Source of the DNA: a virus
IMG/VR virus record: IMGVR_UViG_3300008219_002937
Location: 1-44,957 of that record
Strand: one strand, 5' to 3'
Length of the DNA: 44,957 nucleotides
Positions 1-44,957 of the stretch are shown in pieces. The notes below the pieces were generated by a model. It searched no databases and had not been told where the DNA came from. It was given only the letters and a program-made list of their open reading frames with translations. The position numbers and the translations under genes are program-made. How positions within the stretch are numbered: the stretch's first letter is position 1; the number at the start of each line of letters is the position of its first letter.

Positions 1-1
1 A

Positions 2-310
2 AGGCTCTTGGGAATTGGAGGGTATCACCTAGTTACAGATATTAAGTCCACTCTCGGCCCAAACGGCTTCGAAACGAGAGTCAAAGCACTCCATCAAGCA
101 ATGCCATTTGATGGAGACGTAGAGCCAGCATCCGCTAGACAATCCGCGGCCCTAGACATCCTCTTGGACCGCGCCCACCCCGGCATCCAGTCCGGAGACG
201 GCAAATCATCCACTGTAGACGGTCACATCTTCGACCGTGAAACAGAAGGCCAATTCAGCTCAATCGAGAACCCAGACAATTTTACGAAGGGGTGGGATAA
301 TGATGAATAA
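2..310 (+). CDS. C-terminal end of a phage structural (tail/baseplate-like) protein, 5' partial
   Basis: The reading frame is open from the first bases of the window, so the true start lies upstream; a TTG at 8 is only an in-frame codon. The visible residues open with a GIGGYHLVT stretch followed by a FETRVKALH stretch. I associate this pattern with the C-terminal beta-rich end of long phage tail or baseplate proteins, where a 'GVGGYY.V' strand precedes 'GF.T...A'. The last 60 residues are acidic and look disordered. It is followed after 23 bases by another virion-like gene. The structural assignment is inferred from this local pattern only. Confidence 0.45.
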   Translation, partial: RLLGIGGYHLVTDIKSTLGPNGFETRVKALHQAMPFDGDVEPASARQSAALDILLDRAHPGIQSGDGKSSTVDGHIFDRETEGQFSSIENPDNFTKGWDNDE

Positions 311-333
311 TCTTTTAAGGACATAGTTATCGT

Positions 334-1524
334 ATGGCAATCAATCCCTTTTTATTAGATCAATATTTAACTCCTGGCGGTAAGAACGACGGCAGTTCTT
401 TAGCCAATTTTGAAAGACGCAAGTTTTACAAAGAGTTTCCCTATTTTGGTGATCTACCAAACCCCATGGATTCGTGGTATGACAAACTCTATTATGGGCG
501 TGTCGACCGTACGCAAAATGGTATCGTTATATCAGACCAAGCCATGGCCGACCGCTTAGTACAAATAAAATCCACCAAGAACGTTTTCGTTTTAGACTTT
601 GTTGCCGATGCTTTTGCGGACTTTCATCAGCATATGCGCGCAGCATCAACTTCCGGCTATATCAATAATGCCGGCACAAGGTTTAATATTCTAGAGCCAG
701 TCCGAGGGTGGAAAAACTATCAAACAGAGTTTTCCGACTCAAGACAGCATTTACGTTCAGCCGTACAGAGTTATTTCAGAAGAGAGAAAAGAGCGGATAG
801 GGCAGTCACAGGTTTCAAGGCGTTTTTAAACGAATTTATTAACTTCTTAGAACTCAGGCCCCTCATAGATCCAGTTACATTAAGTGGGTTTGTGGTTTCG
901 AACTCCTCGCACCCCATGATGTCTGGATTATCTATAGAGTTGACTTCCGATGATCACGGTGACGACACACCAAAAGTTACAAAGTACATGTTAGACCCCA
1001 ATTTCGACTATTATGTTCGCGCTGCTAGGAAATACGGCTTTTACGTACATCGCAATGCTCCATGGAAGTTGACAGCAGACGTATTTTCAGATAAAATGCT
1101 CTCATACCTAGATGTGTATGGGGCGAACGAGAGTAATTTCTTCTCTCATTACTATGATAGGTCATACACTAAAGATATACAACATATGAAAGAAGATTTA
1201 GTCTCAATTTACAATAGCTATGTCACTGCCTTCCCGCTGATAAGGACAGAGAAGCCTCCATTCGGCCCGGGGAATGCCAGAGTATGCCAGAATACAACAA
1301 TCGAGAACAAACTTAGAGAATCCATAACAATGAGCGCTGTGGATAGTATAGTCGGCGACGGCTATTGGCTCGATTTCTATTTTAGATTGCGGCTCCGAGA
1401 GAAAAACTTAGATTTTAACAATATTAACACAGAGATCACAAATGCTCTGCAGATTAACAAAGTACAGGGCTTGGAAATAGCAACAAAGTACGTTAACGAT
1501 CAAGTTAAGCCCTATTTGTATTAA
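334..1524 (+). CDS. Phage protein of unknown function, probably virion structural
   Basis: 396 residues, no recognisable enzyme motif, signal peptide or membrane segment. It is rich in Tyr, Phe and Asn, begins MAINPFLLDQYLTPGG and has a FVLDFVADAFADFHQHM segment near residue 90. The ATG at 334 follows an AAGGAC ribosome site 11 bases upstream. Its place directly after a structural gene end, and before a new promoter that opens the replication block, suggests it is the last gene of a structural operon. That role is inferred from position, not from homology. Confidence 0.55.
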   Translation: MAINPFLLDQYLTPGGKNDGSSLANFERRKFYKEFPYFGDLPNPMDSWYDKLYYGRVDRTQNGIVISDQAMADRLVQIKSTKNVFVLDFVADAFADFHQHMRAASTSGYINNAGTRFNILEPVRGWKNYQTEFSDSRQHLRSAVQSYFRREKRADRAVTGFKAFLNEFINFLELRPLIDPVTLSGFVVSNSSHPMMSGLSIELTSDDHGDDTPKVTKYMLDPNFDYYVRAARKYGFYVHRNAPWKLTADVFSDKMLSYLDVYGANESNFFSHYYDRSYTKDIQHMKEDLVSIYNSYVTAFPLIRTEKPPFGPGNARVCQNTTIENKLRESITMSAVDSIVGDGYWLDFYFRLRLREKNLDFNNINTEITNALQINKVQGLEIATKYVNDQVKPYLY

Positions 1525-1528
1525 AAGC

Positions 1529-1557
1529 TTGACATTCGTGCCGGCACGGTTTATTAT
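1529..1557 (+). promoter_or_regulatory. Sigma70-type promoter with palindrome in the spacer
   Basis: TTGACA (1529-1534), a 17-base spacer and TATTAT (1552-1557), 24 bases before the GTG start of the polymerase gene. The spacer holds a perfect 12-base palindrome, CGTGCCGGCACG (1537-1548), placed where a repressor or activator dimer could bind. It starts the replication block after the structural gene. Confidence 0.75.
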
Positions 1558-1580
1558 AAGGGTGAATCGAAAGGTCACGT

Positions 1581-2762
1581 GTGTTTTTTCAGCTTCTAGA
1601 CTATAAAGAGCAATGCTTCGGGGTGTACTCCGATGGGGTTATTTCACTAGACGCCATGCCGGAAGGTAAATCCGTTACTTGGGATTACTCGCCGGAACTA
1701 GCTGGCCAAGATATACAATATATGAAGCTATATTGCGGAAAGTCTCTGACTGAGATGTGTCCGGAGAAGATTAGAAACCAGTGGGACTCCGCAGTTCGCA
1801 AAATGAGGGCATTCGTCTCCTCTTTCTATGAGGCAAAGATTAATTTAGACGAAACTTGCTTTTATGACTTAATGCCAGAGCAGTTTTTACTTGAGTACTT
1901 TGATTTGAAAAATCAGATTACAGAGCACGTTTACAGGACATACGATAAGCCAAAAAACTATGATTTTCTGTCCTCCTTACAGGGAGTACTTGCGAGTGTC
2001 AAGAAACAAAAAGTTAAAATCAACGGAAAAGCTTTGCGTCCACACCTGGGGACCCTACGAGCCCGGAATTTTATAAAAACACTCTCTAAGACAGAACCAT
2101 GTTGCAAATACAATTTGTTTGGTACTGTCACTGGTCGCCTTTCGACGTTTCCTGGCAGCTTTCCGATATTGACCATGAATAAGGAATATCGAGCAGTTTT
2201 AGAGCCAACAAATGGATGTTATCTGGAGCTTGATTACAACGCTGCAGAATTGAGGACATTCTTGTCCTTAGCTGGCCATGATCAACCAGACAACGATATT
2301 CACGAATGGAACGTCCAGCAGCTGTATGATAATAAGGTCAGCCGTGAGGACGCAAAGCAGAAGATTTTTTCTTGGCTTTATTCGAATCACCTTGACATTA
2401 AAGCCGAGAAGGTTTATAATAAAACATCTGTAAAGGATAAGTATTGGAATGGAGAAGAGATAACAACGGTATTCGGTAGAACAATAGAGACTGACGAGCA
2501 TCGCGCGCTTAACTATATTATTCAAAGTACGACTAGTGATTTAGTATTACGGCAAATGATTAAGCTTCATGAGTTCTTGCAAGATAAGAAGAGTTTTATC
2601 GCGTTTTGTATTCACGACTCGGTTGTTATTGATTTGGATTCTGATGAAAAAGAGCATATTGAAGAATTGATCGATATATTTTCAGATACCCGACTTGGCA
2701 ACTTCAAAGCGAAGGCCAGCGTTGGATTGAATTTTGGAGACATGAGGGAACTTAACGTATGA
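1581..2762 (+). CDS. Short family A DNA polymerase without an exonuclease domain
   Basis: 393 residues. The palm and fingers of a Pol I-type polymerase are visible: TATGRLS-like motif 'GTVTGRLSTFPG' near 181, motif A 'LELDYNAAELR' with catalytic Asp218 and Glu223, an O-helix with the canonical R-x3-K-x3-F-x3-Y spacing (Arg255, Lys259, Phe263, Tyr267), and motif C 'CIHDSVV' with Asp346. In motif C the usual HDE is HDS. The N-terminal about 150 residues are too short to hold a 3'-5' exonuclease domain, and I see none of its acidic motifs. GTG start after an AAAGG site. The stop overlaps the next gene (ATGA). A separate full-length DnaE is encoded at 14430, so this enzyme may serve gap filling, primer removal or repair, or it may be part of a two-polymerase replisome. 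Confidence 0.9.
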   Translation: MFFQLLDYKEQCFGVYSDGVISLDAMPEGKSVTWDYSPELAGQDIQYMKLYCGKSLTEMCPEKIRNQWDSAVRKMRAFVSSFYEAKINLDETCFYDLMPEQFLLEYFDLKNQITEHVYRTYDKPKNYDFLSSLQGVLASVKKQKVKINGKALRPHLGTLRARNFIKTLSKTEPCCKYNLFGTVTGRLSTFPGSFPILTMNKEYRAVLEPTNGCYLELDYNAAELRTFLSLAGHDQPDNDIHEWNVQQLYDNKVSREDAKQKIFSWLYSNHLDIKAEKVYNKTSVKDKYWNGEEITTVFGRTIETDEHRALNYIIQSTTSDLVLRQMIKLHEFLQDKKSFIAFCIHDSVVIDLDSDEKEHIEELIDIFSDTRLGNFKAKASVGLNFGDMRELNV

Positions 2763-3070
2763 AGAAAAAATTATACAGCAAACTAGTGAGAGACCGAATA
2801 CCAGAGATTATTGAAGAAGATGGTAAGATGGTAGGGTTTCACGTTGCTACTGAGGAAGAGTATCAACAAGCTCTGCTCGACAAGTTGGTTGAAGAGGTAC
2901 AAGAGTTTATTGCAGATCCCTGTCTTTCTGAAATGGCAGATGTGTGTGAAGTTCTGGAGTTTATAAAGAAAGAATTCAAACTTCACAGTGCCGGCGCCGA
3001 ACAGATTGCAAAACGAGTCTCCAGGGGATCATTCAAGAACGGATATATTTTGGATTGGGTTGAGGAATAA
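2759..3070 (+). CDS. MazG-like (all-alpha) nucleotide pyrophosphohydrolase
   Basis: 103 residues with the N-terminal 'YSKLVRDRIPEIIE' signature of the phosphoribosyl-ATP pyrophosphohydrolase-like/MazG-like family, followed by the metal-binding pattern EE..E (KLVEEVQEFI) and E..D (LSEMADVCEVLEF). Family members cleave nucleoside triphosphates to monophosphate and pyrophosphate, often as pool-cleaning enzymes. The start overlaps the polymerase stop by 4 bases and its stop overlaps the next ATG by 1, so the three genes are translated as a unit. The substrate cannot be read from sequence; the neighbouring polymerase suggests a dNTP. Confidence 0.82.
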   Translation: MKKKLYSKLVRDRIPEIIEEDGKMVGFHVATEEEYQQALLDKLVEEVQEFIADPCLSEMADVCEVLEFIKKEFKLHSAGAEQIAKRVSRGSFKNGYILDWVEE

Positions 3071-3903
3071 TGAATATTGTTGGCCTAGGCGCTGCTGGGT
3101 GTAATATTGCGGACACGTTCGCAAAATATCCGCAGTACACCAGCTACAAAATTGATGTTGGCCTCAAGGGTTACAAAAAGAATGGCATTTACGCCATACC
3201 CAGGAAGGCAACTCATGAAGAATATGAAGAAAATTGTCCAAATTTTAAAAATTTCTTCAAAAACATCACAGGTAGGGTCATTTTGGCCACCTGCGGCGCC
3301 GGTACGGTCACTGGATGCGTCCTAAGGCTCTTGGAGCAACTTCCTGACGTTCCGGTCTCTATCCTGTACGTCAAGCCGGACATTAGCCTTCTAGGCGAAA
3401 TAAAAGCCACTCAAGAGAAGATTGTGTATAATATTTTGCAAGAATACGCAAGATCCGGACTAGTTGACAGAATGTACGTTATTTCCAACTTGGAAGTCGA
3501 AAAGGTTCTGGTTGATATACCGATTAGTGGATATTACGATACGCTGAATGAAGCAATCGTATCAACTTTTCATATGTTGAACGTTTTTTCGAATTCAGAA
3601 CCCGTTGTCGGAGCATTCACGGAACCGGTTGATTCTGCTAGGGTTTCTACTATTGGAATTGTTGATTTAGAAAAAGAAGAAGAAAAGTTGTTTTTTGACT
3701 TGACAACACCCCGTGATCGGGTGTATTATTATGGTATAAACAGTGAGTCATTAAAAACAGACGGTAAGCTCTTTAAGAAGATAACGAATTTTGTTAAGAG
3801 CAGGAATGAAGAGAATGTGAAAGTCTCGTACGGTGTGTTTGAGACGAACTATGAACAAAACTTAGCTTATTGTGTAAATCACAGTTCGCTAATACAAACT
3901 TAG
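3070..3903 (+). CDS. Divergent FtsZ/tubulin-superfamily GTPase
   Basis: 277 residues. The N-terminus 'MNIVGLGAAGCNIADTF' matches the first nucleotide-binding loop of FtsZ/tubulin proteins. 'ATCGAGTVTGC' (73-83) sits where the tubulin signature G-box GGGTG(S/T)G lies. 'PVSILYVKPD' followed by a long helix, then 'VISNLEVEKVL' and 'GYYDTLNEAIVSTFHML', match the FtsZ order of strand, KPF segment, N-x-L loop and the D..N helix that binds guanine. It is shorter than PhuZ (about 315 residues) or FtsZ and has no obvious C-terminal tail peptide. By analogy with phage tubulins such as PhuZ and TubZ it could form filaments that position DNA or capsids. The G-box has Val and Ala replacing Gly, so polymerisation and GTPase activity are open. 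Confidence 0.75.
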   Translation: MNIVGLGAAGCNIADTFAKYPQYTSYKIDVGLKGYKKNGIYAIPRKATHEEYEENCPNFKNFFKNITGRVILATCGAGTVTGCVLRLLEQLPDVPVSILYVKPDISLLGEIKATQEKIVYNILQEYARSGLVDRMYVISNLEVEKVLVDIPISGYYDTLNEAIVSTFHMLNVFSNSEPVVGAFTEPVDSARVSTIGIVDLEKEEEKLFFDLTTPRDRVYYYGINSESLKTDGKLFKKITNFVKSRNEENVKVSYGVFETNYEQNLAYCVNHSSLIQT

Positions 3904-3927
3904 ATGTTCGGGATATTGGCCGAACAT
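3904..3927 (+). promoter_or_regulatory. Perfect inverted repeat in the 5' leader of the SSB gene
   Basis: ATGTTCGG (3904-3911) and CCGAACAT (3920-3927) form an 8-bp stem with an 8-base loop, starting right after the upstream stop codon and ending 27 bases before the gp32-like start. There is no T-run, so it is a poor terminator. T4 gene 32 is known to repress its own translation through a structured leader; this hairpin is a candidate for the same job. Confidence 0.45.
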
Positions 3928-3954
3928 ACTCTAACCCAATGAAAGGAAATCAAA

Positions 3955-4728
3955 ATGGGTATTAATGTAGAAAAGATGCGAGCACGACTCGCGCAACTTA
4001 AGGGTGAAGGTGGTGGAAAGGATACGTTCTGGCGTCCACAAGATGGTGAACAGACGATTCGTATTATTCCTACCGCAGATGGAGATCCCTTTAAGGATTA
4101 TTGGTTCCACTACAATGTGGGCAAGAACGCAGGGTTTTTATGCCCTAAGCGAAATTACGGAGAAAGCTGCGCCGTTTGCGAATTCGCCTCTCGTCTTTGG
4201 ACTGAGGGCGTTAACAACAACGACGACGACAGCAAGAAGATGGCCAAGAGCCTCTTTACGCGCCAGCGCTTCTTCTCTCCCGTCATGGTACGAGGAGAAG
4301 AGAGCCGCGGCGTCCGAGTTTGGGGATATGGTAAGATGGCCTATGAGAATCTGCTATCTTTGGTCCTCAACCCAGAATACGGTGATATCACCGATGCTGA
4401 AACAGGCACTGACCTAGTTTTGGGCTATGGGAAGCCCCCAGGCGCTTCCTTCCCCCAGACGAAGCTCACGCCTCGCCGACGTTCCTCCACTCTATGTGAG
4501 GACATGACTCCGGAGAGTTGCAAGGAAATCCTTGATTCGATTCCGGACATGACTGACCTTTTCGAGCGTAAGTCATCGACTGAAGTTGAGAGTCTTTTGG
4601 ACACTTATCTTTCCGATGATGAATCGGCCGAAACTCGCTCCAGCGAGACTACGAAGTACGCCTCTACGTCTACGAGTGAGGCTCCCTCCTCAGTGGATGC
4701 TGCATTCGCAGAACTTGGCATCGGGTAA
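3955..4728 (+). CDS. gp32-like single-stranded DNA-binding protein
   Basis: 257 residues, similar in size to T4 gp32 (about 301). The region 'TFWRPQDGEQTIRIIP' followed by 'PFKDYWFHYNVG' is the gp32-type start of the OB fold. A zinc-type cluster follows: 'FLCPKRNYGESCAVCEF' near 62-79. The C-terminal about 60 residues are acidic and Ser/Thr-rich, ending in a hydrophobic tip, as in SSB tails that bind partner proteins. It should coat single-stranded DNA at the fork and during recombination with the UvsX-like protein downstream. The ATG follows GAAAGGAAATC. A leader hairpin upstream may control its translation. Confidence 0.85.
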   Translation: MGINVEKMRARLAQLKGEGGGKDTFWRPQDGEQTIRIIPTADGDPFKDYWFHYNVGKNAGFLCPKRNYGESCAVCEFASRLWTEGVNNNDDDSKKMAKSLFTRQRFFSPVMVRGEESRGVRVWGYGKMAYENLLSLVLNPEYGDITDAETGTDLVLGYGKPPGASFPQTKLTPRRRSSTLCEDMTPESCKEILDSIPDMTDLFERKSSTEVESLLDTYLSDDESAETRSSETTKYASTSTSEAPSSVDAAFAELGIG

Positions 4729-4730
4729 AA

Positions 4731-4770
4731 TATCCCTCCGCAGGGGGGCCCGGGGTTACAGGGGTCCCAC
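4731..4770 (+). other. GC-rich hairpin in the gap after the SSB gene
   Basis: In the 72-base gap, GGGGCCC (4745-4751) can pair with GGGTCCC (4762-4768) with one G-U pair and a 10-base loop. No T-run follows, so it may be a transcript-stabilising or pausing structure rather than a terminator. The stretch is also unusually rich in runs of G, but has only three separated runs of four. Confidence 0.35.
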
Positions 4771-4800
4771 ATTATCACAAGCAAGATAAGGAATTTTTAG

Positions 4801-5310
4801 ATGAATAACATTACAGACACTTTGAGAGAACTAAGCGTCGCTGATGATGCACTTATCACCCTTAGCTATACCGAGGGTGCCGATGTTTGGCATATTGACG
4901 ACAACCACGTGGAAGAGACAATTGGTTACACCAAGACTGTTTCTCTCCTTGCTGGGCTCCTTGCCTCTGACGTAACCGTTTCGCGCGCTTACGGCACTCC
5001 TGACGATATTCTTGAAGACATGCGGGACGAGGGACTTCTCGATAACTATGACAACGAAGGTTCTTTCAAGGACTACTTGACTGGGCAGCTCACCGATACG
5101 ATCTATGAAGGCGAGTATCCTTTGGATTACTCAACTCAGCATTACGACCACAAACGCGGCTGGTGCAACATCTCGACCAGGGTCAAAATTAAGGCAGCCG
5201 ATCTTTACCGAATCGATGAAAACGAGTCTTCACCTAACTCGGCCGATGCGGTTGTCGAAGGTTTTACTGTTGAGGTGCAGACACCGGCCGGTACGCTGAC
5301 GCTTAGCTAG
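4801..5310 (+). CDS. Acidic phage protein of unknown function
   Basis: 169 residues, strongly acidic, with no motif I recognise. It begins MNNITDTLRELSVADDAL and has a Tyr/Asp-rich middle. The ATG at 4801 follows AAGGAATTTTTAG. Its last base is the first base of the GTG start of the next gene, so the two are translationally coupled. Its position between SSB and RecA suggests an accessory role in replication or recombination, by context only. Confidence 0.6.
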   Translation: MNNITDTLRELSVADDALITLSYTEGADVWHIDDNHVEETIGYTKTVSLLAGLLASDVTVSRAYGTPDDILEDMRDEGLLDNYDNEGSFKDYLTGQLTDTIYEGEYPLDYSTQHYDHKRGWCNISTRVKIKAADLYRIDENESSPNSADAVVEGFTVEVQTPAGTLTLS

Positions 5311-5528
5311 TGAAAATTCTAGACTTACATGGAGAATATCACCGCTCTGTACAGGGCATTGTAGAGGAGTTTGTGTTTTCGAACGAGACCCCGCTGAAGA
5401 TCATAACGGGAAAATCTCAAAGAATGAGAGAACTTGTCACTCAGGTGACGAACAGGAGTGGCCTTTACTGCCATTTCGAAAATCTTACAAATAGCGGTTG
5501 TTTGATTATAACAAAATATAAAATATAG
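5310..5528 (+). CDS. Smr-like domain mini-protein
   Basis: 72 residues. 'LDLHGEYHRSVQGIVEEF' matches the LDLHG motif and first helix of the Smr (small MutS-related) domain, and 'LKIITGKSQRMRELV' occupies the place of the family's (T/H)G(K/R)G...LR motif. The second motif lacks the usual GKGxG glycine pair (GKSQ here), so nuclease activity is uncertain. GTG start overlapping the upstream stop. It precedes the RecA/UvsX gene by 10 bases, consistent with a DNA recombination or repair unit. Smr domains nick DNA or RNA in other systems; the role here is not established. Confidence 0.6.
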   Translation: MKILDLHGEYHRSVQGIVEEFVFSNETPLKIITGKSQRMRELVTQVTNRSGLYCHFENLTNSGCLIITKYKI

Positions 5529-5538
5529 GGAGAATAAA

Positions 5539-6675
5539 ATGGCTCGACGCAAATCAACGATAGGAAAACTTCAAATTTCAGAAATGAGAAGCCTTATCAA
5601 CAAGAAAGCTGGCATGAATGTCGCTTTCGATCTTAAGAATGAAAACCCAACCGAAGTGAAAGCCTGGATTCCAACTGGATCTCGTTGGCTAGACTCGATT
5701 ATTTGCCGCGGCCAACTAGCCGGCATCCCGGTTGGAAAAATCACGGAAATCGCCGGCCTAGAGTCGACAGGGAAATCGTTCATGGCGGCACAAGTCGCCG
5801 CGAATGCTCAGAAGATGGGAATTGATGTTATCTACTTTGATTCTGAATCTGCTATCGATCCGACTTTCTTGGAGCGCGCTGGCTGCGATTTAGAAACGCT
5901 CTTGTATGTGCAGGCAGCTTCGGTGGAATTTGTACTAGAGACAATCGAAGAGCTTTTGGGTTCAAACGCCAACAGAATGCTGTTTATTTGGGATTCTCTG
6001 GCACTCACCCCTTCTATCTCAGATATCGAGGGCGATTTTAACCCCAACTCCTCTATGGCAGTCAAGCCTCGCATTCTCTCTAAGGGTATGGCAAAACTAA
6101 CAGTGCCCATTGCTAATAGTCAGTCGACGTTCTTGGTTTTAAACCAGCTAAAGACGAACATCCCGTCTGGGCCAAATGCGCACATTGTTGCTATGACCAC
6201 TCCATACATTACACCCGGAGGAAAGGCCATGCACTATGCTTATTCACTTCGCGTGTGGCTCACTGGACGAAAGGCCAAAGCTTCCTTTATCATGGATGAC
6301 AAAGGGTTCAGAATCGGATCAGAGGTAAAAGCAAAACTTGAGAAATCTCGATTTGGCACTCAGGGTCGCAATTGCGCATTCAAGATTCTTTGGGGAGAGG
6401 GTATCGGCGTGCAGGATGAAGAAAGTTGGCTGGAGGCCATCAAAGGTTCCGAGAACCTTCTTCAGCGCGGCGCATGGTATGCACTTCAATACGAAAATGG
6501 AGATCAGGAGAAGTTCATGAGTTCTCAGTGGGTCGAGAAGTTGGCTAATGAAAAGTTTAAGCAGCGTGTCTTTGAAATTATGGACGAAGAGATCGTTATG
6601 AAGTTTGATAAACGTCAGGGAACTGCCAGCGAATTTTATGATACTGAAGAAGAATCATCAGAACAACAAAAATAA
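5539..6675 (+). CDS. RecA/UvsX-type recombinase
   Basis: 378 residues. Walker A is 'AGLESTGKS' (72-80), the Walker B strand is 'RMLFIWDSLAL', and 'TFLVLNQLKTNI' followed by 'TPGGKAMHYAYSLRVWL' are the RecA/UvsX L2-adjacent motifs. It forms ATP-dependent filaments on single-stranded DNA for strand exchange and recombination-dependent replication, working with the SSB at 3955. The C-terminus is acidic (EEESSEQQK). The ATG follows TAGGGAGAATAAA. Transcription probably stops at the hairpin at 6694-6730. Confidence 0.93.
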   Translation: MARRKSTIGKLQISEMRSLINKKAGMNVAFDLKNENPTEVKAWIPTGSRWLDSIICRGQLAGIPVGKITEIAGLESTGKSFMAAQVAANAQKMGIDVIYFDSESAIDPTFLERAGCDLETLLYVQAASVEFVLETIEELLGSNANRMLFIWDSLALTPSISDIEGDFNPNSSMAVKPRILSKGMAKLTVPIANSQSTFLVLNQLKTNIPSGPNAHIVAMTTPYITPGGKAMHYAYSLRVWLTGRKAKASFIMDDKGFRIGSEVKAKLEKSRFGTQGRNCAFKILWGEGIGVQDEESWLEAIKGSENLLQRGAWYALQYENGDQEKFMSSQWVEKLANEKFKQRVFEIMDEEIVMKFDKRQGTASEFYDTEEESSEQQK

Positions 6676-6683
6676 AATAACTC

Positions 6684-6712
6684 TTGACTCTGGAGGCACT
6701 GTGGGATATACT
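6684..6712 (+). promoter_or_regulatory. Sigma70-type promoter embedded in a terminator
   Basis: TTGACT (6684-6689), 17-base spacer, TATACT (6707-6712). The -10 box lies in the loop of the intrinsic terminator at 6694-6730, so a start near 6719 would lack the 5' arm. It drives the deaminase gene at 6748 and onward. Confidence 0.8.
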
Positions 6713-6730
6713 ATTCTCACAGTGCCTTTT
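6694..6730 (+). terminator. Intrinsic terminator after recA, with a promoter -10 box in its loop
   Basis: AGGCACTGTG (6694-6703) pairs perfectly with CACAGTGCCT (6718-6727), followed by a short T-run (6727-6730). The 14-base loop holds a TATACT -10 box. Confidence 0.75.
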
Positions 6731-6747
6731 AGCAGATAGGAATTATA

Positions 6748-7131
6748 GTGAAAAATAAGCGCTATATCGGACTAGCCAAGCGAGTCGCAGAAGAGTCAGA
6801 TTATGGAAAGTTTCGTCACGGAGCAGTCTTGGTTAAGGGTAGCTCCATTCGTAACGTTTCCTGCAACAAGCAACGACACTGCAGCTTTGGTACACGTTTC
6901 CGCGCACCAGACTGTGGAGATGCGACTCTGCATGCAGAATTAGGCGCCATTTTGGGAGTCGACAGGGGAGTAACCCGCGGCTCAACAGTTTACGTAGCAA
7001 GAATTAACAAAGAGGGAGAAGCTAAGATTAGCAAACCGTGCCCTATGTGTCAAAACGCGATGAAGCATGTTGGCGTCCGCCGCGTTGTGTACACAGATAA
7101 AGACGGAGATATTGTGAGTATGAGACTATGA
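6748..7131 (+). CDS. Cytidine/deoxycytidylate deaminase-family enzyme
   Basis: 127 residues. The zinc site is visible: 'LHAELGAI' with His62 and catalytic Glu64, and 'KPCPMCQNAM' with Cys98 and Cys101 (H-A-E ... P-C-x2-C). Family members deaminate cytosine nucleotides; in phages the usual substrate is dCMP, giving dUMP for thymidylate synthesis. No thymidylate synthase is in this window. The start is GTG after AGGAATTATA, directly downstream of the embedded promoter. The stop overlaps the next gene (ATGA). Confidence 0.83.
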   Translation: MKNKRYIGLAKRVAEESDYGKFRHGAVLVKGSSIRNVSCNKQRHCSFGTRFRAPDCGDATLHAELGAILGVDRGVTRGSTVYVARINKEGEAKISKPCPMCQNAMKHVGVRRVVYTDKDGDIVSMRL

Positions 7132-7592
7132 ATATATTTGTTGTTGACGAAGACCCGGTAGTTGCTGCACAGCAATTGTGTGACAAGCATGTGGTAAAGA
7201 TGATTCTTGAGACTGCACAGATGTTGTGTACGGTAGCAGCCAATCACGGCCACAAAACACCTTATCGTAAGACACACGCAAAGCATCCCTGCACTTTATG
7301 GGCCGGCACTTCTGCTGGAAATTGGACGTGGCTTCTCCGCCACGGCTTAGCTATGTGTGCTGAATATACGCGCCGCTATGGCCGCGTACACAAAAGTGAG
7401 GAGGTCATCATGTGGTGTAGCAGACTTACGATGAAATTCCTGGGAGCCAATCTGACGCCGTTCGCCCAAGCAATGCCTCCCCAGTATCACAATGACTGTG
7501 CAGTCACTGCATACCGTGCCTATTACCACGGAGAAAAAGCAAAGTTTGCTACATGGAAAACAGAGGAGCCAAAATGGTGGAGAGTAAGATGA
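7128..7592 (+). CDS. Conserved phage protein of the 'MNIFVVD...DKHVVKM' family, function unknown
   Basis: 154 residues, rich in His, Trp and Cys. The N-terminus 'MNIFVVDEDPVVAAQQLCD' followed by 'KHVVKMILETAQML' is a pattern I recognise from many phage genomes, usually unannotated and sometimes linked to DNA-repair glycosylases; I cannot confirm that link. Conserved-looking blocks 'HPCTLWAG', 'WLLRHGLAMCAEYTRRYG' and 'KWWRVR' follow. It overlaps the deaminase start-stop by 4 bases and the exonuclease by 4 bases, placing it inside the nucleotide and replication operon. Confidence 0.65.
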   Translation: MNIFVVDEDPVVAAQQLCDKHVVKMILETAQMLCTVAANHGHKTPYRKTHAKHPCTLWAGTSAGNWTWLLRHGLAMCAEYTRRYGRVHKSEEVIMWCSRLTMKFLGANLTPFAQAMPPQYHNDCAVTAYRAYYHGEKAKFATWKTEEPKWWRVR

Positions 7593-8554
7593 AAAGAGTG
7601 ATGATTGTCGATAGCCTAAATCAGTTTATTAGGTCCTACATTGTTGATCCAAGTTTATCGACAAACGGTCAACCAATAGGCGGAACAAAGGGCTTTTTAA
7701 AGATTTTACAGAAACTCTGCAGGGATATTAACCCAGATGCTGTTGTTATCTGTTGGGACGGCAGAGGTGGCTCTAGGAAGCGCCGAAGTCTAGTTAAGGA
7801 ATATAAGTCCGGACGCAAGGCCATTCGTCTAAATCGCGAAACCGACATGACCGAAGACGAAGAACTTCAAAATAAGATTTGGCAGCAAAGCCGGCTGATT
7901 GAGTACTTGAATGAACTCCCGGTGATTCAGTTTATGTTCGATGAGGTTGAGGCCGATGATGTAATCGGATATGTCAGTAAGATGCCGCAATTCGACGGAT
8001 GGCAAAAGGTAATCGTTTCCAGCGACAAAGACTTCATTCAGTTATGTGATGGTGAAACTGTGCTTTTTAGGCCGGTACAGAAGGAAGTCCTGAATAAGAA
8101 CAATATCATTGAGAAGTTTGGAATTCACCCAAACAATTTTGCTTTGGCCCGGGCCCTTGTCGGAGACAAATCCGATAATTTAGAAGGTGTACGCGGCGTC
8201 GGCCTTCCTACGGTAAAGAAAAGATTTCCCTTTCTTTCTGAAGAAAAATCATATACAATACAAGAGTTGATAGAATTTTGTGATAATGTTGACTCAAAGC
8301 TTAAGACTTACAAATCAATTTTAGAAAATGAAGATTTGGTGGCATTGAATTATAAGCTTATGCAACTGTATTCTCCAATCTTGTCAGTTCAGTCAAAAAG
8401 CAAGGTCGACTTCACTATCGATAATTTTGAATTTGAGTTCAACAAGACAGAGATGATCAAAATGATGCATGAAGATGGTTTTGGGTCGTACAATTGGGAC
8501 GAGTTGTTCGCTAAAATGAAGAAAATATCGATTGATGGGCTAAGAGGGGAATAA
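7589..8554 (+). CDS. 5'-3' exonuclease / RNase H (FEN family)
   Basis: 321 residues from the chosen ATG at 7589. This start overlaps the upstream stop as ATGA and has a GGAG site 7 bases away; the frame is open further up to 7553. The acidic active-site residues of the FEN/5' nuclease fold are seen in order: 'MIVDSLNQF', 'VICWDGRGG', 'DEVEADDVIGY', 'VSSDKDFIQL' and 'VGDKSDNLEGVRGVG', the last being the helix-hairpin-helix region. Homologues such as T4 RNase H and the Pol I 5' nuclease remove RNA primers and flaps. Together with the exonuclease-less PolA at 1581 it could rebuild the two activities that Pol I carries in one chain. Confidence 0.88.
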   Translation: MKRVMIVDSLNQFIRSYIVDPSLSTNGQPIGGTKGFLKILQKLCRDINPDAVVICWDGRGGSRKRRSLVKEYKSGRKAIRLNRETDMTEDEELQNKIWQQSRLIEYLNELPVIQFMFDEVEADDVIGYVSKMPQFDGWQKVIVSSDKDFIQLCDGETVLFRPVQKEVLNKNNIIEKFGIHPNNFALARALVGDKSDNLEGVRGVGLPTVKKRFPFLSEEKSYTIQELIEFCDNVDSKLKTYKSILENEDLVALNYKLMQLYSPILSVQSKSKVDFTIDNFEFEFNKTEMIKMMHEDGFGSYNWDELFAKMKKISIDGLRGE

Positions 8555-9937
8555 ATGGATTTTAACGAAAAATCAGATTTTTCAAAGTATGGCAAAAGCT
8601 TTCAAGAGCAGCTGTGTATGCTTGTCCTTGATGATCGACCTTTCGCCGATCAGGTTGAAGAAGTTCTAGACATTAATTTTCTAGAACTTCGTTATCTACG
8701 TGTATTCGTAGAGAAGGTTTTTTCGTATCGTAAGAAGTATGACGTACATCCTTCCCGTAGGATTATGACAACTATTCTGCGCACAGATCTGGAAGAAGAG
8801 AACGAACTAACCCAGCAACAGACTCGTGAATTCTTCGCGCGCGGCCACACTTTTAGTACTGAGGATGCTGGGTACATCAAGGAGACTTCTTTAGATTTCT
8901 GCAAAAAGCAGTGTCTGAAATCCGCTATGGTGAAGTCTATCGGACTCCTCCAGAAATCATCTTTCGATGAGATTTCGAAAGTCATTAATGATTCACTAAA
9001 GTTGGGCGCGAGCCCGGACACCGGCCATGATTGGAAAAGGGACTTTGAAGCCAGATACAAGCCCAAATTCAGAAACCCAGTAACGACCGGCTGGGACTTA
9101 TTGGATGATCTTTGCCACGGCGGCTTGGGTCAAAAAGAGCTTGGAGTGGTTATTGCGCCTACCGGTGCCGGAAAATCCATGGCCCTTGTACATTTAGGAA
9201 CAAAAGCCTTAAGAGCTGGCAAAACTGTGGTACACTATACTCTGGAGCTGCAGGACACGGTGATCGGAACGAGATACGATAGCTGCCTCACCGGGGTACC
9301 GCTATCAAACCTTCTCTCCTTCAAAGAGAAAATATATGAAGAGGTTAAAGACATTCCCGGCTCCTTGATTATTAAGGAATATCCAACGAAATCTGCTAGC
9401 ACGCAAACGTTGCGAGGGCATCTTGAAAAGTTAAGATTGCGCAACGTTGAGGTTGATATGATCATTGTTGATTATGCCGATCTTCTTCGCCCCGTTTCAG
9501 CGCAGAAAGAGCGCAGAAATGAGCTTGAATCTATCTACGAGGAACTTCGTGGATTGGCTCAGGAGTTCGTGTGTCCAATTTGGACCGCTAGCCAAACAAA
9601 CCGCTCAGGCCTCAATGCGGAAGTGATTACTATGGAATCGATTTCCGAGGCATTCAATAAGTGCTTCGTCGCAGATTTCATTTTTTCTATCTCTAGGACG
9701 GTCGAAGATAAGCAGGCAAATACCGGCAGAATCTTTATCGCAAAGAATAGAAATGGTCCAGATGGGCTGGTCTTCCCCCTCTTCATGGATACGTCGAGTG
9801 TGGCGATCAAAGTTCTTGAGCCAACAGCTGAGATGCTGACAGAACCAGTCCAAAGAACGGACAAGGAACAAAGAGAACTTTTGGCTCAAAAGTATAAAAA
9901 ATTAGTAAAGGGTAAAAAAAGTGAAGTACACACATAA
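8555..9937 (+). CDS. Replicative DNA helicase, DnaB/gp41 type
   Basis: 460 residues. Walker A is 'APTGAGKS' (201-208), the Walker B strand is 'DMIIVDYADLL' (301-311), and 'WTASQTNRSG' is the DnaB H4-like motif; the arginine-finger region follows. The N-terminal about 170 residues are the helical interaction domain. It unwinds DNA as a hexamer ahead of the polymerase. The ATG directly follows the exonuclease stop. The 3' end overlaps the RNR gene by 17 bases. No separate primase or helicase loader is recognisable in the window. Confidence 0.9.
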   Translation: MDFNEKSDFSKYGKSFQEQLCMLVLDDRPFADQVEEVLDINFLELRYLRVFVEKVFSYRKKYDVHPSRRIMTTILRTDLEEENELTQQQTREFFARGHTFSTEDAGYIKETSLDFCKKQCLKSAMVKSIGLLQKSSFDEISKVINDSLKLGASPDTGHDWKRDFEARYKPKFRNPVTTGWDLLDDLCHGGLGQKELGVVIAPTGAGKSMALVHLGTKALRAGKTVVHYTLELQDTVIGTRYDSCLTGVPLSNLLSFKEKIYEEVKDIPGSLIIKEYPTKSASTQTLRGHLEKLRLRNVEVDMIIVDYADLLRPVSAQKERRNELESIYEELRGLAQEFVCPIWTASQTNRSGLNAEVITMESISEAFNKCFVADFIFSISRTVEDKQANTGRIFIAKNRNGPDGLVFPLFMDTSSVAIKVLEPTAEMLTEPVQRTDKEQRELLAQKYKKLVKGKKSEVHT

Positions 9938-12353
9938 TGAAGCTTATGAAGCAACTTTAAAGTATTTTAGTGGCGATGAATTAGCAGCTAACGTTTTTAT
10001 TACAAAATACTGCTTGAGAAACAAGGACGGTGAGTTTTTAGAAAAAACACCAGATGATATGCATGAGAGAATGGCCTCTGAGTTCGCGCGGATTGAGGAA
10101 AAATTTCATAAGGATGGCTCTTCTTCCTCGATGTCAAAAAAGAAGATTCTCTCTTACTTAAAAAACTTTAAATATATTGTCCCTCAAGGATCGCCTATGA
10201 TGGGAATAGGAAACAATCATGTTAATGTATCTCTTTCTAACTGTGTCGTTATCGAGCCTCCTGCAGACAGTGTTTCGTCCATTATGGACGCTGGTAAGCA
10301 TCTTGCTAACTTGTTCAAGCGTCGCTGTGGCGTTGGTATTGATCTTTCTCATTTGCGTCCCGAGGGTGCTCCCGTTAACAACTCTGCTCGCACTACTACT
10401 GGGGCTTGGAGTTTTGCTGATTTCTATTCATATGTTTGCCGTATGATCGGCCAAAATGGCCGACGCGGAGCATTGATGATCACAATGGATATCCGTCATC
10501 CCGATATCGAGAGTTTTATCACCATGAAAAGGGATTTGACGAAAGTCACCGGCGCGAATGTCTCTGTTAAAATAAGTGATGACTTCATGAGGGCCGTAGA
10601 GAACAAAGAAACATTTACACTGCAGTTCCCAATCGACAGTGAAGAACCAACGGCAACAAAGGAGGTTCTAGCGGAAGATGTATGGAATATGATCATCGAG
10701 TCTGCAACAGCCACTGCGGAACCCGGGATCTTGATGTGGGACAATATTGTAAACAATTTACCGGCGCACTCTTATTCCGAGAGTGGCTTTAAAACAGTTT
10801 GCACCAATCCGTGCGGGGAAATACCCCTCTCTGCTTATGATAGTTGTCGGCTGATATCTATCAACTTAAAGAATATGGTAAAGAATCCGTTTAGTGACAA
10901 ATCAAAGTTCGATTTTAAGAAGTTGAGGGAGGTAGTCACCGTTGGCATGCGCCTCTCTGACGATCTGGTGGAATTGGAGCTTGAGAAACTAGAGAGTATC
11001 CACCAGTGCACCGACACAGAGGATGAAAAGGAGATGTGGTCTAAGCTGCTTAAAGCCGCCCGCGACGGCCGCCGAACTGGTATGGGAACCCATGGCTTAG
11101 CTGACGCCATTGCTCGTCTGGGCCTGAAATACGATTCCGCTGCAGCAATTGCCGTTATCGAGAAGATCTACGAAACACTACGCAACTCAGCGTACTCGGA
11201 AAGTATATCTCTGGCCCGTGATCGCGGCTCCTTCCCGGTGTTCGACTGGGAGCTAGAAAAAGAAAATAGATTTATCAGTCGACTACCAGAAGAGCTGCAA
11301 AACTCTTTATCGACCCATGGGCGTCGAAACATATCAATTTTGACAAACGCCCCAACCGGCTCTGTGTCTATATTATCCCAGACTAGTTCTGGGCTAGAAC
11401 CCGTCTTCCGTAATTGGTATATTCGTCGTCGTAAACTTTCTCACGATGAGCAGGACGTTGTGCCAGATTTCGTAGATGAGATGGACGATAAGTGGGCTGA
11501 ATACAGAATATTCCATCATAACGTGCAGGAGTATCTAGAGCTTTTCGGAACAGATAAGATACCAGAGTTCTTTGTAGAATCAGACCAGATTGATGGTATG
11601 CAGAGGATCGCAATTCAAGAAGCAATTCAGAAGAGTATCGACCATAGTATTAGTTCTACAATCAACCTTCCAAAAGAAACAAATCCAGAAACTGTAGGAG
11701 CGTTGTATTTAGAGGGTTGGCGCCGCGGCCTCAAAGGAATAACTGTATATGTAGAAGGATCCCGCACCGGAGTGCTGATATCAAACTCGGAAAATAAGAA
11801 AGAGGAGTTCCCACAGCATACAGCGCCAAAACGACCTTTTGAGCTTCCGTGTGATATTCACCATACTACGATTCAGGGAGAAAAGTGGGTTATAATGGTA
11901 GGCTTGATGGACGGGAGACCGTATGAGGTTATGGGAGGTCTCTCTAATCTTATCGAAATTCCAAGATCCAAAGCAGAGGGGGTTTTGATGAAACACCCCA
12001 GGAAAACCATGAATTCCGTATATGATTTGCAGATCGGCACTAATGGAGAGACTGTAATTATTAAAGACTTAGTGAAAGCATTTGATAACCCTAATCACTC
12101 GGCATTTACCAGAGTAATTTCTCTCGGCTTGCGTCATGGTGCCAATATTCAATATGTGGTTGAGCAGCTGCAGAAGGATCGAGACAGTGACATGTTTAGT
12201 TTTGCTAGGTGTGTTGCAAGGGTCCTAAAAAGTTATATCCCAGATGGCCAAGCCGCCACCGAAAAAACTTGTCCCGAGTGTAGTACAGAGGGGTTAGTAT
12301 ACGTGGAAGGTTGCGTGACTTGTAGGAACTGCGGATTCTCTAAGTGCGGATAA
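9921..12353 (+). CDS. nrdJ: Class II (adenosylcobalamin-dependent) ribonucleotide reductase
   Basis: 810 residues. 'TNPCGEIPLSAYDSCRLISINL' begins at residue 295 with the active-site Cys and Glu of NPCGE (296-300); a partner Cys is likely Cys108 in 'SLSNCVVI'. 'APTGSVSILSQTSSGLEPVF' is the conserved phosphate-binding block. The C-terminus ends in a four-Cys zinc-ribbon ('CPEC' ... 'CRNCGFSKCG'), typical of B12-dependent NrdJ enzymes. It converts ribonucleotides to deoxyribonucleotides without a NrdB radical subunit, and none is encoded here. GTG start inside the helicase gene. Host cobalamin is implied. Confidence 0.9.
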   Translation: MKYTHNEAYEATLKYFSGDELAANVFITKYCLRNKDGEFLEKTPDDMHERMASEFARIEEKFHKDGSSSSMSKKKILSYLKNFKYIVPQGSPMMGIGNNHVNVSLSNCVVIEPPADSVSSIMDAGKHLANLFKRRCGVGIDLSHLRPEGAPVNNSARTTTGAWSFADFYSYVCRMIGQNGRRGALMITMDIRHPDIESFITMKRDLTKVTGANVSVKISDDFMRAVENKETFTLQFPIDSEEPTATKEVLAEDVWNMIIESATATAEPGILMWDNIVNNLPAHSYSESGFKTVCTNPCGEIPLSAYDSCRLISINLKNMVKNPFSDKSKFDFKKLREVVTVGMRLSDDLVELELEKLESIHQCTDTEDEKEMWSKLLKAARDGRRTGMGTHGLADAIARLGLKYDSAAAIAVIEKIYETLRNSAYSESISLARDRGSFPVFDWELEKENRFISRLPEELQNSLSTHGRRNISILTNAPTGSVSILSQTSSGLEPVFRNWYIRRRKLSHDEQDVVPDFVDEMDDKWAEYRIFHHNVQEYLELFGTDKIPEFFVESDQIDGMQRIAIQEAIQKSIDHSISSTINLPKETNPETVGALYLEGWRRGLKGITVYVEGSRTGVLISNSENKKEEFPQHTAPKRPFELPCDIHHTTIQGEKWVIMVGLMDGRPYEVMGGLSNLIEIPRSKAEGVLMKHPRKTMNSVYDLQIGTNGETVIIKDLVKAFDNPNHSAFTRVISLGLRHGANIQYVVEQLQKDRDSDMFSFARCVARVLKSYIPDGQAATEKTCPECSTEGLVYVEGCVTCRNCGFSKCG

Positions 12354-12367
12354 TAGAAACAAACCAC

Positions 12368-12396
12368 TTGACTTCTTTGCCCTTACGAGTTATACT
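12368..12396 (+). promoter_or_regulatory. Sigma70-type promoter embedded in a terminator
   Basis: TTGACT (12368-12373), 17-base spacer, TATACT (12391-12396). The -10 box fills most of the loop of the hairpin at 12378-12409. Same boxes and same geometry as the element at 6684. It drives the GroES-like gene. Confidence 0.8.
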
Positions 12397-12409
12397 GTAG
12401 GGGCATTTT
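12378..12409 (+). terminator. Intrinsic terminator after the RNR gene, with a -10 box in its loop
   Basis: TGCCCTTAC (12378-12386) pairs with GTAGGGGCA (12397-12405) with one G-U pair, followed by TTTT (12406-12409). The 10-base loop contains TATACT. Confidence 0.72.
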
Positions 12410-12426
12410 AGTTTGAGGAGAAAAAA

Positions 12427-12711
12427 ATGAACTTTGCACCAGTGAATAAGAACCTGTTACTTAAGGTTGAAGAAGAAGAGGAAACACTTGAAGCGCCAAT
12501 TGGTGGCATTTTATTGCCAACTGATTATAGGCCGGCCCACAAGCCATATACTTTTGCAACTTTAGTTGCATGCGCAGATGATTCTTCTTTTGCGATGGAC
12601 GTTGGAAAGACTTTTGTTGTAGAGTCTCAAATGATCCGCGAGATTGAATACGATGGAGAGTTATTTCATACAATAACTGAAAGTCATGTCATCGGGTTCC
12701 TTCGGGAGTAA
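12427..12711 (+). CDS. GroES-like co-chaperonin (gp31-type)
   Basis: 94 residues, the size of GroES (about 97). The start 'FAPVNKNLLLKVEEEEE' matches the GroES first strand (P...R..VK), 'GGILLP' is the conserved segment next to the mobile loop, and the end 'DGELFHTITESHVIGFL' matches the GroES C-terminal strand pattern. The mobile loop is short and differs from bacterial GroES. It would cap a GroEL ring, either the host's or the phage GroEL at 26676, for folding phage proteins. ATG after TTTGAGGAGAAAAAA. It starts its own transcription unit from the embedded promoter. Its stop overlaps the next gene's ATG by 1 base. Confidence 0.72.
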   Translation: MNFAPVNKNLLLKVEEEEETLEAPIGGILLPTDYRPAHKPYTFATLVACADDSSFAMDVGKTFVVESQMIREIEYDGELFHTITESHVIGFLRE

Positions 12712-13541
12712 TGAGATCGCACACATACAAGCTTGAAGAACTAGTTATAGGCTATGGCCTAAATGCAATCTTGTATGCGTATCTAAACAATTCAACAATC
12801 TTAATTAATGGCTCTCAGAAGCCGTTCAGATTCGATCTATGGGAGGGCAAGCAGAAGGCAGATATTTGGTCTGAAAAGCTGTTTGCTCTCTCTTTGATTG
12901 GAAAATGCCCACTAGCCGATAAGGTCGATTCCATAAGAGTCGAAGATGGCCAAGTTAGCGTCATGACGAAAAATCTACGTCAAATAAAGATCGGATTTGA
13001 GAAACTTAGAATATTTGATGGGGATTCTGTTGAGGGTCTAGATTTCACCGAGAAGATAGAACAATACAGGGTTTTTGATTGGTTTAATGTACGTTCTGGC
13101 ATGCGCCACGAGTTCGACAAAATAGAGACTATATCAAATTTTGTTAAATGCATACATTTCTACCCATCAGATCGGCTGGATGGCAATCACCTAGACAAGA
13201 AAGATCTTGTTACTGAATCCTTTATCGATATATCAAATATTGACGATTTTGACGTTTCATCCACGGTCGCTCGCCTTAAAACGCTAGCGACAATGAAAGA
13301 GAATGGCATAAAAGGCACCAGAAACGGCAGGTCCATGGAAGATCCAACCAAGTACAAACATTACGCTCTCAAAATAGAGTATGATCGACGCGAGAAATAT
13401 AAGAATAAAAGATTATTTGTGACAGGAGACTTGCCAAAGGGAGTTAAATTTGATATAACTAATGAGAGCGTTTTGTTGTCCCAGTTAGCCGACAAGACAC
13501 ATACTTCAAAAGTTGAGAGGCAACTAATACTTGGAAAGTAA
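12711..13541 (+). CDS. Phage protein of unknown function with a Rossmann-like N-terminus
   Basis: 276 residues. The segment 'LVIGYGLNAILYAYLNNSTI' near residue 11 resembles the beta-alpha-beta start of dinucleotide-binding proteins (V-I-G-x-G-L...A...). No other FAD or NAD motif is visible, so the resemblance may be structural only. The remainder is mixed and soluble, with no membrane segment. It is coupled to the GroES-like gene upstream and overlaps the nucleotidyltransferase-like gene downstream by 11 bases, so the pair may act together. Confidence 0.5.
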   Translation: MRSHTYKLEELVIGYGLNAILYAYLNNSTILINGSQKPFRFDLWEGKQKADIWSEKLFALSLIGKCPLADKVDSIRVEDGQVSVMTKNLRQIKIGFEKLRIFDGDSVEGLDFTEKIEQYRVFDWFNVRSGMRHEFDKIETISNFVKCIHFYPSDRLDGNHLDKKDLVTESFIDISNIDDFDVSSTVARLKTLATMKENGIKGTRNGRSMEDPTKYKHYALKIEYDRREKYKNKRLFVTGDLPKGVKFDITNESVLLSQLADKTHTSKVERQLILGK

Positions 13542-14433
13542 TACAGAAAATCTTAATACTTTTCATTTGTCAGGAATTATCCCTGTCAGTGGAATAGCCA
13601 CCGACTTCGGCTTCGAATGGTCAGATTGTCTGATGCCAATTGGAGCCAACTACACGGCCGTCGAACGCGCCGTGGTTGAGTGTGCCTACGCCGGCTGTGA
13701 AAACATATGGATCGTCGCTGACGACGACGTTAGCCCTCTTCTGCGACACAGACTAGGAGACTACTTGCAGGATCCGCATTCCATGAAGAAAGCGGCCTTC
13801 ACTAAGTTTCCAGCTTCTAACTGGAGATCTATACCGATATATTACGTTCCAATTAACCCCAAAGACCGCGGCAAGATTGACTGCTATGGGTGGAGCATTC
13901 TGTATGGGGCTATGACCGCATATCACATTTGCCGCAGGTTTAGCCGGTGGACAATCCCAGACCGGTATTACGTCGCCTTCCCTCTTTCAGTGTATAGTCC
14001 GTGGATTCCGGAAAAACACCGAACTGCGATATCGAGCAAAAAGCCCTTCTACCTATCAAAAGGTGGAAAAACCATCAAAGATGGAGAGATGCTTGGTTTT
14101 ACATTTAATGGTGAAGATTTTAAGAGATTCCGAAAAGTTTTACGCGATAATTCTCGTGCCTATACCGCAAACAACCTAGTTGACGGGAAATATCCACAAG
14201 AAAAGCTGCCGCCTGAAAAAACATACATTTCTCGCAACTTTACCCTTGACAGGGTTTTTGAATCAGCTATAATTAAGGAGTCTGAAGTTGTAGAGCTTCC
14301 ATGGCAATACGATATAGTAGATTGGGAAGGTTATTGTAAGTTCTTAGGATCTCCCGAAAGAGCGAAAATAAAACGACCGTCTAAGAAGACTTTAAGCTTT
14401 CATAAATTGAACAAAATAGGAGAAGATGAATGA
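13531..14433 (+). CDS. Nucleotidyltransferase-like protein (GT-A fold, sugar-nucleotide type)
   Basis: 300 residues. The N-terminus 'SGIIPVSGIATDFGFEW' then 'CLMPIGANYTAVERAVVECA' and 'GCENIWIVADDDVSPLL' match the layout of sugar-1-phosphate nucleotidyltransferases: a glycine-containing first strand, a 'MPI' segment, a helix, then 'I.IV'. The usual GxGxR..P.K triphosphate loop is not fully conserved, so catalysis is uncertain. TTG start inside the upstream gene after a GAGAGG site. It could serve glycosylation together with the phosphomannomutase-like gene at 36312 and the cupin at 29466, but it is far from both. Confidence 0.5.
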   Translation: MESNTENLNTFHLSGIIPVSGIATDFGFEWSDCLMPIGANYTAVERAVVECAYAGCENIWIVADDDVSPLLRHRLGDYLQDPHSMKKAAFTKFPASNWRSIPIYYVPINPKDRGKIDCYGWSILYGAMTAYHICRRFSRWTIPDRYYVAFPLSVYSPWIPEKHRTAISSKKPFYLSKGGKTIKDGEMLGFTFNGEDFKRFRKVLRDNSRAYTANNLVDGKYPQEKLPPEKTYISRNFTLDRVFESAIIKESEVVELPWQYDIVDWEGYCKFLGSPERAKIKRPSKKTLSFHKLNKIGEDE

Positions 14434-17400
14434 GCGAAGAAAACAACAGGGTAAAGTCAAAGATTCCATTCGTTGGCCTGCATGCACACAGTGTGGCGGG
14501 GTCAATATTTGATGCAATTGGTTTCCCGCCCGAACACATGGATTTTGCATATCAGAATGGCTCAGAGGCCCTAGCACTGACAGACCACGGCAATATGAAC
14601 GGTTTCAGTCATCAGATTCTCCACGCCAAAAAGATGAAAGCGGAAGGGCGCGACTTTAAGCCAATCTTTGGATGTGAAGCCTATTTTCTGCCGAGTGTGG
14701 CCGAGTGGCAAGAGGACTATGATCGCATTCGCGAAGAAACGAAAAAGAAGAGCCAGCTAAATAGCGAACTCAGCGGCGCCACCGTTGAATCGGAAGGCGA
14801 AAGCAAAAAGGCAATAAAGAACATTCTAAACCGACGGCGCCACCTAGTTTTGTTGGCAATGAACCAGACCGGCCTAAATAATCTCTTTAAGCTTATTTCA
14901 GAGAGTTACCGTTCCGAAAATTTCTATCGATATCCGCGAATCGACTATTCTCTTTTAGAGAAGTACAGCGAGGGGGTCATCGCCTCTTCTGCCTGTTTGG
15001 GTGGAGTTTACGCTGGAAACTATTGGGAGAATCGAGACGACGGAGAAGAGGCTGTCCTAGAGGCAATGAGGGAAACTACTCGCCGAATGGTTGACATCTT
15101 CGGGGACAGGTGGTTTGCCGAATTACAATGGAACTCAGTTCCGGAGCAACATGATCTGAACAAGTACATTATTAAGATGCATGAGGAGTTCGGAGTCGAA
15201 CTGATTTCGACTGCAGACAGTCATTATCCCGATCCGGATGCCTGGAAGGATCGTGAGCTTTATAAGCGCCTAGGTTGGTTGGGCCGCGGCACCCCTGACT
15301 GGATGGAGGATACTAGCCTGCCCCCGGGGGTCGAGGAGATCGGGTATGAATTATATCCGAAGAACGGCGATCAAATGTGGGCATCCTTCAAACAGTATGC
15401 AGCTGCAGCCAACGAGACATACGACGAGGATATGGTTCTTAAGTCTATCACAAACACTCACGACATCGCAATGAATCGCATTGAGGATTTCGAACCGGAC
15501 ACAACAGTTCGACTACCAGATTTCGTTGTACCAGAAGGAGCTACCGCTACTCAGGCACTTACTCGCTTGGCAATCAATGGCCTCAGGGACTTGGGACTAC
15601 AGGAAAAAGAAAACTACCTACGCCGACTAAAGATGGAGCTAGGTGTCATCGATGATCGCGGCTTCAGTAAATACTTCTTGACGATGAAGGCCATCGCCGA
15701 CCGCGCAAACACAATTCAATTGACCGGCCCGGGCCGCGGATCCGCAGCAGGTTCCTTGGTCGCATATGCGCTGGGAATAACACAGGTTGATCCTATCCGG
15801 TGGAATTTGCTGTTCGAAAGATTCTTGCGCAAAGACGCAACTGACTATCCGGATATTGATTACGATGTCGCCGATCCAATGAAATTAAAAGAGATTTTAA
15901 TTGAAGAGTGGGGTGAAAACACCGTAGTACCGATTTCGAATTGGAACACGCTGCAGCTGCGCAGTTTAATTAAGGATATTTCAAAGTTTTACGGAGTTCC
16001 GTTTACAGAGGTCAATCCCGTAACTAGTAGAATGATCAGAGAGGCCACCCCGGCCGCTAAGAAGAAGCATAATATTAAGAGTGGAGTCTACAATCCAACA
16101 TGGCAAGAGGTCATGGAATTTAGCTCATCGCTTAAGAGCTTCCTGGCGAAATACCCACACATCAAGACCCACGTTGAAATGTTGGTTGGACAGGTTCGCT
16201 CCTGTAGCCGCCACGCCGGCGGAGTTGTTATTGCGGAAAACCTAGACGAATGTATGCCGCTAATTAACTCCGGAGGTGTGAGACAGACTCCGTGGTCTGA
16301 GGGCCAGAATGTCCGCCACTTGGAGCCGCTAGGTTTTATCAAATTTGATATTTTAGGACTGGCATCTCTTCGTATGATCCAGGGTGCGATTAAACATGTT
16401 CTCAAGCGCCATGAGGGGGTAGAAAATCCAACATTTGAAGACGTTAAGAAGTTTTACGAAACTAGGCTCCATCCGGACGCTATCGACTTCGAAGACAAAA
16501 AGGTTTACCATAACGTCTTCCACAAAGGCAATTGGGCCGGAATCTTCCAGTTTACTGAGGGGGGCTCTCAGAGGTTCTGTAAGAACGCAAAGCCAACTAA
16601 TCTGATTGACTTGGCTTCAATTACTTCAATCTATCGCCCGGGCCCATTGGGCGCGAAGGTGGACAAGGCCTTTGTTGAGGCAAAGAAAAACCCGGAGGAT
16701 GTACACTACATCAACGACACCGTACGCGAGATTACAGAGGAGTCATACGGCTTTTTGATCTTTCAGGAACAGATCGCAATGTTGGCCCACAAGCTAGGCA
16801 AGAATCTGTCTCTAGATGAGGGGAACCTTTTGCGGAAGGTGCTAACAAAGAAGGGTACCGGGAAAGACAGCGTAAAGCAGAACATCTATAAGAAGTTTAT
16901 GGCCGGCTGCAGCGAAAAGGCAATGAGGACGACAACTGCTCAAAAGCTTTGGGATACGTTCGAATACTTCTCAGGATATGGTTTTAACAAATCACATGCG
17001 GTTTCTTATTCGATCTTGTCATTCCAGTGTGCTTGGCTGTTGACATACTACCCTGCTGAGTGGATGGCTGCATTCTTGGACAAAGAGCCAGAATCTCGCA
17101 AGGAACGCGCCATCAATATCGCCAAGAACTATGGCTTTAATATTCAGGAGGTTGATATTGGACATTCCGGCCGCGTTTGGGAAATTTCGGATGATGGAAA
17201 CACCCTGATTCAGCCCTTGAGTTCGATTAAGGGACTAGGCGAGACTGCGATTGAACAGATTGTTAATAATCGACCGTTTAATGATGTTGAAGAATTCTTG
17301 TTTAATGAGAATATTGTTTATAGTAAACTTAACAAGAAAGCTCTGAGTGTCTTGGTCAGATCGGGTGCGCTGTCCTCACTGAAGGATGAAAGGTTCACTG

Positions 17401-17873
17401 GTAATAAGCATTTCTGGTCTGCAATTGCGCTAGAGAGACCAAAGAACAAAAAGAAGCTGCGAGAGAACATAGACATGTATGCTCCGGAGGGAGAGTTCAC
17501 AGAAGAGGAGACGATCCAGAATATTGTTTCCTTGACAGGAGTTTTCCCAATGAACCGGGTTATGGAATCTGGAATTCGCGAGAGGCTAGCCGAATTGTAC
17601 GTCCCGCCAATCTCCCAGTTCGATCCGGATCTTCAGCTAGCTTGGTTCATTCCTCGCGAAATAATTCCAAAGAAAACAAAGAATGGTAAAGATTATTGGA
17701 TTCTCCGCGTTATTGACGACAAGGCGGCGGTTACAAGTATTAAATGTTGGGGTGTTCGTCCCGAGAAGGATGTGGTACACTTAAATCGGCCATACATGAG
17801 CCGACTAGATTACGATCCGGACTGGGGATTCTCAACAAGATCAATTCGTCATAATTTTAGACTACTAGGATAG
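14430..17873 (+). CDS. dnaE: DNA polymerase III alpha subunit (family C, DnaE type)
   Basis: 1147 residues, full length for DnaE (E. coli about 1160). The PHP domain opens with 'GLHAHSVAGSIFD' and 'LALTDHGNMNG'. The catalytic core has 'GPGRGSAAGSLVAYALG', the palm Asp pair Asp475 and Asp477 in 'PDIDYDV', and the third Asp640 in 'KFDILGL'. 'CSRHAGGVVIA', 'YRPGPLG', 'YGFLIFQEQ' and 'YGFNKSHAVSYS' are the usual DnaE blocks. An OB-like domain is at about 1060-1147. It is probably the main replicative polymerase. No separate epsilon, clamp or loader genes are recognisable in the window. It overlaps the upstream gene by 4 bases (ATGA). Confidence 0.95.
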   Translation: MSEENNRVKSKIPFVGLHAHSVAGSIFDAIGFPPEHMDFAYQNGSEALALTDHGNMNGFSHQILHAKKMKAEGRDFKPIFGCEAYFLPSVAEWQEDYDRIREETKKKSQLNSELSGATVESEGESKKAIKNILNRRRHLVLLAMNQTGLNNLFKLISESYRSENFYRYPRIDYSLLEKYSEGVIASSACLGGVYAGNYWENRDDGEEAVLEAMRETTRRMVDIFGDRWFAELQWNSVPEQHDLNKYIIKMHEEFGVELISTADSHYPDPDAWKDRELYKRLGWLGRGTPDWMEDTSLPPGVEEIGYELYPKNGDQMWASFKQYAAAANETYDEDMVLKSITNTHDIAMNRIEDFEPDTTVRLPDFVVPEGATATQALTRLAINGLRDLGLQEKENYLRRLKMELGVIDDRGFSKYFLTMKAIADRANTIQLTGPGRGSAAGSLVAYALGITQVDPIRWNLLFERFLRKDATDYPDIDYDVADPMKLKEILIEEWGENTVVPISNWNTLQLRSLIKDISKFYGVPFTEVNPVTSRMIREATPAAKKKHNIKSGVYNPTWQEVMEFSSSLKSFLAKYPHIKTHVEMLVGQVRSCSRHAGGVVIAENLDECMPLINSGGVRQTPWSEGQNVRHLEPLGFIKFDILGLASLRMIQGAIKHVLKRHEGVENPTFEDVKKFYETRLHPDAIDFEDKKVYHNVFHKGNWAGIFQFTEGGSQRFCKNAKPTNLIDLASITSIYRPGPLGAKVDKAFVEAKKNPEDVHYINDTVREITEESYGFLIFQEQIAMLAHKLGKNLSLDEGNLLRKVLTKKGTGKDSVKQNIYKKFMAGCSEKAMRTTTAQKLWDTFEYFSGYGFNKSHAVSYSILSFQCAWLLTYYPAEWMAAFLDKEPESRKERAINIAKNYGFNIQEVDIGHSGRVWEISDDGNTLIQPLSSIKGLGETAIEQIVNNRPFNDVEEFLFNENIVYSKLNKKALSVLVRSGALSSLKDERFTGNKHFWSAIALERPKNKKKLRENIDMYAPEGEFTEEETIQNIVSLTGVFPMNRVMESGIRERLAELYVPPISQFDPDLQLAWFIPREIIPKKTKNGKDYWILRVIDDKAAVTSIKCWGVRPEKDVVHLNRPYMSRLDYDPDWGFSTRSIRHNFRLLG

Positions 17874-17887
17874 AAAGGAAAAGTAAA

Positions 17888-18043
17888 ATGGCTAGAAGAA
17901 TAAAGACAACGACAGGAAGAAGTGATAAGGCAAATAAGAAGAAAAGCGCGCAGGGTTGCGGCAAGTTCACTAAGTGGCGACGCCCCGGCCCCAACGGCGG
18001 AAACAAGAAATACCGCAAGAAGTATAGGGGACAAGGACGATGA
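17888..18043 (+). CDS. Small very basic protein, 51 residues, function unknown
   Basis: ATG at 17888 after an AAAGGAAAAGTAAA ribosome site, ending in TGA at 18041-18043 that overlaps the next ATG (ATGA). The product is very rich in Lys and Arg with a 'QGCGKFTKWRRPGPNGG' segment and a basic tail. The charge suggests nucleic-acid binding. The good ribosome site, coupling to neighbours on both sides and dense packing support a real gene. Confidence 0.65.
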   Translation: MARRIKTTTGRSDKANKKKSAQGCGKFTKWRRPGPNGGNKKYRKKYRGQGR

Positions 18044-18234
18044 TCGCTGACATAATTGTCGACCTACAATATGGTGATTGCGGGAAGGGCAAGGTAACTC
18101 ACCACCTTCTACGTACTTTGAAATATACTCACTGTATTCGCTATAACGGCGGGTGCAATGCTGGCCACACTATCTTCCATGAAGGCAAGAAGTTTGTGAC
18201 ACATCAAAAAACTATGGTTTATGCTGTGTTGTAA
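18040..18234 (+). pseudogene. Truncated N-terminal copy of adenylosuccinate synthetase
   Basis: 64 residues that align without gaps to the first 60 residues of the intact PurA at 18811, with about 40 identical positions. It keeps 'GDCGKGKVTH' (intact copy: GDEGKGKVTH) and 'NAGHTI', then diverges at 'HQKTMVYAVL' and stops. All later PurA motifs are missing, so it cannot be an active synthetase alone. The copies are too different for a fresh tandem duplication. An HNH endonuclease gene follows 28 bases later. The simplest reading is an original purA cut short by insertion of the endonuclease, with function restored by a second, diverged purA. Confidence 0.8.
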
Positions 18235-18262
18235 TACTATATATTATAGGAGGTATTGAAAG

Positions 18263-18808
18263 ATGAACTATAAAATCTGCAAAACCTGTAATATTGAGAA
18301 ACCTGCCAAGGACTACTATAAACAACAGGGCGGAATGTTGGGTGTCAAAGCCCACTGTAAAGAATGTTATACTCGCATCCGCGCTCGGAACAAGTCTGAG
18401 GCTACGCGAGAAAGAAATAGGATTCGACAGCGACAATATTATAGAGACAACACTGAGCTTTTAGTAGCGAAGCAGAAAGAGTATTACGAGAATAACAAAG
18501 ATAAGGTAAAGGAATACCGTAAGCGGCCGCTTGTTCGATATAAGAAATATATTCGGGGCGCCGAAGAGAGAGGGCTCGACTTCTCTCTTACCGAACAGGA
18601 GTTTCTGTCGTTTTGGCAAAAAGAGTGTTACTATTGTGGCGCCATACCAGAAACCATAGGGATTGATAGAATGAGAAATGAAGAAGGATATAGTTTGGAC
18701 AATGTAGTTGCATGCTGCAAAGATTGTAATTTTTTGAAGCACAACTTGACACCAGAGGTCTTTCTTGATAGGATAAAGAAGATATACAATTATCAAAATA
18801 GGAGTTAG
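18263..18808 (+). CDS. HNH homing-type endonuclease
   Basis: 181 residues. The N-terminal zinc motif 'CKTCNIEKPAKDYY' and 'CKECYTRIRARN' is typical of phage HNH proteins. A basic coiled region follows (Arg/Lys/Tyr-rich, about 50-110). The nuclease core is 'CYYCGAIPETIGIDR', 'GYSLDNVVACCKDCN' and 'FLKHN' (zinc Cys pairs, D-R, N-V..CC..CN). AGGAGG ribosome site 9 bases before the ATG. Lying between a broken and an intact purA, it is probably a free-standing homing endonuclease that drove this rearrangement. Confidence 0.88.
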   Translation: MNYKICKTCNIEKPAKDYYKQQGGMLGVKAHCKECYTRIRARNKSEATRERNRIRQRQYYRDNTELLVAKQKEYYENNKDKVKEYRKRPLVRYKKYIRGAEERGLDFSLTEQEFLSFWQKECYYCGAIPETIGIDRMRNEEGYSLDNVVACCKDCNFLKHNLTPEVFLDRIKKIYNYQNRS

Positions 18809-18810
18809 TA

Positions 18811-19809
18811 ATGATAGCAGATATAGTAGTGGGATTGTCTTTTGGAGACGAAGGAAAAGGAAAAGTAACGCATCAGCTTTTAAAGTCAGGCAAATATACA
18901 CATTGTCTGCGGTACAACGGGTCTAATAATGCCGGACATACGATTTATCACAAGGGTGAAAAGTTTGTTCTGCATTCTATTCCTATGGGCGTCTTCTTTG
19001 GCGTCAAGTCAATCATCGGCGCAGGATGCGTCGTAAACCTTGAGCAGTTCTTCAGCGAAATCGAAATGCTGGAAGAAGGTGGCATCCCCACCGAAGGGTT
19101 GGTTTGTATTGCCAACAGTGCGCATGTTATAACGGATGAGCACCTAGAGGAAGATGGTAAAGAATTCTCGATTGGCACAACGAAGAAGGGGAATGGGCCA
19201 GCCTACCGCGATAAGTATGCGCGCACCGGAACCCGAGCCGAAGCCGTAGAAGCCTTAAATGATTATACTGTAGATCTGTATAAAGAACTACATTCTGCCT
19301 CTCCCACCGTTGTGCTGCTAGAGGGTGCTCAGGGTTTCGGCCTCGATATTGATTGGGGTGATTACCCATATGTTACATCCAGTCACTGTACTAGCGCCGG
19401 CGCCCTGTTGAATGGGATTCCACCATTCTCTGTAAGAAAGGTTTACGGTGTTGCGAAGGCGTATGAGACATATGTCGGTGCAAAGAAGTTCGAACCCGAT
19501 TCTCCTATATTTCAAAAATTGAGAGATGTCGGCAACGAATACGGTGCAACAACCGGCCGGCCCCGGCAATGCAATTGGACAAACTTGAGCCTTTTAGAAA
19601 AGGCCGCTAAGATCAATGGAATCACTGATCTCATCATAAACAAGGTTGATGTGATGAGGGAGGTGGGCGAGTGGAATCTCAGGTTTGATGATTCTATGAT
19701 TACGAGACTTCAAGAGGAAGAAGCTTGGAAGAATTATATAAGATACTTCTTCAACAAAAAGATAAGAAACCTAACAATTTATTTTTCAGAAACACCAGAA
19801 AGGATATAA
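18811..19809 (+). CDS. purA: Adenylosuccinate synthetase, short archaeal/phage type
   Basis: 332 residues, about 100 shorter than bacterial PurA (about 430) and similar to archaeal PurA and phage PurZ enzymes. Motifs: 'FGDEGKGKVTH' with the catalytic Asp at 13, 'NNAGHTI' with the catalytic His, 'GTTKKGNGPAYRDKYART', 'LEGAQGFGLDIDWG', 'YPYVTSSHCTSAGA', 'GNEYGATTGRPRQ' and 'INKVDVM'. It joins IMP and aspartate using GTP, the first step from IMP to AMP. Asp13 is what PurA has; the Z-genome enzyme PurZ carries Ser there, so an IMP substrate is favoured. It begins 3 bases after the HNH stop, and ClpP follows after 1 base. Confidence 0.88.
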   Translation: MIADIVVGLSFGDEGKGKVTHQLLKSGKYTHCLRYNGSNNAGHTIYHKGEKFVLHSIPMGVFFGVKSIIGAGCVVNLEQFFSEIEMLEEGGIPTEGLVCIANSAHVITDEHLEEDGKEFSIGTTKKGNGPAYRDKYARTGTRAEAVEALNDYTVDLYKELHSASPTVVLLEGAQGFGLDIDWGDYPYVTSSHCTSAGALLNGIPPFSVRKVYGVAKAYETYVGAKKFEPDSPIFQKLRDVGNEYGATTGRPRQCNWTNLSLLEKAAKINGITDLIINKVDVMREVGEWNLRFDDSMITRLQEEEAWKNYIRYFFNKKIRNLTIYFSETPERI

Positions 19810-19810
19810 A

Positions 19811-20413
19811 ATGAAAATTACAACAACATACTCTCCCTTACTAAAGGATCCCGAATTACAGAGAAACCCTGTTATTATCAGGGTTAACGAATTTAATAAT
19901 CGAGCAGCGAAGGATTTTGAGACACAGATTACTCGGGCCCATAATACCGGACAGCCTGTTATTCCAATTGTCATTGATTCGTATGGAGGGCAGGTGTATA
20001 GCCTTATGAGCATGATCTCCTCTATTAGACACTCAGAGTTACCAGTCGCGACGATTATCGAAGGAAAGGCGATGTCTTGCGGAGCAATTCTGTTTTCTTT
20101 CGGTGCCGATGGCATGAGATTTATGGATGCTGACGCAACGCTGATGATCCATGATGTTTCATCGGGAATGTGGGGGAAGATCGAAGAGATCAAAGCCTCT
20201 GCCGCAGAAGCTGAGAGATTGAACCAGAAGATCTATCGCATGATGGCGACCAACTGTGGGAACCCGGAAGAATATTTTTTGGAAATGATTCATGACCGCG
20301 GCCACACAGACTGGTTCCTTGATGCAGCAGAGGCTAAGAAGCATAATTTAGCAAACGAGATCCGAGTTCCAAAATTTAATATTCTTGCGAACGTCGCGAT
20401 CAATTTCGAATAG
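19811..20413 (+). CDS. ClpP-like serine peptidase, copy 1
   Basis: 200 residues, the size of mature ClpP. The triad can be placed: Ser in 'GKAMSCGAIL', His in 'TLMIHDVSSG' and Asp in 'HTDWFLDAAEAKKHNLANEI', with the oxyanion segment 'IDSYGGQVYSLMSM'. ClpP forms barrel-shaped rings that degrade proteins fed by a Clp ATPase; none is seen in the window, so a host ATPase, ATPase-free use, or a virion-maturation role are all possible. The ATG follows the purA stop by 1 base (AGGATATAAA). A second ClpP-like gene is at 24377. Confidence 0.85.
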   Translation: MKITTTYSPLLKDPELQRNPVIIRVNEFNNRAAKDFETQITRAHNTGQPVIPIVIDSYGGQVYSLMSMISSIRHSELPVATIIEGKAMSCGAILFSFGADGMRFMDADATLMIHDVSSGMWGKIEEIKASAAEAERLNQKIYRMMATNCGNPEEYFLEMIHDRGHTDWFLDAAEAKKHNLANEIRVPKFNILANVAINFE

Positions 20414-20421
20414 AGGTTATT

Positions 20422-20937
20422 ATGAGTGTTGGACCTAATTTATGGAAGAAGGAAGGTGGCGCCGTTGGGTTTAGTTCGAAATCTGTTGAATGGGATACCC
20501 CGGCCGCATTCTTTCAACGTTTGGATTTAAGTTTTTCATTTACTTTGGATCCTTGCGCAACAGAGAGAAACGCAAAGTGTAGCAAATTCTACACCATTGA
20601 GCAGAATGGCCTAGAGCAAGATTGGGGTGGGGAGACTGTTTTTGTTAACCCGCCCTACGGCCGCGGCATCGGTGCCTGGGTTGAAAAGGCTTATAAGGAG
20701 AGTAAGAAACACAATACGACAGTTGTTATGTTGATTCCCTCTCGCACAGACACGAAGTGGTGGCACAATTATGTTATGAAGGCCAAAGAGGTTTATCTTC
20801 TTAAGGGAAGGTTGAAATTTGGTGATTCGAAGAATGCTGCGCCATTTCCTTCTGCAGTGGTGGTATTTGAGTCTGACAGTCTTCTAGCGCGCACCCCCTC
20901 AACCAATCCGCGCATGTTTTCATTAGAAAGGACATAG
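20422..20937 (+). CDS. Phage DNA N-6-adenine methyltransferase (Dam family)
   Basis: 171 residues. The phage Dam family layout is clear: 'GFSSKSVEWDTPAAFFQRL', 'FTLDPCATERNAKCSKFYT', catalytic 'VFVNPPYGRGI' (NPPY), 'VVMLIPSRTDTKWWH' and 'GRLKFGDSKNAAPFPSAVVVF'. It methylates adenine N6 in DNA, probably to protect phage DNA from restriction or to mark it. The target site cannot be read from the protein. AGAGGTTATT site before the ATG. Confidence 0.9.
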   Translation: MSVGPNLWKKEGGAVGFSSKSVEWDTPAAFFQRLDLSFSFTLDPCATERNAKCSKFYTIEQNGLEQDWGGETVFVNPPYGRGIGAWVEKAYKESKKHNTTVVMLIPSRTDTKWWHNYVMKAKEVYLLKGRLKFGDSKNAAPFPSAVVVFESDSLLARTPSTNPRMFSLERT

Positions 20938-20939
20938 GT

Positions 20940-21209
20940 ATGAAAAAAATTAGAAAAGTAGTAAAAAAGAATAAAAAGAAAGAGTCGAACGATGCACTTT
21001 CTGCTTTGGAGAAGAAGGCTAGCCTCTTCTTAGATATGCCGTCTGAGTGCTGTGTGTGCAGCGAAGAATTCGATAAGGAAGATAAAGAGATGGTAGAGAC
21101 TTGGCAGGTTTCAGTTTATGAAGAAAGAAAGCTGGTTAGATTAACCTGCCCAGTGTGTCATGGCAAGGTCAAAAATTTCATTGAAAGGATAAGAAATGAA
21201 CAGGAATAA
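20940..21209 (+). CDS. Small zinc-ribbon protein, function unknown
   Basis: 89 residues. A Lys-rich N-terminus is followed by 'ECCVCSEEFDKEDKEMVETW' and 'LTCPVCHGKV', giving two C-x2-C pairs for one zinc. The ATG is 2 bases after the Dam stop and the 3' end overlaps the next gene by 14 bases. The fold suggests nucleic-acid or protein binding. No specific role is supported. Confidence 0.62.
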   Translation: MKKIRKVVKKNKKKESNDALSALEKKASLFLDMPSECCVCSEEFDKEDKEMVETWQVSVYEERKLVRLTCPVCHGKVKNFIERIRNEQE

Positions 21210-22284
21210 CAAAAGTTTTACGACCAACACATATGGCAAAGTAGAATACACGTATGAACAGGAACGCCAGTTTGCAGAATCTCTTTCGTACGATGATGTA
21301 CTTTTAAAACCACAGTATTCTGAGATCTTGAGTCGTTCAGATATTGATATTGGCAGCGATTTAGGACTCAACCATCGCCTAGGCTTGCCTCTGATTGCCG
21401 CGCCGATGGACACAATTTCCGAAGCAGACATGGCCCTATCTATGGACCGCTCTGGCGGAATGGCAGTATTACATCGCTATAATACACCGGAAGAGCAGGC
21501 AAGGGTGGCATCGACAGTTATAAAATTGCATGGCGCAACCGTCGCCGCGGCCATTGGGGTTTCGGACGATTTCCTAGTACGAGCTACAGCGCTCTATGAG
21601 GCTGGTGTGCGCACTTTCTGCTTAGATGTGGCCCATGGACACCACATTCTCGTACGGCGAGCTATAGCGTCTCTGAGGCTAACTTATGGTAATAAAATTC
21701 ATATCATGGCTGGAAATGTTGCAACGCTTGAGGGCTTGAATGACCTATCTGATTGGGGCGCTGATAGTGTTCGTGTCGGAATCGGCGGCGGCTCGATTTG
21801 TAGTACTAGGATACAAACTGGCCATGGCATACCAACATTCCAATCTGTACTGGATTGTGCTAAAACTGACCGCGATGTAAAGATCATCGCTGACGGAGGA
21901 ATTAAAAATTCTGGCGACATTGTAAAGGTTTTGGCTGCCGGCGCAGATTTTGTTATGGCCGGTTCTATACTTGCCGGAACAGACGAATGCCCGGGCGAAC
22001 TAATAAAGACTCACGATGGAGAGTTCAAAACCTACAGAGGCATGGCCAGTAAAGACGCTCAGATGGACTGGCGCGGCCGCACATCATCTTTAGAAGGTGT
22101 CTCAGCAGTTGTTCCATATAGGGGCCCCGTCGCCAATGTTTTGCAGGATCTAGAAAGAGGTATCCGTAGTGGCTTTTCGTATTCCGGCGCAAGCTGCTTA
22201 GTTGAATTACAGGCAAAGTCTAAGTTCATTAGGCAAACTGGCGCCGGCCAATTGGAAAGTACAACTCACATTAGTGGGCGATAA
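21196..22284 (+). CDS. IMP dehydrogenase / GMP reductase family enzyme without CBS domains
   Basis: 362 residues. The TIM-barrel motifs are 'LSYDDVLLKPQYSEIL', 'PLIAAPMDTISEADMA', 'GIGGGSICSTRIQTG' with the catalytic Cys, 'IIADGGIKNSGDIVK', 'YRGMAS' and 'VVPYRGPV'. The regulatory CBS pair of bacterial GuaB is absent. The flap between YRGM and VPYRGP is only about 22 residues and lacks the Arg-Tyr pair of IMPDH, which is closer to GMP reductase; the C-terminal 'RQTGAGQLEST' is more like IMPDH. So it either makes XMP from IMP or returns GMP to IMP. With PurA nearby the phage acts at the IMP branch point either way. Confidence 0.8.
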   Translation: MNRNNKSFTTNTYGKVEYTYEQERQFAESLSYDDVLLKPQYSEILSRSDIDIGSDLGLNHRLGLPLIAAPMDTISEADMALSMDRSGGMAVLHRYNTPEEQARVASTVIKLHGATVAAAIGVSDDFLVRATALYEAGVRTFCLDVAHGHHILVRRAIASLRLTYGNKIHIMAGNVATLEGLNDLSDWGADSVRVGIGGGSICSTRIQTGHGIPTFQSVLDCAKTDRDVKIIADGGIKNSGDIVKVLAAGADFVMAGSILAGTDECPGELIKTHDGEFKTYRGMASKDAQMDWRGRTSSLEGVSAVVPYRGPVANVLQDLERGIRSGFSYSGASCLVELQAKSKFIRQTGAGQLESTTHISGR

Positions 22285-22285
22285 G

Positions 22286-22612
22286 ATGGAAGATGTCAAA
22301 CTATCCAAATTGAGCTTTTTTGTTGATCCAAAAACACATGAGGATTTTCGAATAAGATTACATTACGATGGCTTTGGTAGTCAAAGTTATTTTTTTAAAG
22401 CTTGTCTGTTTGGCTACCTGACACAGAATGATAAGTTTATGGCTTATATCGATTCTTTCAAGGAAGACAATCAAGTTCAAAGTTATATGAAAAGATATAA
22501 GTCAACTAAACTAAGAAAGTCCGGCCAAGAGATTAAACAAAAGCTGGGCTTATCTGAAGAGGACATAGAAAACATATTCGATATACTAGAACAGGAGATG
22601 GTAGAATTATGA
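22286..22612 (+). CDS. Phage protein of unknown function, 108 residues
   Basis: Start chosen at ATG 22286, just after the upstream stop; the frame is open back to 22202 but that would overlap the conserved end of the IMPDH/GMPR gene. 'KLSFFVDPKTHEDFRI', then an aromatic 'SQSYFFKACLFGYL' segment, then a Lys/Glu-rich helical C-terminus (GQEIKQKLGLSEEDI). The pattern is reminiscent of small phage ribbon-helix-helix-like proteins but I cannot confirm this. It overlaps the sigma-like mini-protein by 4 bases, which suggests they are expressed together. Confidence 0.58.
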   Translation: MEDVKLSKLSFFVDPKTHEDFRIRLHYDGFGSQSYFFKACLFGYLTQNDKFMAYIDSFKEDNQVQSYMKRYKSTKLRKSGQEIKQKLGLSEEDIENIFDILEQEMVEL

Positions 22613-22842
22613 AAAAATGCGCACAGAAGTGTTTAATATCAAGTAAAACGTGTGATCGGGACGATTGCAGGATGTGGATAGACTACGAGGACGATCTTAA
22701 TTGTACTCTGGTTTGTGCTTACAAGAATGGCCCATTGACTCTAAGAGAGGTAGCAAAAAGGGAAAAGCTTAGTTTCGTTAGAGTAAAACAAATTCAAGAC
22801 GAAGCCATAGAAAAGATATCCAAAGTTGACTCTCTGGAATGA
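22609..22842 (+). CDS. Mini-protein: Cys cluster plus sigma70 region 4-like helix-turn-helix
   Basis: 77 residues. The N-terminus carries four Cys ('CAQKCLISSKTCDRDDCRMW') that could bind zinc. The C-terminal half, 'GPLTLREVAKREKLSFVRVK' followed by 'QIQDEAIEKISK', matches the region 4.2 helix-turn-helix of sigma factors (LT..EVA..L..S..RV.QI...A...L). It lacks regions 2 and 3, so it cannot be a full sigma factor. It may redirect host RNA polymerase toward -35 sites or act as a small regulator. The stop is followed by a 90-base gap. Confidence 0.7.
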   Translation: MKKCAQKCLISSKTCDRDDCRMWIDYEDDLNCTLVCAYKNGPLTLREVAKREKLSFVRVKQIQDEAIEKISKVDSLE

Positions 22843-22931
22843 CGTAAAAAAATAGCTTTTAGCAGAATTAACATCTATTTATATTGAATAAGGAAACTTT
22901 AAAAAGTTCCAACCCAGGAGAATTCTTAAGA

Positions 22932-23519
22932 ATGTCACAGAAAACTACACTACTTAACGAAGCCCAGATTCGTAAGTTCATGAAATTGGCCGCTATCGGC
23001 CCCTTGGTCGAAACATTTATTGCGGAGACCGAAGAAGAGGAAATCGAAGAATCAGCTTCCACAGAAGAAGATTCTGAATTAACCAGCGAAATGGCAGATG
23101 TCTATCGCGAAGAAGACGAAGAGGAAGCCATGCCGGCCGACCTCGACGCTGACCTAGAGGAACCTGCTCTAGAAGAGCCTGCCCTAGAAGAGCCAGAGCT
23201 TGATGCCCCTGCCGCTGACGGCGAAGTAAGCCTGTCTGACGAAGAGGTACAGAGCCTTGTTGATCTCCTCCGCGCTGCAGAGGGAGTTGTAAGCAAGCTT
23301 GAAGCTGCTCTGGCCCCTGCTGAAGAGGAAGCGGGAATGGAAATGGACCTAGAGGAACCTGCTCTAGAGCCAGAACTTGATGTCCCTGCCGCTGACGGTG
23401 AAGAAGACGAACTAGAAGAGCCAATGATGCAGGAGATCGATGATGATCTCTTGGAAACTGTGCTCAAGAAGGTCGCAAGCCGCTTGGCAACAAAAAACAC
23501 CACTGAGGCAACAGAGTAA
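22932..23519 (+). CDS. Highly acidic repeat protein, possibly prohead core or scaffold
   Basis: 195 residues from ATG 22932, 11 bases after an AGGAG; the frame extends to a TTG at 22884 without a ribosome site. The N-terminus 'LLNEAQIRKFMKLAAIGPL' is a helix pattern I have seen at the start of several marine phage proteins. The rest is Glu/Asp/Ala/Pro-rich with duplicated 'LEEPALE' and 'PAADGE' blocks. Acidic, low-complexity proteins of this size in T4-like phages are often prohead core components, which is only a suggestion here. The gene ends just before the promoter and terminator at 23529-23592. Confidence 0.6.
   Translation: MSQKTTLLNEAQIRKFMKLAAIGPLVETFIAETEEEEIEESASTEEDSELTSEMADVYREEDEEEAMPADLDADLEEPALEEPALEEPELDAPAADGEVSLSDEEVQSLVDLLRAAEGVVSKLEAALAPAEEEAGMEMDLEEPALEPELDVPAADGEEDELEEPMMQEIDDDLLETVLKKVASRLATKNTTEATE
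23151..23407 (+). repeat. Internal direct repeats in the acidic protein gene
   Basis: A 23-base unit beginning GACCTAGAGGAACCTGCTCT occurs exactly at 23151-23173 and 23345-23367. Each is followed by a near-identical stretch around CCTGCCGCTGACGG (about 23208 and 23385). The near-identity at the DNA level suggests a recent internal duplication. Confidence 0.8.
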
Positions 23520-23528
23520 AAAAAAGTA

Positions 23529-23557
23529 TTGACATCTTAAGAGAAATTCTCTATAAT
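23529..23557 (+). promoter_or_regulatory. Consensus sigma70 promoter directly upstream of a terminator hairpin
   Basis: TTGACA (23529-23534), 17-base spacer, TATAAT (23552-23557): a perfect consensus match. The expected start near 23563-23565 falls inside the 5' arm of the hairpin at 23558-23585. It drives the membrane protein gene at 23605. Confidence 0.88.
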
Positions 23558-23592
23558 AACAGCTGTGAGTAAAATCACGGCTGTTTTTTTTT
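23558..23592 (+). terminator. Intrinsic terminator abutting a promoter -10 box
   Basis: AACAGCTGTGA (23558-23568) pairs with TCACGGCTGTT (23575-23585) with one G-U pair and a 6-base loop, followed by a T-run to 23592. RNA started at the overlapping promoter would lack about half of the 5' arm. Confidence 0.85.
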
Positions 23593-23604
23593 GGAGTTAT
23601 ACAT

Positions 23605-23991
23605 ATGGAAGAATTAGCTAATCTGAATTCTGTTTTATGGTTTTTTATTGGAGTGTTGGCATGCCGATTTGTTTCGCGACTTATCGATATATCTCACGCT
23701 GCTATGCTTGTAACAGAGGCCGTTAACGCCACTTTACTTATGTTAGCGAAGTTGCACGAAGACATGGCCTTCGTCATGGAACTCAAGCGCAAACACATGC
23801 ATGCTTCCGACATATCTCCAGAGAGAATCAGAGATTTTGAAAAAATGGATGAGAGGGCTATCGAAGATTGGAAAAGTATGGTAATATCAAATATGATCTC
23901 CCGAGCCCCATCTTCGTTTGGAACGTTTCTTAGGTTTTCAAACTGGAGAGAGGCCATGGCGCACATTAACGAAATTCAAAAAAGAAAGTAG
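23605..23991 (+). CDS. Membrane-anchored phage protein of unknown function
   Basis: 128 residues. One N-terminal membrane segment (about residues 8-24, 'LWFFIGVLACRFV') is followed by a mostly helical, charged soluble part with 'AIEDWKSMVISNMI' and 'FRFSNWREAMAHINE'-like aromatic segments. It has its own strong promoter, so it is the first gene of a unit that runs through the second ClpP. ATG after TTGGAGTTATACAT. No function recognised. Confidence 0.6.
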   Translation: MEELANLNSVLWFFIGVLACRFVSRLIDISHAAMLVTEAVNATLLMLAKLHEDMAFVMELKRKHMHASDISPERIRDFEKMDERAIEDWKSMVISNMISRAPSSFGTFLRFSNWREAMAHINEIQKRK

Positions 23992-24005
23992 AAGAGGACA
24001 CTATT

Positions 24006-24374
24006 ATGCCACTAAAGAATATAGAAGATAGTTTAGAATCTATTGCATGGAAGACGAGCGGTACCGACCCTTCCGGTCCAGTGAAGATGAAACTACAAGT
24101 AGATAAAATCCCAGGCCTCAGAAACTTTAAACGAATAGTCCGAGAAATGGAAAGCGAAGGTTGGTCTGTCGTCGGCGAGGGTCTAAACGCTAAGAATCAA
24201 AACTTTATGATTTTATGTGCGAGAAGTTTCCCTTCATATTCTGGCTGGGTGTCCTGGGCAAAGGGATATCCATACAGGCTGCAGGAGATCAGCCCCACTA
24301 CAGATCGCCCAAAGAGGATTAAATTAGGAAAGGGATCACAACTGCGCCCCGGCCGACCCCGAAAGGAAAAGTAG
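24006..24374 (+). CDS. Small basic phage protein with an AT-hook-like tail
   Basis: 122 residues. The middle 'LRNFKRIVREMESEGWSVVG' suggests a small alpha/beta fold. The C-terminus 'LRPGRPRKEK' resembles an AT-hook (R-G-R-P flanked by basic residues), which binds the minor groove of AT-rich DNA. The ATG at 24006 follows AAGAGGACACTATT. The next gene starts 2 bases after its stop. The DNA-binding idea rests only on the tail motif. Confidence 0.55.
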   Translation: MPLKNIEDSLESIAWKTSGTDPSGPVKMKLQVDKIPGLRNFKRIVREMESEGWSVVGEGLNAKNQNFMILCARSFPSYSGWVSWAKGYPYRLQEISPTTDRPKRIKLGKGSQLRPGRPRKEK

Positions 24375-24376
24375 AA

Positions 24377-24955
24377 ATGCCCGAAGAAGCAGGCCCCCGA
24401 ATTATTGGATTGTATGGGGATATTGACGACGAACGCGCCGCAGATACATTGAATGGGCTGATTGCACTTCATCACGACAGATTTCGGTTCGAACCAGTGG
24501 ACCCCGACGACCCGGACTGCGAAGAGTTTCGGGAGATCGTACTTCCTATAGAATTGTTAATCTCCACCGGCGGTGGAACACTGGGTGACATGTTCGCAAT
24601 CTATGACACACTTCGTGTATTTAGGGAAGAATGTGAAATCCGGACTCACGGATTGGGTAGAGTGATGTCCGCGGGCGTCCTCCTCCTTGCTGCCGGAGAA
24701 AAGGGAAAAAGAAAAATTAGCAAAAACACCAGATTGATGATTCACAGTGTTTTGGGGGGAGACTATATGCCATATCCCTCTCTTAAGGTTGCGATAGAAG
24801 AAGCTAAAACACTTCAGGACATGATGTTCGATGCGCTCGCAGAAGAAACAAACTTGACAGTAGAGCAGCTTAACAATATGGCCAACAACAATATTGACAA
24901 GTTTTTTTCAGCAGAAGATGCCGTAGAGATGGGAATTGCTGACATTATTGTATGA
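24377..24955 (+). CDS. ClpP-like serine peptidase, copy 2
   Basis: 192 residues. Triad candidates: Ser in 'LGRVMSAGVLLLAAG', His in 'TRLMIHSVLGG' and Asp in 'NNIDKFFSAEDAVEMGIADI', with the 'ISTGGGTLGDMFAIYD' oxyanion segment. It is clearly different from the copy at 19811 (divergent handle and N-terminus), so this is not a recent duplication. Two ClpP-like subunits could form mixed rings, as host ClpP1/ClpP2 pairs do in some bacteria, or serve separate tasks. No Clp ATPase gene is visible in the window. Confidence 0.83.
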   Translation: MPEEAGPRIIGLYGDIDDERAADTLNGLIALHHDRFRFEPVDPDDPDCEEFREIVLPIELLISTGGGTLGDMFAIYDTLRVFREECEIRTHGLGRVMSAGVLLLAAGEKGKRKISKNTRLMIHSVLGGDYMPYPSLKVAIEEAKTLQDMMFDALAEETNLTVEQLNNMANNNIDKFFSAEDAVEMGIADIIV

Positions 24956-24988
24956 TAATAACTACTTAGTATTAAGGGAACAAAATGT

Positions 24989-26608
24989 ATGTCAAACTTA
25001 GATAATTTAATAAAAGAACATTATTCCGAAACCCCAGCCTTCGGACTAGAGCAGATGGTGGGCCTCATTGAAGAGGTCATGGACGAGAATAAGGAGCTTC
25101 TTGAGTCATTGTCGGCTGACGACGCCGCGAAAATCATGCCCATCGATGAAGCCGCCGATGGCCGCTTCAGTTTTGACATTCCCATTCCAAGCACGGTACC
25201 GACCGAGGCATGGGGGGACCCTAGCAGCCAGTCACGAAAAGATATTGCTAGGATCTTTGATTCTATCACCAGAGAGCCCAGCATAAGAGCTAGAATTACG
25301 CACGTTAACTCTTTTCTCGATCCAGCGCAGGCGGCGAGGAAAGCCCCGGGCGGCAAAGTTAACACCGTCTTGAATATGATGCAAGTCATTGAGTCCCTAC
25401 AGGCCTGCCTTAACGACTATAATGAGTCCTCTGCCGGCTTCGTGTTTGAGGGTTTTATGGCCGCTCTTACAGGCGGCAAGCAGATCGCCGGCCGAGTAGG
25501 CGGTACACTGCCAATTGAAGACTTTGTTGCATTCTCGGAAACGGGAGACAAAGAAGTCCCCACCAGCCTAAAGTTGCTCAGTCCCAATACCACGATCCAC
25601 GGAAGTTTCACAAACTTAGTGGATTATCTCTTTATCAGAGGAGGCGCAGGCCTGCCGGAGATTAAATATCTGATTGCCCTCAAAGACGTTGAGGGCGAGA
25701 CCGTAACAAAGTTGGCCCTATTTGATTTTATTATCGGTAGAGAAAACTTTGTGGATGTAATGTTACAATCAAACAACGGTGCTCTCATTGGCGAAAACGC
25801 CGCAGCCATGGCGGAACACATTAAAAACTGGCAGAATTCTCCAGAGTGGAGAGTTAAAATGGCAAAAATTCTAGAAACGTCGCCGGGCTATACTAAGGGT
25901 AGGGGCATGTTCTATGCCAATCTGAGCCCCACCGGCGAGTTTGACGACACGGCCGGCCCAGCCGCAGATCCTGAGAAGAAACGTCACCAGTATGGGCTAG
26001 CCACCGCACAGGGAGAGATGACGGCCCTTTTGAACGCCACAAAGAGAGCCGGCTCCGAATCTGCCCACGGCACCGGACCGACTTTTGAAGATTGGGTCAA
26101 GAACCTAGATTTGGACATGTCAGGTTATAGTGACAATAAAGTAAAGAAAATCCTTGATCAGATTCGTACTGCATGGGATAACGGCGCCAAATCTGTTGAC
26201 TCGTCTACCGATCTCGCCGAATCCTTTTACGGTTTTGGCTCGTTTCATGAAAGAGAGAAGCTTCTAATGAAAGAGGAACTACTGTCGGAGGCCAGCAAAG
26301 ATGCCGGCAGTCAGTGGGGTCTTAGTCGCGGAAACATGAACAACTTAAGGACTCTGCTGAGAACTGAATACTATGGAGAGCTTAATTTATCACAAGCCAA
26401 TATCTCTCAACTCTCAAAAATCTACGCAGAGAAGCTTGGAGAGGATCTAATGTTGTTGCTGCAAACAACAAAGACTTTCACTGAGAATATCGGTAAATAC
26501 TTCAGTGTTGAAGATCGTTCAGAGGCCGCCAAGGCTAACAAAGATGCTATTTCTCAAGGTGGTCAAATTATTACCAGCCTTGCGCAAGACCCGGCCGATA
26601 AAAAATAA
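24989..26608 (+). CDS. Large phage protein of unknown function, 539 residues
   Basis: Soluble, with no signal peptide. Around residue 150 the text reads 'AGFVFEGFMAALTGGKQIAG', then 'GTLPIEDFVAFSETG' and 'VPTSLKLLSPNTTIHGS', followed by 'YLIALKDV'. The order E ... ED ... (S/T)xK ... K resembles a PD-(D/E)xK nuclease core, but the same text could belong to a virion protein, and I do recall similar text in unannotated marine phage proteins. The C-terminal 250 residues are helical. ATG at 24989 after TTAAGGGAACAAAATGT. It ends 67 bases before GroEL, with a new promoter between. Confidence 0.55.
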   Translation: MSNLDNLIKEHYSETPAFGLEQMVGLIEEVMDENKELLESLSADDAAKIMPIDEAADGRFSFDIPIPSTVPTEAWGDPSSQSRKDIARIFDSITREPSIRARITHVNSFLDPAQAARKAPGGKVNTVLNMMQVIESLQACLNDYNESSAGFVFEGFMAALTGGKQIAGRVGGTLPIEDFVAFSETGDKEVPTSLKLLSPNTTIHGSFTNLVDYLFIRGGAGLPEIKYLIALKDVEGETVTKLALFDFIIGRENFVDVMLQSNNGALIGENAAAMAEHIKNWQNSPEWRVKMAKILETSPGYTKGRGMFYANLSPTGEFDDTAGPAADPEKKRHQYGLATAQGEMTALLNATKRAGSESAHGTGPTFEDWVKNLDLDMSGYSDNKVKKILDQIRTAWDNGAKSVDSSTDLAESFYGFGSFHEREKLLMKEELLSEASKDAGSQWGLSRGNMNNLRTLLRTEYYGELNLSQANISQLSKIYAEKLGEDLMLLLQTTKTFTENIGKYFSVEDRSEAAKANKDAISQGGQIITSLAQDPADKK

Positions 26609-26617
26609 ACTTATTAA

Positions 26618-26645
26618 TTAACAATTGTGCAAAATTGTATAGAAT
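26618..26645 (+). promoter_or_regulatory. Probable sigma70-type promoter upstream of groEL
   Basis: TTAACA (26618-26623), 16-base spacer, TAGAAT (26640-26645), each box one mismatch from consensus, in an AT-rich 67-base gap. No hairpin with a T-run overlaps it. The spacing to the GTG at 26676 leaves a leader of about 24 bases with GGAGG. Confidence 0.5.
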
Positions 26646-26675
26646 AATACAGTATACATACAACATGGAGGATAT

Positions 26676-28247
26676 GTGCCTAATTGCAAATTTAATTCCC
26701 GCAGAGATCTAAATGAAAAGGTTCTGAGCGGAGTAAACACTTTAGCAGACAACGTTGCTGCTACTCTTGGGCCCAAAGGCCGAAACGTAATATTACAAGA
26801 AAAGGGCAAGGAACCTTTTATTACAAAAGATGGCGTCACTGTTGCCACTTTCGTTCATCTAGATGATGAGTTTGAAAACGCAGCTGCGCAAATTATTAAA
26901 CAAGCATCTTCACAAACAAACACTGCAGCGGGAGATGGCACAACTACGGCAACAGTATTGGCCCGGGCCATACTAGTGCAAGCGCAGAAGTTTCTGTCTG
27001 CCGGCGCTTCCCCCGTAGAATTGAAGAGGGGCATAGACCGAGCAGTCGAAGCGATTGTTGTCAGGTTAGACGAACTCTCAACTCCGATCACGAGCCTAGA
27101 TGATATTAGGAATATCGCTACAATTTCCGCCAACAATGATCCTCAGATTGGAAAGTTGATTGCAACGGCTGTCGACAGCGCTGGTAAGGACGGTGCGATC
27201 ACTGTCGAAGAGGCTCGTTCGGTGGAAACAACTTTAGACCTGATCGAAGGTTTTAGGTTCCAATCGGGATACGCAGCATCTGCTTTTGTTACAGATGAAA
27301 GAAGAGCTGCCGTCAAGTATGACAGCCCTCTATTGCTAATCACCGATAACAAGATCGAGGCCGTTGAGCAGATTCTCCCGACTCTGGAGACGATCTCTCG
27401 TGACGGCCGGCCCCTGGTTATAGTTGCAGAAGATATCGATGGCCAAGCTCTAGCAGCGCTGATCATGAATTCTATTCGCGGCACGCTGAAGGTTGCAGCT
27501 ATTAAAGCGCCGCGCTACGGAGAAGAGCGAAGGAACATTCTCAGCGATCTGGCCCTCGCTACTGGGGCCACCTTTATAGCCCGAGATTCCGGAATTGATT
27601 TAAGAAATGTTAAATTAAACCACCTGGGTCAGTGCAAGAGTATCGACATAACGAAAACTACAACCACCATTATTGGCGGCAAAGGTGATTATGAAAACAT
27701 CGACAAGGCTGTTGAGCTTCTGAAGGCAGAAATGGTGCAAACAGACTCTATGCGTGAGAGCGAGAAGGTTCAAGAAAGAATCACTAGACTCTCTAGTGGC
27801 ATCGCCGTCGTCCGCGTAGGCGGGGCAACCGAAGTTGAGATGACAGAGAAGAAGCATAGGATAGAAGACGCTCTAGAGGCCGTAAAGTCGGCCCAGGAGG
27901 CCGGAGTCCTCCCCGGCGGCGGCATTGCCCTCATTCGCGCCACAGCGGCTCTAGAGGTCGATGTAGAGAATGAAGATCAACAATTGGGTGTGGAGATAGT
28001 GAAGAATGCTGTGTTTGAGCCATTGAGGCAGATGGCAAAGAATTCCGGAGAATCCCCAGATTTGATCGTCGCGGCTATACAAGAAGAGTCGGCCCATCGC
28101 GGCTATAATTTTAGAACATGTGAGATTGTTGATATGCTTGAATTGGGTATCATAGACCCAACCAAGGTTACACGCTGCGCCCTGCAGAATGCAGCTTCGG
28201 CCGCTGGAACTCTAATCACAACTTCACATGCTATTGTTGAAGTATAG
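26676..28247 (+). CDS. groEL: GroEL-type chaperonin
   Basis: 523 residues, full length apart from the Gly-Gly-Met tail of bacterial GroEL. ATP-site motifs are 'LADNVAATLGPKGRNV', 'TKDGVTVA', 'AAGDGTTTATVLA' (84-96) and 'VLPGGGIALIRA'. The apical domain contains 'VAIKAPRYGEERRNILSDLA' with the hydrophobic substrate-binding helix pattern retained. It forms the folding double ring. A phage GroES-like partner is encoded 14 kb upstream, in a separate unit. GTG start after CATGGAGGATAT. No GroES gene is adjacent, unlike the bacterial groESL operon. Confidence 0.95.
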   Translation: MPNCKFNSRRDLNEKVLSGVNTLADNVAATLGPKGRNVILQEKGKEPFITKDGVTVATFVHLDDEFENAAAQIIKQASSQTNTAAGDGTTTATVLARAILVQAQKFLSAGASPVELKRGIDRAVEAIVVRLDELSTPITSLDDIRNIATISANNDPQIGKLIATAVDSAGKDGAITVEEARSVETTLDLIEGFRFQSGYAASAFVTDERRAAVKYDSPLLLITDNKIEAVEQILPTLETISRDGRPLVIVAEDIDGQALAALIMNSIRGTLKVAAIKAPRYGEERRNILSDLALATGATFIARDSGIDLRNVKLNHLGQCKSIDITKTTTTIIGGKGDYENIDKAVELLKAEMVQTDSMRESEKVQERITRLSSGIAVVRVGGATEVEMTEKKHRIEDALEAVKSAQEAGVLPGGGIALIRATAALEVDVENEDQQLGVEIVKNAVFEPLRQMAKNSGESPDLIVAAIQEESAHRGYNFRTCEIVDMLELGIIDPTKVTRCALQNAASAAGTLITTSHAIVEV

Positions 28248-28287
28248 CACTATTTAAGGTGATACTACACTAGGAGTGCATGTACAC

Positions 28288-28569
28288 ATGTCTATGGACG
28301 AAACACAATTAATACAGTCTCTAACTGAGCTATCGGGCAAGATCGAAATCTTACTTGAGAAACAAGATGAGCTAGCAGAGAATGTTAATAAAATAAAAGA
28401 AGCAGTATATAACCCAGATTCGGGATTGTATGCTAGACTTACTGCCTTAGATGGTAGAATTAAGGCCATTGAGTCATGGCAAGCAACCTCAAACAAAATT
28501 ACATGGTTGGTTGTTTCAACTGTTTTTGCCCTCACAGTTACTACTATCTGGAAAGTAGTTTTTCCTTGA
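28288..28569 (+). CDS. Coiled-coil protein with C-terminal membrane anchor (XhlA/holin-accessory-like layout)
   Basis: 93 residues from ATG 28288, 11 bases after AGGAG; a GTG at 28276 is an alternative. The first 65 residues are helical and charged with a 'AVYNPDSGLYARLTAL' segment; the last 22 form one membrane helix ('WLVVSTVFALTVTTIW'). Small phage proteins with this order, often near lysis genes, resemble XhlA. No endolysin is nearby, so a lysis role is only possible. The last 4 bases overlap the -35 box of the next promoter. Confidence 0.6.
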   Translation: MSMDETQLIQSLTELSGKIEILLEKQDELAENVNKIKEAVYNPDSGLYARLTALDGRIKAIESWQATSNKITWLVVSTVFALTVTTIWKVVFP

Positions 28570-28593
28570 CATATAAATGTCAGGTGATATAAT
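28566..28593 (+). promoter_or_regulatory. Sigma70-type promoter with a hairpin over the -35 box
   Basis: TTGACA (28566-28571), 16-base spacer, TATAAT (28588-28593). TGACAT (28567-28572) and ATGTCA (28577-28582) form a 6-bp inverted repeat around ATAA that covers the -35 box, a possible operator. The start near 28600 fits the ATG at 28616. Confidence 0.8.
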
Positions 28594-28615
28594 AAAAATA
28601 GAAAAGGAATTACAC

Positions 28616-28942
28616 ATGCGAGTAAAAGTATCATACACCACAGATGTTGAGACAGTGCCAGAGGAGGTCGGAAACATCATTAACACAGTTGCCAACTGTT
28701 TATCACGAACTGGATTCGATTTAAACGGGGTAACTTCCAACCTTGTGCAAAACCCAGACGAAAGTCTTTTATCTGCTGGTCAGACCCTAGACGTTGTACG
28801 CCGTCGCTTGGCAACGTTAGATTTGAAGCTGGCAGATTGCCAGAACATCTTGACCGCTTTTGTTGAATACAAGAATAACCCGCCAACTGATGAAGGCGAA
28901 CTTTCTTTGAACGAGGAAACCCCAGTTGTTGAATCCGACTAA
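28616..28942 (+). CDS. Small phage protein of unknown function, 108 residues
   Basis: ATG 28616 is chosen because it follows AAAAGGAATTACAC and lies downstream of the promoter; the frame opens at 28577, upstream of the -10 box. The sequence 'VSYTTDVETVPEEVGNIINT' is followed by helices with 'LDVVRRRLATLDLKLADCQNI' and an acidic tail. It reads as a helical, possibly coiled-coil protein. Its 3' end overlaps the GDLV-type gene by 17 bases. Confidence 0.58.
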   Translation: MRVKVSYTTDVETVPEEVGNIINTVANCLSRTGFDLNGVTSNLVQNPDESLLSAGQTLDVVRRRLATLDLKLADCQNILTAFVEYKNNPPTDEGELSLNEETPVVESD

Positions 28943-29138
28943 AGGAGACTTGGTACATGTACCGGCCTCTGTAGTGCTCTGTAAGTTTGTTGAGGCATCT
29001 GATGATGTTCGAATGTTTACAGAGACGGAAAAACCAATGACGGCAGTTTTTCTAGAAAGACAAGATAACAATCGATGTAAAATATATTACAATGGCGACT
29101 ATTGGTGTATACCGATAGGCGACTTGTACACACAGTGA
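28926..29138 (+). CDS. Small GDLV-type beta protein (related to the 43-44.8 kb array)
   Basis: 70 residues. The start is taken as TTG 28926, with GAGG 11 bases upstream, because the conserved part begins at once ('NPTKGDLVHVPASVVL'). The later 'CKIYYNGDYWCIPIGDLY' gives the same short-barrel layout as the seven proteins at 42951-44780: N-terminal (K/V)GDLV, an internal strand with an aromatic, and a closing strand. No function is known. It lies in the same unit as the orphan upstream. Confidence 0.55.
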   Translation: MLNPTKGDLVHVPASVVLCKFVEASDDVRMFTETEKPMTAVFLERQDNNRCKIYYNGDYWCIPIGDLYTQ

Positions 29139-29146
29139 GGTAATAG

Positions 29147-29464
29147 ATGTTTGTTAAGTTAATTGAAGTTAAGAGAGTTGCCGGGGACAATCACGGTTTC
29201 CTGGGAGCGAACGATAAATTCACTCTAGGAGAAATATTTCTAAATCCAGAACAGATTTCTCACATGAAAGAAGATTTTCAAATGGAAAGGTGGCTCGCCG
29301 AGGGCCTTCTCCCCGAAGGTTTGAATAGCGCCCAGAAGTTTACAAAGGTTTTCATTAATAGGTCTGGTCGTACAGCCGCAGTAACAGTTATCGGTGAAAC
29401 TCCGTCCGTTATGGAAAAGATCCAAACTGTTTCTATAACACACAAACAACTCTTGAGAGGCTAA
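29147..29464 (+). CDS. Phage protein of unknown function, 105 residues
   Basis: Begins 'MFVKLIEVKRV', with 'IFLNPEQISHMKED' and 'LPEGLNSAQKFTKVFINRSG', a layout I have seen in marine phage orphans: a small beta-rich protein in which N-P and Q-x-F-T are conserved. Start ATG 29147 after GAGGTAATAG, 8 bases past the upstream stop. The next gene begins 1 base after its stop. No enzyme motif is visible. Confidence 0.55.
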   Translation: MFVKLIEVKRVAGDNHGFLGANDKFTLGEIFLNPEQISHMKEDFQMERWLAEGLLPEGLNSAQKFTKVFINRSGRTAAVTVIGETPSVMEKIQTVSITHKQLLRG

Positions 29465-29465
29465 T

Positions 29466-29855
29466 ATGTTGAAGACAGATGAAGATATACAATTTGTAGA
29501 CAAGCCATGGGGCTATGAGAGGATTTGGGCAGACACAGAACACTATGTCGGCAAGTATCTCTTTATAAAAGCCGGCCATTCTTTGTCTAGGCAATTTCAC
29601 AAGGTAAAGGACGAGACGGTATATGTGCTAGCTGGCCCCCTTGTGGTGGAAACTGGCCCAGAGCACCCTGAAGATGAAGTGAGACAAATTGGTGTCATCG
29701 AGGGTGAATCGCTTAGGATCCATCCGGGGATGGTTCACCGCTTCTGTGCCACTGCTGGCGCTGACGTTGAACTGATAGAAGTTAGTACAAACCATTTAGA
29801 CGATGTTGTGCGCATCGAGGATGACTACGGAAGAGTTCCTAATTTTTCTGCTTGA
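29466..29855 (+). CDS. Cupin, mannose-6-phosphate isomerase-like
   Basis: 129 residues. 'DKPWGYERIWADTEHYVGKY' and 'GHSLSRQFHKVKDETVYVL' are the start of the cupin fold in type II phosphomannose isomerase-like proteins; the metal ligands are probably His in 'QFHKVKDE' plus Glu and the later His in 'IHPGMVHRF'. The ending 'HLDDVVRIEDDYGR' is also typical. It would interconvert fructose-6-P and mannose-6-P or bind a related sugar phosphate. A phosphomannomutase-like gene is at 36312. Alternative: a metal-binding cupin with another sugar substrate. Confidence 0.75.
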   Translation: MLKTDEDIQFVDKPWGYERIWADTEHYVGKYLFIKAGHSLSRQFHKVKDETVYVLAGPLVVETGPEHPEDEVRQIGVIEGESLRIHPGMVHRFCATAGADVELIEVSTNHLDDVVRIEDDYGRVPNFSA

Positions 29856-29901
29856 CATACCATTTTCTGTGCTTATATTATATATACGAACTTGAGCACA
29901 G
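29852..29901 (+). promoter_or_regulatory. Sigma70-type promoter with an inverted repeat around the -10 box, upstream of Hsp20
   Basis: TTGACA (29852-29857) and a -10 box at TATATT (29874-29879, spacer 16) or TATTAT (29876-29881, spacer 18). CTGTGCT (29867-29873) and AGCACAG (29895-29901) flank the -10 region. The second arm touches the GGAGG ribosome site (29901-29905). Readthrough RNA could therefore hide the ribosome site, while RNA from this promoter lacks the first arm. Confidence 0.7.
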
Positions 29902-29912
29902 GAGGATATAGT

Positions 29913-30344
29913 ATGAGTTTGTTTCCAGTATTACGACACGATAATTTTTTTCCAACAAAGAGTCTTTTTGATTCTATTTTAGATGATTGGGCCTTCGCGC
30001 CATTGATTACTAAGAGCCAAATTGGAGATCTCAATTTAACAACAAAGGTTCAGACCAAAGTTACTGAATTGGAGACAGAGTATCGTATTGATGTTGTTGT
30101 TCCCGGTCTAAGTCGCGATGATCTTATCGTTGATATTGATGACAAGAACGTTGTCGTTTCACATGAAGTGGAGCAACAAACAGAGGGTGCCGTCTCTTAC
30201 GGCTCTTTCAAGAAGCAGTGGAAACTTCCACAAAACACAAACATTGAGGAAATAGTAGCAAAGTATAGCCAGGGTATACTTTCTATTTGCGTACCTAAGC
30301 ACGCTAAAGTCGTCGCTCCGTCAAGGCGCCTTGAGATTGGTTAG
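29913..30344 (+). CDS. Small heat shock protein (Hsp20 / alpha-crystallin)
   Basis: 143 residues from ATG 29913, 7 bases after GGAGG; the upstream in-frame codon at 29892 has no ribosome site. The alpha-crystallin domain covers about 45-135: 'ELETEYRIDVVVPGLSRDDL', 'YGSFKKQWKLP' and 'AKYSQGILSICVPK' (the G-x-L motif). It holds unfolding proteins in a refoldable state. The C-terminal I-x-I motif is not clear. It is preceded by its own promoter and followed by a strong terminator. Confidence 0.9.
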   Translation: MSLFPVLRHDNFFPTKSLFDSILDDWAFAPLITKSQIGDLNLTTKVQTKVTELETEYRIDVVVPGLSRDDLIVDIDDKNVVVSHEVEQQTEGAVSYGSFKKQWKLPQNTNIEEIVAKYSQGILSICVPKHAKVVAPSRRLEIG

Positions 30345-30369
30345 TTAAAATCCTTTTTTCTCTGAAATG

Positions 30370-30390
30370 GGCAACTTCGGTTGCCTTTTT
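30370..30390 (+). terminator. Intrinsic terminator with TTCG tetraloop
   Basis: GGCAAC (30370-30375), loop TTCG, GTTGCC (30380-30385), then TTTTT (30386-30390). It closes the Hsp20 unit. A TATAAT lies at 30409-30414 downstream but no matching -35 box is seen. Confidence 0.93.
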
Positions 30391-30437
30391 CATTTAAGAA
30401 CAACTAATTATAATAACCACTTGTGTGAGTACAACTA

Positions 30438-33400
30438 ATGAAAACCCTGCTTGAAGACTGGCGCCGCTTTCAACAGGCCGCCCCAGAGAAAAAACAAAAA
30501 GTTTCTTTGCGAGAAAGCAAAGAGATATTAAATGAGATTTCTCGCCAAGCCGCAGATAAAATCTACGACTGGATGGCCGACGCCGGCGCCGAAGATTATT
30601 CTTTTAACGATCTTTTTGATGGCCGCATGCGTTTGGCCTTTCCGCTCCGCTCCCAGGATGAAGAAAATTTAAAAACAATTGTTTTCTCCCTTCGTCAAGA
30701 TGGGTGGTCACTCCAGGGCTTTCCGTTTAGTGTATCCACGGTGAAACAAAAAAAGAAGCGCCTAGGTACCGGAGAAACTTACGAGGTTGAGGAGCAAGTT
30801 GCTAAATTAAACATATACAGGTCCCTGGAGCGTATAATACCTAAGGGCCCCCGCGCCGGCGAAAAGACTGTTAAAAAAGAAGAGACAACAATGTCTCGCG
30901 CAATTAATAAATCAAAGGATATCCCACCAGACTTGAAAAAGTGGTGGCAGAACAAACAAACATTCTATACTAAAGAGGGCAACCACAAAAAGATAGAAAT
31001 ATACTTCCGCGCCGATCTTACCCCGTCTGACTTCGCTAGCGATATGACCGTTATTATGTCCAGGCATCCTATCGATGTGCTAAGGATGAGCGATATCGGC
31101 TCCATCTCCTCTTGCCATGCGGAAGGAAATAGCCACTTCAAGTGTGCAGTAGCTGAAGCCAAAGGTCACGGCCCAATTGCCTACTTGGTGCCAACTAAAG
31201 AACTCAAAAGCCTCCTAAGTGGCACAAAAGATGCCGGCGGTCAGGCATATCTAGGCGACTATCAGCGACCAGAACTAGAGAGTCTGGAGCCAGAAGCTAA
31301 GAAATACATTGAAGATTACATTAACGCAAACATCAACTACAAAGAAGATAGCGTTTTACATCAACTCTTCGTGAATAACAATAAAGAACAAATAGAGCAA
31401 ATGACAGCCCAGCTAGCCCCGAACATGCGCCGCACCGACGCCTGGAGAAGCGCCAGAGACAGAGGGGAAACTTGGGCTGATGACATTACTGTTGCAGCCC
31501 TGGAAGACGCCTTGGCCACTAAGGTCAAGGGCGAAGAGTGGGAGCCAAACATTGTTGTACCTGACGACACAGACTTGAGCAAGTTGGCTGAGTTTGATGA
31601 CAAAGAAATCTTCAGAGATCGGCAGCGATCTGTCTCCGGTATTTCTGCTAGTACCAGACTGAGACTGAGAAAGTTTATGAATGACGATGGAGAGGACAAC
31701 TTTTTCTTTGCTGTGCCGGAGCAAAGAATGTATGGTGTTAAGACTCCAGGCTTCGTTAATGCGATAATCAAGTGGGCTTTCGACAATCAAGAACAATTGT
31801 TTGAAAAGGATGGTGAGAGATTGGTCCTCCCGGCATTTGAAGACTTGCATCGATTCGGAGCTTCTTACGAGGACAACAAAGACGGCTCTATCTTAAATTC
31901 TTTCTTTAAGGTCGGCGCCGGCGCTGAGCCACAATACGACGCATATAGGAATACCCACAGCGAGTATGATGAAGAAGATGAGCACGCCAATCTGGCCGAC
32001 CAGTACGAGAATCAGGTCGAGGAGATACTAAATTTTGCCGGCAACACCCTCTCACATGCTAGCGTATACGCAGAGGTGCATTATGACGATCCCGATGCGC
32101 CGCCCTATGTTTACGGGTCAGCTAGTTTTTCTCTGGAGTTTGACGAGAACCTGTTTGGATCCGACGCCGGCGCCGAGTTTGAGATACCAGATCAATCCTG
32201 GCAAGCCAAGAGCCGCTTTTTTGACGAGTTCGAATCTCACGCGCGCGATAAGCACAACTTGTATCTTTATTGGGAAGACGGAGAAATTAACAGCTACGGG
32301 ACAACAGTTTCTTTTGAATTTAGAATACCATGGGAAGATTATGAATCCACCCCTGAGGGTTTAAGTGGCTTTGTTGATCACATAAGTTCTGAATTCGATA
32401 ATGAGTATGAGTCAATCAAATCCGTTATGCGCTCTTTCTTGGTAGAAGAGGGTTATATGCTCCCGTTCCCCTTTGATATTTTTAAGAAAGAACTAGAACC
32501 TGAGGACAACGACGACGCTCCGGAATACACACACTGGGATTATGATGTTGAGCCCGGCGAGATTGAATTTAAACTGAAGTCTCCCGATCAGAGGTTTAGA
32601 ACAAGCAAGTTCAAAGGCATCCAACTAGGAACTCTAGTGAACATCGGATCTACTTCTGGCCAGCAAAATCTGCAAGGGCTTCTGCCTGATATAAGAAGCT
32701 TACAATATTCTGAAAAGTTTAACTTAAGCCTGTTTAAGAAATTGAGAACCCTAGAGTCCGCTGCCCGAGAGCATGCCCAGCGACAGTTGACACTCCCGGG
32801 CATTGAGCCAGAAATTGTTAAAGAACTTAATTTTCCGAACTTGATGAAGCTCAGAATTGATCAACGTGCCACCGACGCTGCTTCAAGGAAACTTAACATA
32901 TTCCTCAACCCAGTTATAACAATTGAATCGGACATCGACGCCGACGATCTGAAAGCCGTGAAGGGGTTTGTTGACTTTTTAGATAAAGACGAGAACATGA
33001 AAGCCTTTATCCACGCCGCCCGTCAAGTTTACGATGAATTCTTTCAAACCTACCAAGCAAAACTGAACGTTCAGCTTGATGTTGAGGCCTCCATAGGCGC
33101 CCTTAAAGATGGGTTACACGAGGTGGCTATAGACGAAATAGTTGTATTCGGAAATCAATTCCTGCGCCCCGATACTACGCAGGAAGCCGATCTCCTTCGC
33201 GATCTTGCGCGACAGTATATCGGCATGATAGACGGGGTTAGTGCATATGCTACGGCATATACAAAAACGTTTGAGCGCATAAAGAAAGTACAAACCGAGT
33301 ATCCGAAACTTAAATTACTAGATTTAAGCCTCAATGAGCTTCAAAGTATAGTAGTGCCATGGGAAGATTCCGGACGACCCTCTGACGAGATCCTTGCGCG

Positions 33401-33710
33401 ATTGGGGAAACTCTCTTCGTGGGCAGACCCGCCTCCGAGCGAGTGGCGAGCCTTCGAAGGGCGCCCCGTAACAGAGTCCGAAAAGCTCTTTATGGAACTC
33501 AATGATGTTTTAACGTTTTTGAGAGTTCTGGAAAAACATCTTTCTGTCTATCTAGCCGCGGCCCTTCACGATCCGCGCGCGTACTATAATATAAATCTGA
33601 TGGATGATGTTCCGCAAAGTATCTCCGATCAACTTAAAAAGATTATCTCTGTTATATCTGAATCTAACATAAAAAAGAAATCAAGAATTGCTGTACGCAT
33701 CAAAAGATAA
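30438..33710 (+). CDS. Giant phage protein A of unknown function, paralogue of the protein at 39740
   Basis: 1090 residues. The N-terminus 'MKTLLEDWRRFQQA' is followed by a small module ending 'FNDLFDGRMRLAFPLRS' (55-72). At 207-250 is the conserved block 'SRHPIDVLRM', 'SSCH' (224-227), a later Cys236 and 'AEAKGHGPIAYLV'. Then 'RLRLRKF', 'AVPEQRMYG' and 'IKWAF' follow. The protein at 39740 has all of these in the same order. The rest is long, acidic and mixed. The Cys-His-Cys pattern may bind metal or be catalytic. No signal or membrane segment is present. Possible roles: a virion-packaged effector or a large enzyme; none is established. Confidence 0.7.
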   Translation: MKTLLEDWRRFQQAAPEKKQKVSLRESKEILNEISRQAADKIYDWMADAGAEDYSFNDLFDGRMRLAFPLRSQDEENLKTIVFSLRQDGWSLQGFPFSVSTVKQKKKRLGTGETYEVEEQVAKLNIYRSLERIIPKGPRAGEKTVKKEETTMSRAINKSKDIPPDLKKWWQNKQTFYTKEGNHKKIEIYFRADLTPSDFASDMTVIMSRHPIDVLRMSDIGSISSCHAEGNSHFKCAVAEAKGHGPIAYLVPTKELKSLLSGTKDAGGQAYLGDYQRPELESLEPEAKKYIEDYINANINYKEDSVLHQLFVNNNKEQIEQMTAQLAPNMRRTDAWRSARDRGETWADDITVAALEDALATKVKGEEWEPNIVVPDDTDLSKLAEFDDKEIFRDRQRSVSGISASTRLRLRKFMNDDGEDNFFFAVPEQRMYGVKTPGFVNAIIKWAFDNQEQLFEKDGERLVLPAFEDLHRFGASYEDNKDGSILNSFFKVGAGAEPQYDAYRNTHSEYDEEDEHANLADQYENQVEEILNFAGNTLSHASVYAEVHYDDPDAPPYVYGSASFSLEFDENLFGSDAGAEFEIPDQSWQAKSRFFDEFESHARDKHNLYLYWEDGEINSYGTTVSFEFRIPWEDYESTPEGLSGFVDHISSEFDNEYESIKSVMRSFLVEEGYMLPFPFDIFKKELEPEDNDDAPEYTHWDYDVEPGEIEFKLKSPDQRFRTSKFKGIQLGTLVNIGSTSGQQNLQGLLPDIRSLQYSEKFNLSLFKKLRTLESAAREHAQRQLTLPGIEPEIVKELNFPNLMKLRIDQRATDAASRKLNIFLNPVITIESDIDADDLKAVKGFVDFLDKDENMKAFIHAARQVYDEFFQTYQAKLNVQLDVEASIGALKDGLHEVAIDEIVVFGNQFLRPDTTQEADLLRDLARQYIGMIDGVSAYATAYTKTFERIKKVQTEYPKLKLLDLSLNELQSIVVPWEDSGRPSDEILARLGKLSSWADPPPSEWRAFEGRPVTESEKLFMELNDVLTFLRVLEKHLSVYLAAALHDPRAYYNINLMDDVPQSISDQLKKIISVISESNIKKKSRIAVRIKR

Positions 33711-33768
33711 CAGATCCTCCAAATAAATTAAAAAAATATTCAAAAAATGCCGATAAAGGGATTTTAGA

Positions 33769-33835
33769 CCATAGTTACTATGGGTGCGAAAAAGGCACCC
33801 CGACCGCGAAAGGTCAGAAAGGTCATAAACATGAC
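33769..33835 (+). ncRNA. Structured 5' leader of the lipoprotein operon (candidate regulatory RNA)
   Basis: The gap 33711-33901 holds four small hairpins in a row: CCATAG/CTATGG (33769-33783), GGGTGC/GCACCC (33782-33800), GACC/GGTC (33802-33815) and GTCAT/ATGAC (33822-33835). The first two share bases 33782-33783 and so exclude each other. No known riboswitch class was recognised. The flanks (33711-33768 and 33836-33901) are AT-rich, with no good promoter found. Confidence 0.4.
33808..33825 (+). repeat. Perfect tandem 9-base repeat in the leader
   Basis: GAAAGGTCA occurs twice without a gap (33808-33816 and 33817-33825). Each copy offers a GGTC that can pair with GACC at 33802-33805, allowing two alternative stems. 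Confidence 0.75.
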
Positions 33836-33901
33836 AGCAGGTGAGTACATTTTGTAGCTTTATTGACTCAACGCGTCGAAAAGAATCTGGAGGTTCTAAT
33901 C

Positions 33902-34828
33902 GTGCATAAAAATCTTATAAGTTTTGCATCAACTTTGATGGGTGCATTTGTTTTACTTATGGGGTTATCGTGCACATCGCAAGCCCCAACAGACACGCAG
34001 GCCAATTCAGGCCAATACTTTGATCCCAGTTCCGTTGCCGAAGAGGCCGTTACTCAGGCCGATCAAATGTCAGAAATACTGGAGCGCGCAAGCTTAAGTC
34101 CCATAGAGAGGGCCGTAAGAAGCGCCGCAGTTAAGGTTGTCCGCCCGGGCGGTCAAGGTCATGGCTCTGGCTCATATTTAAAATACAAAGGCCGTCATAT
34201 CGTTGTGACGGCTGCTCACGTTGTGGAAGGCTTTAGGCACATGGTTGTCTCCGGCCGCAACGGAGAGAATGTTATAGGCAGAGTAATCTATGAAGACGAA
34301 AGAACCGATCTTGCCGTACTGTCGGTACCGAAGATCAACAGCCGAGTTCCCATGCCATATCGTGTACGCGGATCCCTAGCTAATAAGAACTTAGTTGGCG
34401 CCGGCGTAACTTATACGGGCTTCCCGGGCCGCCATGACCTTCTAACGATCATGGGCCGAGTCGCCTCTTTGGAAAAGGGCTATATTGTTGTTAACATGTA
34501 CGGGTGGTTTGGCTCCTCTGGTTCGGGAGTTTACGATAACCAGGGCCGACTCTTGGGTATTGTGTCTGCCATTGACATAGGTAGCTGGTCTATTCCAATA
34601 CCTCTAGATAGTTTAGTTTGGGTTGCCCCAATCTGGTCTTTGGATCAGGAAATATTAGACATAAGAATGCAGCTGCAGATCAAAGAAGAAGAAGCTCAGA
34701 AAGAGCACAAGCTTCCAGACAGCCCATTGACAAAAGACCCAGCCCCCGACCAGGGCGCTGGAGACCAAACGGAGGAAGATAATGGCGATCTTCCACCACC
34801 GATAAGGGCTTTCCCTGGCGGAGAATAA
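33902..34828 (+). CDS. Lipoprotein trypsin-like serine protease (DegP/HtrA-like catalytic domain)
   Basis: 308 residues from GTG 33902, 8 bases after GGAGG; this start gives a clean signal peptide. A hydrophobic stretch ends in lipobox 'LMGLSC' (Cys24), so the product is lipid-anchored outside the inner membrane. The catalytic triad can be placed: His106 in 'VVTAAHVVEG', Asp136 in 'ERTDLAVL' and Ser206 in 'GSSGSGVYD'. No PDZ domain follows; the tail is Pro/Glu/Asp-rich and disordered. Envelope-located phage proteases are rare. It may act on host surface proteins, on incoming phages, or in lysis. The vWA lipoprotein gene follows after 1 base. Confidence 0.87.
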   Translation: MHKNLISFASTLMGAFVLLMGLSCTSQAPTDTQANSGQYFDPSSVAEEAVTQADQMSEILERASLSPIERAVRSAAVKVVRPGGQGHGSGSYLKYKGRHIVVTAAHVVEGFRHMVVSGRNGENVIGRVIYEDERTDLAVLSVPKINSRVPMPYRVRGSLANKNLVGAGVTYTGFPGRHDLLTIMGRVASLEKGYIVVNMYGWFGSSGSGVYDNQGRLLGIVSAIDIGSWSIPIPLDSLVWVAPIWSLDQEILDIRMQLQIKEEEAQKEHKLPDSPLTKDPAPDQGAGDQTEEDNGDLPPPIRAFPGGE

Positions 34829-34829
34829 A

Positions 34830-35834
34830 ATGAAACGTATATTCTCCCTAGTATTAATATTATTAACCATAGGCTGCGAGGGAGATTATACAATCCATGG
34901 CGGCTACCAAGATCCGGTCTACATCGAGGTTGAAGTGCCAGTCGAAGTACCAATCGAAGTTCCCGGCGACGGCGGCGATGTCTGGATCGACAGCTTTGAT
35001 CAACCCTACACGATGGACGGGATTGATATTGTCTGGCTGATTGACAAGTCAGGCTCCATGCACCAGCACTCTCAGTCGGTAGTCGACGGCATTGAACAAA
35101 TGATGCTTTCCCTTCCGCCGTCCGGTTGGAGATTGGGAATCACAACTACAGCATGGCAGGACTCCGGTACTACAGCACAATTCCCGTTGGTCCCGGGAGA
35201 TAGTGTTCAGGATGCTTGGGATGCTTATAACAACACAGGCACCTATGGTTTAGAAGCAGGCTTCGACGCCCTCTATGCCTACTTGGTGGAGAATTCATAT
35301 AATCAATCGTGGTTACGGCCAAACGCAGGACTCCTTGTTGTTTTTGTAAGCGATGAGGAGGAACAGAGCAGCCGCGATTTTACTTTTTCACCCGGCGGCC
35401 TACAAGATTTTATAAACTGGTACGGTAGCCAGCGACCTTCTGTATTCTTGGCTAGCATTGTAAACCTACCAGCCGCAGACTCGCTTTGTAACACGGGACA
35501 TCACTCCACATACATCAGCCAGCGTTACATCGATGCAACTAATGCATTCGGAGGCGTCGTTGTGGATATTTGTTCGACAGATTGGGCCCCCGGAGTTCAG
35601 GCCGCGACATCTCAGGTTGAGCCCCATGAAGAATGGGAGTTAACTTTTACCCCCATCGAAGACACTTTGATAGTTTTTGTAAACTCTTCAGAATCCAGCA
35701 ATCTTGATTGGGTTTATAACCCTCTCACCAACAGCGTAGAGTTCCTTCTTGTCCCCCCTGAAGGTTCGCACGTGGAGATTGGTTACGTTATAGATTATTC
35801 ACTAGGCGACGATGACGATTCTGCAGTTAATTAA
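34830..35834 (+). CDS. Lipoprotein with von Willebrand factor A domain
   Basis: 334 residues. The signal peptide ends in 'LLTIGC' (Cys16). A low-complexity linker of alternating Glu-Val-Pro ('EVPVEVPIEVP') follows, then a vWA domain from about residue 60 with the MIDAS motif 'DKSGSM' (72-77), a later 'VVFVSDEEEQ' Asp, and a C-terminal part ending in 'GDDDDSAVN'. vWA domains bind proteins through a metal. It is 1 base after the protease gene, so they are almost certainly co-expressed and may form a surface complex. The linker and DDDDS tail resemble deltaproteobacterial lipoproteins, which suggests capture from the host. Confidence 0.87.
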   Translation: MKRIFSLVLILLTIGCEGDYTIHGGYQDPVYIEVEVPVEVPIEVPGDGGDVWIDSFDQPYTMDGIDIVWLIDKSGSMHQHSQSVVDGIEQMMLSLPPSGWRLGITTTAWQDSGTTAQFPLVPGDSVQDAWDAYNNTGTYGLEAGFDALYAYLVENSYNQSWLRPNAGLLVVFVSDEEEQSSRDFTFSPGGLQDFINWYGSQRPSVFLASIVNLPAADSLCNTGHHSTYISQRYIDATNAFGGVVVDICSTDWAPGVQAATSQVEPHEEWELTFTPIEDTLIVFVNSSESSNLDWVYNPLTNSVEFLLVPPEGSHVEIGYVIDYSLGDDDDSAVN

Positions 35835-35869
35835 CTATTTAATACAGTTAAACTAAAGAAAGGTTACAG

Positions 35870-36055
35870 ATGAAGAAAAAGAATATTTCTACAGTGGCCT
35901 GCAATACAGATGAGCATGAGAATATATTACCCATTTCTCTGGAAAAACAAAAGGCTTTGCTCGATTTAATAAATCGAAGAAAGTCTGGTATTATCTCTAG
36001 AGAAGAACTTAAGGACTTATTGTTCCCTGATCAGCAGTCGACACTGTTCCACTAA
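35870..36055 (+). CDS. Small phage protein of unknown function, 61 residues
   Basis: Starts at ATG 35870 after AGAAAGGTTACAG. It contains 'KQKALLDLINRRKSGIISREE' in two short helices, with an acidic N-terminus. The helical C-terminal half resembles small DNA- or protein-binding adaptors, but no family is recognised. It follows the lipoprotein pair by 35 bases and precedes a coiled-coil gene by 20 bases. Confidence 0.5.
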   Translation: MKKKNISTVACNTDEHENILPISLEKQKALLDLINRRKSGIISREELKDLLFPDQQSTLFH

Positions 36056-36075
36056 AACATTAGGAAGAAGAAAAA

Positions 36076-36312
36076 ATGAAAAAATTACTCCTGCGCGCCT
36101 TGGGCCTCGACAAGTTAGAGCAGAAAATTATTAGACTAGAATCTGAGGTAGAGAGATTGTGGGCCATTAATAGAGAGAACGAAGAATTATTAGATTACAT
36201 TGATCAGGTTCGCAGCCTTGAGAGTCTAATGATGGGTGATCTTCCGGAAGGATCGTTTGATGAGCTAGCAGCTTTGATTGCCCAGACTTCGGAGCCGATT
36301 GGCAATGCCTGA
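36076..36312 (+). CDS. Small coiled-coil protein, 78 residues
   Basis: 'LDKLEQKIIRLESEVERLW' and the following residues make a regular heptad pattern over about residues 10-50, then an acidic C-terminal segment ('MMGDLPEGSFDELAALI'). It is probably an oligomerising adaptor. ATG after TAGGAAGAAGAAAAA. Its stop overlaps the start of the phosphomannomutase-like gene (TGATG), so the two are coupled. Confidence 0.55.
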   Translation: MKKLLLRALGLDKLEQKIIRLESEVERLWAINRENEELLDYIDQVRSLESLMMGDLPEGSFDELAALIAQTSEPIGNA

Positions 36313-37040
36313 TGGAGAAAATATATCTTTTCGACGTTGATGGGACTTTAACCGAGCCTCGTCAAAAAATCGACGAGGCCTTCGCCGAGATTTTTCTTAA
36401 GTGGGCCTCCGACAAGATTGTTTATCTTGTTACCGGAAGCGATCTGGGAAAGATAAAACAACAGGTCTTTGACGAACTTTTGAATGCATGCACTGGTGTA
36501 TTTTGTTGTCTGGGGAACACTTTCTACAAAAACGACAAGTTGGTTTTCAAGAAAGGTTTTCGGCCGAAGCTTGAACTGACGGAGGACTTGGAAGCATATG
36601 TAGAGGCCTCCTCATATCCTGTTAAGACCGGTAAACATATTGAAAAAAGAACAGGGATGATAAACTTTAGCGTCGTCGGCCGAAACGCGACGAAAGAGCA
36701 GAGAGAGGATTATTACGCCTGGGATCAGAAAAACCACGAAAGAGCAGACATTGTTGATTATATTACAAAAGCTTGGCCCAAGTTAGATGTGGCTGTAGGT
36801 GGGATGATAAGTGTAGATATTTTTGCCAAAGGGAGGGATAAGTCTCAAGTCTTAAAGCATCTGAAAAAGGAACACGGCTCAGACTTGAGTATTGTTTTCA
36901 CTGGTGATAGAATATACCCATCGGGTAATGATTATGGTTTGGCTATGGCTCTGGAGAAAATGCCAAACTGCCAACACCTTTCTGTTTTAGGATATGAAGA
37001 AACCCGGGCACTAATTGAGTATTCCGAACTATTTAGATAG
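36312..37040 (+). CDS. HAD-superfamily phosphomannomutase, eukaryotic type
   Basis: 242 residues, the size of PMM2-type enzymes (about 246). 'YLFDVDGTLTEPRQKID' carries the two catalytic Asp residues, 'YLVTGSDLGKIKQQ' matches the family's (G)GSD..K..EQ, 'KRTGMINFSVVGRNATKEQR' is the substrate-binding segment, and 'FTGDRIYPSGNDYGLA' ends the site. It converts mannose-6-P to mannose-1-P. Together with the cupin at 29466 and the nucleotidyltransferase-like protein at 13531 it could make an activated mannose for DNA, virion or surface glycosylation. No glycosyltransferase is recognised in the window. Confidence 0.85.
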   Translation: MEKIYLFDVDGTLTEPRQKIDEAFAEIFLKWASDKIVYLVTGSDLGKIKQQVFDELLNACTGVFCCLGNTFYKNDKLVFKKGFRPKLELTEDLEAYVEASSYPVKTGKHIEKRTGMINFSVVGRNATKEQREDYYAWDQKNHERADIVDYITKAWPKLDVAVGGMISVDIFAKGRDKSQVLKHLKKEHGSDLSIVFTGDRIYPSGNDYGLAMALEKMPNCQHLSVLGYEETRALIEYSELFR

Positions 37041-37059
37041 ATACTAGAGGGACTTACCG

Positions 37060-37452
37060 ATGAAACATCTTATGGAAAATTGGAAGAAATACGCCTTATC
37101 GGAAAGAGATGGGGAATACTTCCAAAAGATTTTTAAAATAATTGTTAGAGTACACATAAGGAAATCCTCCGCGTCGGATGAAGAGACTATCCGAGGATTT
37201 GCAGACAAAGGACAGACTCAGCAAGACATTCGCGCGATTGCAGACGTACTAACCGTTGCATCCCGCCCCGGCGGGCAGAGGGAAACAGACGAAAAATATA
37301 TATCAGATATGGAGATAAGGTACAGAGTTTCCAAGAAAGCTATAGATCCTAGAGTGGCCGCCATCCACTTAAAGGAAAAGATTAAGAACCTGCCCAGTGT
37401 TCTAGCAGTGGAGGGTGGCGAAACTCCGGTAGACGTTTCAAGGAAAGCATGA
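37060..37452 (+). CDS. Phage protein of unknown function with an N-terminal W-containing helix
   Basis: 130 residues. The start 'MKHLMENWKKYALSE' resembles that of giant protein A ('MKTLLEDWRRFQQA') and the end of giant protein B ('KLFEGWRRYVKK'). The rest is alpha/beta, with 'YFQKIFKIIVRVHIRK' and a C-terminal segment like a small ACT or ferredoxin fold, which is a guess. ATG after AGAGGGACTTACCG. The next gene overlaps by 4 bases. Confidence 0.55.
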   Translation: MKHLMENWKKYALSERDGEYFQKIFKIIVRVHIRKSSASDEETIRGFADKGQTQQDIRAIADVLTVASRPGGQRETDEKYISDMEIRYRVSKKAIDPRVAAIHLKEKIKNLPSVLAVEGGETPVDVSRKA

Positions 37453-37667
37453 TGAAAATTTCAATTGATAATCTGAGGGAAATTGTTCGCGAAGAGCTAG
37501 AGCTTCTAGAAATAGAGAAGATCCAGAAGGCTTGGCGCAGGAAGCATCCGAGAATGAAGGATCGCATACTTAACCGCGGCCCAAACAAAGAAGATGGCGG
37601 TGGCGAAGGTATTAAGACCCACGCTAGTACGAAGAGGGGCAATGCCCCGCCGGGAGCAGGAAGATGA
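37449..37667 (+). CDS. Small basic phage protein, 72 residues
   Basis: Starts with ATGATG overlapping the upstream stop. The N-terminus 'ISIDNLREIVREELELLE' is a helix type common at the start of marine phage proteins (I-S...LR.IV.EE). The remainder is Lys/Arg/Gly-rich and looks disordered, ending 'NAPPGAGR'. The stop overlaps the next ATG. It may be a nucleic-acid-binding or virion-packaged peptide; nothing more can be said. Confidence 0.5.
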   Translation: MMKISIDNLREIVREELELLEIEKIQKAWRRKHPRMKDRILNRGPNKEDGGGEGIKTHASTKRGNAPPGAGR

Positions 37668-38428
37668 TAAGTATAAAGATCGTCGGAGACGATAGCGGTA
37701 TTCTCTCTTCTTTTGAAACGAGAGCGGAACTGAATCAAGATGTTTGGGAGGGGAAAGCCCTTCGCCCTGAGGTATCCGAGAGGTTGGTTGAAATTGCTGA
37801 AGACTTTCTAGAAAGCCTAGGCATGGGTGTTTCCAATTGGACCTTGACTATTACTGGTTCTTTGGCAAATTATAATTGGTCTAAGTACTCCGACATTGAC
37901 TTACACATCATTCTCCCCTTCGAAGATATTGACGAGAATGAAGAATTATTGAGAGAATTTTTTAATGCAAAGCAGGCCGTGTGGAATTCAAAGCACGACA
38001 TTCTCGTAAAGGAACATCAAGTTGAGATATACGTGCAGAATGAATCGGAGCCTCACATTTCCACAGGCGTATATTCTATATCCGACAACAGCTGGTTGCT
38101 AGAGCCGGTAAGGGAATCATCTGACATAGACCGGCCCAGCGTAAGAATAAAGTCCGACACCCTGACCAAGCGAATAAGCCAGATAGAAAAAATGTTCAAT
38201 GAGGGCAAAGATGAAGAAGTTTATTCTGAGGCTATGATTCTCAAGGACAAGATAAAGAAGATGAGAAAATGTGGCTTAGACAAGGAGGGCATTTTCTCAG
38301 TCGAGAACATATCATTTAAGGTCTTAAGAAGAAACGGTTCGATGGGTAGGCTTATTGGCTTAATCAATAGTTCGTATGATAATCTGATGAGCTTAGCGGA
38401 ATCAGATGATCAAGATAAAGATAACTAA
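37664..38428 (+). CDS. Pol-beta-superfamily nucleotidyltransferase
   Basis: 254 residues. 'LTITGSLANYNWSKYSDIDL' contains the G-S motif followed, 11 residues later, by D-x-D, the metal-binding core of the superfamily; the third carboxylate is probably in 'KEHQVEIYVQNE'. Members add nucleotides to RNA, proteins or small molecules; small stand-alone ones include antitoxins and tRNA-modifying toxins. The C-terminal half is helical and could hold the acceptor. Overlaps upstream by 4 bases. Substrate unknown. Confidence 0.72.
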   Translation: MISIKIVGDDSGILSSFETRAELNQDVWEGKALRPEVSERLVEIAEDFLESLGMGVSNWTLTITGSLANYNWSKYSDIDLHIILPFEDIDENEELLREFFNAKQAVWNSKHDILVKEHQVEIYVQNESEPHISTGVYSISDNSWLLEPVRESSDIDRPSVRIKSDTLTKRISQIEKMFNEGKDEEVYSEAMILKDKIKKMRKCGLDKEGIFSVENISFKVLRRNGSMGRLIGLINSSYDNLMSLAESDDQDKDN

Positions 38429-38429
38429 C

Positions 38430-38807
38430 ATGAAGATCAATGGCACAGCCGTCATAATTATTGACGCTGACGACCGCGTACTGCTGCTTCGCAGGGAGCC
38501 GACAAGCACATGGATGCCCGACAAGTGGGCCTTCCCGGGCGGGAAGATAGAGCCCGGCGAATCACCACCTGCCGCGGCCACTAGAGAGACAAAAGAAGAG
38601 ACAGATCTAGATATAAGAACTTTGCAGGAATTGCAACCAAGCTATCAAGTACCAGTGTTTCTTTCCGAGGACTGGTCTGGTAAGGTGAAAATAAATGGAG
38701 AACATACTGATTTCTCCTGGGTTCACTTAAAGGATGTTGCGAAATATGATACAGTACCACATATAGAAGCCCTTATTAGGAGAGCCTTAGATGTCAGAAA
38801 AAAGTGA
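38430..38807 (+). CDS. Nudix hydrolase
   Basis: 125 residues from ATG 38430; the frame is open to an ATG at 38406 inside the upstream gene, so the start is uncertain. The Nudix box is complete: 'GGKIEPGESPPAAATRETKE' then 'ETDL' (G-x5-E-x7-R-E-x2-E-E/T pattern). The first strand 'INGTAVIIIDADDRVLLLRR' is typical. It hydrolyses nucleoside diphosphate-linked compounds, such as damaged nucleotides or nucleotide sugars. The stop is inside the next gene by 17 bases. Confidence 0.88.
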   Translation: MKINGTAVIIIDADDRVLLLRREPTSTWMPDKWAFPGGKIEPGESPPAAATRETKEETDLDIRTLQELQPSYQVPVFLSEDWSGKVKINGEHTDFSWVHLKDVAKYDTVPHIEALIRRALDVRKK

Positions 38808-39165
38808 AATTGAAGAACTGAGTGAGGAGAGCCTTGCGAGCGAGTCTGCAGACTCTATCGAAGAGGTTGAAAAGCTCAAACCGAAGCCGCCACCGAGACT
38901 CGCCCCGGAGGGTATAAGAACATTTACTGTTTGTCGGCAGTTTGATGAGACTGGCGTCTCCGGCGAAGGAGTCGTAATTGAAGGTGTAACTCTGGCCACA
39001 GGGCAGTGTGTTGTACATTGGCTCTTTCCTCCCCCGCGCGGCGGCATTGCTATATTTGACTCAATGAACGACTTTACTACAGTTCATATCAAACCACACC
39101 CCAGCAATAGGACCATCATCACATACGACGACGGGGAGCAACTGGTCTTTGGCACCGATGAATAG
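38791..39165 (+). CDS. DETGVSG-family protein of unknown function
   Basis: 124 residues. An acidic N-terminus (about 1-35) is followed by 'RQFDETGVSGEGVVIEGVTL', then 'QCVVHWLFPP' and 'IHIKPH'-like strands ('TTVHIKPHPSNRTIITYDD'). I recognise the order D-E-T-G-V-S-G ... G-V ... W ... H from a small beta-rich family in phages and bacteria with no assigned function. AGGAG precedes the ATG. It overlaps the Nudix gene by 17 bases and the small membrane protein by 8 bases. Confidence 0.6.
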   Translation: MSEKSEIEELSEESLASESADSIEEVEKLKPKPPPRLAPEGIRTFTVCRQFDETGVSGEGVVIEGVTLATGQCVVHWLFPPPRGGIAIFDSMNDFTTVHIKPHPSNRTIITYDDGEQLVFGTDE

Positions 39166-39337
39166 GGCATCTACCGCGATATTCTTGTTACTGGCTGTCT
39201 TATGGATAACCTTATCGTATGCTTCATATCACGTTAACGGAGAGCTAGATCTTAAGTCGGCGCAGCTTCTAATGACTGGAATTCTCTGCCTAGGTATTGG
39301 AATCATTGTTGCGCTCCACAAGGACGAAGAAAGTTAA
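39158..39337 (+). CDS. Small membrane protein, two helices
   Basis: 59 residues from ATG 39158 (a TTG at 39149 also fits the frame). Two hydrophobic helices, about 6-22 ('IFLLLAVLWITLSYASY') and 32-50 ('LMTGILCLGIGIIVALH'), with a short linker and a charged C-terminus. The layout would fit a small holin or a membrane anchor, but no endolysin is nearby. It overlaps the upstream gene by 8 bases and ends 4 bases before the thioesterase. Confidence 0.55.
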   Translation: MNRASTAIFLLLAVLWITLSYASYHVNGELDLKSAQLLMTGILCLGIGIIVALHKDEES

Positions 39338-39341
39338 AAGT

Positions 39342-39743
39342 ATGGAACTAATATCGACACATTTTGTAAAGACTCAGGATGTAGGCTACCACGGCAATTT
39401 ATTTGGTGGCGTTATGCTAGCATGGTTGGACGAGGCAGCAGCAGGATTTGCAGCCCAGGTCTGTGACACTCCGCAAGTGGTCACTAGGCACATCGCTGGA
39501 TTAACTTTTGAGAAGCCAGTTCGTCCCGGCCAACTAATTAAGATATATGGAGAAGTTGAGAGGATTGGTAAAACTTCAATAACTTTAAATATTGAAGCTC
39601 GCCGTCACAGTGTTTACAACGGAACACAGAAAACAGTGGTGGCAACAGAGATGATCTTTGTTCGCATCGACGGCGATGGAGAGTCAATACCAATAAGCGA
39701 GCGAGTTCGACAAAAATATAGATGTGATGGAGATTTTTCATGA
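39342..39743 (+). CDS. Acyl-CoA thioesterase (hotdog fold, YciA type)
   Basis: 133 residues from ATG 39342; the frame opens at 39297 inside the upstream gene. 'GYHGNLFGGVMLAWLDEAAA' is the hotdog motif with the catalytic Asn and Asp, followed by 'TRHIAGLTFEKPVRPGQLIK' and 'VVATEMIFVRI', in the family order. It cleaves acyl-CoA thioesters to free fatty acid and CoA. In a phage this could alter host membrane lipids or free CoA, or act on another thioester. It overlaps giant protein B by 4 bases (ATGA). Confidence 0.85.
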   Translation: MELISTHFVKTQDVGYHGNLFGGVMLAWLDEAAAGFAAQVCDTPQVVTRHIAGLTFEKPVRPGQLIKIYGEVERIGKTSITLNIEARRHSVYNGTQKTVVATEMIFVRIDGDGESIPISERVRQKYRCDGDFS

Positions 39744-42040
39744 GCTTTCATAATAAATGGAGAGAATTTAAAAAGCAGGGTCCCCTGCTTTTAGAGATAG
39801 ACGAGACGGAAGTTGACCACATTGCAGACTTCTTGTCCGGTATGAAATCAGACGATCTTCCATTCAAACATTTGTTTGGTGATCGCATGCGCCTCCGCCT
39901 TCCATTTAGGAGATCGCCAAAGGATGCGAAGCTATCTGAGTGGGAAGGCTCTTTGCGGAACACATCGTGGGTGGTTGACTGGAAGTCTGGAACAATCTCT
40001 AGAGATGTGAAGAGTGCAAGAAATCAGCAAACAAGAACTGAAAAGATGAAAATTGGCAAGTGGCTAATGAAGTACATAAGGCTTCGGGGAAAATATCAGT
40101 TTTCCAGAAGAGATCAGGAATTCGGCATCGCTAACGATATATTAGCTATTATAGAACCGGAGGGTGAATTCGGTGATCGTGGCGCCCCCTCCGCGGACGC
40201 AGAAGAGGCTAAGAAAAAGCTAGCTAGCTTTGTTTCTTTCGATTGGGCCAGAGACCACACAGAGGAATACGCAAAGAAGATTTTAAGTGTTTATCAAAAG
40301 ACTCGCGGCGAGATGCTTAACATGTCTATCGTTGTGACTCGTCATCCCATCGACGTTTTACGAATGGCTGACTTTGAACACATTCAGTCTTGCCACTCAC
40401 CCCCCTCTCGCGGCGGCGGCGGTTTCTCCTCATACTATCAGTGCGCAGTCGCGGAAGCTCATGGTCATGGCGCTGTTGCCTATATTGTCAATGACGACCA
40501 GTTACAAGAGCTTGTAGGTCCGGACGAGGACGTAAGTGCCCTGGACGATCAAGAATTATTTAGCGACGATGCGCGCGATGTTGAGGGTATTGTGCCGCTC
40601 GCGCGCGTCCGAGTGAGAAGGATTGTTTTCAAGACATCTCAGGATGGTCCCCAGGTCGATTTGGCTGTACCGGAAGAGAGAATCTACGGCCCCGATCTCG
40701 ACGGTTTTCATTCAACTGTGGTCAAGTGGCTGCACACCGCTCAGGAGGGTAGAGAGAAACTATTTCCGAGAAATTCTGAAGGTCAAATTAATCTAGGTCA
40801 GTTTAGCATAGTGGGCGGCACCCAGCAGGACACTAGTGCGAATGATATGTTTCAAACCTTGTATCCAGAGGCCGGACACAGCCACAGAGCCGGATCGAAA
40901 TACTATGGAGCCATTGGAACCAACTATAAACTAGAAGATGAAATCCTAGCAGGCTTGGGCATCGGAACTGCAGCCTTCGAAGCTGAGTTGAAAGATATTG
41001 CAATTGTGTGGGACGAGCAAAATTACAATGTACTTCCGTCCAACTACGAAGATCTAGATCTTAACGATATTTTGCGCAAAATAATCCCTACGATAGAAGT
41101 CGAAGTGGGTGTCAACGCCGAGGATGGAACGACCTGGGCTTCTCTGGCCGCCAGTCAAAAGTTCAGCATTCCCGTGTCTGAATTCAAAGGCCGCGCGACC
41201 GCCGGTAGATTATACAATGATCTGGATCATATAAAAGATGAATTCAACGATATGGGAGTGGATTGGATTGACAGCATTACGGTTGGCCCCCAACGCCGGC
41301 ACGACGGAGAAGATATGAATAACATTTATATAAACTTTAAGATGGGGTCTGAGAGGGTTTCCTACTACCCCTACATCCACGACCCCACGGAACTAGAGAG
41401 GGTTTTAGACAACTTGGCAAAATTCCACTCAGATCGCGAAGGCTGGAAGTCAGAGCTTGAAATGATGCTCAAGCGGTACGATCTGCTAGAGGGCGCCGAA
41501 CTTTATCAACTAGCCCAGGAGGTTGATAATGCAACCTTTGATGAAAACGGGTGGGACACCGAGGTGGACGATCCGTATAATCCCACAGAGTTGACAGCTG
41601 ATATATGGGGCATAGAAGTTCGCAAAGACGCTGCCGGCCCCCAGACAGATCGGATACTTTCCTCGCGCGATTTTAAAATTGCTTTAAAGAAAGCTATAGT
41701 CTTATCCGCTACACAGAAAGCTTCAGTTGGCGACATTCAATATCCGCCTTACAGCTTCAGCGCAACACACATAAAAGAAAAGACGTACCAATACAGACTT
41801 CATTTTGGAGTCACGGACGATTCTTCGGATGCGCAGGTGGCTGTCCTAACCGCCGTGCTAAAACATTTAGATGCAGATGATATACAATTAATTGTCGACA
41901 GGACTTTATCAGACATAGTTAATACCGATTCCGACACTGCTCAGAAAAGGTTGAAGGCCATGACCCAAGACTCTGCAAAAGAGCCAGCTTCGGAAACATC
42001 AAAATTGTTCGAAGGCTGGAGAAGGTATGTTAAAAAATAG
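39740..42040 (+). CDS. Giant phage protein B of unknown function, paralogue of the protein at 30438
   Basis: 766 residues. It shares with protein A, in order: an N-terminal 'NKWREFKKQ' helix, 'FKHLFGDRMRLRLPFRRS' (42-59), 'RHPIDVLRM' (201-209), 'QSCH' (216-219), a later Cys235, 'AEAHGHGAVAYIV', 'RVRRIVF', 'AVPEERIYG' and 'VKWL'. It lacks the long C-terminal extension of A and ends 'SKLFEGWRRYVKK'. The two are diverged paralogues, not a recent copy. Function unknown; the conserved Cys-His region is the likely active or metal site. Confidence 0.7.
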   Translation: MSFHNKWREFKKQGPLLLEIDETEVDHIADFLSGMKSDDLPFKHLFGDRMRLRLPFRRSPKDAKLSEWEGSLRNTSWVVDWKSGTISRDVKSARNQQTRTEKMKIGKWLMKYIRLRGKYQFSRRDQEFGIANDILAIIEPEGEFGDRGAPSADAEEAKKKLASFVSFDWARDHTEEYAKKILSVYQKTRGEMLNMSIVVTRHPIDVLRMADFEHIQSCHSPPSRGGGGFSSYYQCAVAEAHGHGAVAYIVNDDQLQELVGPDEDVSALDDQELFSDDARDVEGIVPLARVRVRRIVFKTSQDGPQVDLAVPEERIYGPDLDGFHSTVVKWLHTAQEGREKLFPRNSEGQINLGQFSIVGGTQQDTSANDMFQTLYPEAGHSHRAGSKYYGAIGTNYKLEDEILAGLGIGTAAFEAELKDIAIVWDEQNYNVLPSNYEDLDLNDILRKIIPTIEVEVGVNAEDGTTWASLAASQKFSIPVSEFKGRATAGRLYNDLDHIKDEFNDMGVDWIDSITVGPQRRHDGEDMNNIYINFKMGSERVSYYPYIHDPTELERVLDNLAKFHSDREGWKSELEMMLKRYDLLEGAELYQLAQEVDNATFDENGWDTEVDDPYNPTELTADIWGIEVRKDAAGPQTDRILSSRDFKIALKKAIVLSATQKASVGDIQYPPYSFSATHIKEKTYQYRLHFGVTDDSSDAQVAVLTAVLKHLDADDIQLIVDRTLSDIVNTDSDTAQKRLKAMTQDSAKEPASETSKLFEGWRRYVKK

Positions 42041-42131
42041 TCAGGTTGTATGCCCAAATTGTAAGATGCCTTTACAGGACACTGAAGACTGTATATACTG
42101 TGATTACAAGGAGAAAAAGGGTGATAAATAA
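42027..42131 (+). CDS. Micro zinc-ribbon protein, 34 residues
   Basis: ATG 42027 lies in the end of giant protein B after GAAGGT; it ends at TAA 42129-42131. The product has two C-x2-C knuckles 9 residues apart ('VVCPNCKMPL' and 'DCIYCDY') and a Lys-rich tail, enough for one zinc. It overlaps the HAD gene that follows. The knuckles and the tight nesting support a real gene, but its size makes chance possible. Confidence 0.55.
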   Translation: MLKNSQVVCPNCKMPLQDTEDCIYCDYKEKKGDK

Positions 42132-42921
42132 GATCTTAGATTGGTTTAGGGGTACTCCCCACCCGGCTACCGCTATTTTATCTGACGATCCGTCTGCGAA
42201 TTATATCGTATTTTTAGATATGGACGGGGTTTTAGTTGATATGACTAAATTGACGGTAAAAATTATAAACGAAAATCTAGCCATGCTTAGAGATGGCACA
42301 CCAGTCGAGGAAATACACCCCAGACCCTCAGAGCCAACATACAAGAGAACGTCTAGCCTTTATTTGAATGCTAGAAAGCAATTAGAGAAGCTAGCCGCAC
42401 TCATGGAGGAAGCCGGCGAAGAAACCATCACATACGCGAGGTTTGAACACTTAACGTTCCTGAAAGACACCGACGCACTTCGAAGCGGTTTGGAGCTTCA
42501 AGTGGGTGAATATTTCTTGTCCATGGCCACTGGCAACAGGGACTTTTGGATGAACATGGAGGCTCTACCCAATGCTCAAAAATTAGTAGACATGGGGAAT
42601 CTAGTCTCCGACGCCTCCGGTGGAGTTAGAATTCTATCCGCGCCGCTGGACAATATAGTTGTTAAAGCGAAGAGAGACTGGGTAAAGGAAAACCTGAAAA
42701 ACGTACAACCAGAGAATGTTTTCATCGAGAGAGACAAAGGTAAGTTCTTATCAGACTACGAGATGCCTGCGGGAACAGTTCCAATACTTATCGATGATCG
42801 GGAAAAGTACAGGAGTGCTTTTGAGTCATCCGGCGGAAAAACGATTCCGTACAATCCGCAAAAAGTTCGCAAATCATTTAAACTAGCCAAGTCCATTCTA
42901 AAGAAAATTATCAGCCGCTAG
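42121..42921 (+). CDS. HAD-superfamily phosphatase, 5'-nucleotidase-like
   Basis: 266 residues from GTG 42121, which has AAGGAG 7 bases upstream; the frame is open to 42046 but that would run over the micro zinc-ribbon gene. 'IVFLDMDGVLVDMTKL' holds the two catalytic Asp residues. 'FLSMATGNRDFWMN' supplies the Ser/Thr motif, a Lys is near 'VVKAKRDWVKE', and 'PILIDDREKY' gives the second Asp pair. This order fits 5'(3')-deoxyribonucleotidases or small-molecule phosphatases. It is the last gene before the GDLV array. Confidence 0.75.
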   Translation: MINKILDWFRGTPHPATAILSDDPSANYIVFLDMDGVLVDMTKLTVKIINENLAMLRDGTPVEEIHPRPSEPTYKRTSSLYLNARKQLEKLAALMEEAGEETITYARFEHLTFLKDTDALRSGLELQVGEYFLSMATGNRDFWMNMEALPNAQKLVDMGNLVSDASGGVRILSAPLDNIVVKAKRDWVKENLKNVQPENVFIERDKGKFLSDYEMPAGTVPILIDDREKYRSAFESSGGKTIPYNPQKVRKSFKLAKSILKKIISR

Positions 42922-42950
42922 ACATTAAATATATCTAATTGAGGGGGCAT

Positions 42951-43196
42951 ATGCTACAAAAACAAATGAAGTTTTGTGTTGGCGATTTGGTGAGGTTCGC
43001 CGGATGGTCCGATCCTGTCAACGTACTGGACGATCATAAGATGGATCCGGGTACCCTTGGCATAGTCATACAAGTTACGCCACCCGTTGAGGGGGAGGGG
43101 TATCTTATGGTGGAAGAATATCTCGTTTGTTGGCCCCGCGACAGCGCGTTCTGGATGTATGAAAACGAAATGGAATTAGTTAACGGTGTCAGATAG
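42951..43196 (+). CDS. GDLV-array protein 1
   Basis: 81 residues from ATG 42951 after GAGGGGGC. 'MKFCVGDLVRFAGWSD' opens the fold, 'GTLGIVIQV' is the second strand and 'EYLVCWPRDSAFWMYENE' the last. The pattern (V)GDLV ... G(I/V)V ... (V/Y)xW ... W is shared by the six following small genes and suggests a small SH3- or KOW-like barrel. Function unknown. It overlaps gene 2 by 11 bases. Confidence 0.6.
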   Translation: MLQKQMKFCVGDLVRFAGWSDPVNVLDDHKMDPGTLGIVIQVTPPVEGEGYLMVEEYLVCWPRDSAFWMYENEMELVNGVR

Positions 43197-43389
43197 AAAC
43201 ATTGAGGTGGGCGATCTAGTGTGCCTGTCGCAACTTGAGCTTTCATTTTCTGAACAACCGACCGACCGTGGTCTAGTCATTGACATCGACAATGGTTTCT
43301 ATTTGGTACATTGGTCGATTGGCCCCCCTACTCGGTCTTGGCAAACCATCGAGGAAATAATCAAATTAAATCAATATTGTCTTGATTAA
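43186..43389 (+). CDS. GDLV-array protein 2
   Basis: 67 residues, GTG start inside gene 1. 'IEVGDLVCLSQLEL', 'RGLVIDI' and 'YLVHWSIGPPTRSW' follow the family order, ending with a short helix. GTG start and overlap suggest translation coupled to gene 1. No function known. Confidence 0.58.
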   Translation: MSDRNIEVGDLVCLSQLELSFSEQPTDRGLVIDIDNGFYLVHWSIGPPTRSWQTIEEIIKLNQYCLD

Positions 43390-43411
43390 TTCTGCGTTTC
43401 TAGTTATAATA

Positions 43412-43651
43412 ATGGTAAAGAAGAGTAGTAAAAGTAGATATAACATAGGAGATCTGATAACAATATCAGAGGAATTAAGATCAATAACATCAGATTCCGA
43501 ACCCCCCTTACTTGGGATAGTTTTTGGTGTTAGAGAATCCGGCAATTTTGATATGCATGAGTATCAAATTCTTTGGCAGGACCCCGGGGAGAATATGTCG
43601 AGCGAGGAACAGTGGTATCCAGAAATGTTTTTACAAGGTGTTAAGAAATGA
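43412..43651 (+). CDS. GDLV-array protein 3
   Basis: 79 residues from ATG 43412; a TTG at 43382 overlapping gene 2 is an alternative start with no better ribosome site. 'YNIGDLITISEEL', 'LLGIVFGV' and 'YQILWQDPGE' plus 'EQWYPEMFL' fit the family. A TTGATT-17-TATAAT pair at 43382-43410 sits just before the ATG, but a start from it would fall inside the gene. The stop overlaps gene 4 by 4 bases. Confidence 0.55.
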   Translation: MVKKSSKSRYNIGDLITISEELRSITSDSEPPLLGIVFGVRESGNFDMHEYQILWQDPGENMSSEEQWYPEMFLQGVKK

Positions 43652-43848
43652 AGAATAGAGAATTTAATTTAGGTGATCTGGTTAAACACGAGCTGAGTGG
43701 TTTGGGGATTATCATGGATAGGGCATATGTCGAGACAACTGGCGGCGCGCGCTATGCCTATGGCTGGAGAGTATCTTTTCTAAATGGAGAAAACTTTAAC
43801 GCGTCCAACGACTCGCTGATTCTCATGAACGAGAAAAAGAAAAAGTGA
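43648..43848 (+). CDS. GDLV-array protein 4
   Basis: 66 residues. 'FNLGDLVKHELSGLGIIMDR' followed by 'YAYGWRVSFLNGENFNASND' gives the GDLV strand, the G(I/V) strand and the W strand in order. Overlaps genes 3 and 5 by 4 bases each, so it is translated with them. Lys-rich C-terminus. Confidence 0.6.
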   Translation: MKNREFNLGDLVKHELSGLGIIMDRAYVETTGGARYAYGWRVSFLNGENFNASNDSLILMNEKKKK

Positions 43849-44063
43849 TAGAAATTGGCGATCTTATCGCCTGGACTACCAACGCTAGCGACTCCGAACA
43901 GGTGGGTATCGTTATATCCGATATCACCCTCGACCGCAACGCCGTCCGAGTGCGCTGGCTTAGGCCCTATGAGTGCAATGGTGATATCATCTGGGAAGAC
44001 GAAGTGTGGACCTACAGATGTCGTATGCTCTCTAGATCTAGGCCGGCCAAAGCTTCAAGCTAA
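43845..44063 (+). CDS. GDLV-array protein 5
   Basis: 72 residues, GTG start overlapping gene 4. 'IEIGDLIAWTTNA', 'QVGIVISDI' and 'AVRVRWLRPYE' match the family, with an extra 'EDEVWTYRCRML' strand. A second frame also appears open here, but only this one carries the shared motifs. Confidence 0.6.
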   Translation: MIEIGDLIAWTTNASDSEQVGIVISDITLDRNAVRVRWLRPYECNGDIIWEDEVWTYRCRMLSRSRPAKASS

Positions 44064-44075
44064 ACAGTATATGGT

Positions 44076-44309
44076 ATGCCGTCCCTTCCGAAACTAAAAG
44101 CAGGAGATCTTGTAACGCACGTAAGTCAAACGTGGGTCCTGGGCACGGTCATCATGACAGCCATTACAATTGCCGGCCACTCTGTTTGCGAGGTCGTCGT
44201 CATAAGAGACAGACTAGATCCAGAAAATGTAGGAAAGGTTAAGTACCTTAATCGATGTTATTGGACCCTTGTTGAAGACTCAAAAAAAAATAAAACAAAC
44301 CTTGACTAA
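44076..44309 (+). CDS. GDLV-array protein 6
   Basis: 77 residues. 'LKAGDLVTHVSQTWVLGTVI' merges the first two family strands, and 'VVVIRDRLDP' with 'RCYWTLVED' completes the order. Its 3' end overlaps the promoter at 44302. Lys-rich C-terminus ('SKKNKTNLD'). Confidence 0.58.
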   Translation: MPSLPKLKAGDLVTHVSQTWVLGTVIMTAITIAGHSVCEVVVIRDRLDPENVGKVKYLNRCYWTLVEDSKKNKTNLD

Positions 44310-44330
44310 TATAGATACACGTGCTAATGT
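44302..44330 (+). promoter_or_regulatory. Probable sigma70-type promoter
   Basis: TTGACT (44302-44307), 17-base spacer, TAATGT (44325-44330). A TGAGT/ACTCA inverted repeat (44341-44359) would lie at the 5' end of the RNA, ahead of the ribosome site AAAGGAG of the gene at 44381. Confidence 0.65.
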
Positions 44331-44380
44331 AGAGGAGTGGTGAGTGACTTAAATACTCATCGGCCGAAAGGAGATAAATT

Positions 44381-44560
44381 ATGGAAGAGCTTGTATCTTA
44401 TATTCGCGATGCACTGGAAGGCAAATGTTCCGCTCGTAGTCTCGATGACGAAGATGATTTTGAGGCAGTAATGGAAGAAATAACTCAGGCAATATTTGCT
44501 TGGGTTGATGATCATGGGGAAGCTGCGTTTGCTTATGGTTCGCCTCGCGACGAATGGTGA
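44381..44560 (+). CDS. Small acidic protein, 59 residues, function unknown
   Basis: ATG 44381 after AAAGGAGATAAATT, a strong ribosome site, ending TGA at 44558-44560. Acidic, helical, with 'LDDEDDFEAVMEEITQAIFA' in the middle. It is not GDLV-type, but it lies between array members 6 and 7 and starts the unit of the promoter at 44302. No family recognised. Confidence 0.62.
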   Translation: MEELVSYIRDALEGKCSARSLDDEDDFEAVMEEITQAIFAWVDDHGEAAFAYGSPRDEW

Positions 44561-44567
44561 ACGAGAT

Positions 44568-44780
44568 ATGATCCGATGCAAAGTGGGCGACTTGGTAGAG
44601 TATCAAGGGCAGATAGGACTGGTCGTTGCGCACAAGCTATATGATGCGAAGCGTGACGGCTACTTAGTTAGATTTAGCAACGATTCCCATATGGGCACAG
44701 AGTTGCTTCTGCCGTCTGAAGTAAGAATTATCTATATTGCAAAAAACATTGAAAACCCAGTTGACATGCTGAGTTTTTAA
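44568..44780 (+). CDS. GDLV-array protein 7
   Basis: 70 residues from ATG 44568; the frame opens at 44496 inside the acidic gene, but the family motif begins right after this ATG. 'RCKVGDLVEYQGQIGLVVAH' and 'GYLVRFSNDSHMGTELLLP' match the family order. It ends within the promoter of the tRNA gene. Confidence 0.6.
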   Translation: MIRCKVGDLVEYQGQIGLVVAHKLYDAKRDGYLVRFSNDSHMGTELLLPSEVRIIYIAKNIENPVDMLSF

Positions 44781-44789
44781 TGATAATAT
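44761..44789 (+). promoter_or_regulatory. Sigma70-type promoter upstream of tRNA-Lys
   Basis: TTGACA (44761-44766), 17-base spacer, TAATAT (44784-44789). The start would be near 44796, 18 bases before the tRNA 5' end. Confidence 0.7.
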
Positions 44790-44813
44790 TAAGGCATGAG
44801 GTTGATTGAAACT

Positions 44814-44889
44814 GGACCCATAGCTCAACCGGTAGAGCACTGAACTTTTAATTCATTGGTTGTAGGTTCAAGTCCTACTGGGTTCACCA
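44814..44889 (+). tRNA. tRNA-Lys (anticodon TTT)
   Basis: 76 bases with encoded CCA. Acceptor stem GGACCCA with TGGGTTC (one G-U pair), D-arm GCTC/GAGC, anticodon loop CTTTTAA in a CTGAA/TTCAT stem whose outer pair is mismatched (C-T), T-arm GTAGG TTCAAGT CCTAC, variable loop of 5. The TTT anticodon reads Lys AAA/AAG codons, which are common in this window. The last 68 bases after it hold no gene I can support. Confidence 0.93.
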
Positions 44890-44957
44890 ATCAACATTCT
44901 TGTCGTTTTCCTGCGAAGTTAAAAAGGATACGATGAGTCAGTTTATTTAGTCAAGGA

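Follow-up and report, generated by a model that had tools for sequence, protein, structure and literature searches.

The virus record IMGVR_UViG_3300008219_002937 of IMG/VR was analyzed over its whole length of 44,957 bases, which we call the window. Its main open reading frames (ORFs) lie on the + strand. They encode a UvsX/RecA recombinase, a dCMP deaminase, an exonuclease, a DnaB-like helicase, ribonucleotide reductase (RNR), and a GroES-like protein, together with a DNA polymerase of the DnaE type (phrog_405), an endonuclease VII relative, two head-maturation/ClpP-like proteases, and GroEL. A megablast search of positions 1 to 25000 against 50,697 phage records gave no near match, and an Rfam search returned a tRNA as its sole match. 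Named relatives of the recombinase and the polymerase were all below 60% identity, the best among the matches listed reaching 28 to 32%; for the polymerase, the best named relatives among the matches listed were Bacillus and other phages, at 28 to 31% identity. A 71.6-kb contig, G001, is the same virus (99.8% identity over 5817-50778) and was used as the extended copy of the window, so that counts given below for relatives take in the window's own sites. In the remaining reference contigs, ends of ~1 kb (G007 and G009), ~2 kb (G019 and G021), or ~3 kb (G008 and G025) were left out, and G011 to G013 were covered at their loci only.

Three short gaps between genes each hold a promoter-like sequence overlaid on a hairpin, all on the + strand. 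Element 1 (6684-6730) lies between the gene for the UvsX/RecA-like recombinase (phrog_97, 5539-6675) and that for the dCMP deaminase (phrog_174, 6748-7131), which is followed by phrog_624 (7128-7592) and the exonuclease gene (phrog_107, 7553-8554). TTGACT (6684-6689) and TATACT (6707-6712) are separated by 17 nt, and a 14-bp stem pairs 6693-6706 with 6715-6728, leaving the entire -10 box in the loop at 6707-6714. TTTT follows at 6727-6730 (four T in eight positions), and readthrough RNA from 6692 to 6734 folds with a minimum free energy of -24.8 kcal/mol. Element 2 (12368-12409) stands between the RNR large subunit gene (phrog_84, 9921-12353) and a GroES-like gene (phrog_3188, 12427-12711; a weak match, E 1.7e-4). 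It has TTGACT at 12368-12373 and, after 17 nt, TATACT at 12391-12396, with a stem of 10 pairs and an 8-nt loop (12378-12405) and TTTT at 12406-12409. Here the -10 box lies in the loop except for its last T, which opens the 3' arm, and in the RNAfold structure (-15.3 kcal/mol) additional inner pairs involve part of the -10 box.

Element 3 (23529-23592) separates two unassigned genes, one whose product has an acidic C terminus (22884-23519) and one encoding a 128-amino-acid protein (23605-23991). A perfect TTGACA (23529-23534), 17-nt spacer, and TATAAT (23552-23557) are followed directly by a terminator-like hairpin of 11 pairs (23558-23585) and by nine T at 23584-23592. The expected start site, 23563 to 23565, falls within the 5' arm, and the readthrough fold has -16.7 kcal/mol. 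Arrangements like those of elements 1 and 2, in which the stem flanks the -10 box and holds it in the loop, are termed class A, and those like element 3, in which the stem starts just after the -10 box, class B. The stems of the three elements have no sequence in common. In mononucleotide shuffles of elements 1, 2, and 3, 0, 0, and 2 of 500 folded as stably. The boxes are of the sigma70 type by sequence match, and the elements are predicted to be strong host-type sigma70 promoters overlaid on a hairpin, with the boxes outside the stem. A preliminary description of this DNA had located these overlays between three unrelated pairs of genes, and its coordinates and folds agree with ours apart from the one T at element 2. 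It had also noted that readthrough RNA carries the whole hairpin while RNA begun at the promoter lacks all or part of the 5' arm; by the geometry found here, such RNA would be without the entire arm at sites 1 and 2 and without its lower half at site 3. Leaders begun 6 to 8 nt past the -10 box folded with -0.8, 0.0, and -4.2 to -6.4 kcal/mol over the same stretch (elements 1, 2, and 3) and still with about -7.6, -3.3, and -12 kcal/mol over 60 nt.

The same description held that three copies argued against chance and proposed a scan of shuffled sequence as one means of refutation. A simple terminator scan gave no gene-strand excess by itself: 18 hairpins were found in 1-20000 versus 17.4 ± 4.1 in shuffles, 33 in 20001-40000 versus 18.6 ± 4.7, of which 24 were on the - strand, antisense to the genes, and 3 in 39900-44957 versus 4.7 expected. 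The case for the elements thus rests on geometry and comparison. The excess of - strand hairpins in 20001-40000 is possibly a by-product of coding composition.

Promoter geometry did show an excess over shuffles. The sample comprised 503 distinct sites of the form TTGACN-16..18-TA(T)NNT, taken from 23 larger contigs together with the loci up to L133. Sites within 60 to 70 nt of a sequence end were excluded, as were duplicates, judged over the stretch that runs from the -35 box to 25 nt beyond the first base of the -10 box; rows holding N were excluded both from this count and from the score test of control phages described below. Class A stems scoring at least 26 were found at 21 of the 503 promoters, compared with 1.0 in mononucleotide shuffles of the spacer and downstream DNA, although this overstates the number of events because homologous copies are not independent. 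At a score of at least 30 there were 15 versus 0.15 expected, and at 22 or more there were 28 versus 6.0, the 28 including 3 from G001 and several doubtful ones that are A+T-rich or within genes. When 326 promoters from the 23 contigs were examined for stems of at least 8 bp, 36 had one nearby. The loop centers formed two clusters, 12 at -4 to +6 from the -10 box, as at sites 1 and 2, and 8 at +15 to +18, as at site 3; the other 16 were scattered. With a more permissive criterion for stems, there were 14 class A cases versus 4.6 expected and just 8 class B cases versus 4.4, so that support for class B comes mainly from its homologues.

Some members of the group lack class A: among the ten contigs longer than 50 kb, stems scoring at least 22 were absent from G002, G003, G016, G017, and G019. 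Nor is the geometry special to this group. The 265 promoters of eight named control phages also showed an excess, with 2 class A stems at a score of at least 26 (0.8 expected), 13 at 22 or more (3.5 expected), and 4 class B stems at 26 or more (0.15 expected); coverage in these controls was 139 of 148 kb for phage K, 111 of 122 for T5, 119 of 133 for SPO1, 200 of 245 for KVP40, and 80 of 86 for FelixO1. The identity of the two box pairs at sites 1 and 2, which had been put forward as a further argument against chance, was set aside as carrying little weight, because the -10 box of relatives that share this geometry can be TATCAT, TATTAT, TATATT, or TATACT.

The stems that follow recA vary in sequence while the geometry stays. 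The arms are GGCACTGTG/CACAGTGCC in the window, GGCACCGTG/CATGGTGCC in L053, whose RecA is 94% identical, GCGGCTATGG/CCATAGCCGC in L093, and GCTCCTATGGG/CTTATAGGAGC in L095. Across 15 aligned class A homologues, 95.2% of 210 stem cells were paired, compared with 79.2% when the letters of the 3' arm were shuffled and 42 to 51% when the arms were slid. Changes on both sides of a pair were seen in 8 of the 14 pairs, with 33 such cells versus 9.4 in shuffles. Departures from Watson-Crick pairing in these rows were G.U in 41 cells and A.C in 1, and the ten rows chosen for following recA had 31 and 0. When G.T and A.C were scored alike in 24 class A-like elements, the counts were 43 and 7, several of the A.C cells coming from doubtful elements. 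Six class B homologues, whose pairs were listed element by element rather than by column because MAFFT misaligned the arms, also still pair (G.U 7, A.C 0) and have T-rich tails. Class B stems precede a single protein family, whose members are 27 to 55% identical among themselves or to the window protein, and homologues of the 128-amino-acid protein (32 to 55% identical to it) stand after a class B element in five relatives. The predominance of G.U over A.C indicates that the hairpin acts in gene-strand RNA and not as a DNA dyad or as RNA of the opposite strand. Comparison of these sequences shows the hairpin to be kept by compensatory change, as expected if it acts in gene-strand RNA; an abundance of G in the 5' arms and of T in the 3' arms could, however, produce the excess of G.T over A.C in other ways.

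Comparable composite elements have been published for T4-like phages. PeSLs (promoter early stem-loops) were reportedly described by Arbiol in 2010 and by Comeau, Arbiol, and Krisch in 2014, and their stem-loop is said to have been measured as an effective terminator. The same PeSL motif is repeated within one genome, and T4-like phages have a polymerase of a family other than the DnaE type. Among 94 promoters of RB49, which we take to be the phage in which PeSL cassettes were described, class A was found 11 times (1.2 expected), class B 6 times (1.2 expected), and a type with the stem-loop in the spacer 12 times (0.7 expected); the corresponding counts among 17 promoters of G001 were 2, 1, and 1. 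The RB49 geometries, with the -10 box in the loop, the stem just past the -10 box, or the stem-loop in the spacer, are those of the window, and in both a sigma70-type promoter is fused with a stem-loop, between genes, several times per genome. The window differs in that its stems are unlike each other, whereas many RB49 copies share GGGGATC/GATCCCC, and in that a DnaE-type polymerase sets its phage apart from the T4-like group. Promoter activity and termination at its elements are predicted from sequence.

Other phages carry related overlays. KVP40, Staphylococcus phage K, and S-PM2 also place a promoter box and a terminator-like hairpin in one short stretch, mostly with the -35 box in the loop or an arm (AAAGGGTTGAC-N4-GTCAGCCCTTT in KVP40, AAACTCCCTATTGACAAAGGGAGTTT in phage K), so that the hairpin lies entirely before the start site. 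Overlays on the -35 box numbered 7 in KVP40 (0.0 expected), 10 in phage K (0.1), and 8 in S-PM2 (1.3). KVP40 and phage K have some class A cases too, 4 in KVP40 (0.3 expected) and, when a T-run was required, several clear cases in phage K, both of class A and with the -35 box in the loop; the phage K overlays include those at 101120, 121927, 129226, and 136385. FelixO1 had one class A (0.1 expected) and two class B (0.3), and the same classification found no class A in T4 or T5. Excerpts of PMC4503421 describe PeSLs as composite promoter-terminator motifs of T4-like phages with a role in gene shuffling and note that PeSLs are sparse in the part of S-PM2 considered there. The excerpted text of PMC1524935, PMC12282133, and PMC10134795 treats promoters and terminators and does not mention overlays, PMC2993671 does not mention PeSLs, and no paper in the literature collection used was found by a phrase search for a promoter in a terminator. 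In Kayvirus 515A1, termination and restart are also adjacent, with p98 immediately after t97 in an RNA-seq map (excerpted in PMC7698491); adjacency is described there, whereas in the window the signals are overlaid. The architecture is therefore not new. What is new is its occurrence in another phage group and the fresh evidence for its RNA nature: composite promoter-stem-loop cassettes, published for T4-like phages, are here described in an uncultured group whose DNA polymerase is of another type, and comparative evidence is added both for selection on the hairpin as gene-strand RNA and for its being a near-constant partner of the promoter at one site.

We consider it probable that the elements are PeSL-like composite cassettes in which one element ends the upstream message and restarts transcription. 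A polymerase arriving from the upstream gene would copy both arms, and the RNA would fold into the hairpin; where a U-run follows, readthrough transcription would end a few bases beyond or close to the new start site. RNA initiated at the embedded promoter, starting inside or beyond the 5' arm, could not complete the hairpin and would continue. One gap of 45 to 65 bp would thus divide two units and restart transcription. Promoter activity, termination, escape of the new transcript, and insulation are what we infer from these sequences; if termination and escape were confirmed, the elements would be compact insulate-and-restart parts of 45 to 65 bp, and restart by a polymerase that ends atop a promoter would become testable.

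How firmly termination can be expected depends on the copy. Measured against the model of an intrinsic (Rho-independent) terminator, the T-run has nine T at site 3 and four at each of the other two sites. In a count whose starting point takes in T paired in the outer stem, the 15 class A homologues have 2 to 6 T in eight positions, 11 of them 2 to 4. The earlier statement that readthrough RNA should stop is perhaps too strong as a rule: the run is long at site 3, fills four of eight positions at site 1, and has counterparts in the T-rich tails of the six class B homologues, but 4 of the 15 class A homologues have just 2 or 3 T in eight. Copies with weak U-runs would perhaps cause only pausing or 3'-end formation rather than termination.

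A possible alternative, though one we regard as unlikely, is that the hairpin acts in readthrough RNA mainly to form or protect a 3' end, as an exonuclease barrier or processing site, or to mask a ribosome site, the two genes being expressed from separate messages. Stems of 14 to 15 bp are retained in much of the family despite a poor T-run (TTCATACG), and such copies may be poor polymerase stops that instead serve 3'-end formation or shielding of the upstream message. Many RB49 copies likewise have no T-run. A class A-like variant at 29852-29905 on the + strand (coordinates transferred from G001) has its stem, 29863-29875/29893-29905, around the -10 box and no T-run, and its 3' arm terminates in GGAGG, so that readthrough RNA could mask the ribosome site; the sequence suggests an alternative way of silencing readthrough RNA. 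Against this reading, a T-run or T-rich tail is present at sites 1 to 3 and in all six class B copies, on the side expected of a terminator.

The genes around the elements change. Of 80 recA-type loci examined for 80 nt past the gene, 16 had a TTGAC promoter, 62 were scored without one, and 2 were too short, so that the element is dispensable; L072 carries the element yet was scored as having no promoter because its stop was placed within the -35 box. The hairpin was present with 15 of the 16 promoters found after recA, a count that includes the window's own virus (L052) and leaves the near-duplicates L066/067/070, L093/098/108, and L095/102 unmerged. All 18 elements examined for position lie between ORFs, one (L006) overlapping the stop of the upstream frame by 4 nt, and the next start codon is 56 to 76 nt from the beginning of the -35 box. 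Eleven of the 18 follow recA, 5 before a dCMP deaminase gene and 6 before an exonuclease gene (phrog_107 in the one tested), and five others follow genes other than recA. At the RNR locus, a TTGAC promoter within 90 nt of the match end was found in 3 of 25 cases. One of these is the window's own virus (L002), and in the other two, the distant RNR relatives L024 and L025, the -10 box is centered in another palindrome with no T-run (GATGTTATATTAACATC; AGTTGCTATTATGGCAACT); among these loci, site 2 as such was therefore found in the window's own virus only. Searches of viral_contigs with the GroES-like gene and ORF 23605 found only the near-identical contig; relatives of site 3 came from the promoter census.

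A pattern scan for one sequence form, the GCTCC element, yielded 39 contigs, which partly overlap those already collected; the pattern contains both arms by design and says nothing about pairing. The gene 3' of this near-identical element encodes dCMP deaminase in 14 contigs, exonuclease in 13, phrog_624 in 8, and another family in 2, with no ORF called in 2. The frame 5' of it is RecA in 9, others in 29, and none called in 1. Deaminase, phrog_624, and exonuclease are successive genes 3' of site 1, which suggests that the element stands at the front of this unit even as individual genes appear and disappear; under the cassette reading, the element would remain at the unit head as its flanking genes change. 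PeSLs sit where genes are exchanged. The near-identical element is followed here by three or more gene families and preceded by RecA or several others. It could accordingly be kept first of all as a short shared sequence for gene shuffling, as reported for PeSLs in the excerpted text of PMC4503421, with regulation secondary. This is improbable: the three copies of the window have no common stem sequence, selection on base pairing requires a structural role, and the gene changes could equally be simple deletions at the head of an operon.

Dyads over the -10 box are common among operators, and a dimeric regulator bound there could repress or activate the promoter. Besides the position of the dyads, one G003 promoter with the palindromic spacer CAAATA-N6-TATTTG speaks for such a role. 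A DNA operator is very improbable, and we rejected it, because stem sequences differ between sites 1 to 3 of one genome and because paired positions change in a compensated way with G.T at 41 cells and A.C at 1, while a DNA dyad should tolerate both equally. Least credible of all is pure chance, by which two signals crowded into gaps of 72, 73, and 85 nt overlap without mutual function: some overlap is expected in gaps so short, terminator-like matches in 1-20000 are at shuffled expectation, and T4 and T5 have no class A case, but shuffles of the same spacers gave 1.0 against the 21 observed, the stems covary, and the hairpin accompanies the promoter in 15 of 16 cases, so it too was rejected. 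Compactness may be the reason that the overlap evolved. The anatomy, the excess over chance, the compensatory evolution, the G.U bias, and the changing neighbors are established by computation, and the elements are a real, selected, and recurring feature for which chance does not account.

The composite-cassette reading can be carried one step further. After intrinsic termination, RNA polymerase often remains on the DNA and reinitiates at nearby promoters, according to excerpts of PMC6978322, PMC7957599, and PMC6978380. This is a property of the polymerase known from single-molecule work and not a sequence element, but the window geometry would favor it, and direct hand-over to the embedded promoter is conceivable. 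We offer as speculation, and hold to be rather doubtful, that unrelated lytic phages have repeatedly reached the same promoter-on-hairpin reset, at which a released polymerase may restart without leaving the DNA. If this were true, transcription from upstream would supply the embedded promoter with polymerase instead of shutting it down.

Further overlays in the window are candidates. A possible spacer-type element at 1529-1557 (+ strand, intergenic) has TTGACA-17-TATTAT, and its spacer contains CGTGCC/GGCACG, a short dyad rich in G+C; this candidate is weak, as RNAfold of the gap favors another fold. A second candidate of this type, at 3700-3729 (+ strand), has TTGACA-18-TATTAT with the stem-loop ACACCC..GGGTGT in the spacer and is located within ORF 3070-3903. 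At 44752-44789 (+ strand), a candidate class C element with TTGACA-17-TAATAT has its -35 box in the loop of a AAAACCCAG/CTGAGTTTT hairpin (44752-44777) and precedes tRNA-Lys at 44814-44889.

Several other promoter-like sequences were observed. At 30369-30414, a terminator-like hairpin, GGGCAACTTCGGTTGCC, and TTTTT continue into a TTTTCA-16-TATAAT match whose -35 box lies within the T-run, and an ORF of 1090 amino acids follows at 30438. A perfect TTGACA-16-TATAAT lies at 14246-14273 within ORF 13531-14433, ~160 nt 5' of the DNA polymerase gene, and by eye a promoter-like sequence in coding DNA of G024 (L150) resembles this region. In L043, L035, L021, and L023, several promoters have ATG ~6 nt past the -10 box (TATGCTagtagcATG, TATACTagcaccATG), so messages in these relatives may be leaderless. 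Many promoters on the minus strand of G003 (L031 to L033) have similar A+T-rich spacers that end in ATATTTG before TATAGT; together with the one perfect palindrome noted above, this spacer form is a candidate for a shared operator or a conserved promoter form.

Finally, the heptamer CTATTTA occurs shortly 5' of genes, in the window at 22843-22883, 28248-28275, and 35835-35869, and is strongly strand-biased in the group. Its counts on the coding and reverse strands were 30 and 1 in G002, 23 and 0 in G014, 19 and 0 in G018, 14 and 0 in G020, 32 and 5 in G015, 19 and 4 in G016, and 5 and 1 in G001. By eye, it also stands within a few bases past the recA stop in about a dozen recA relatives. From its position and strand bias, CTATTTA may be a phage late-promoter box.
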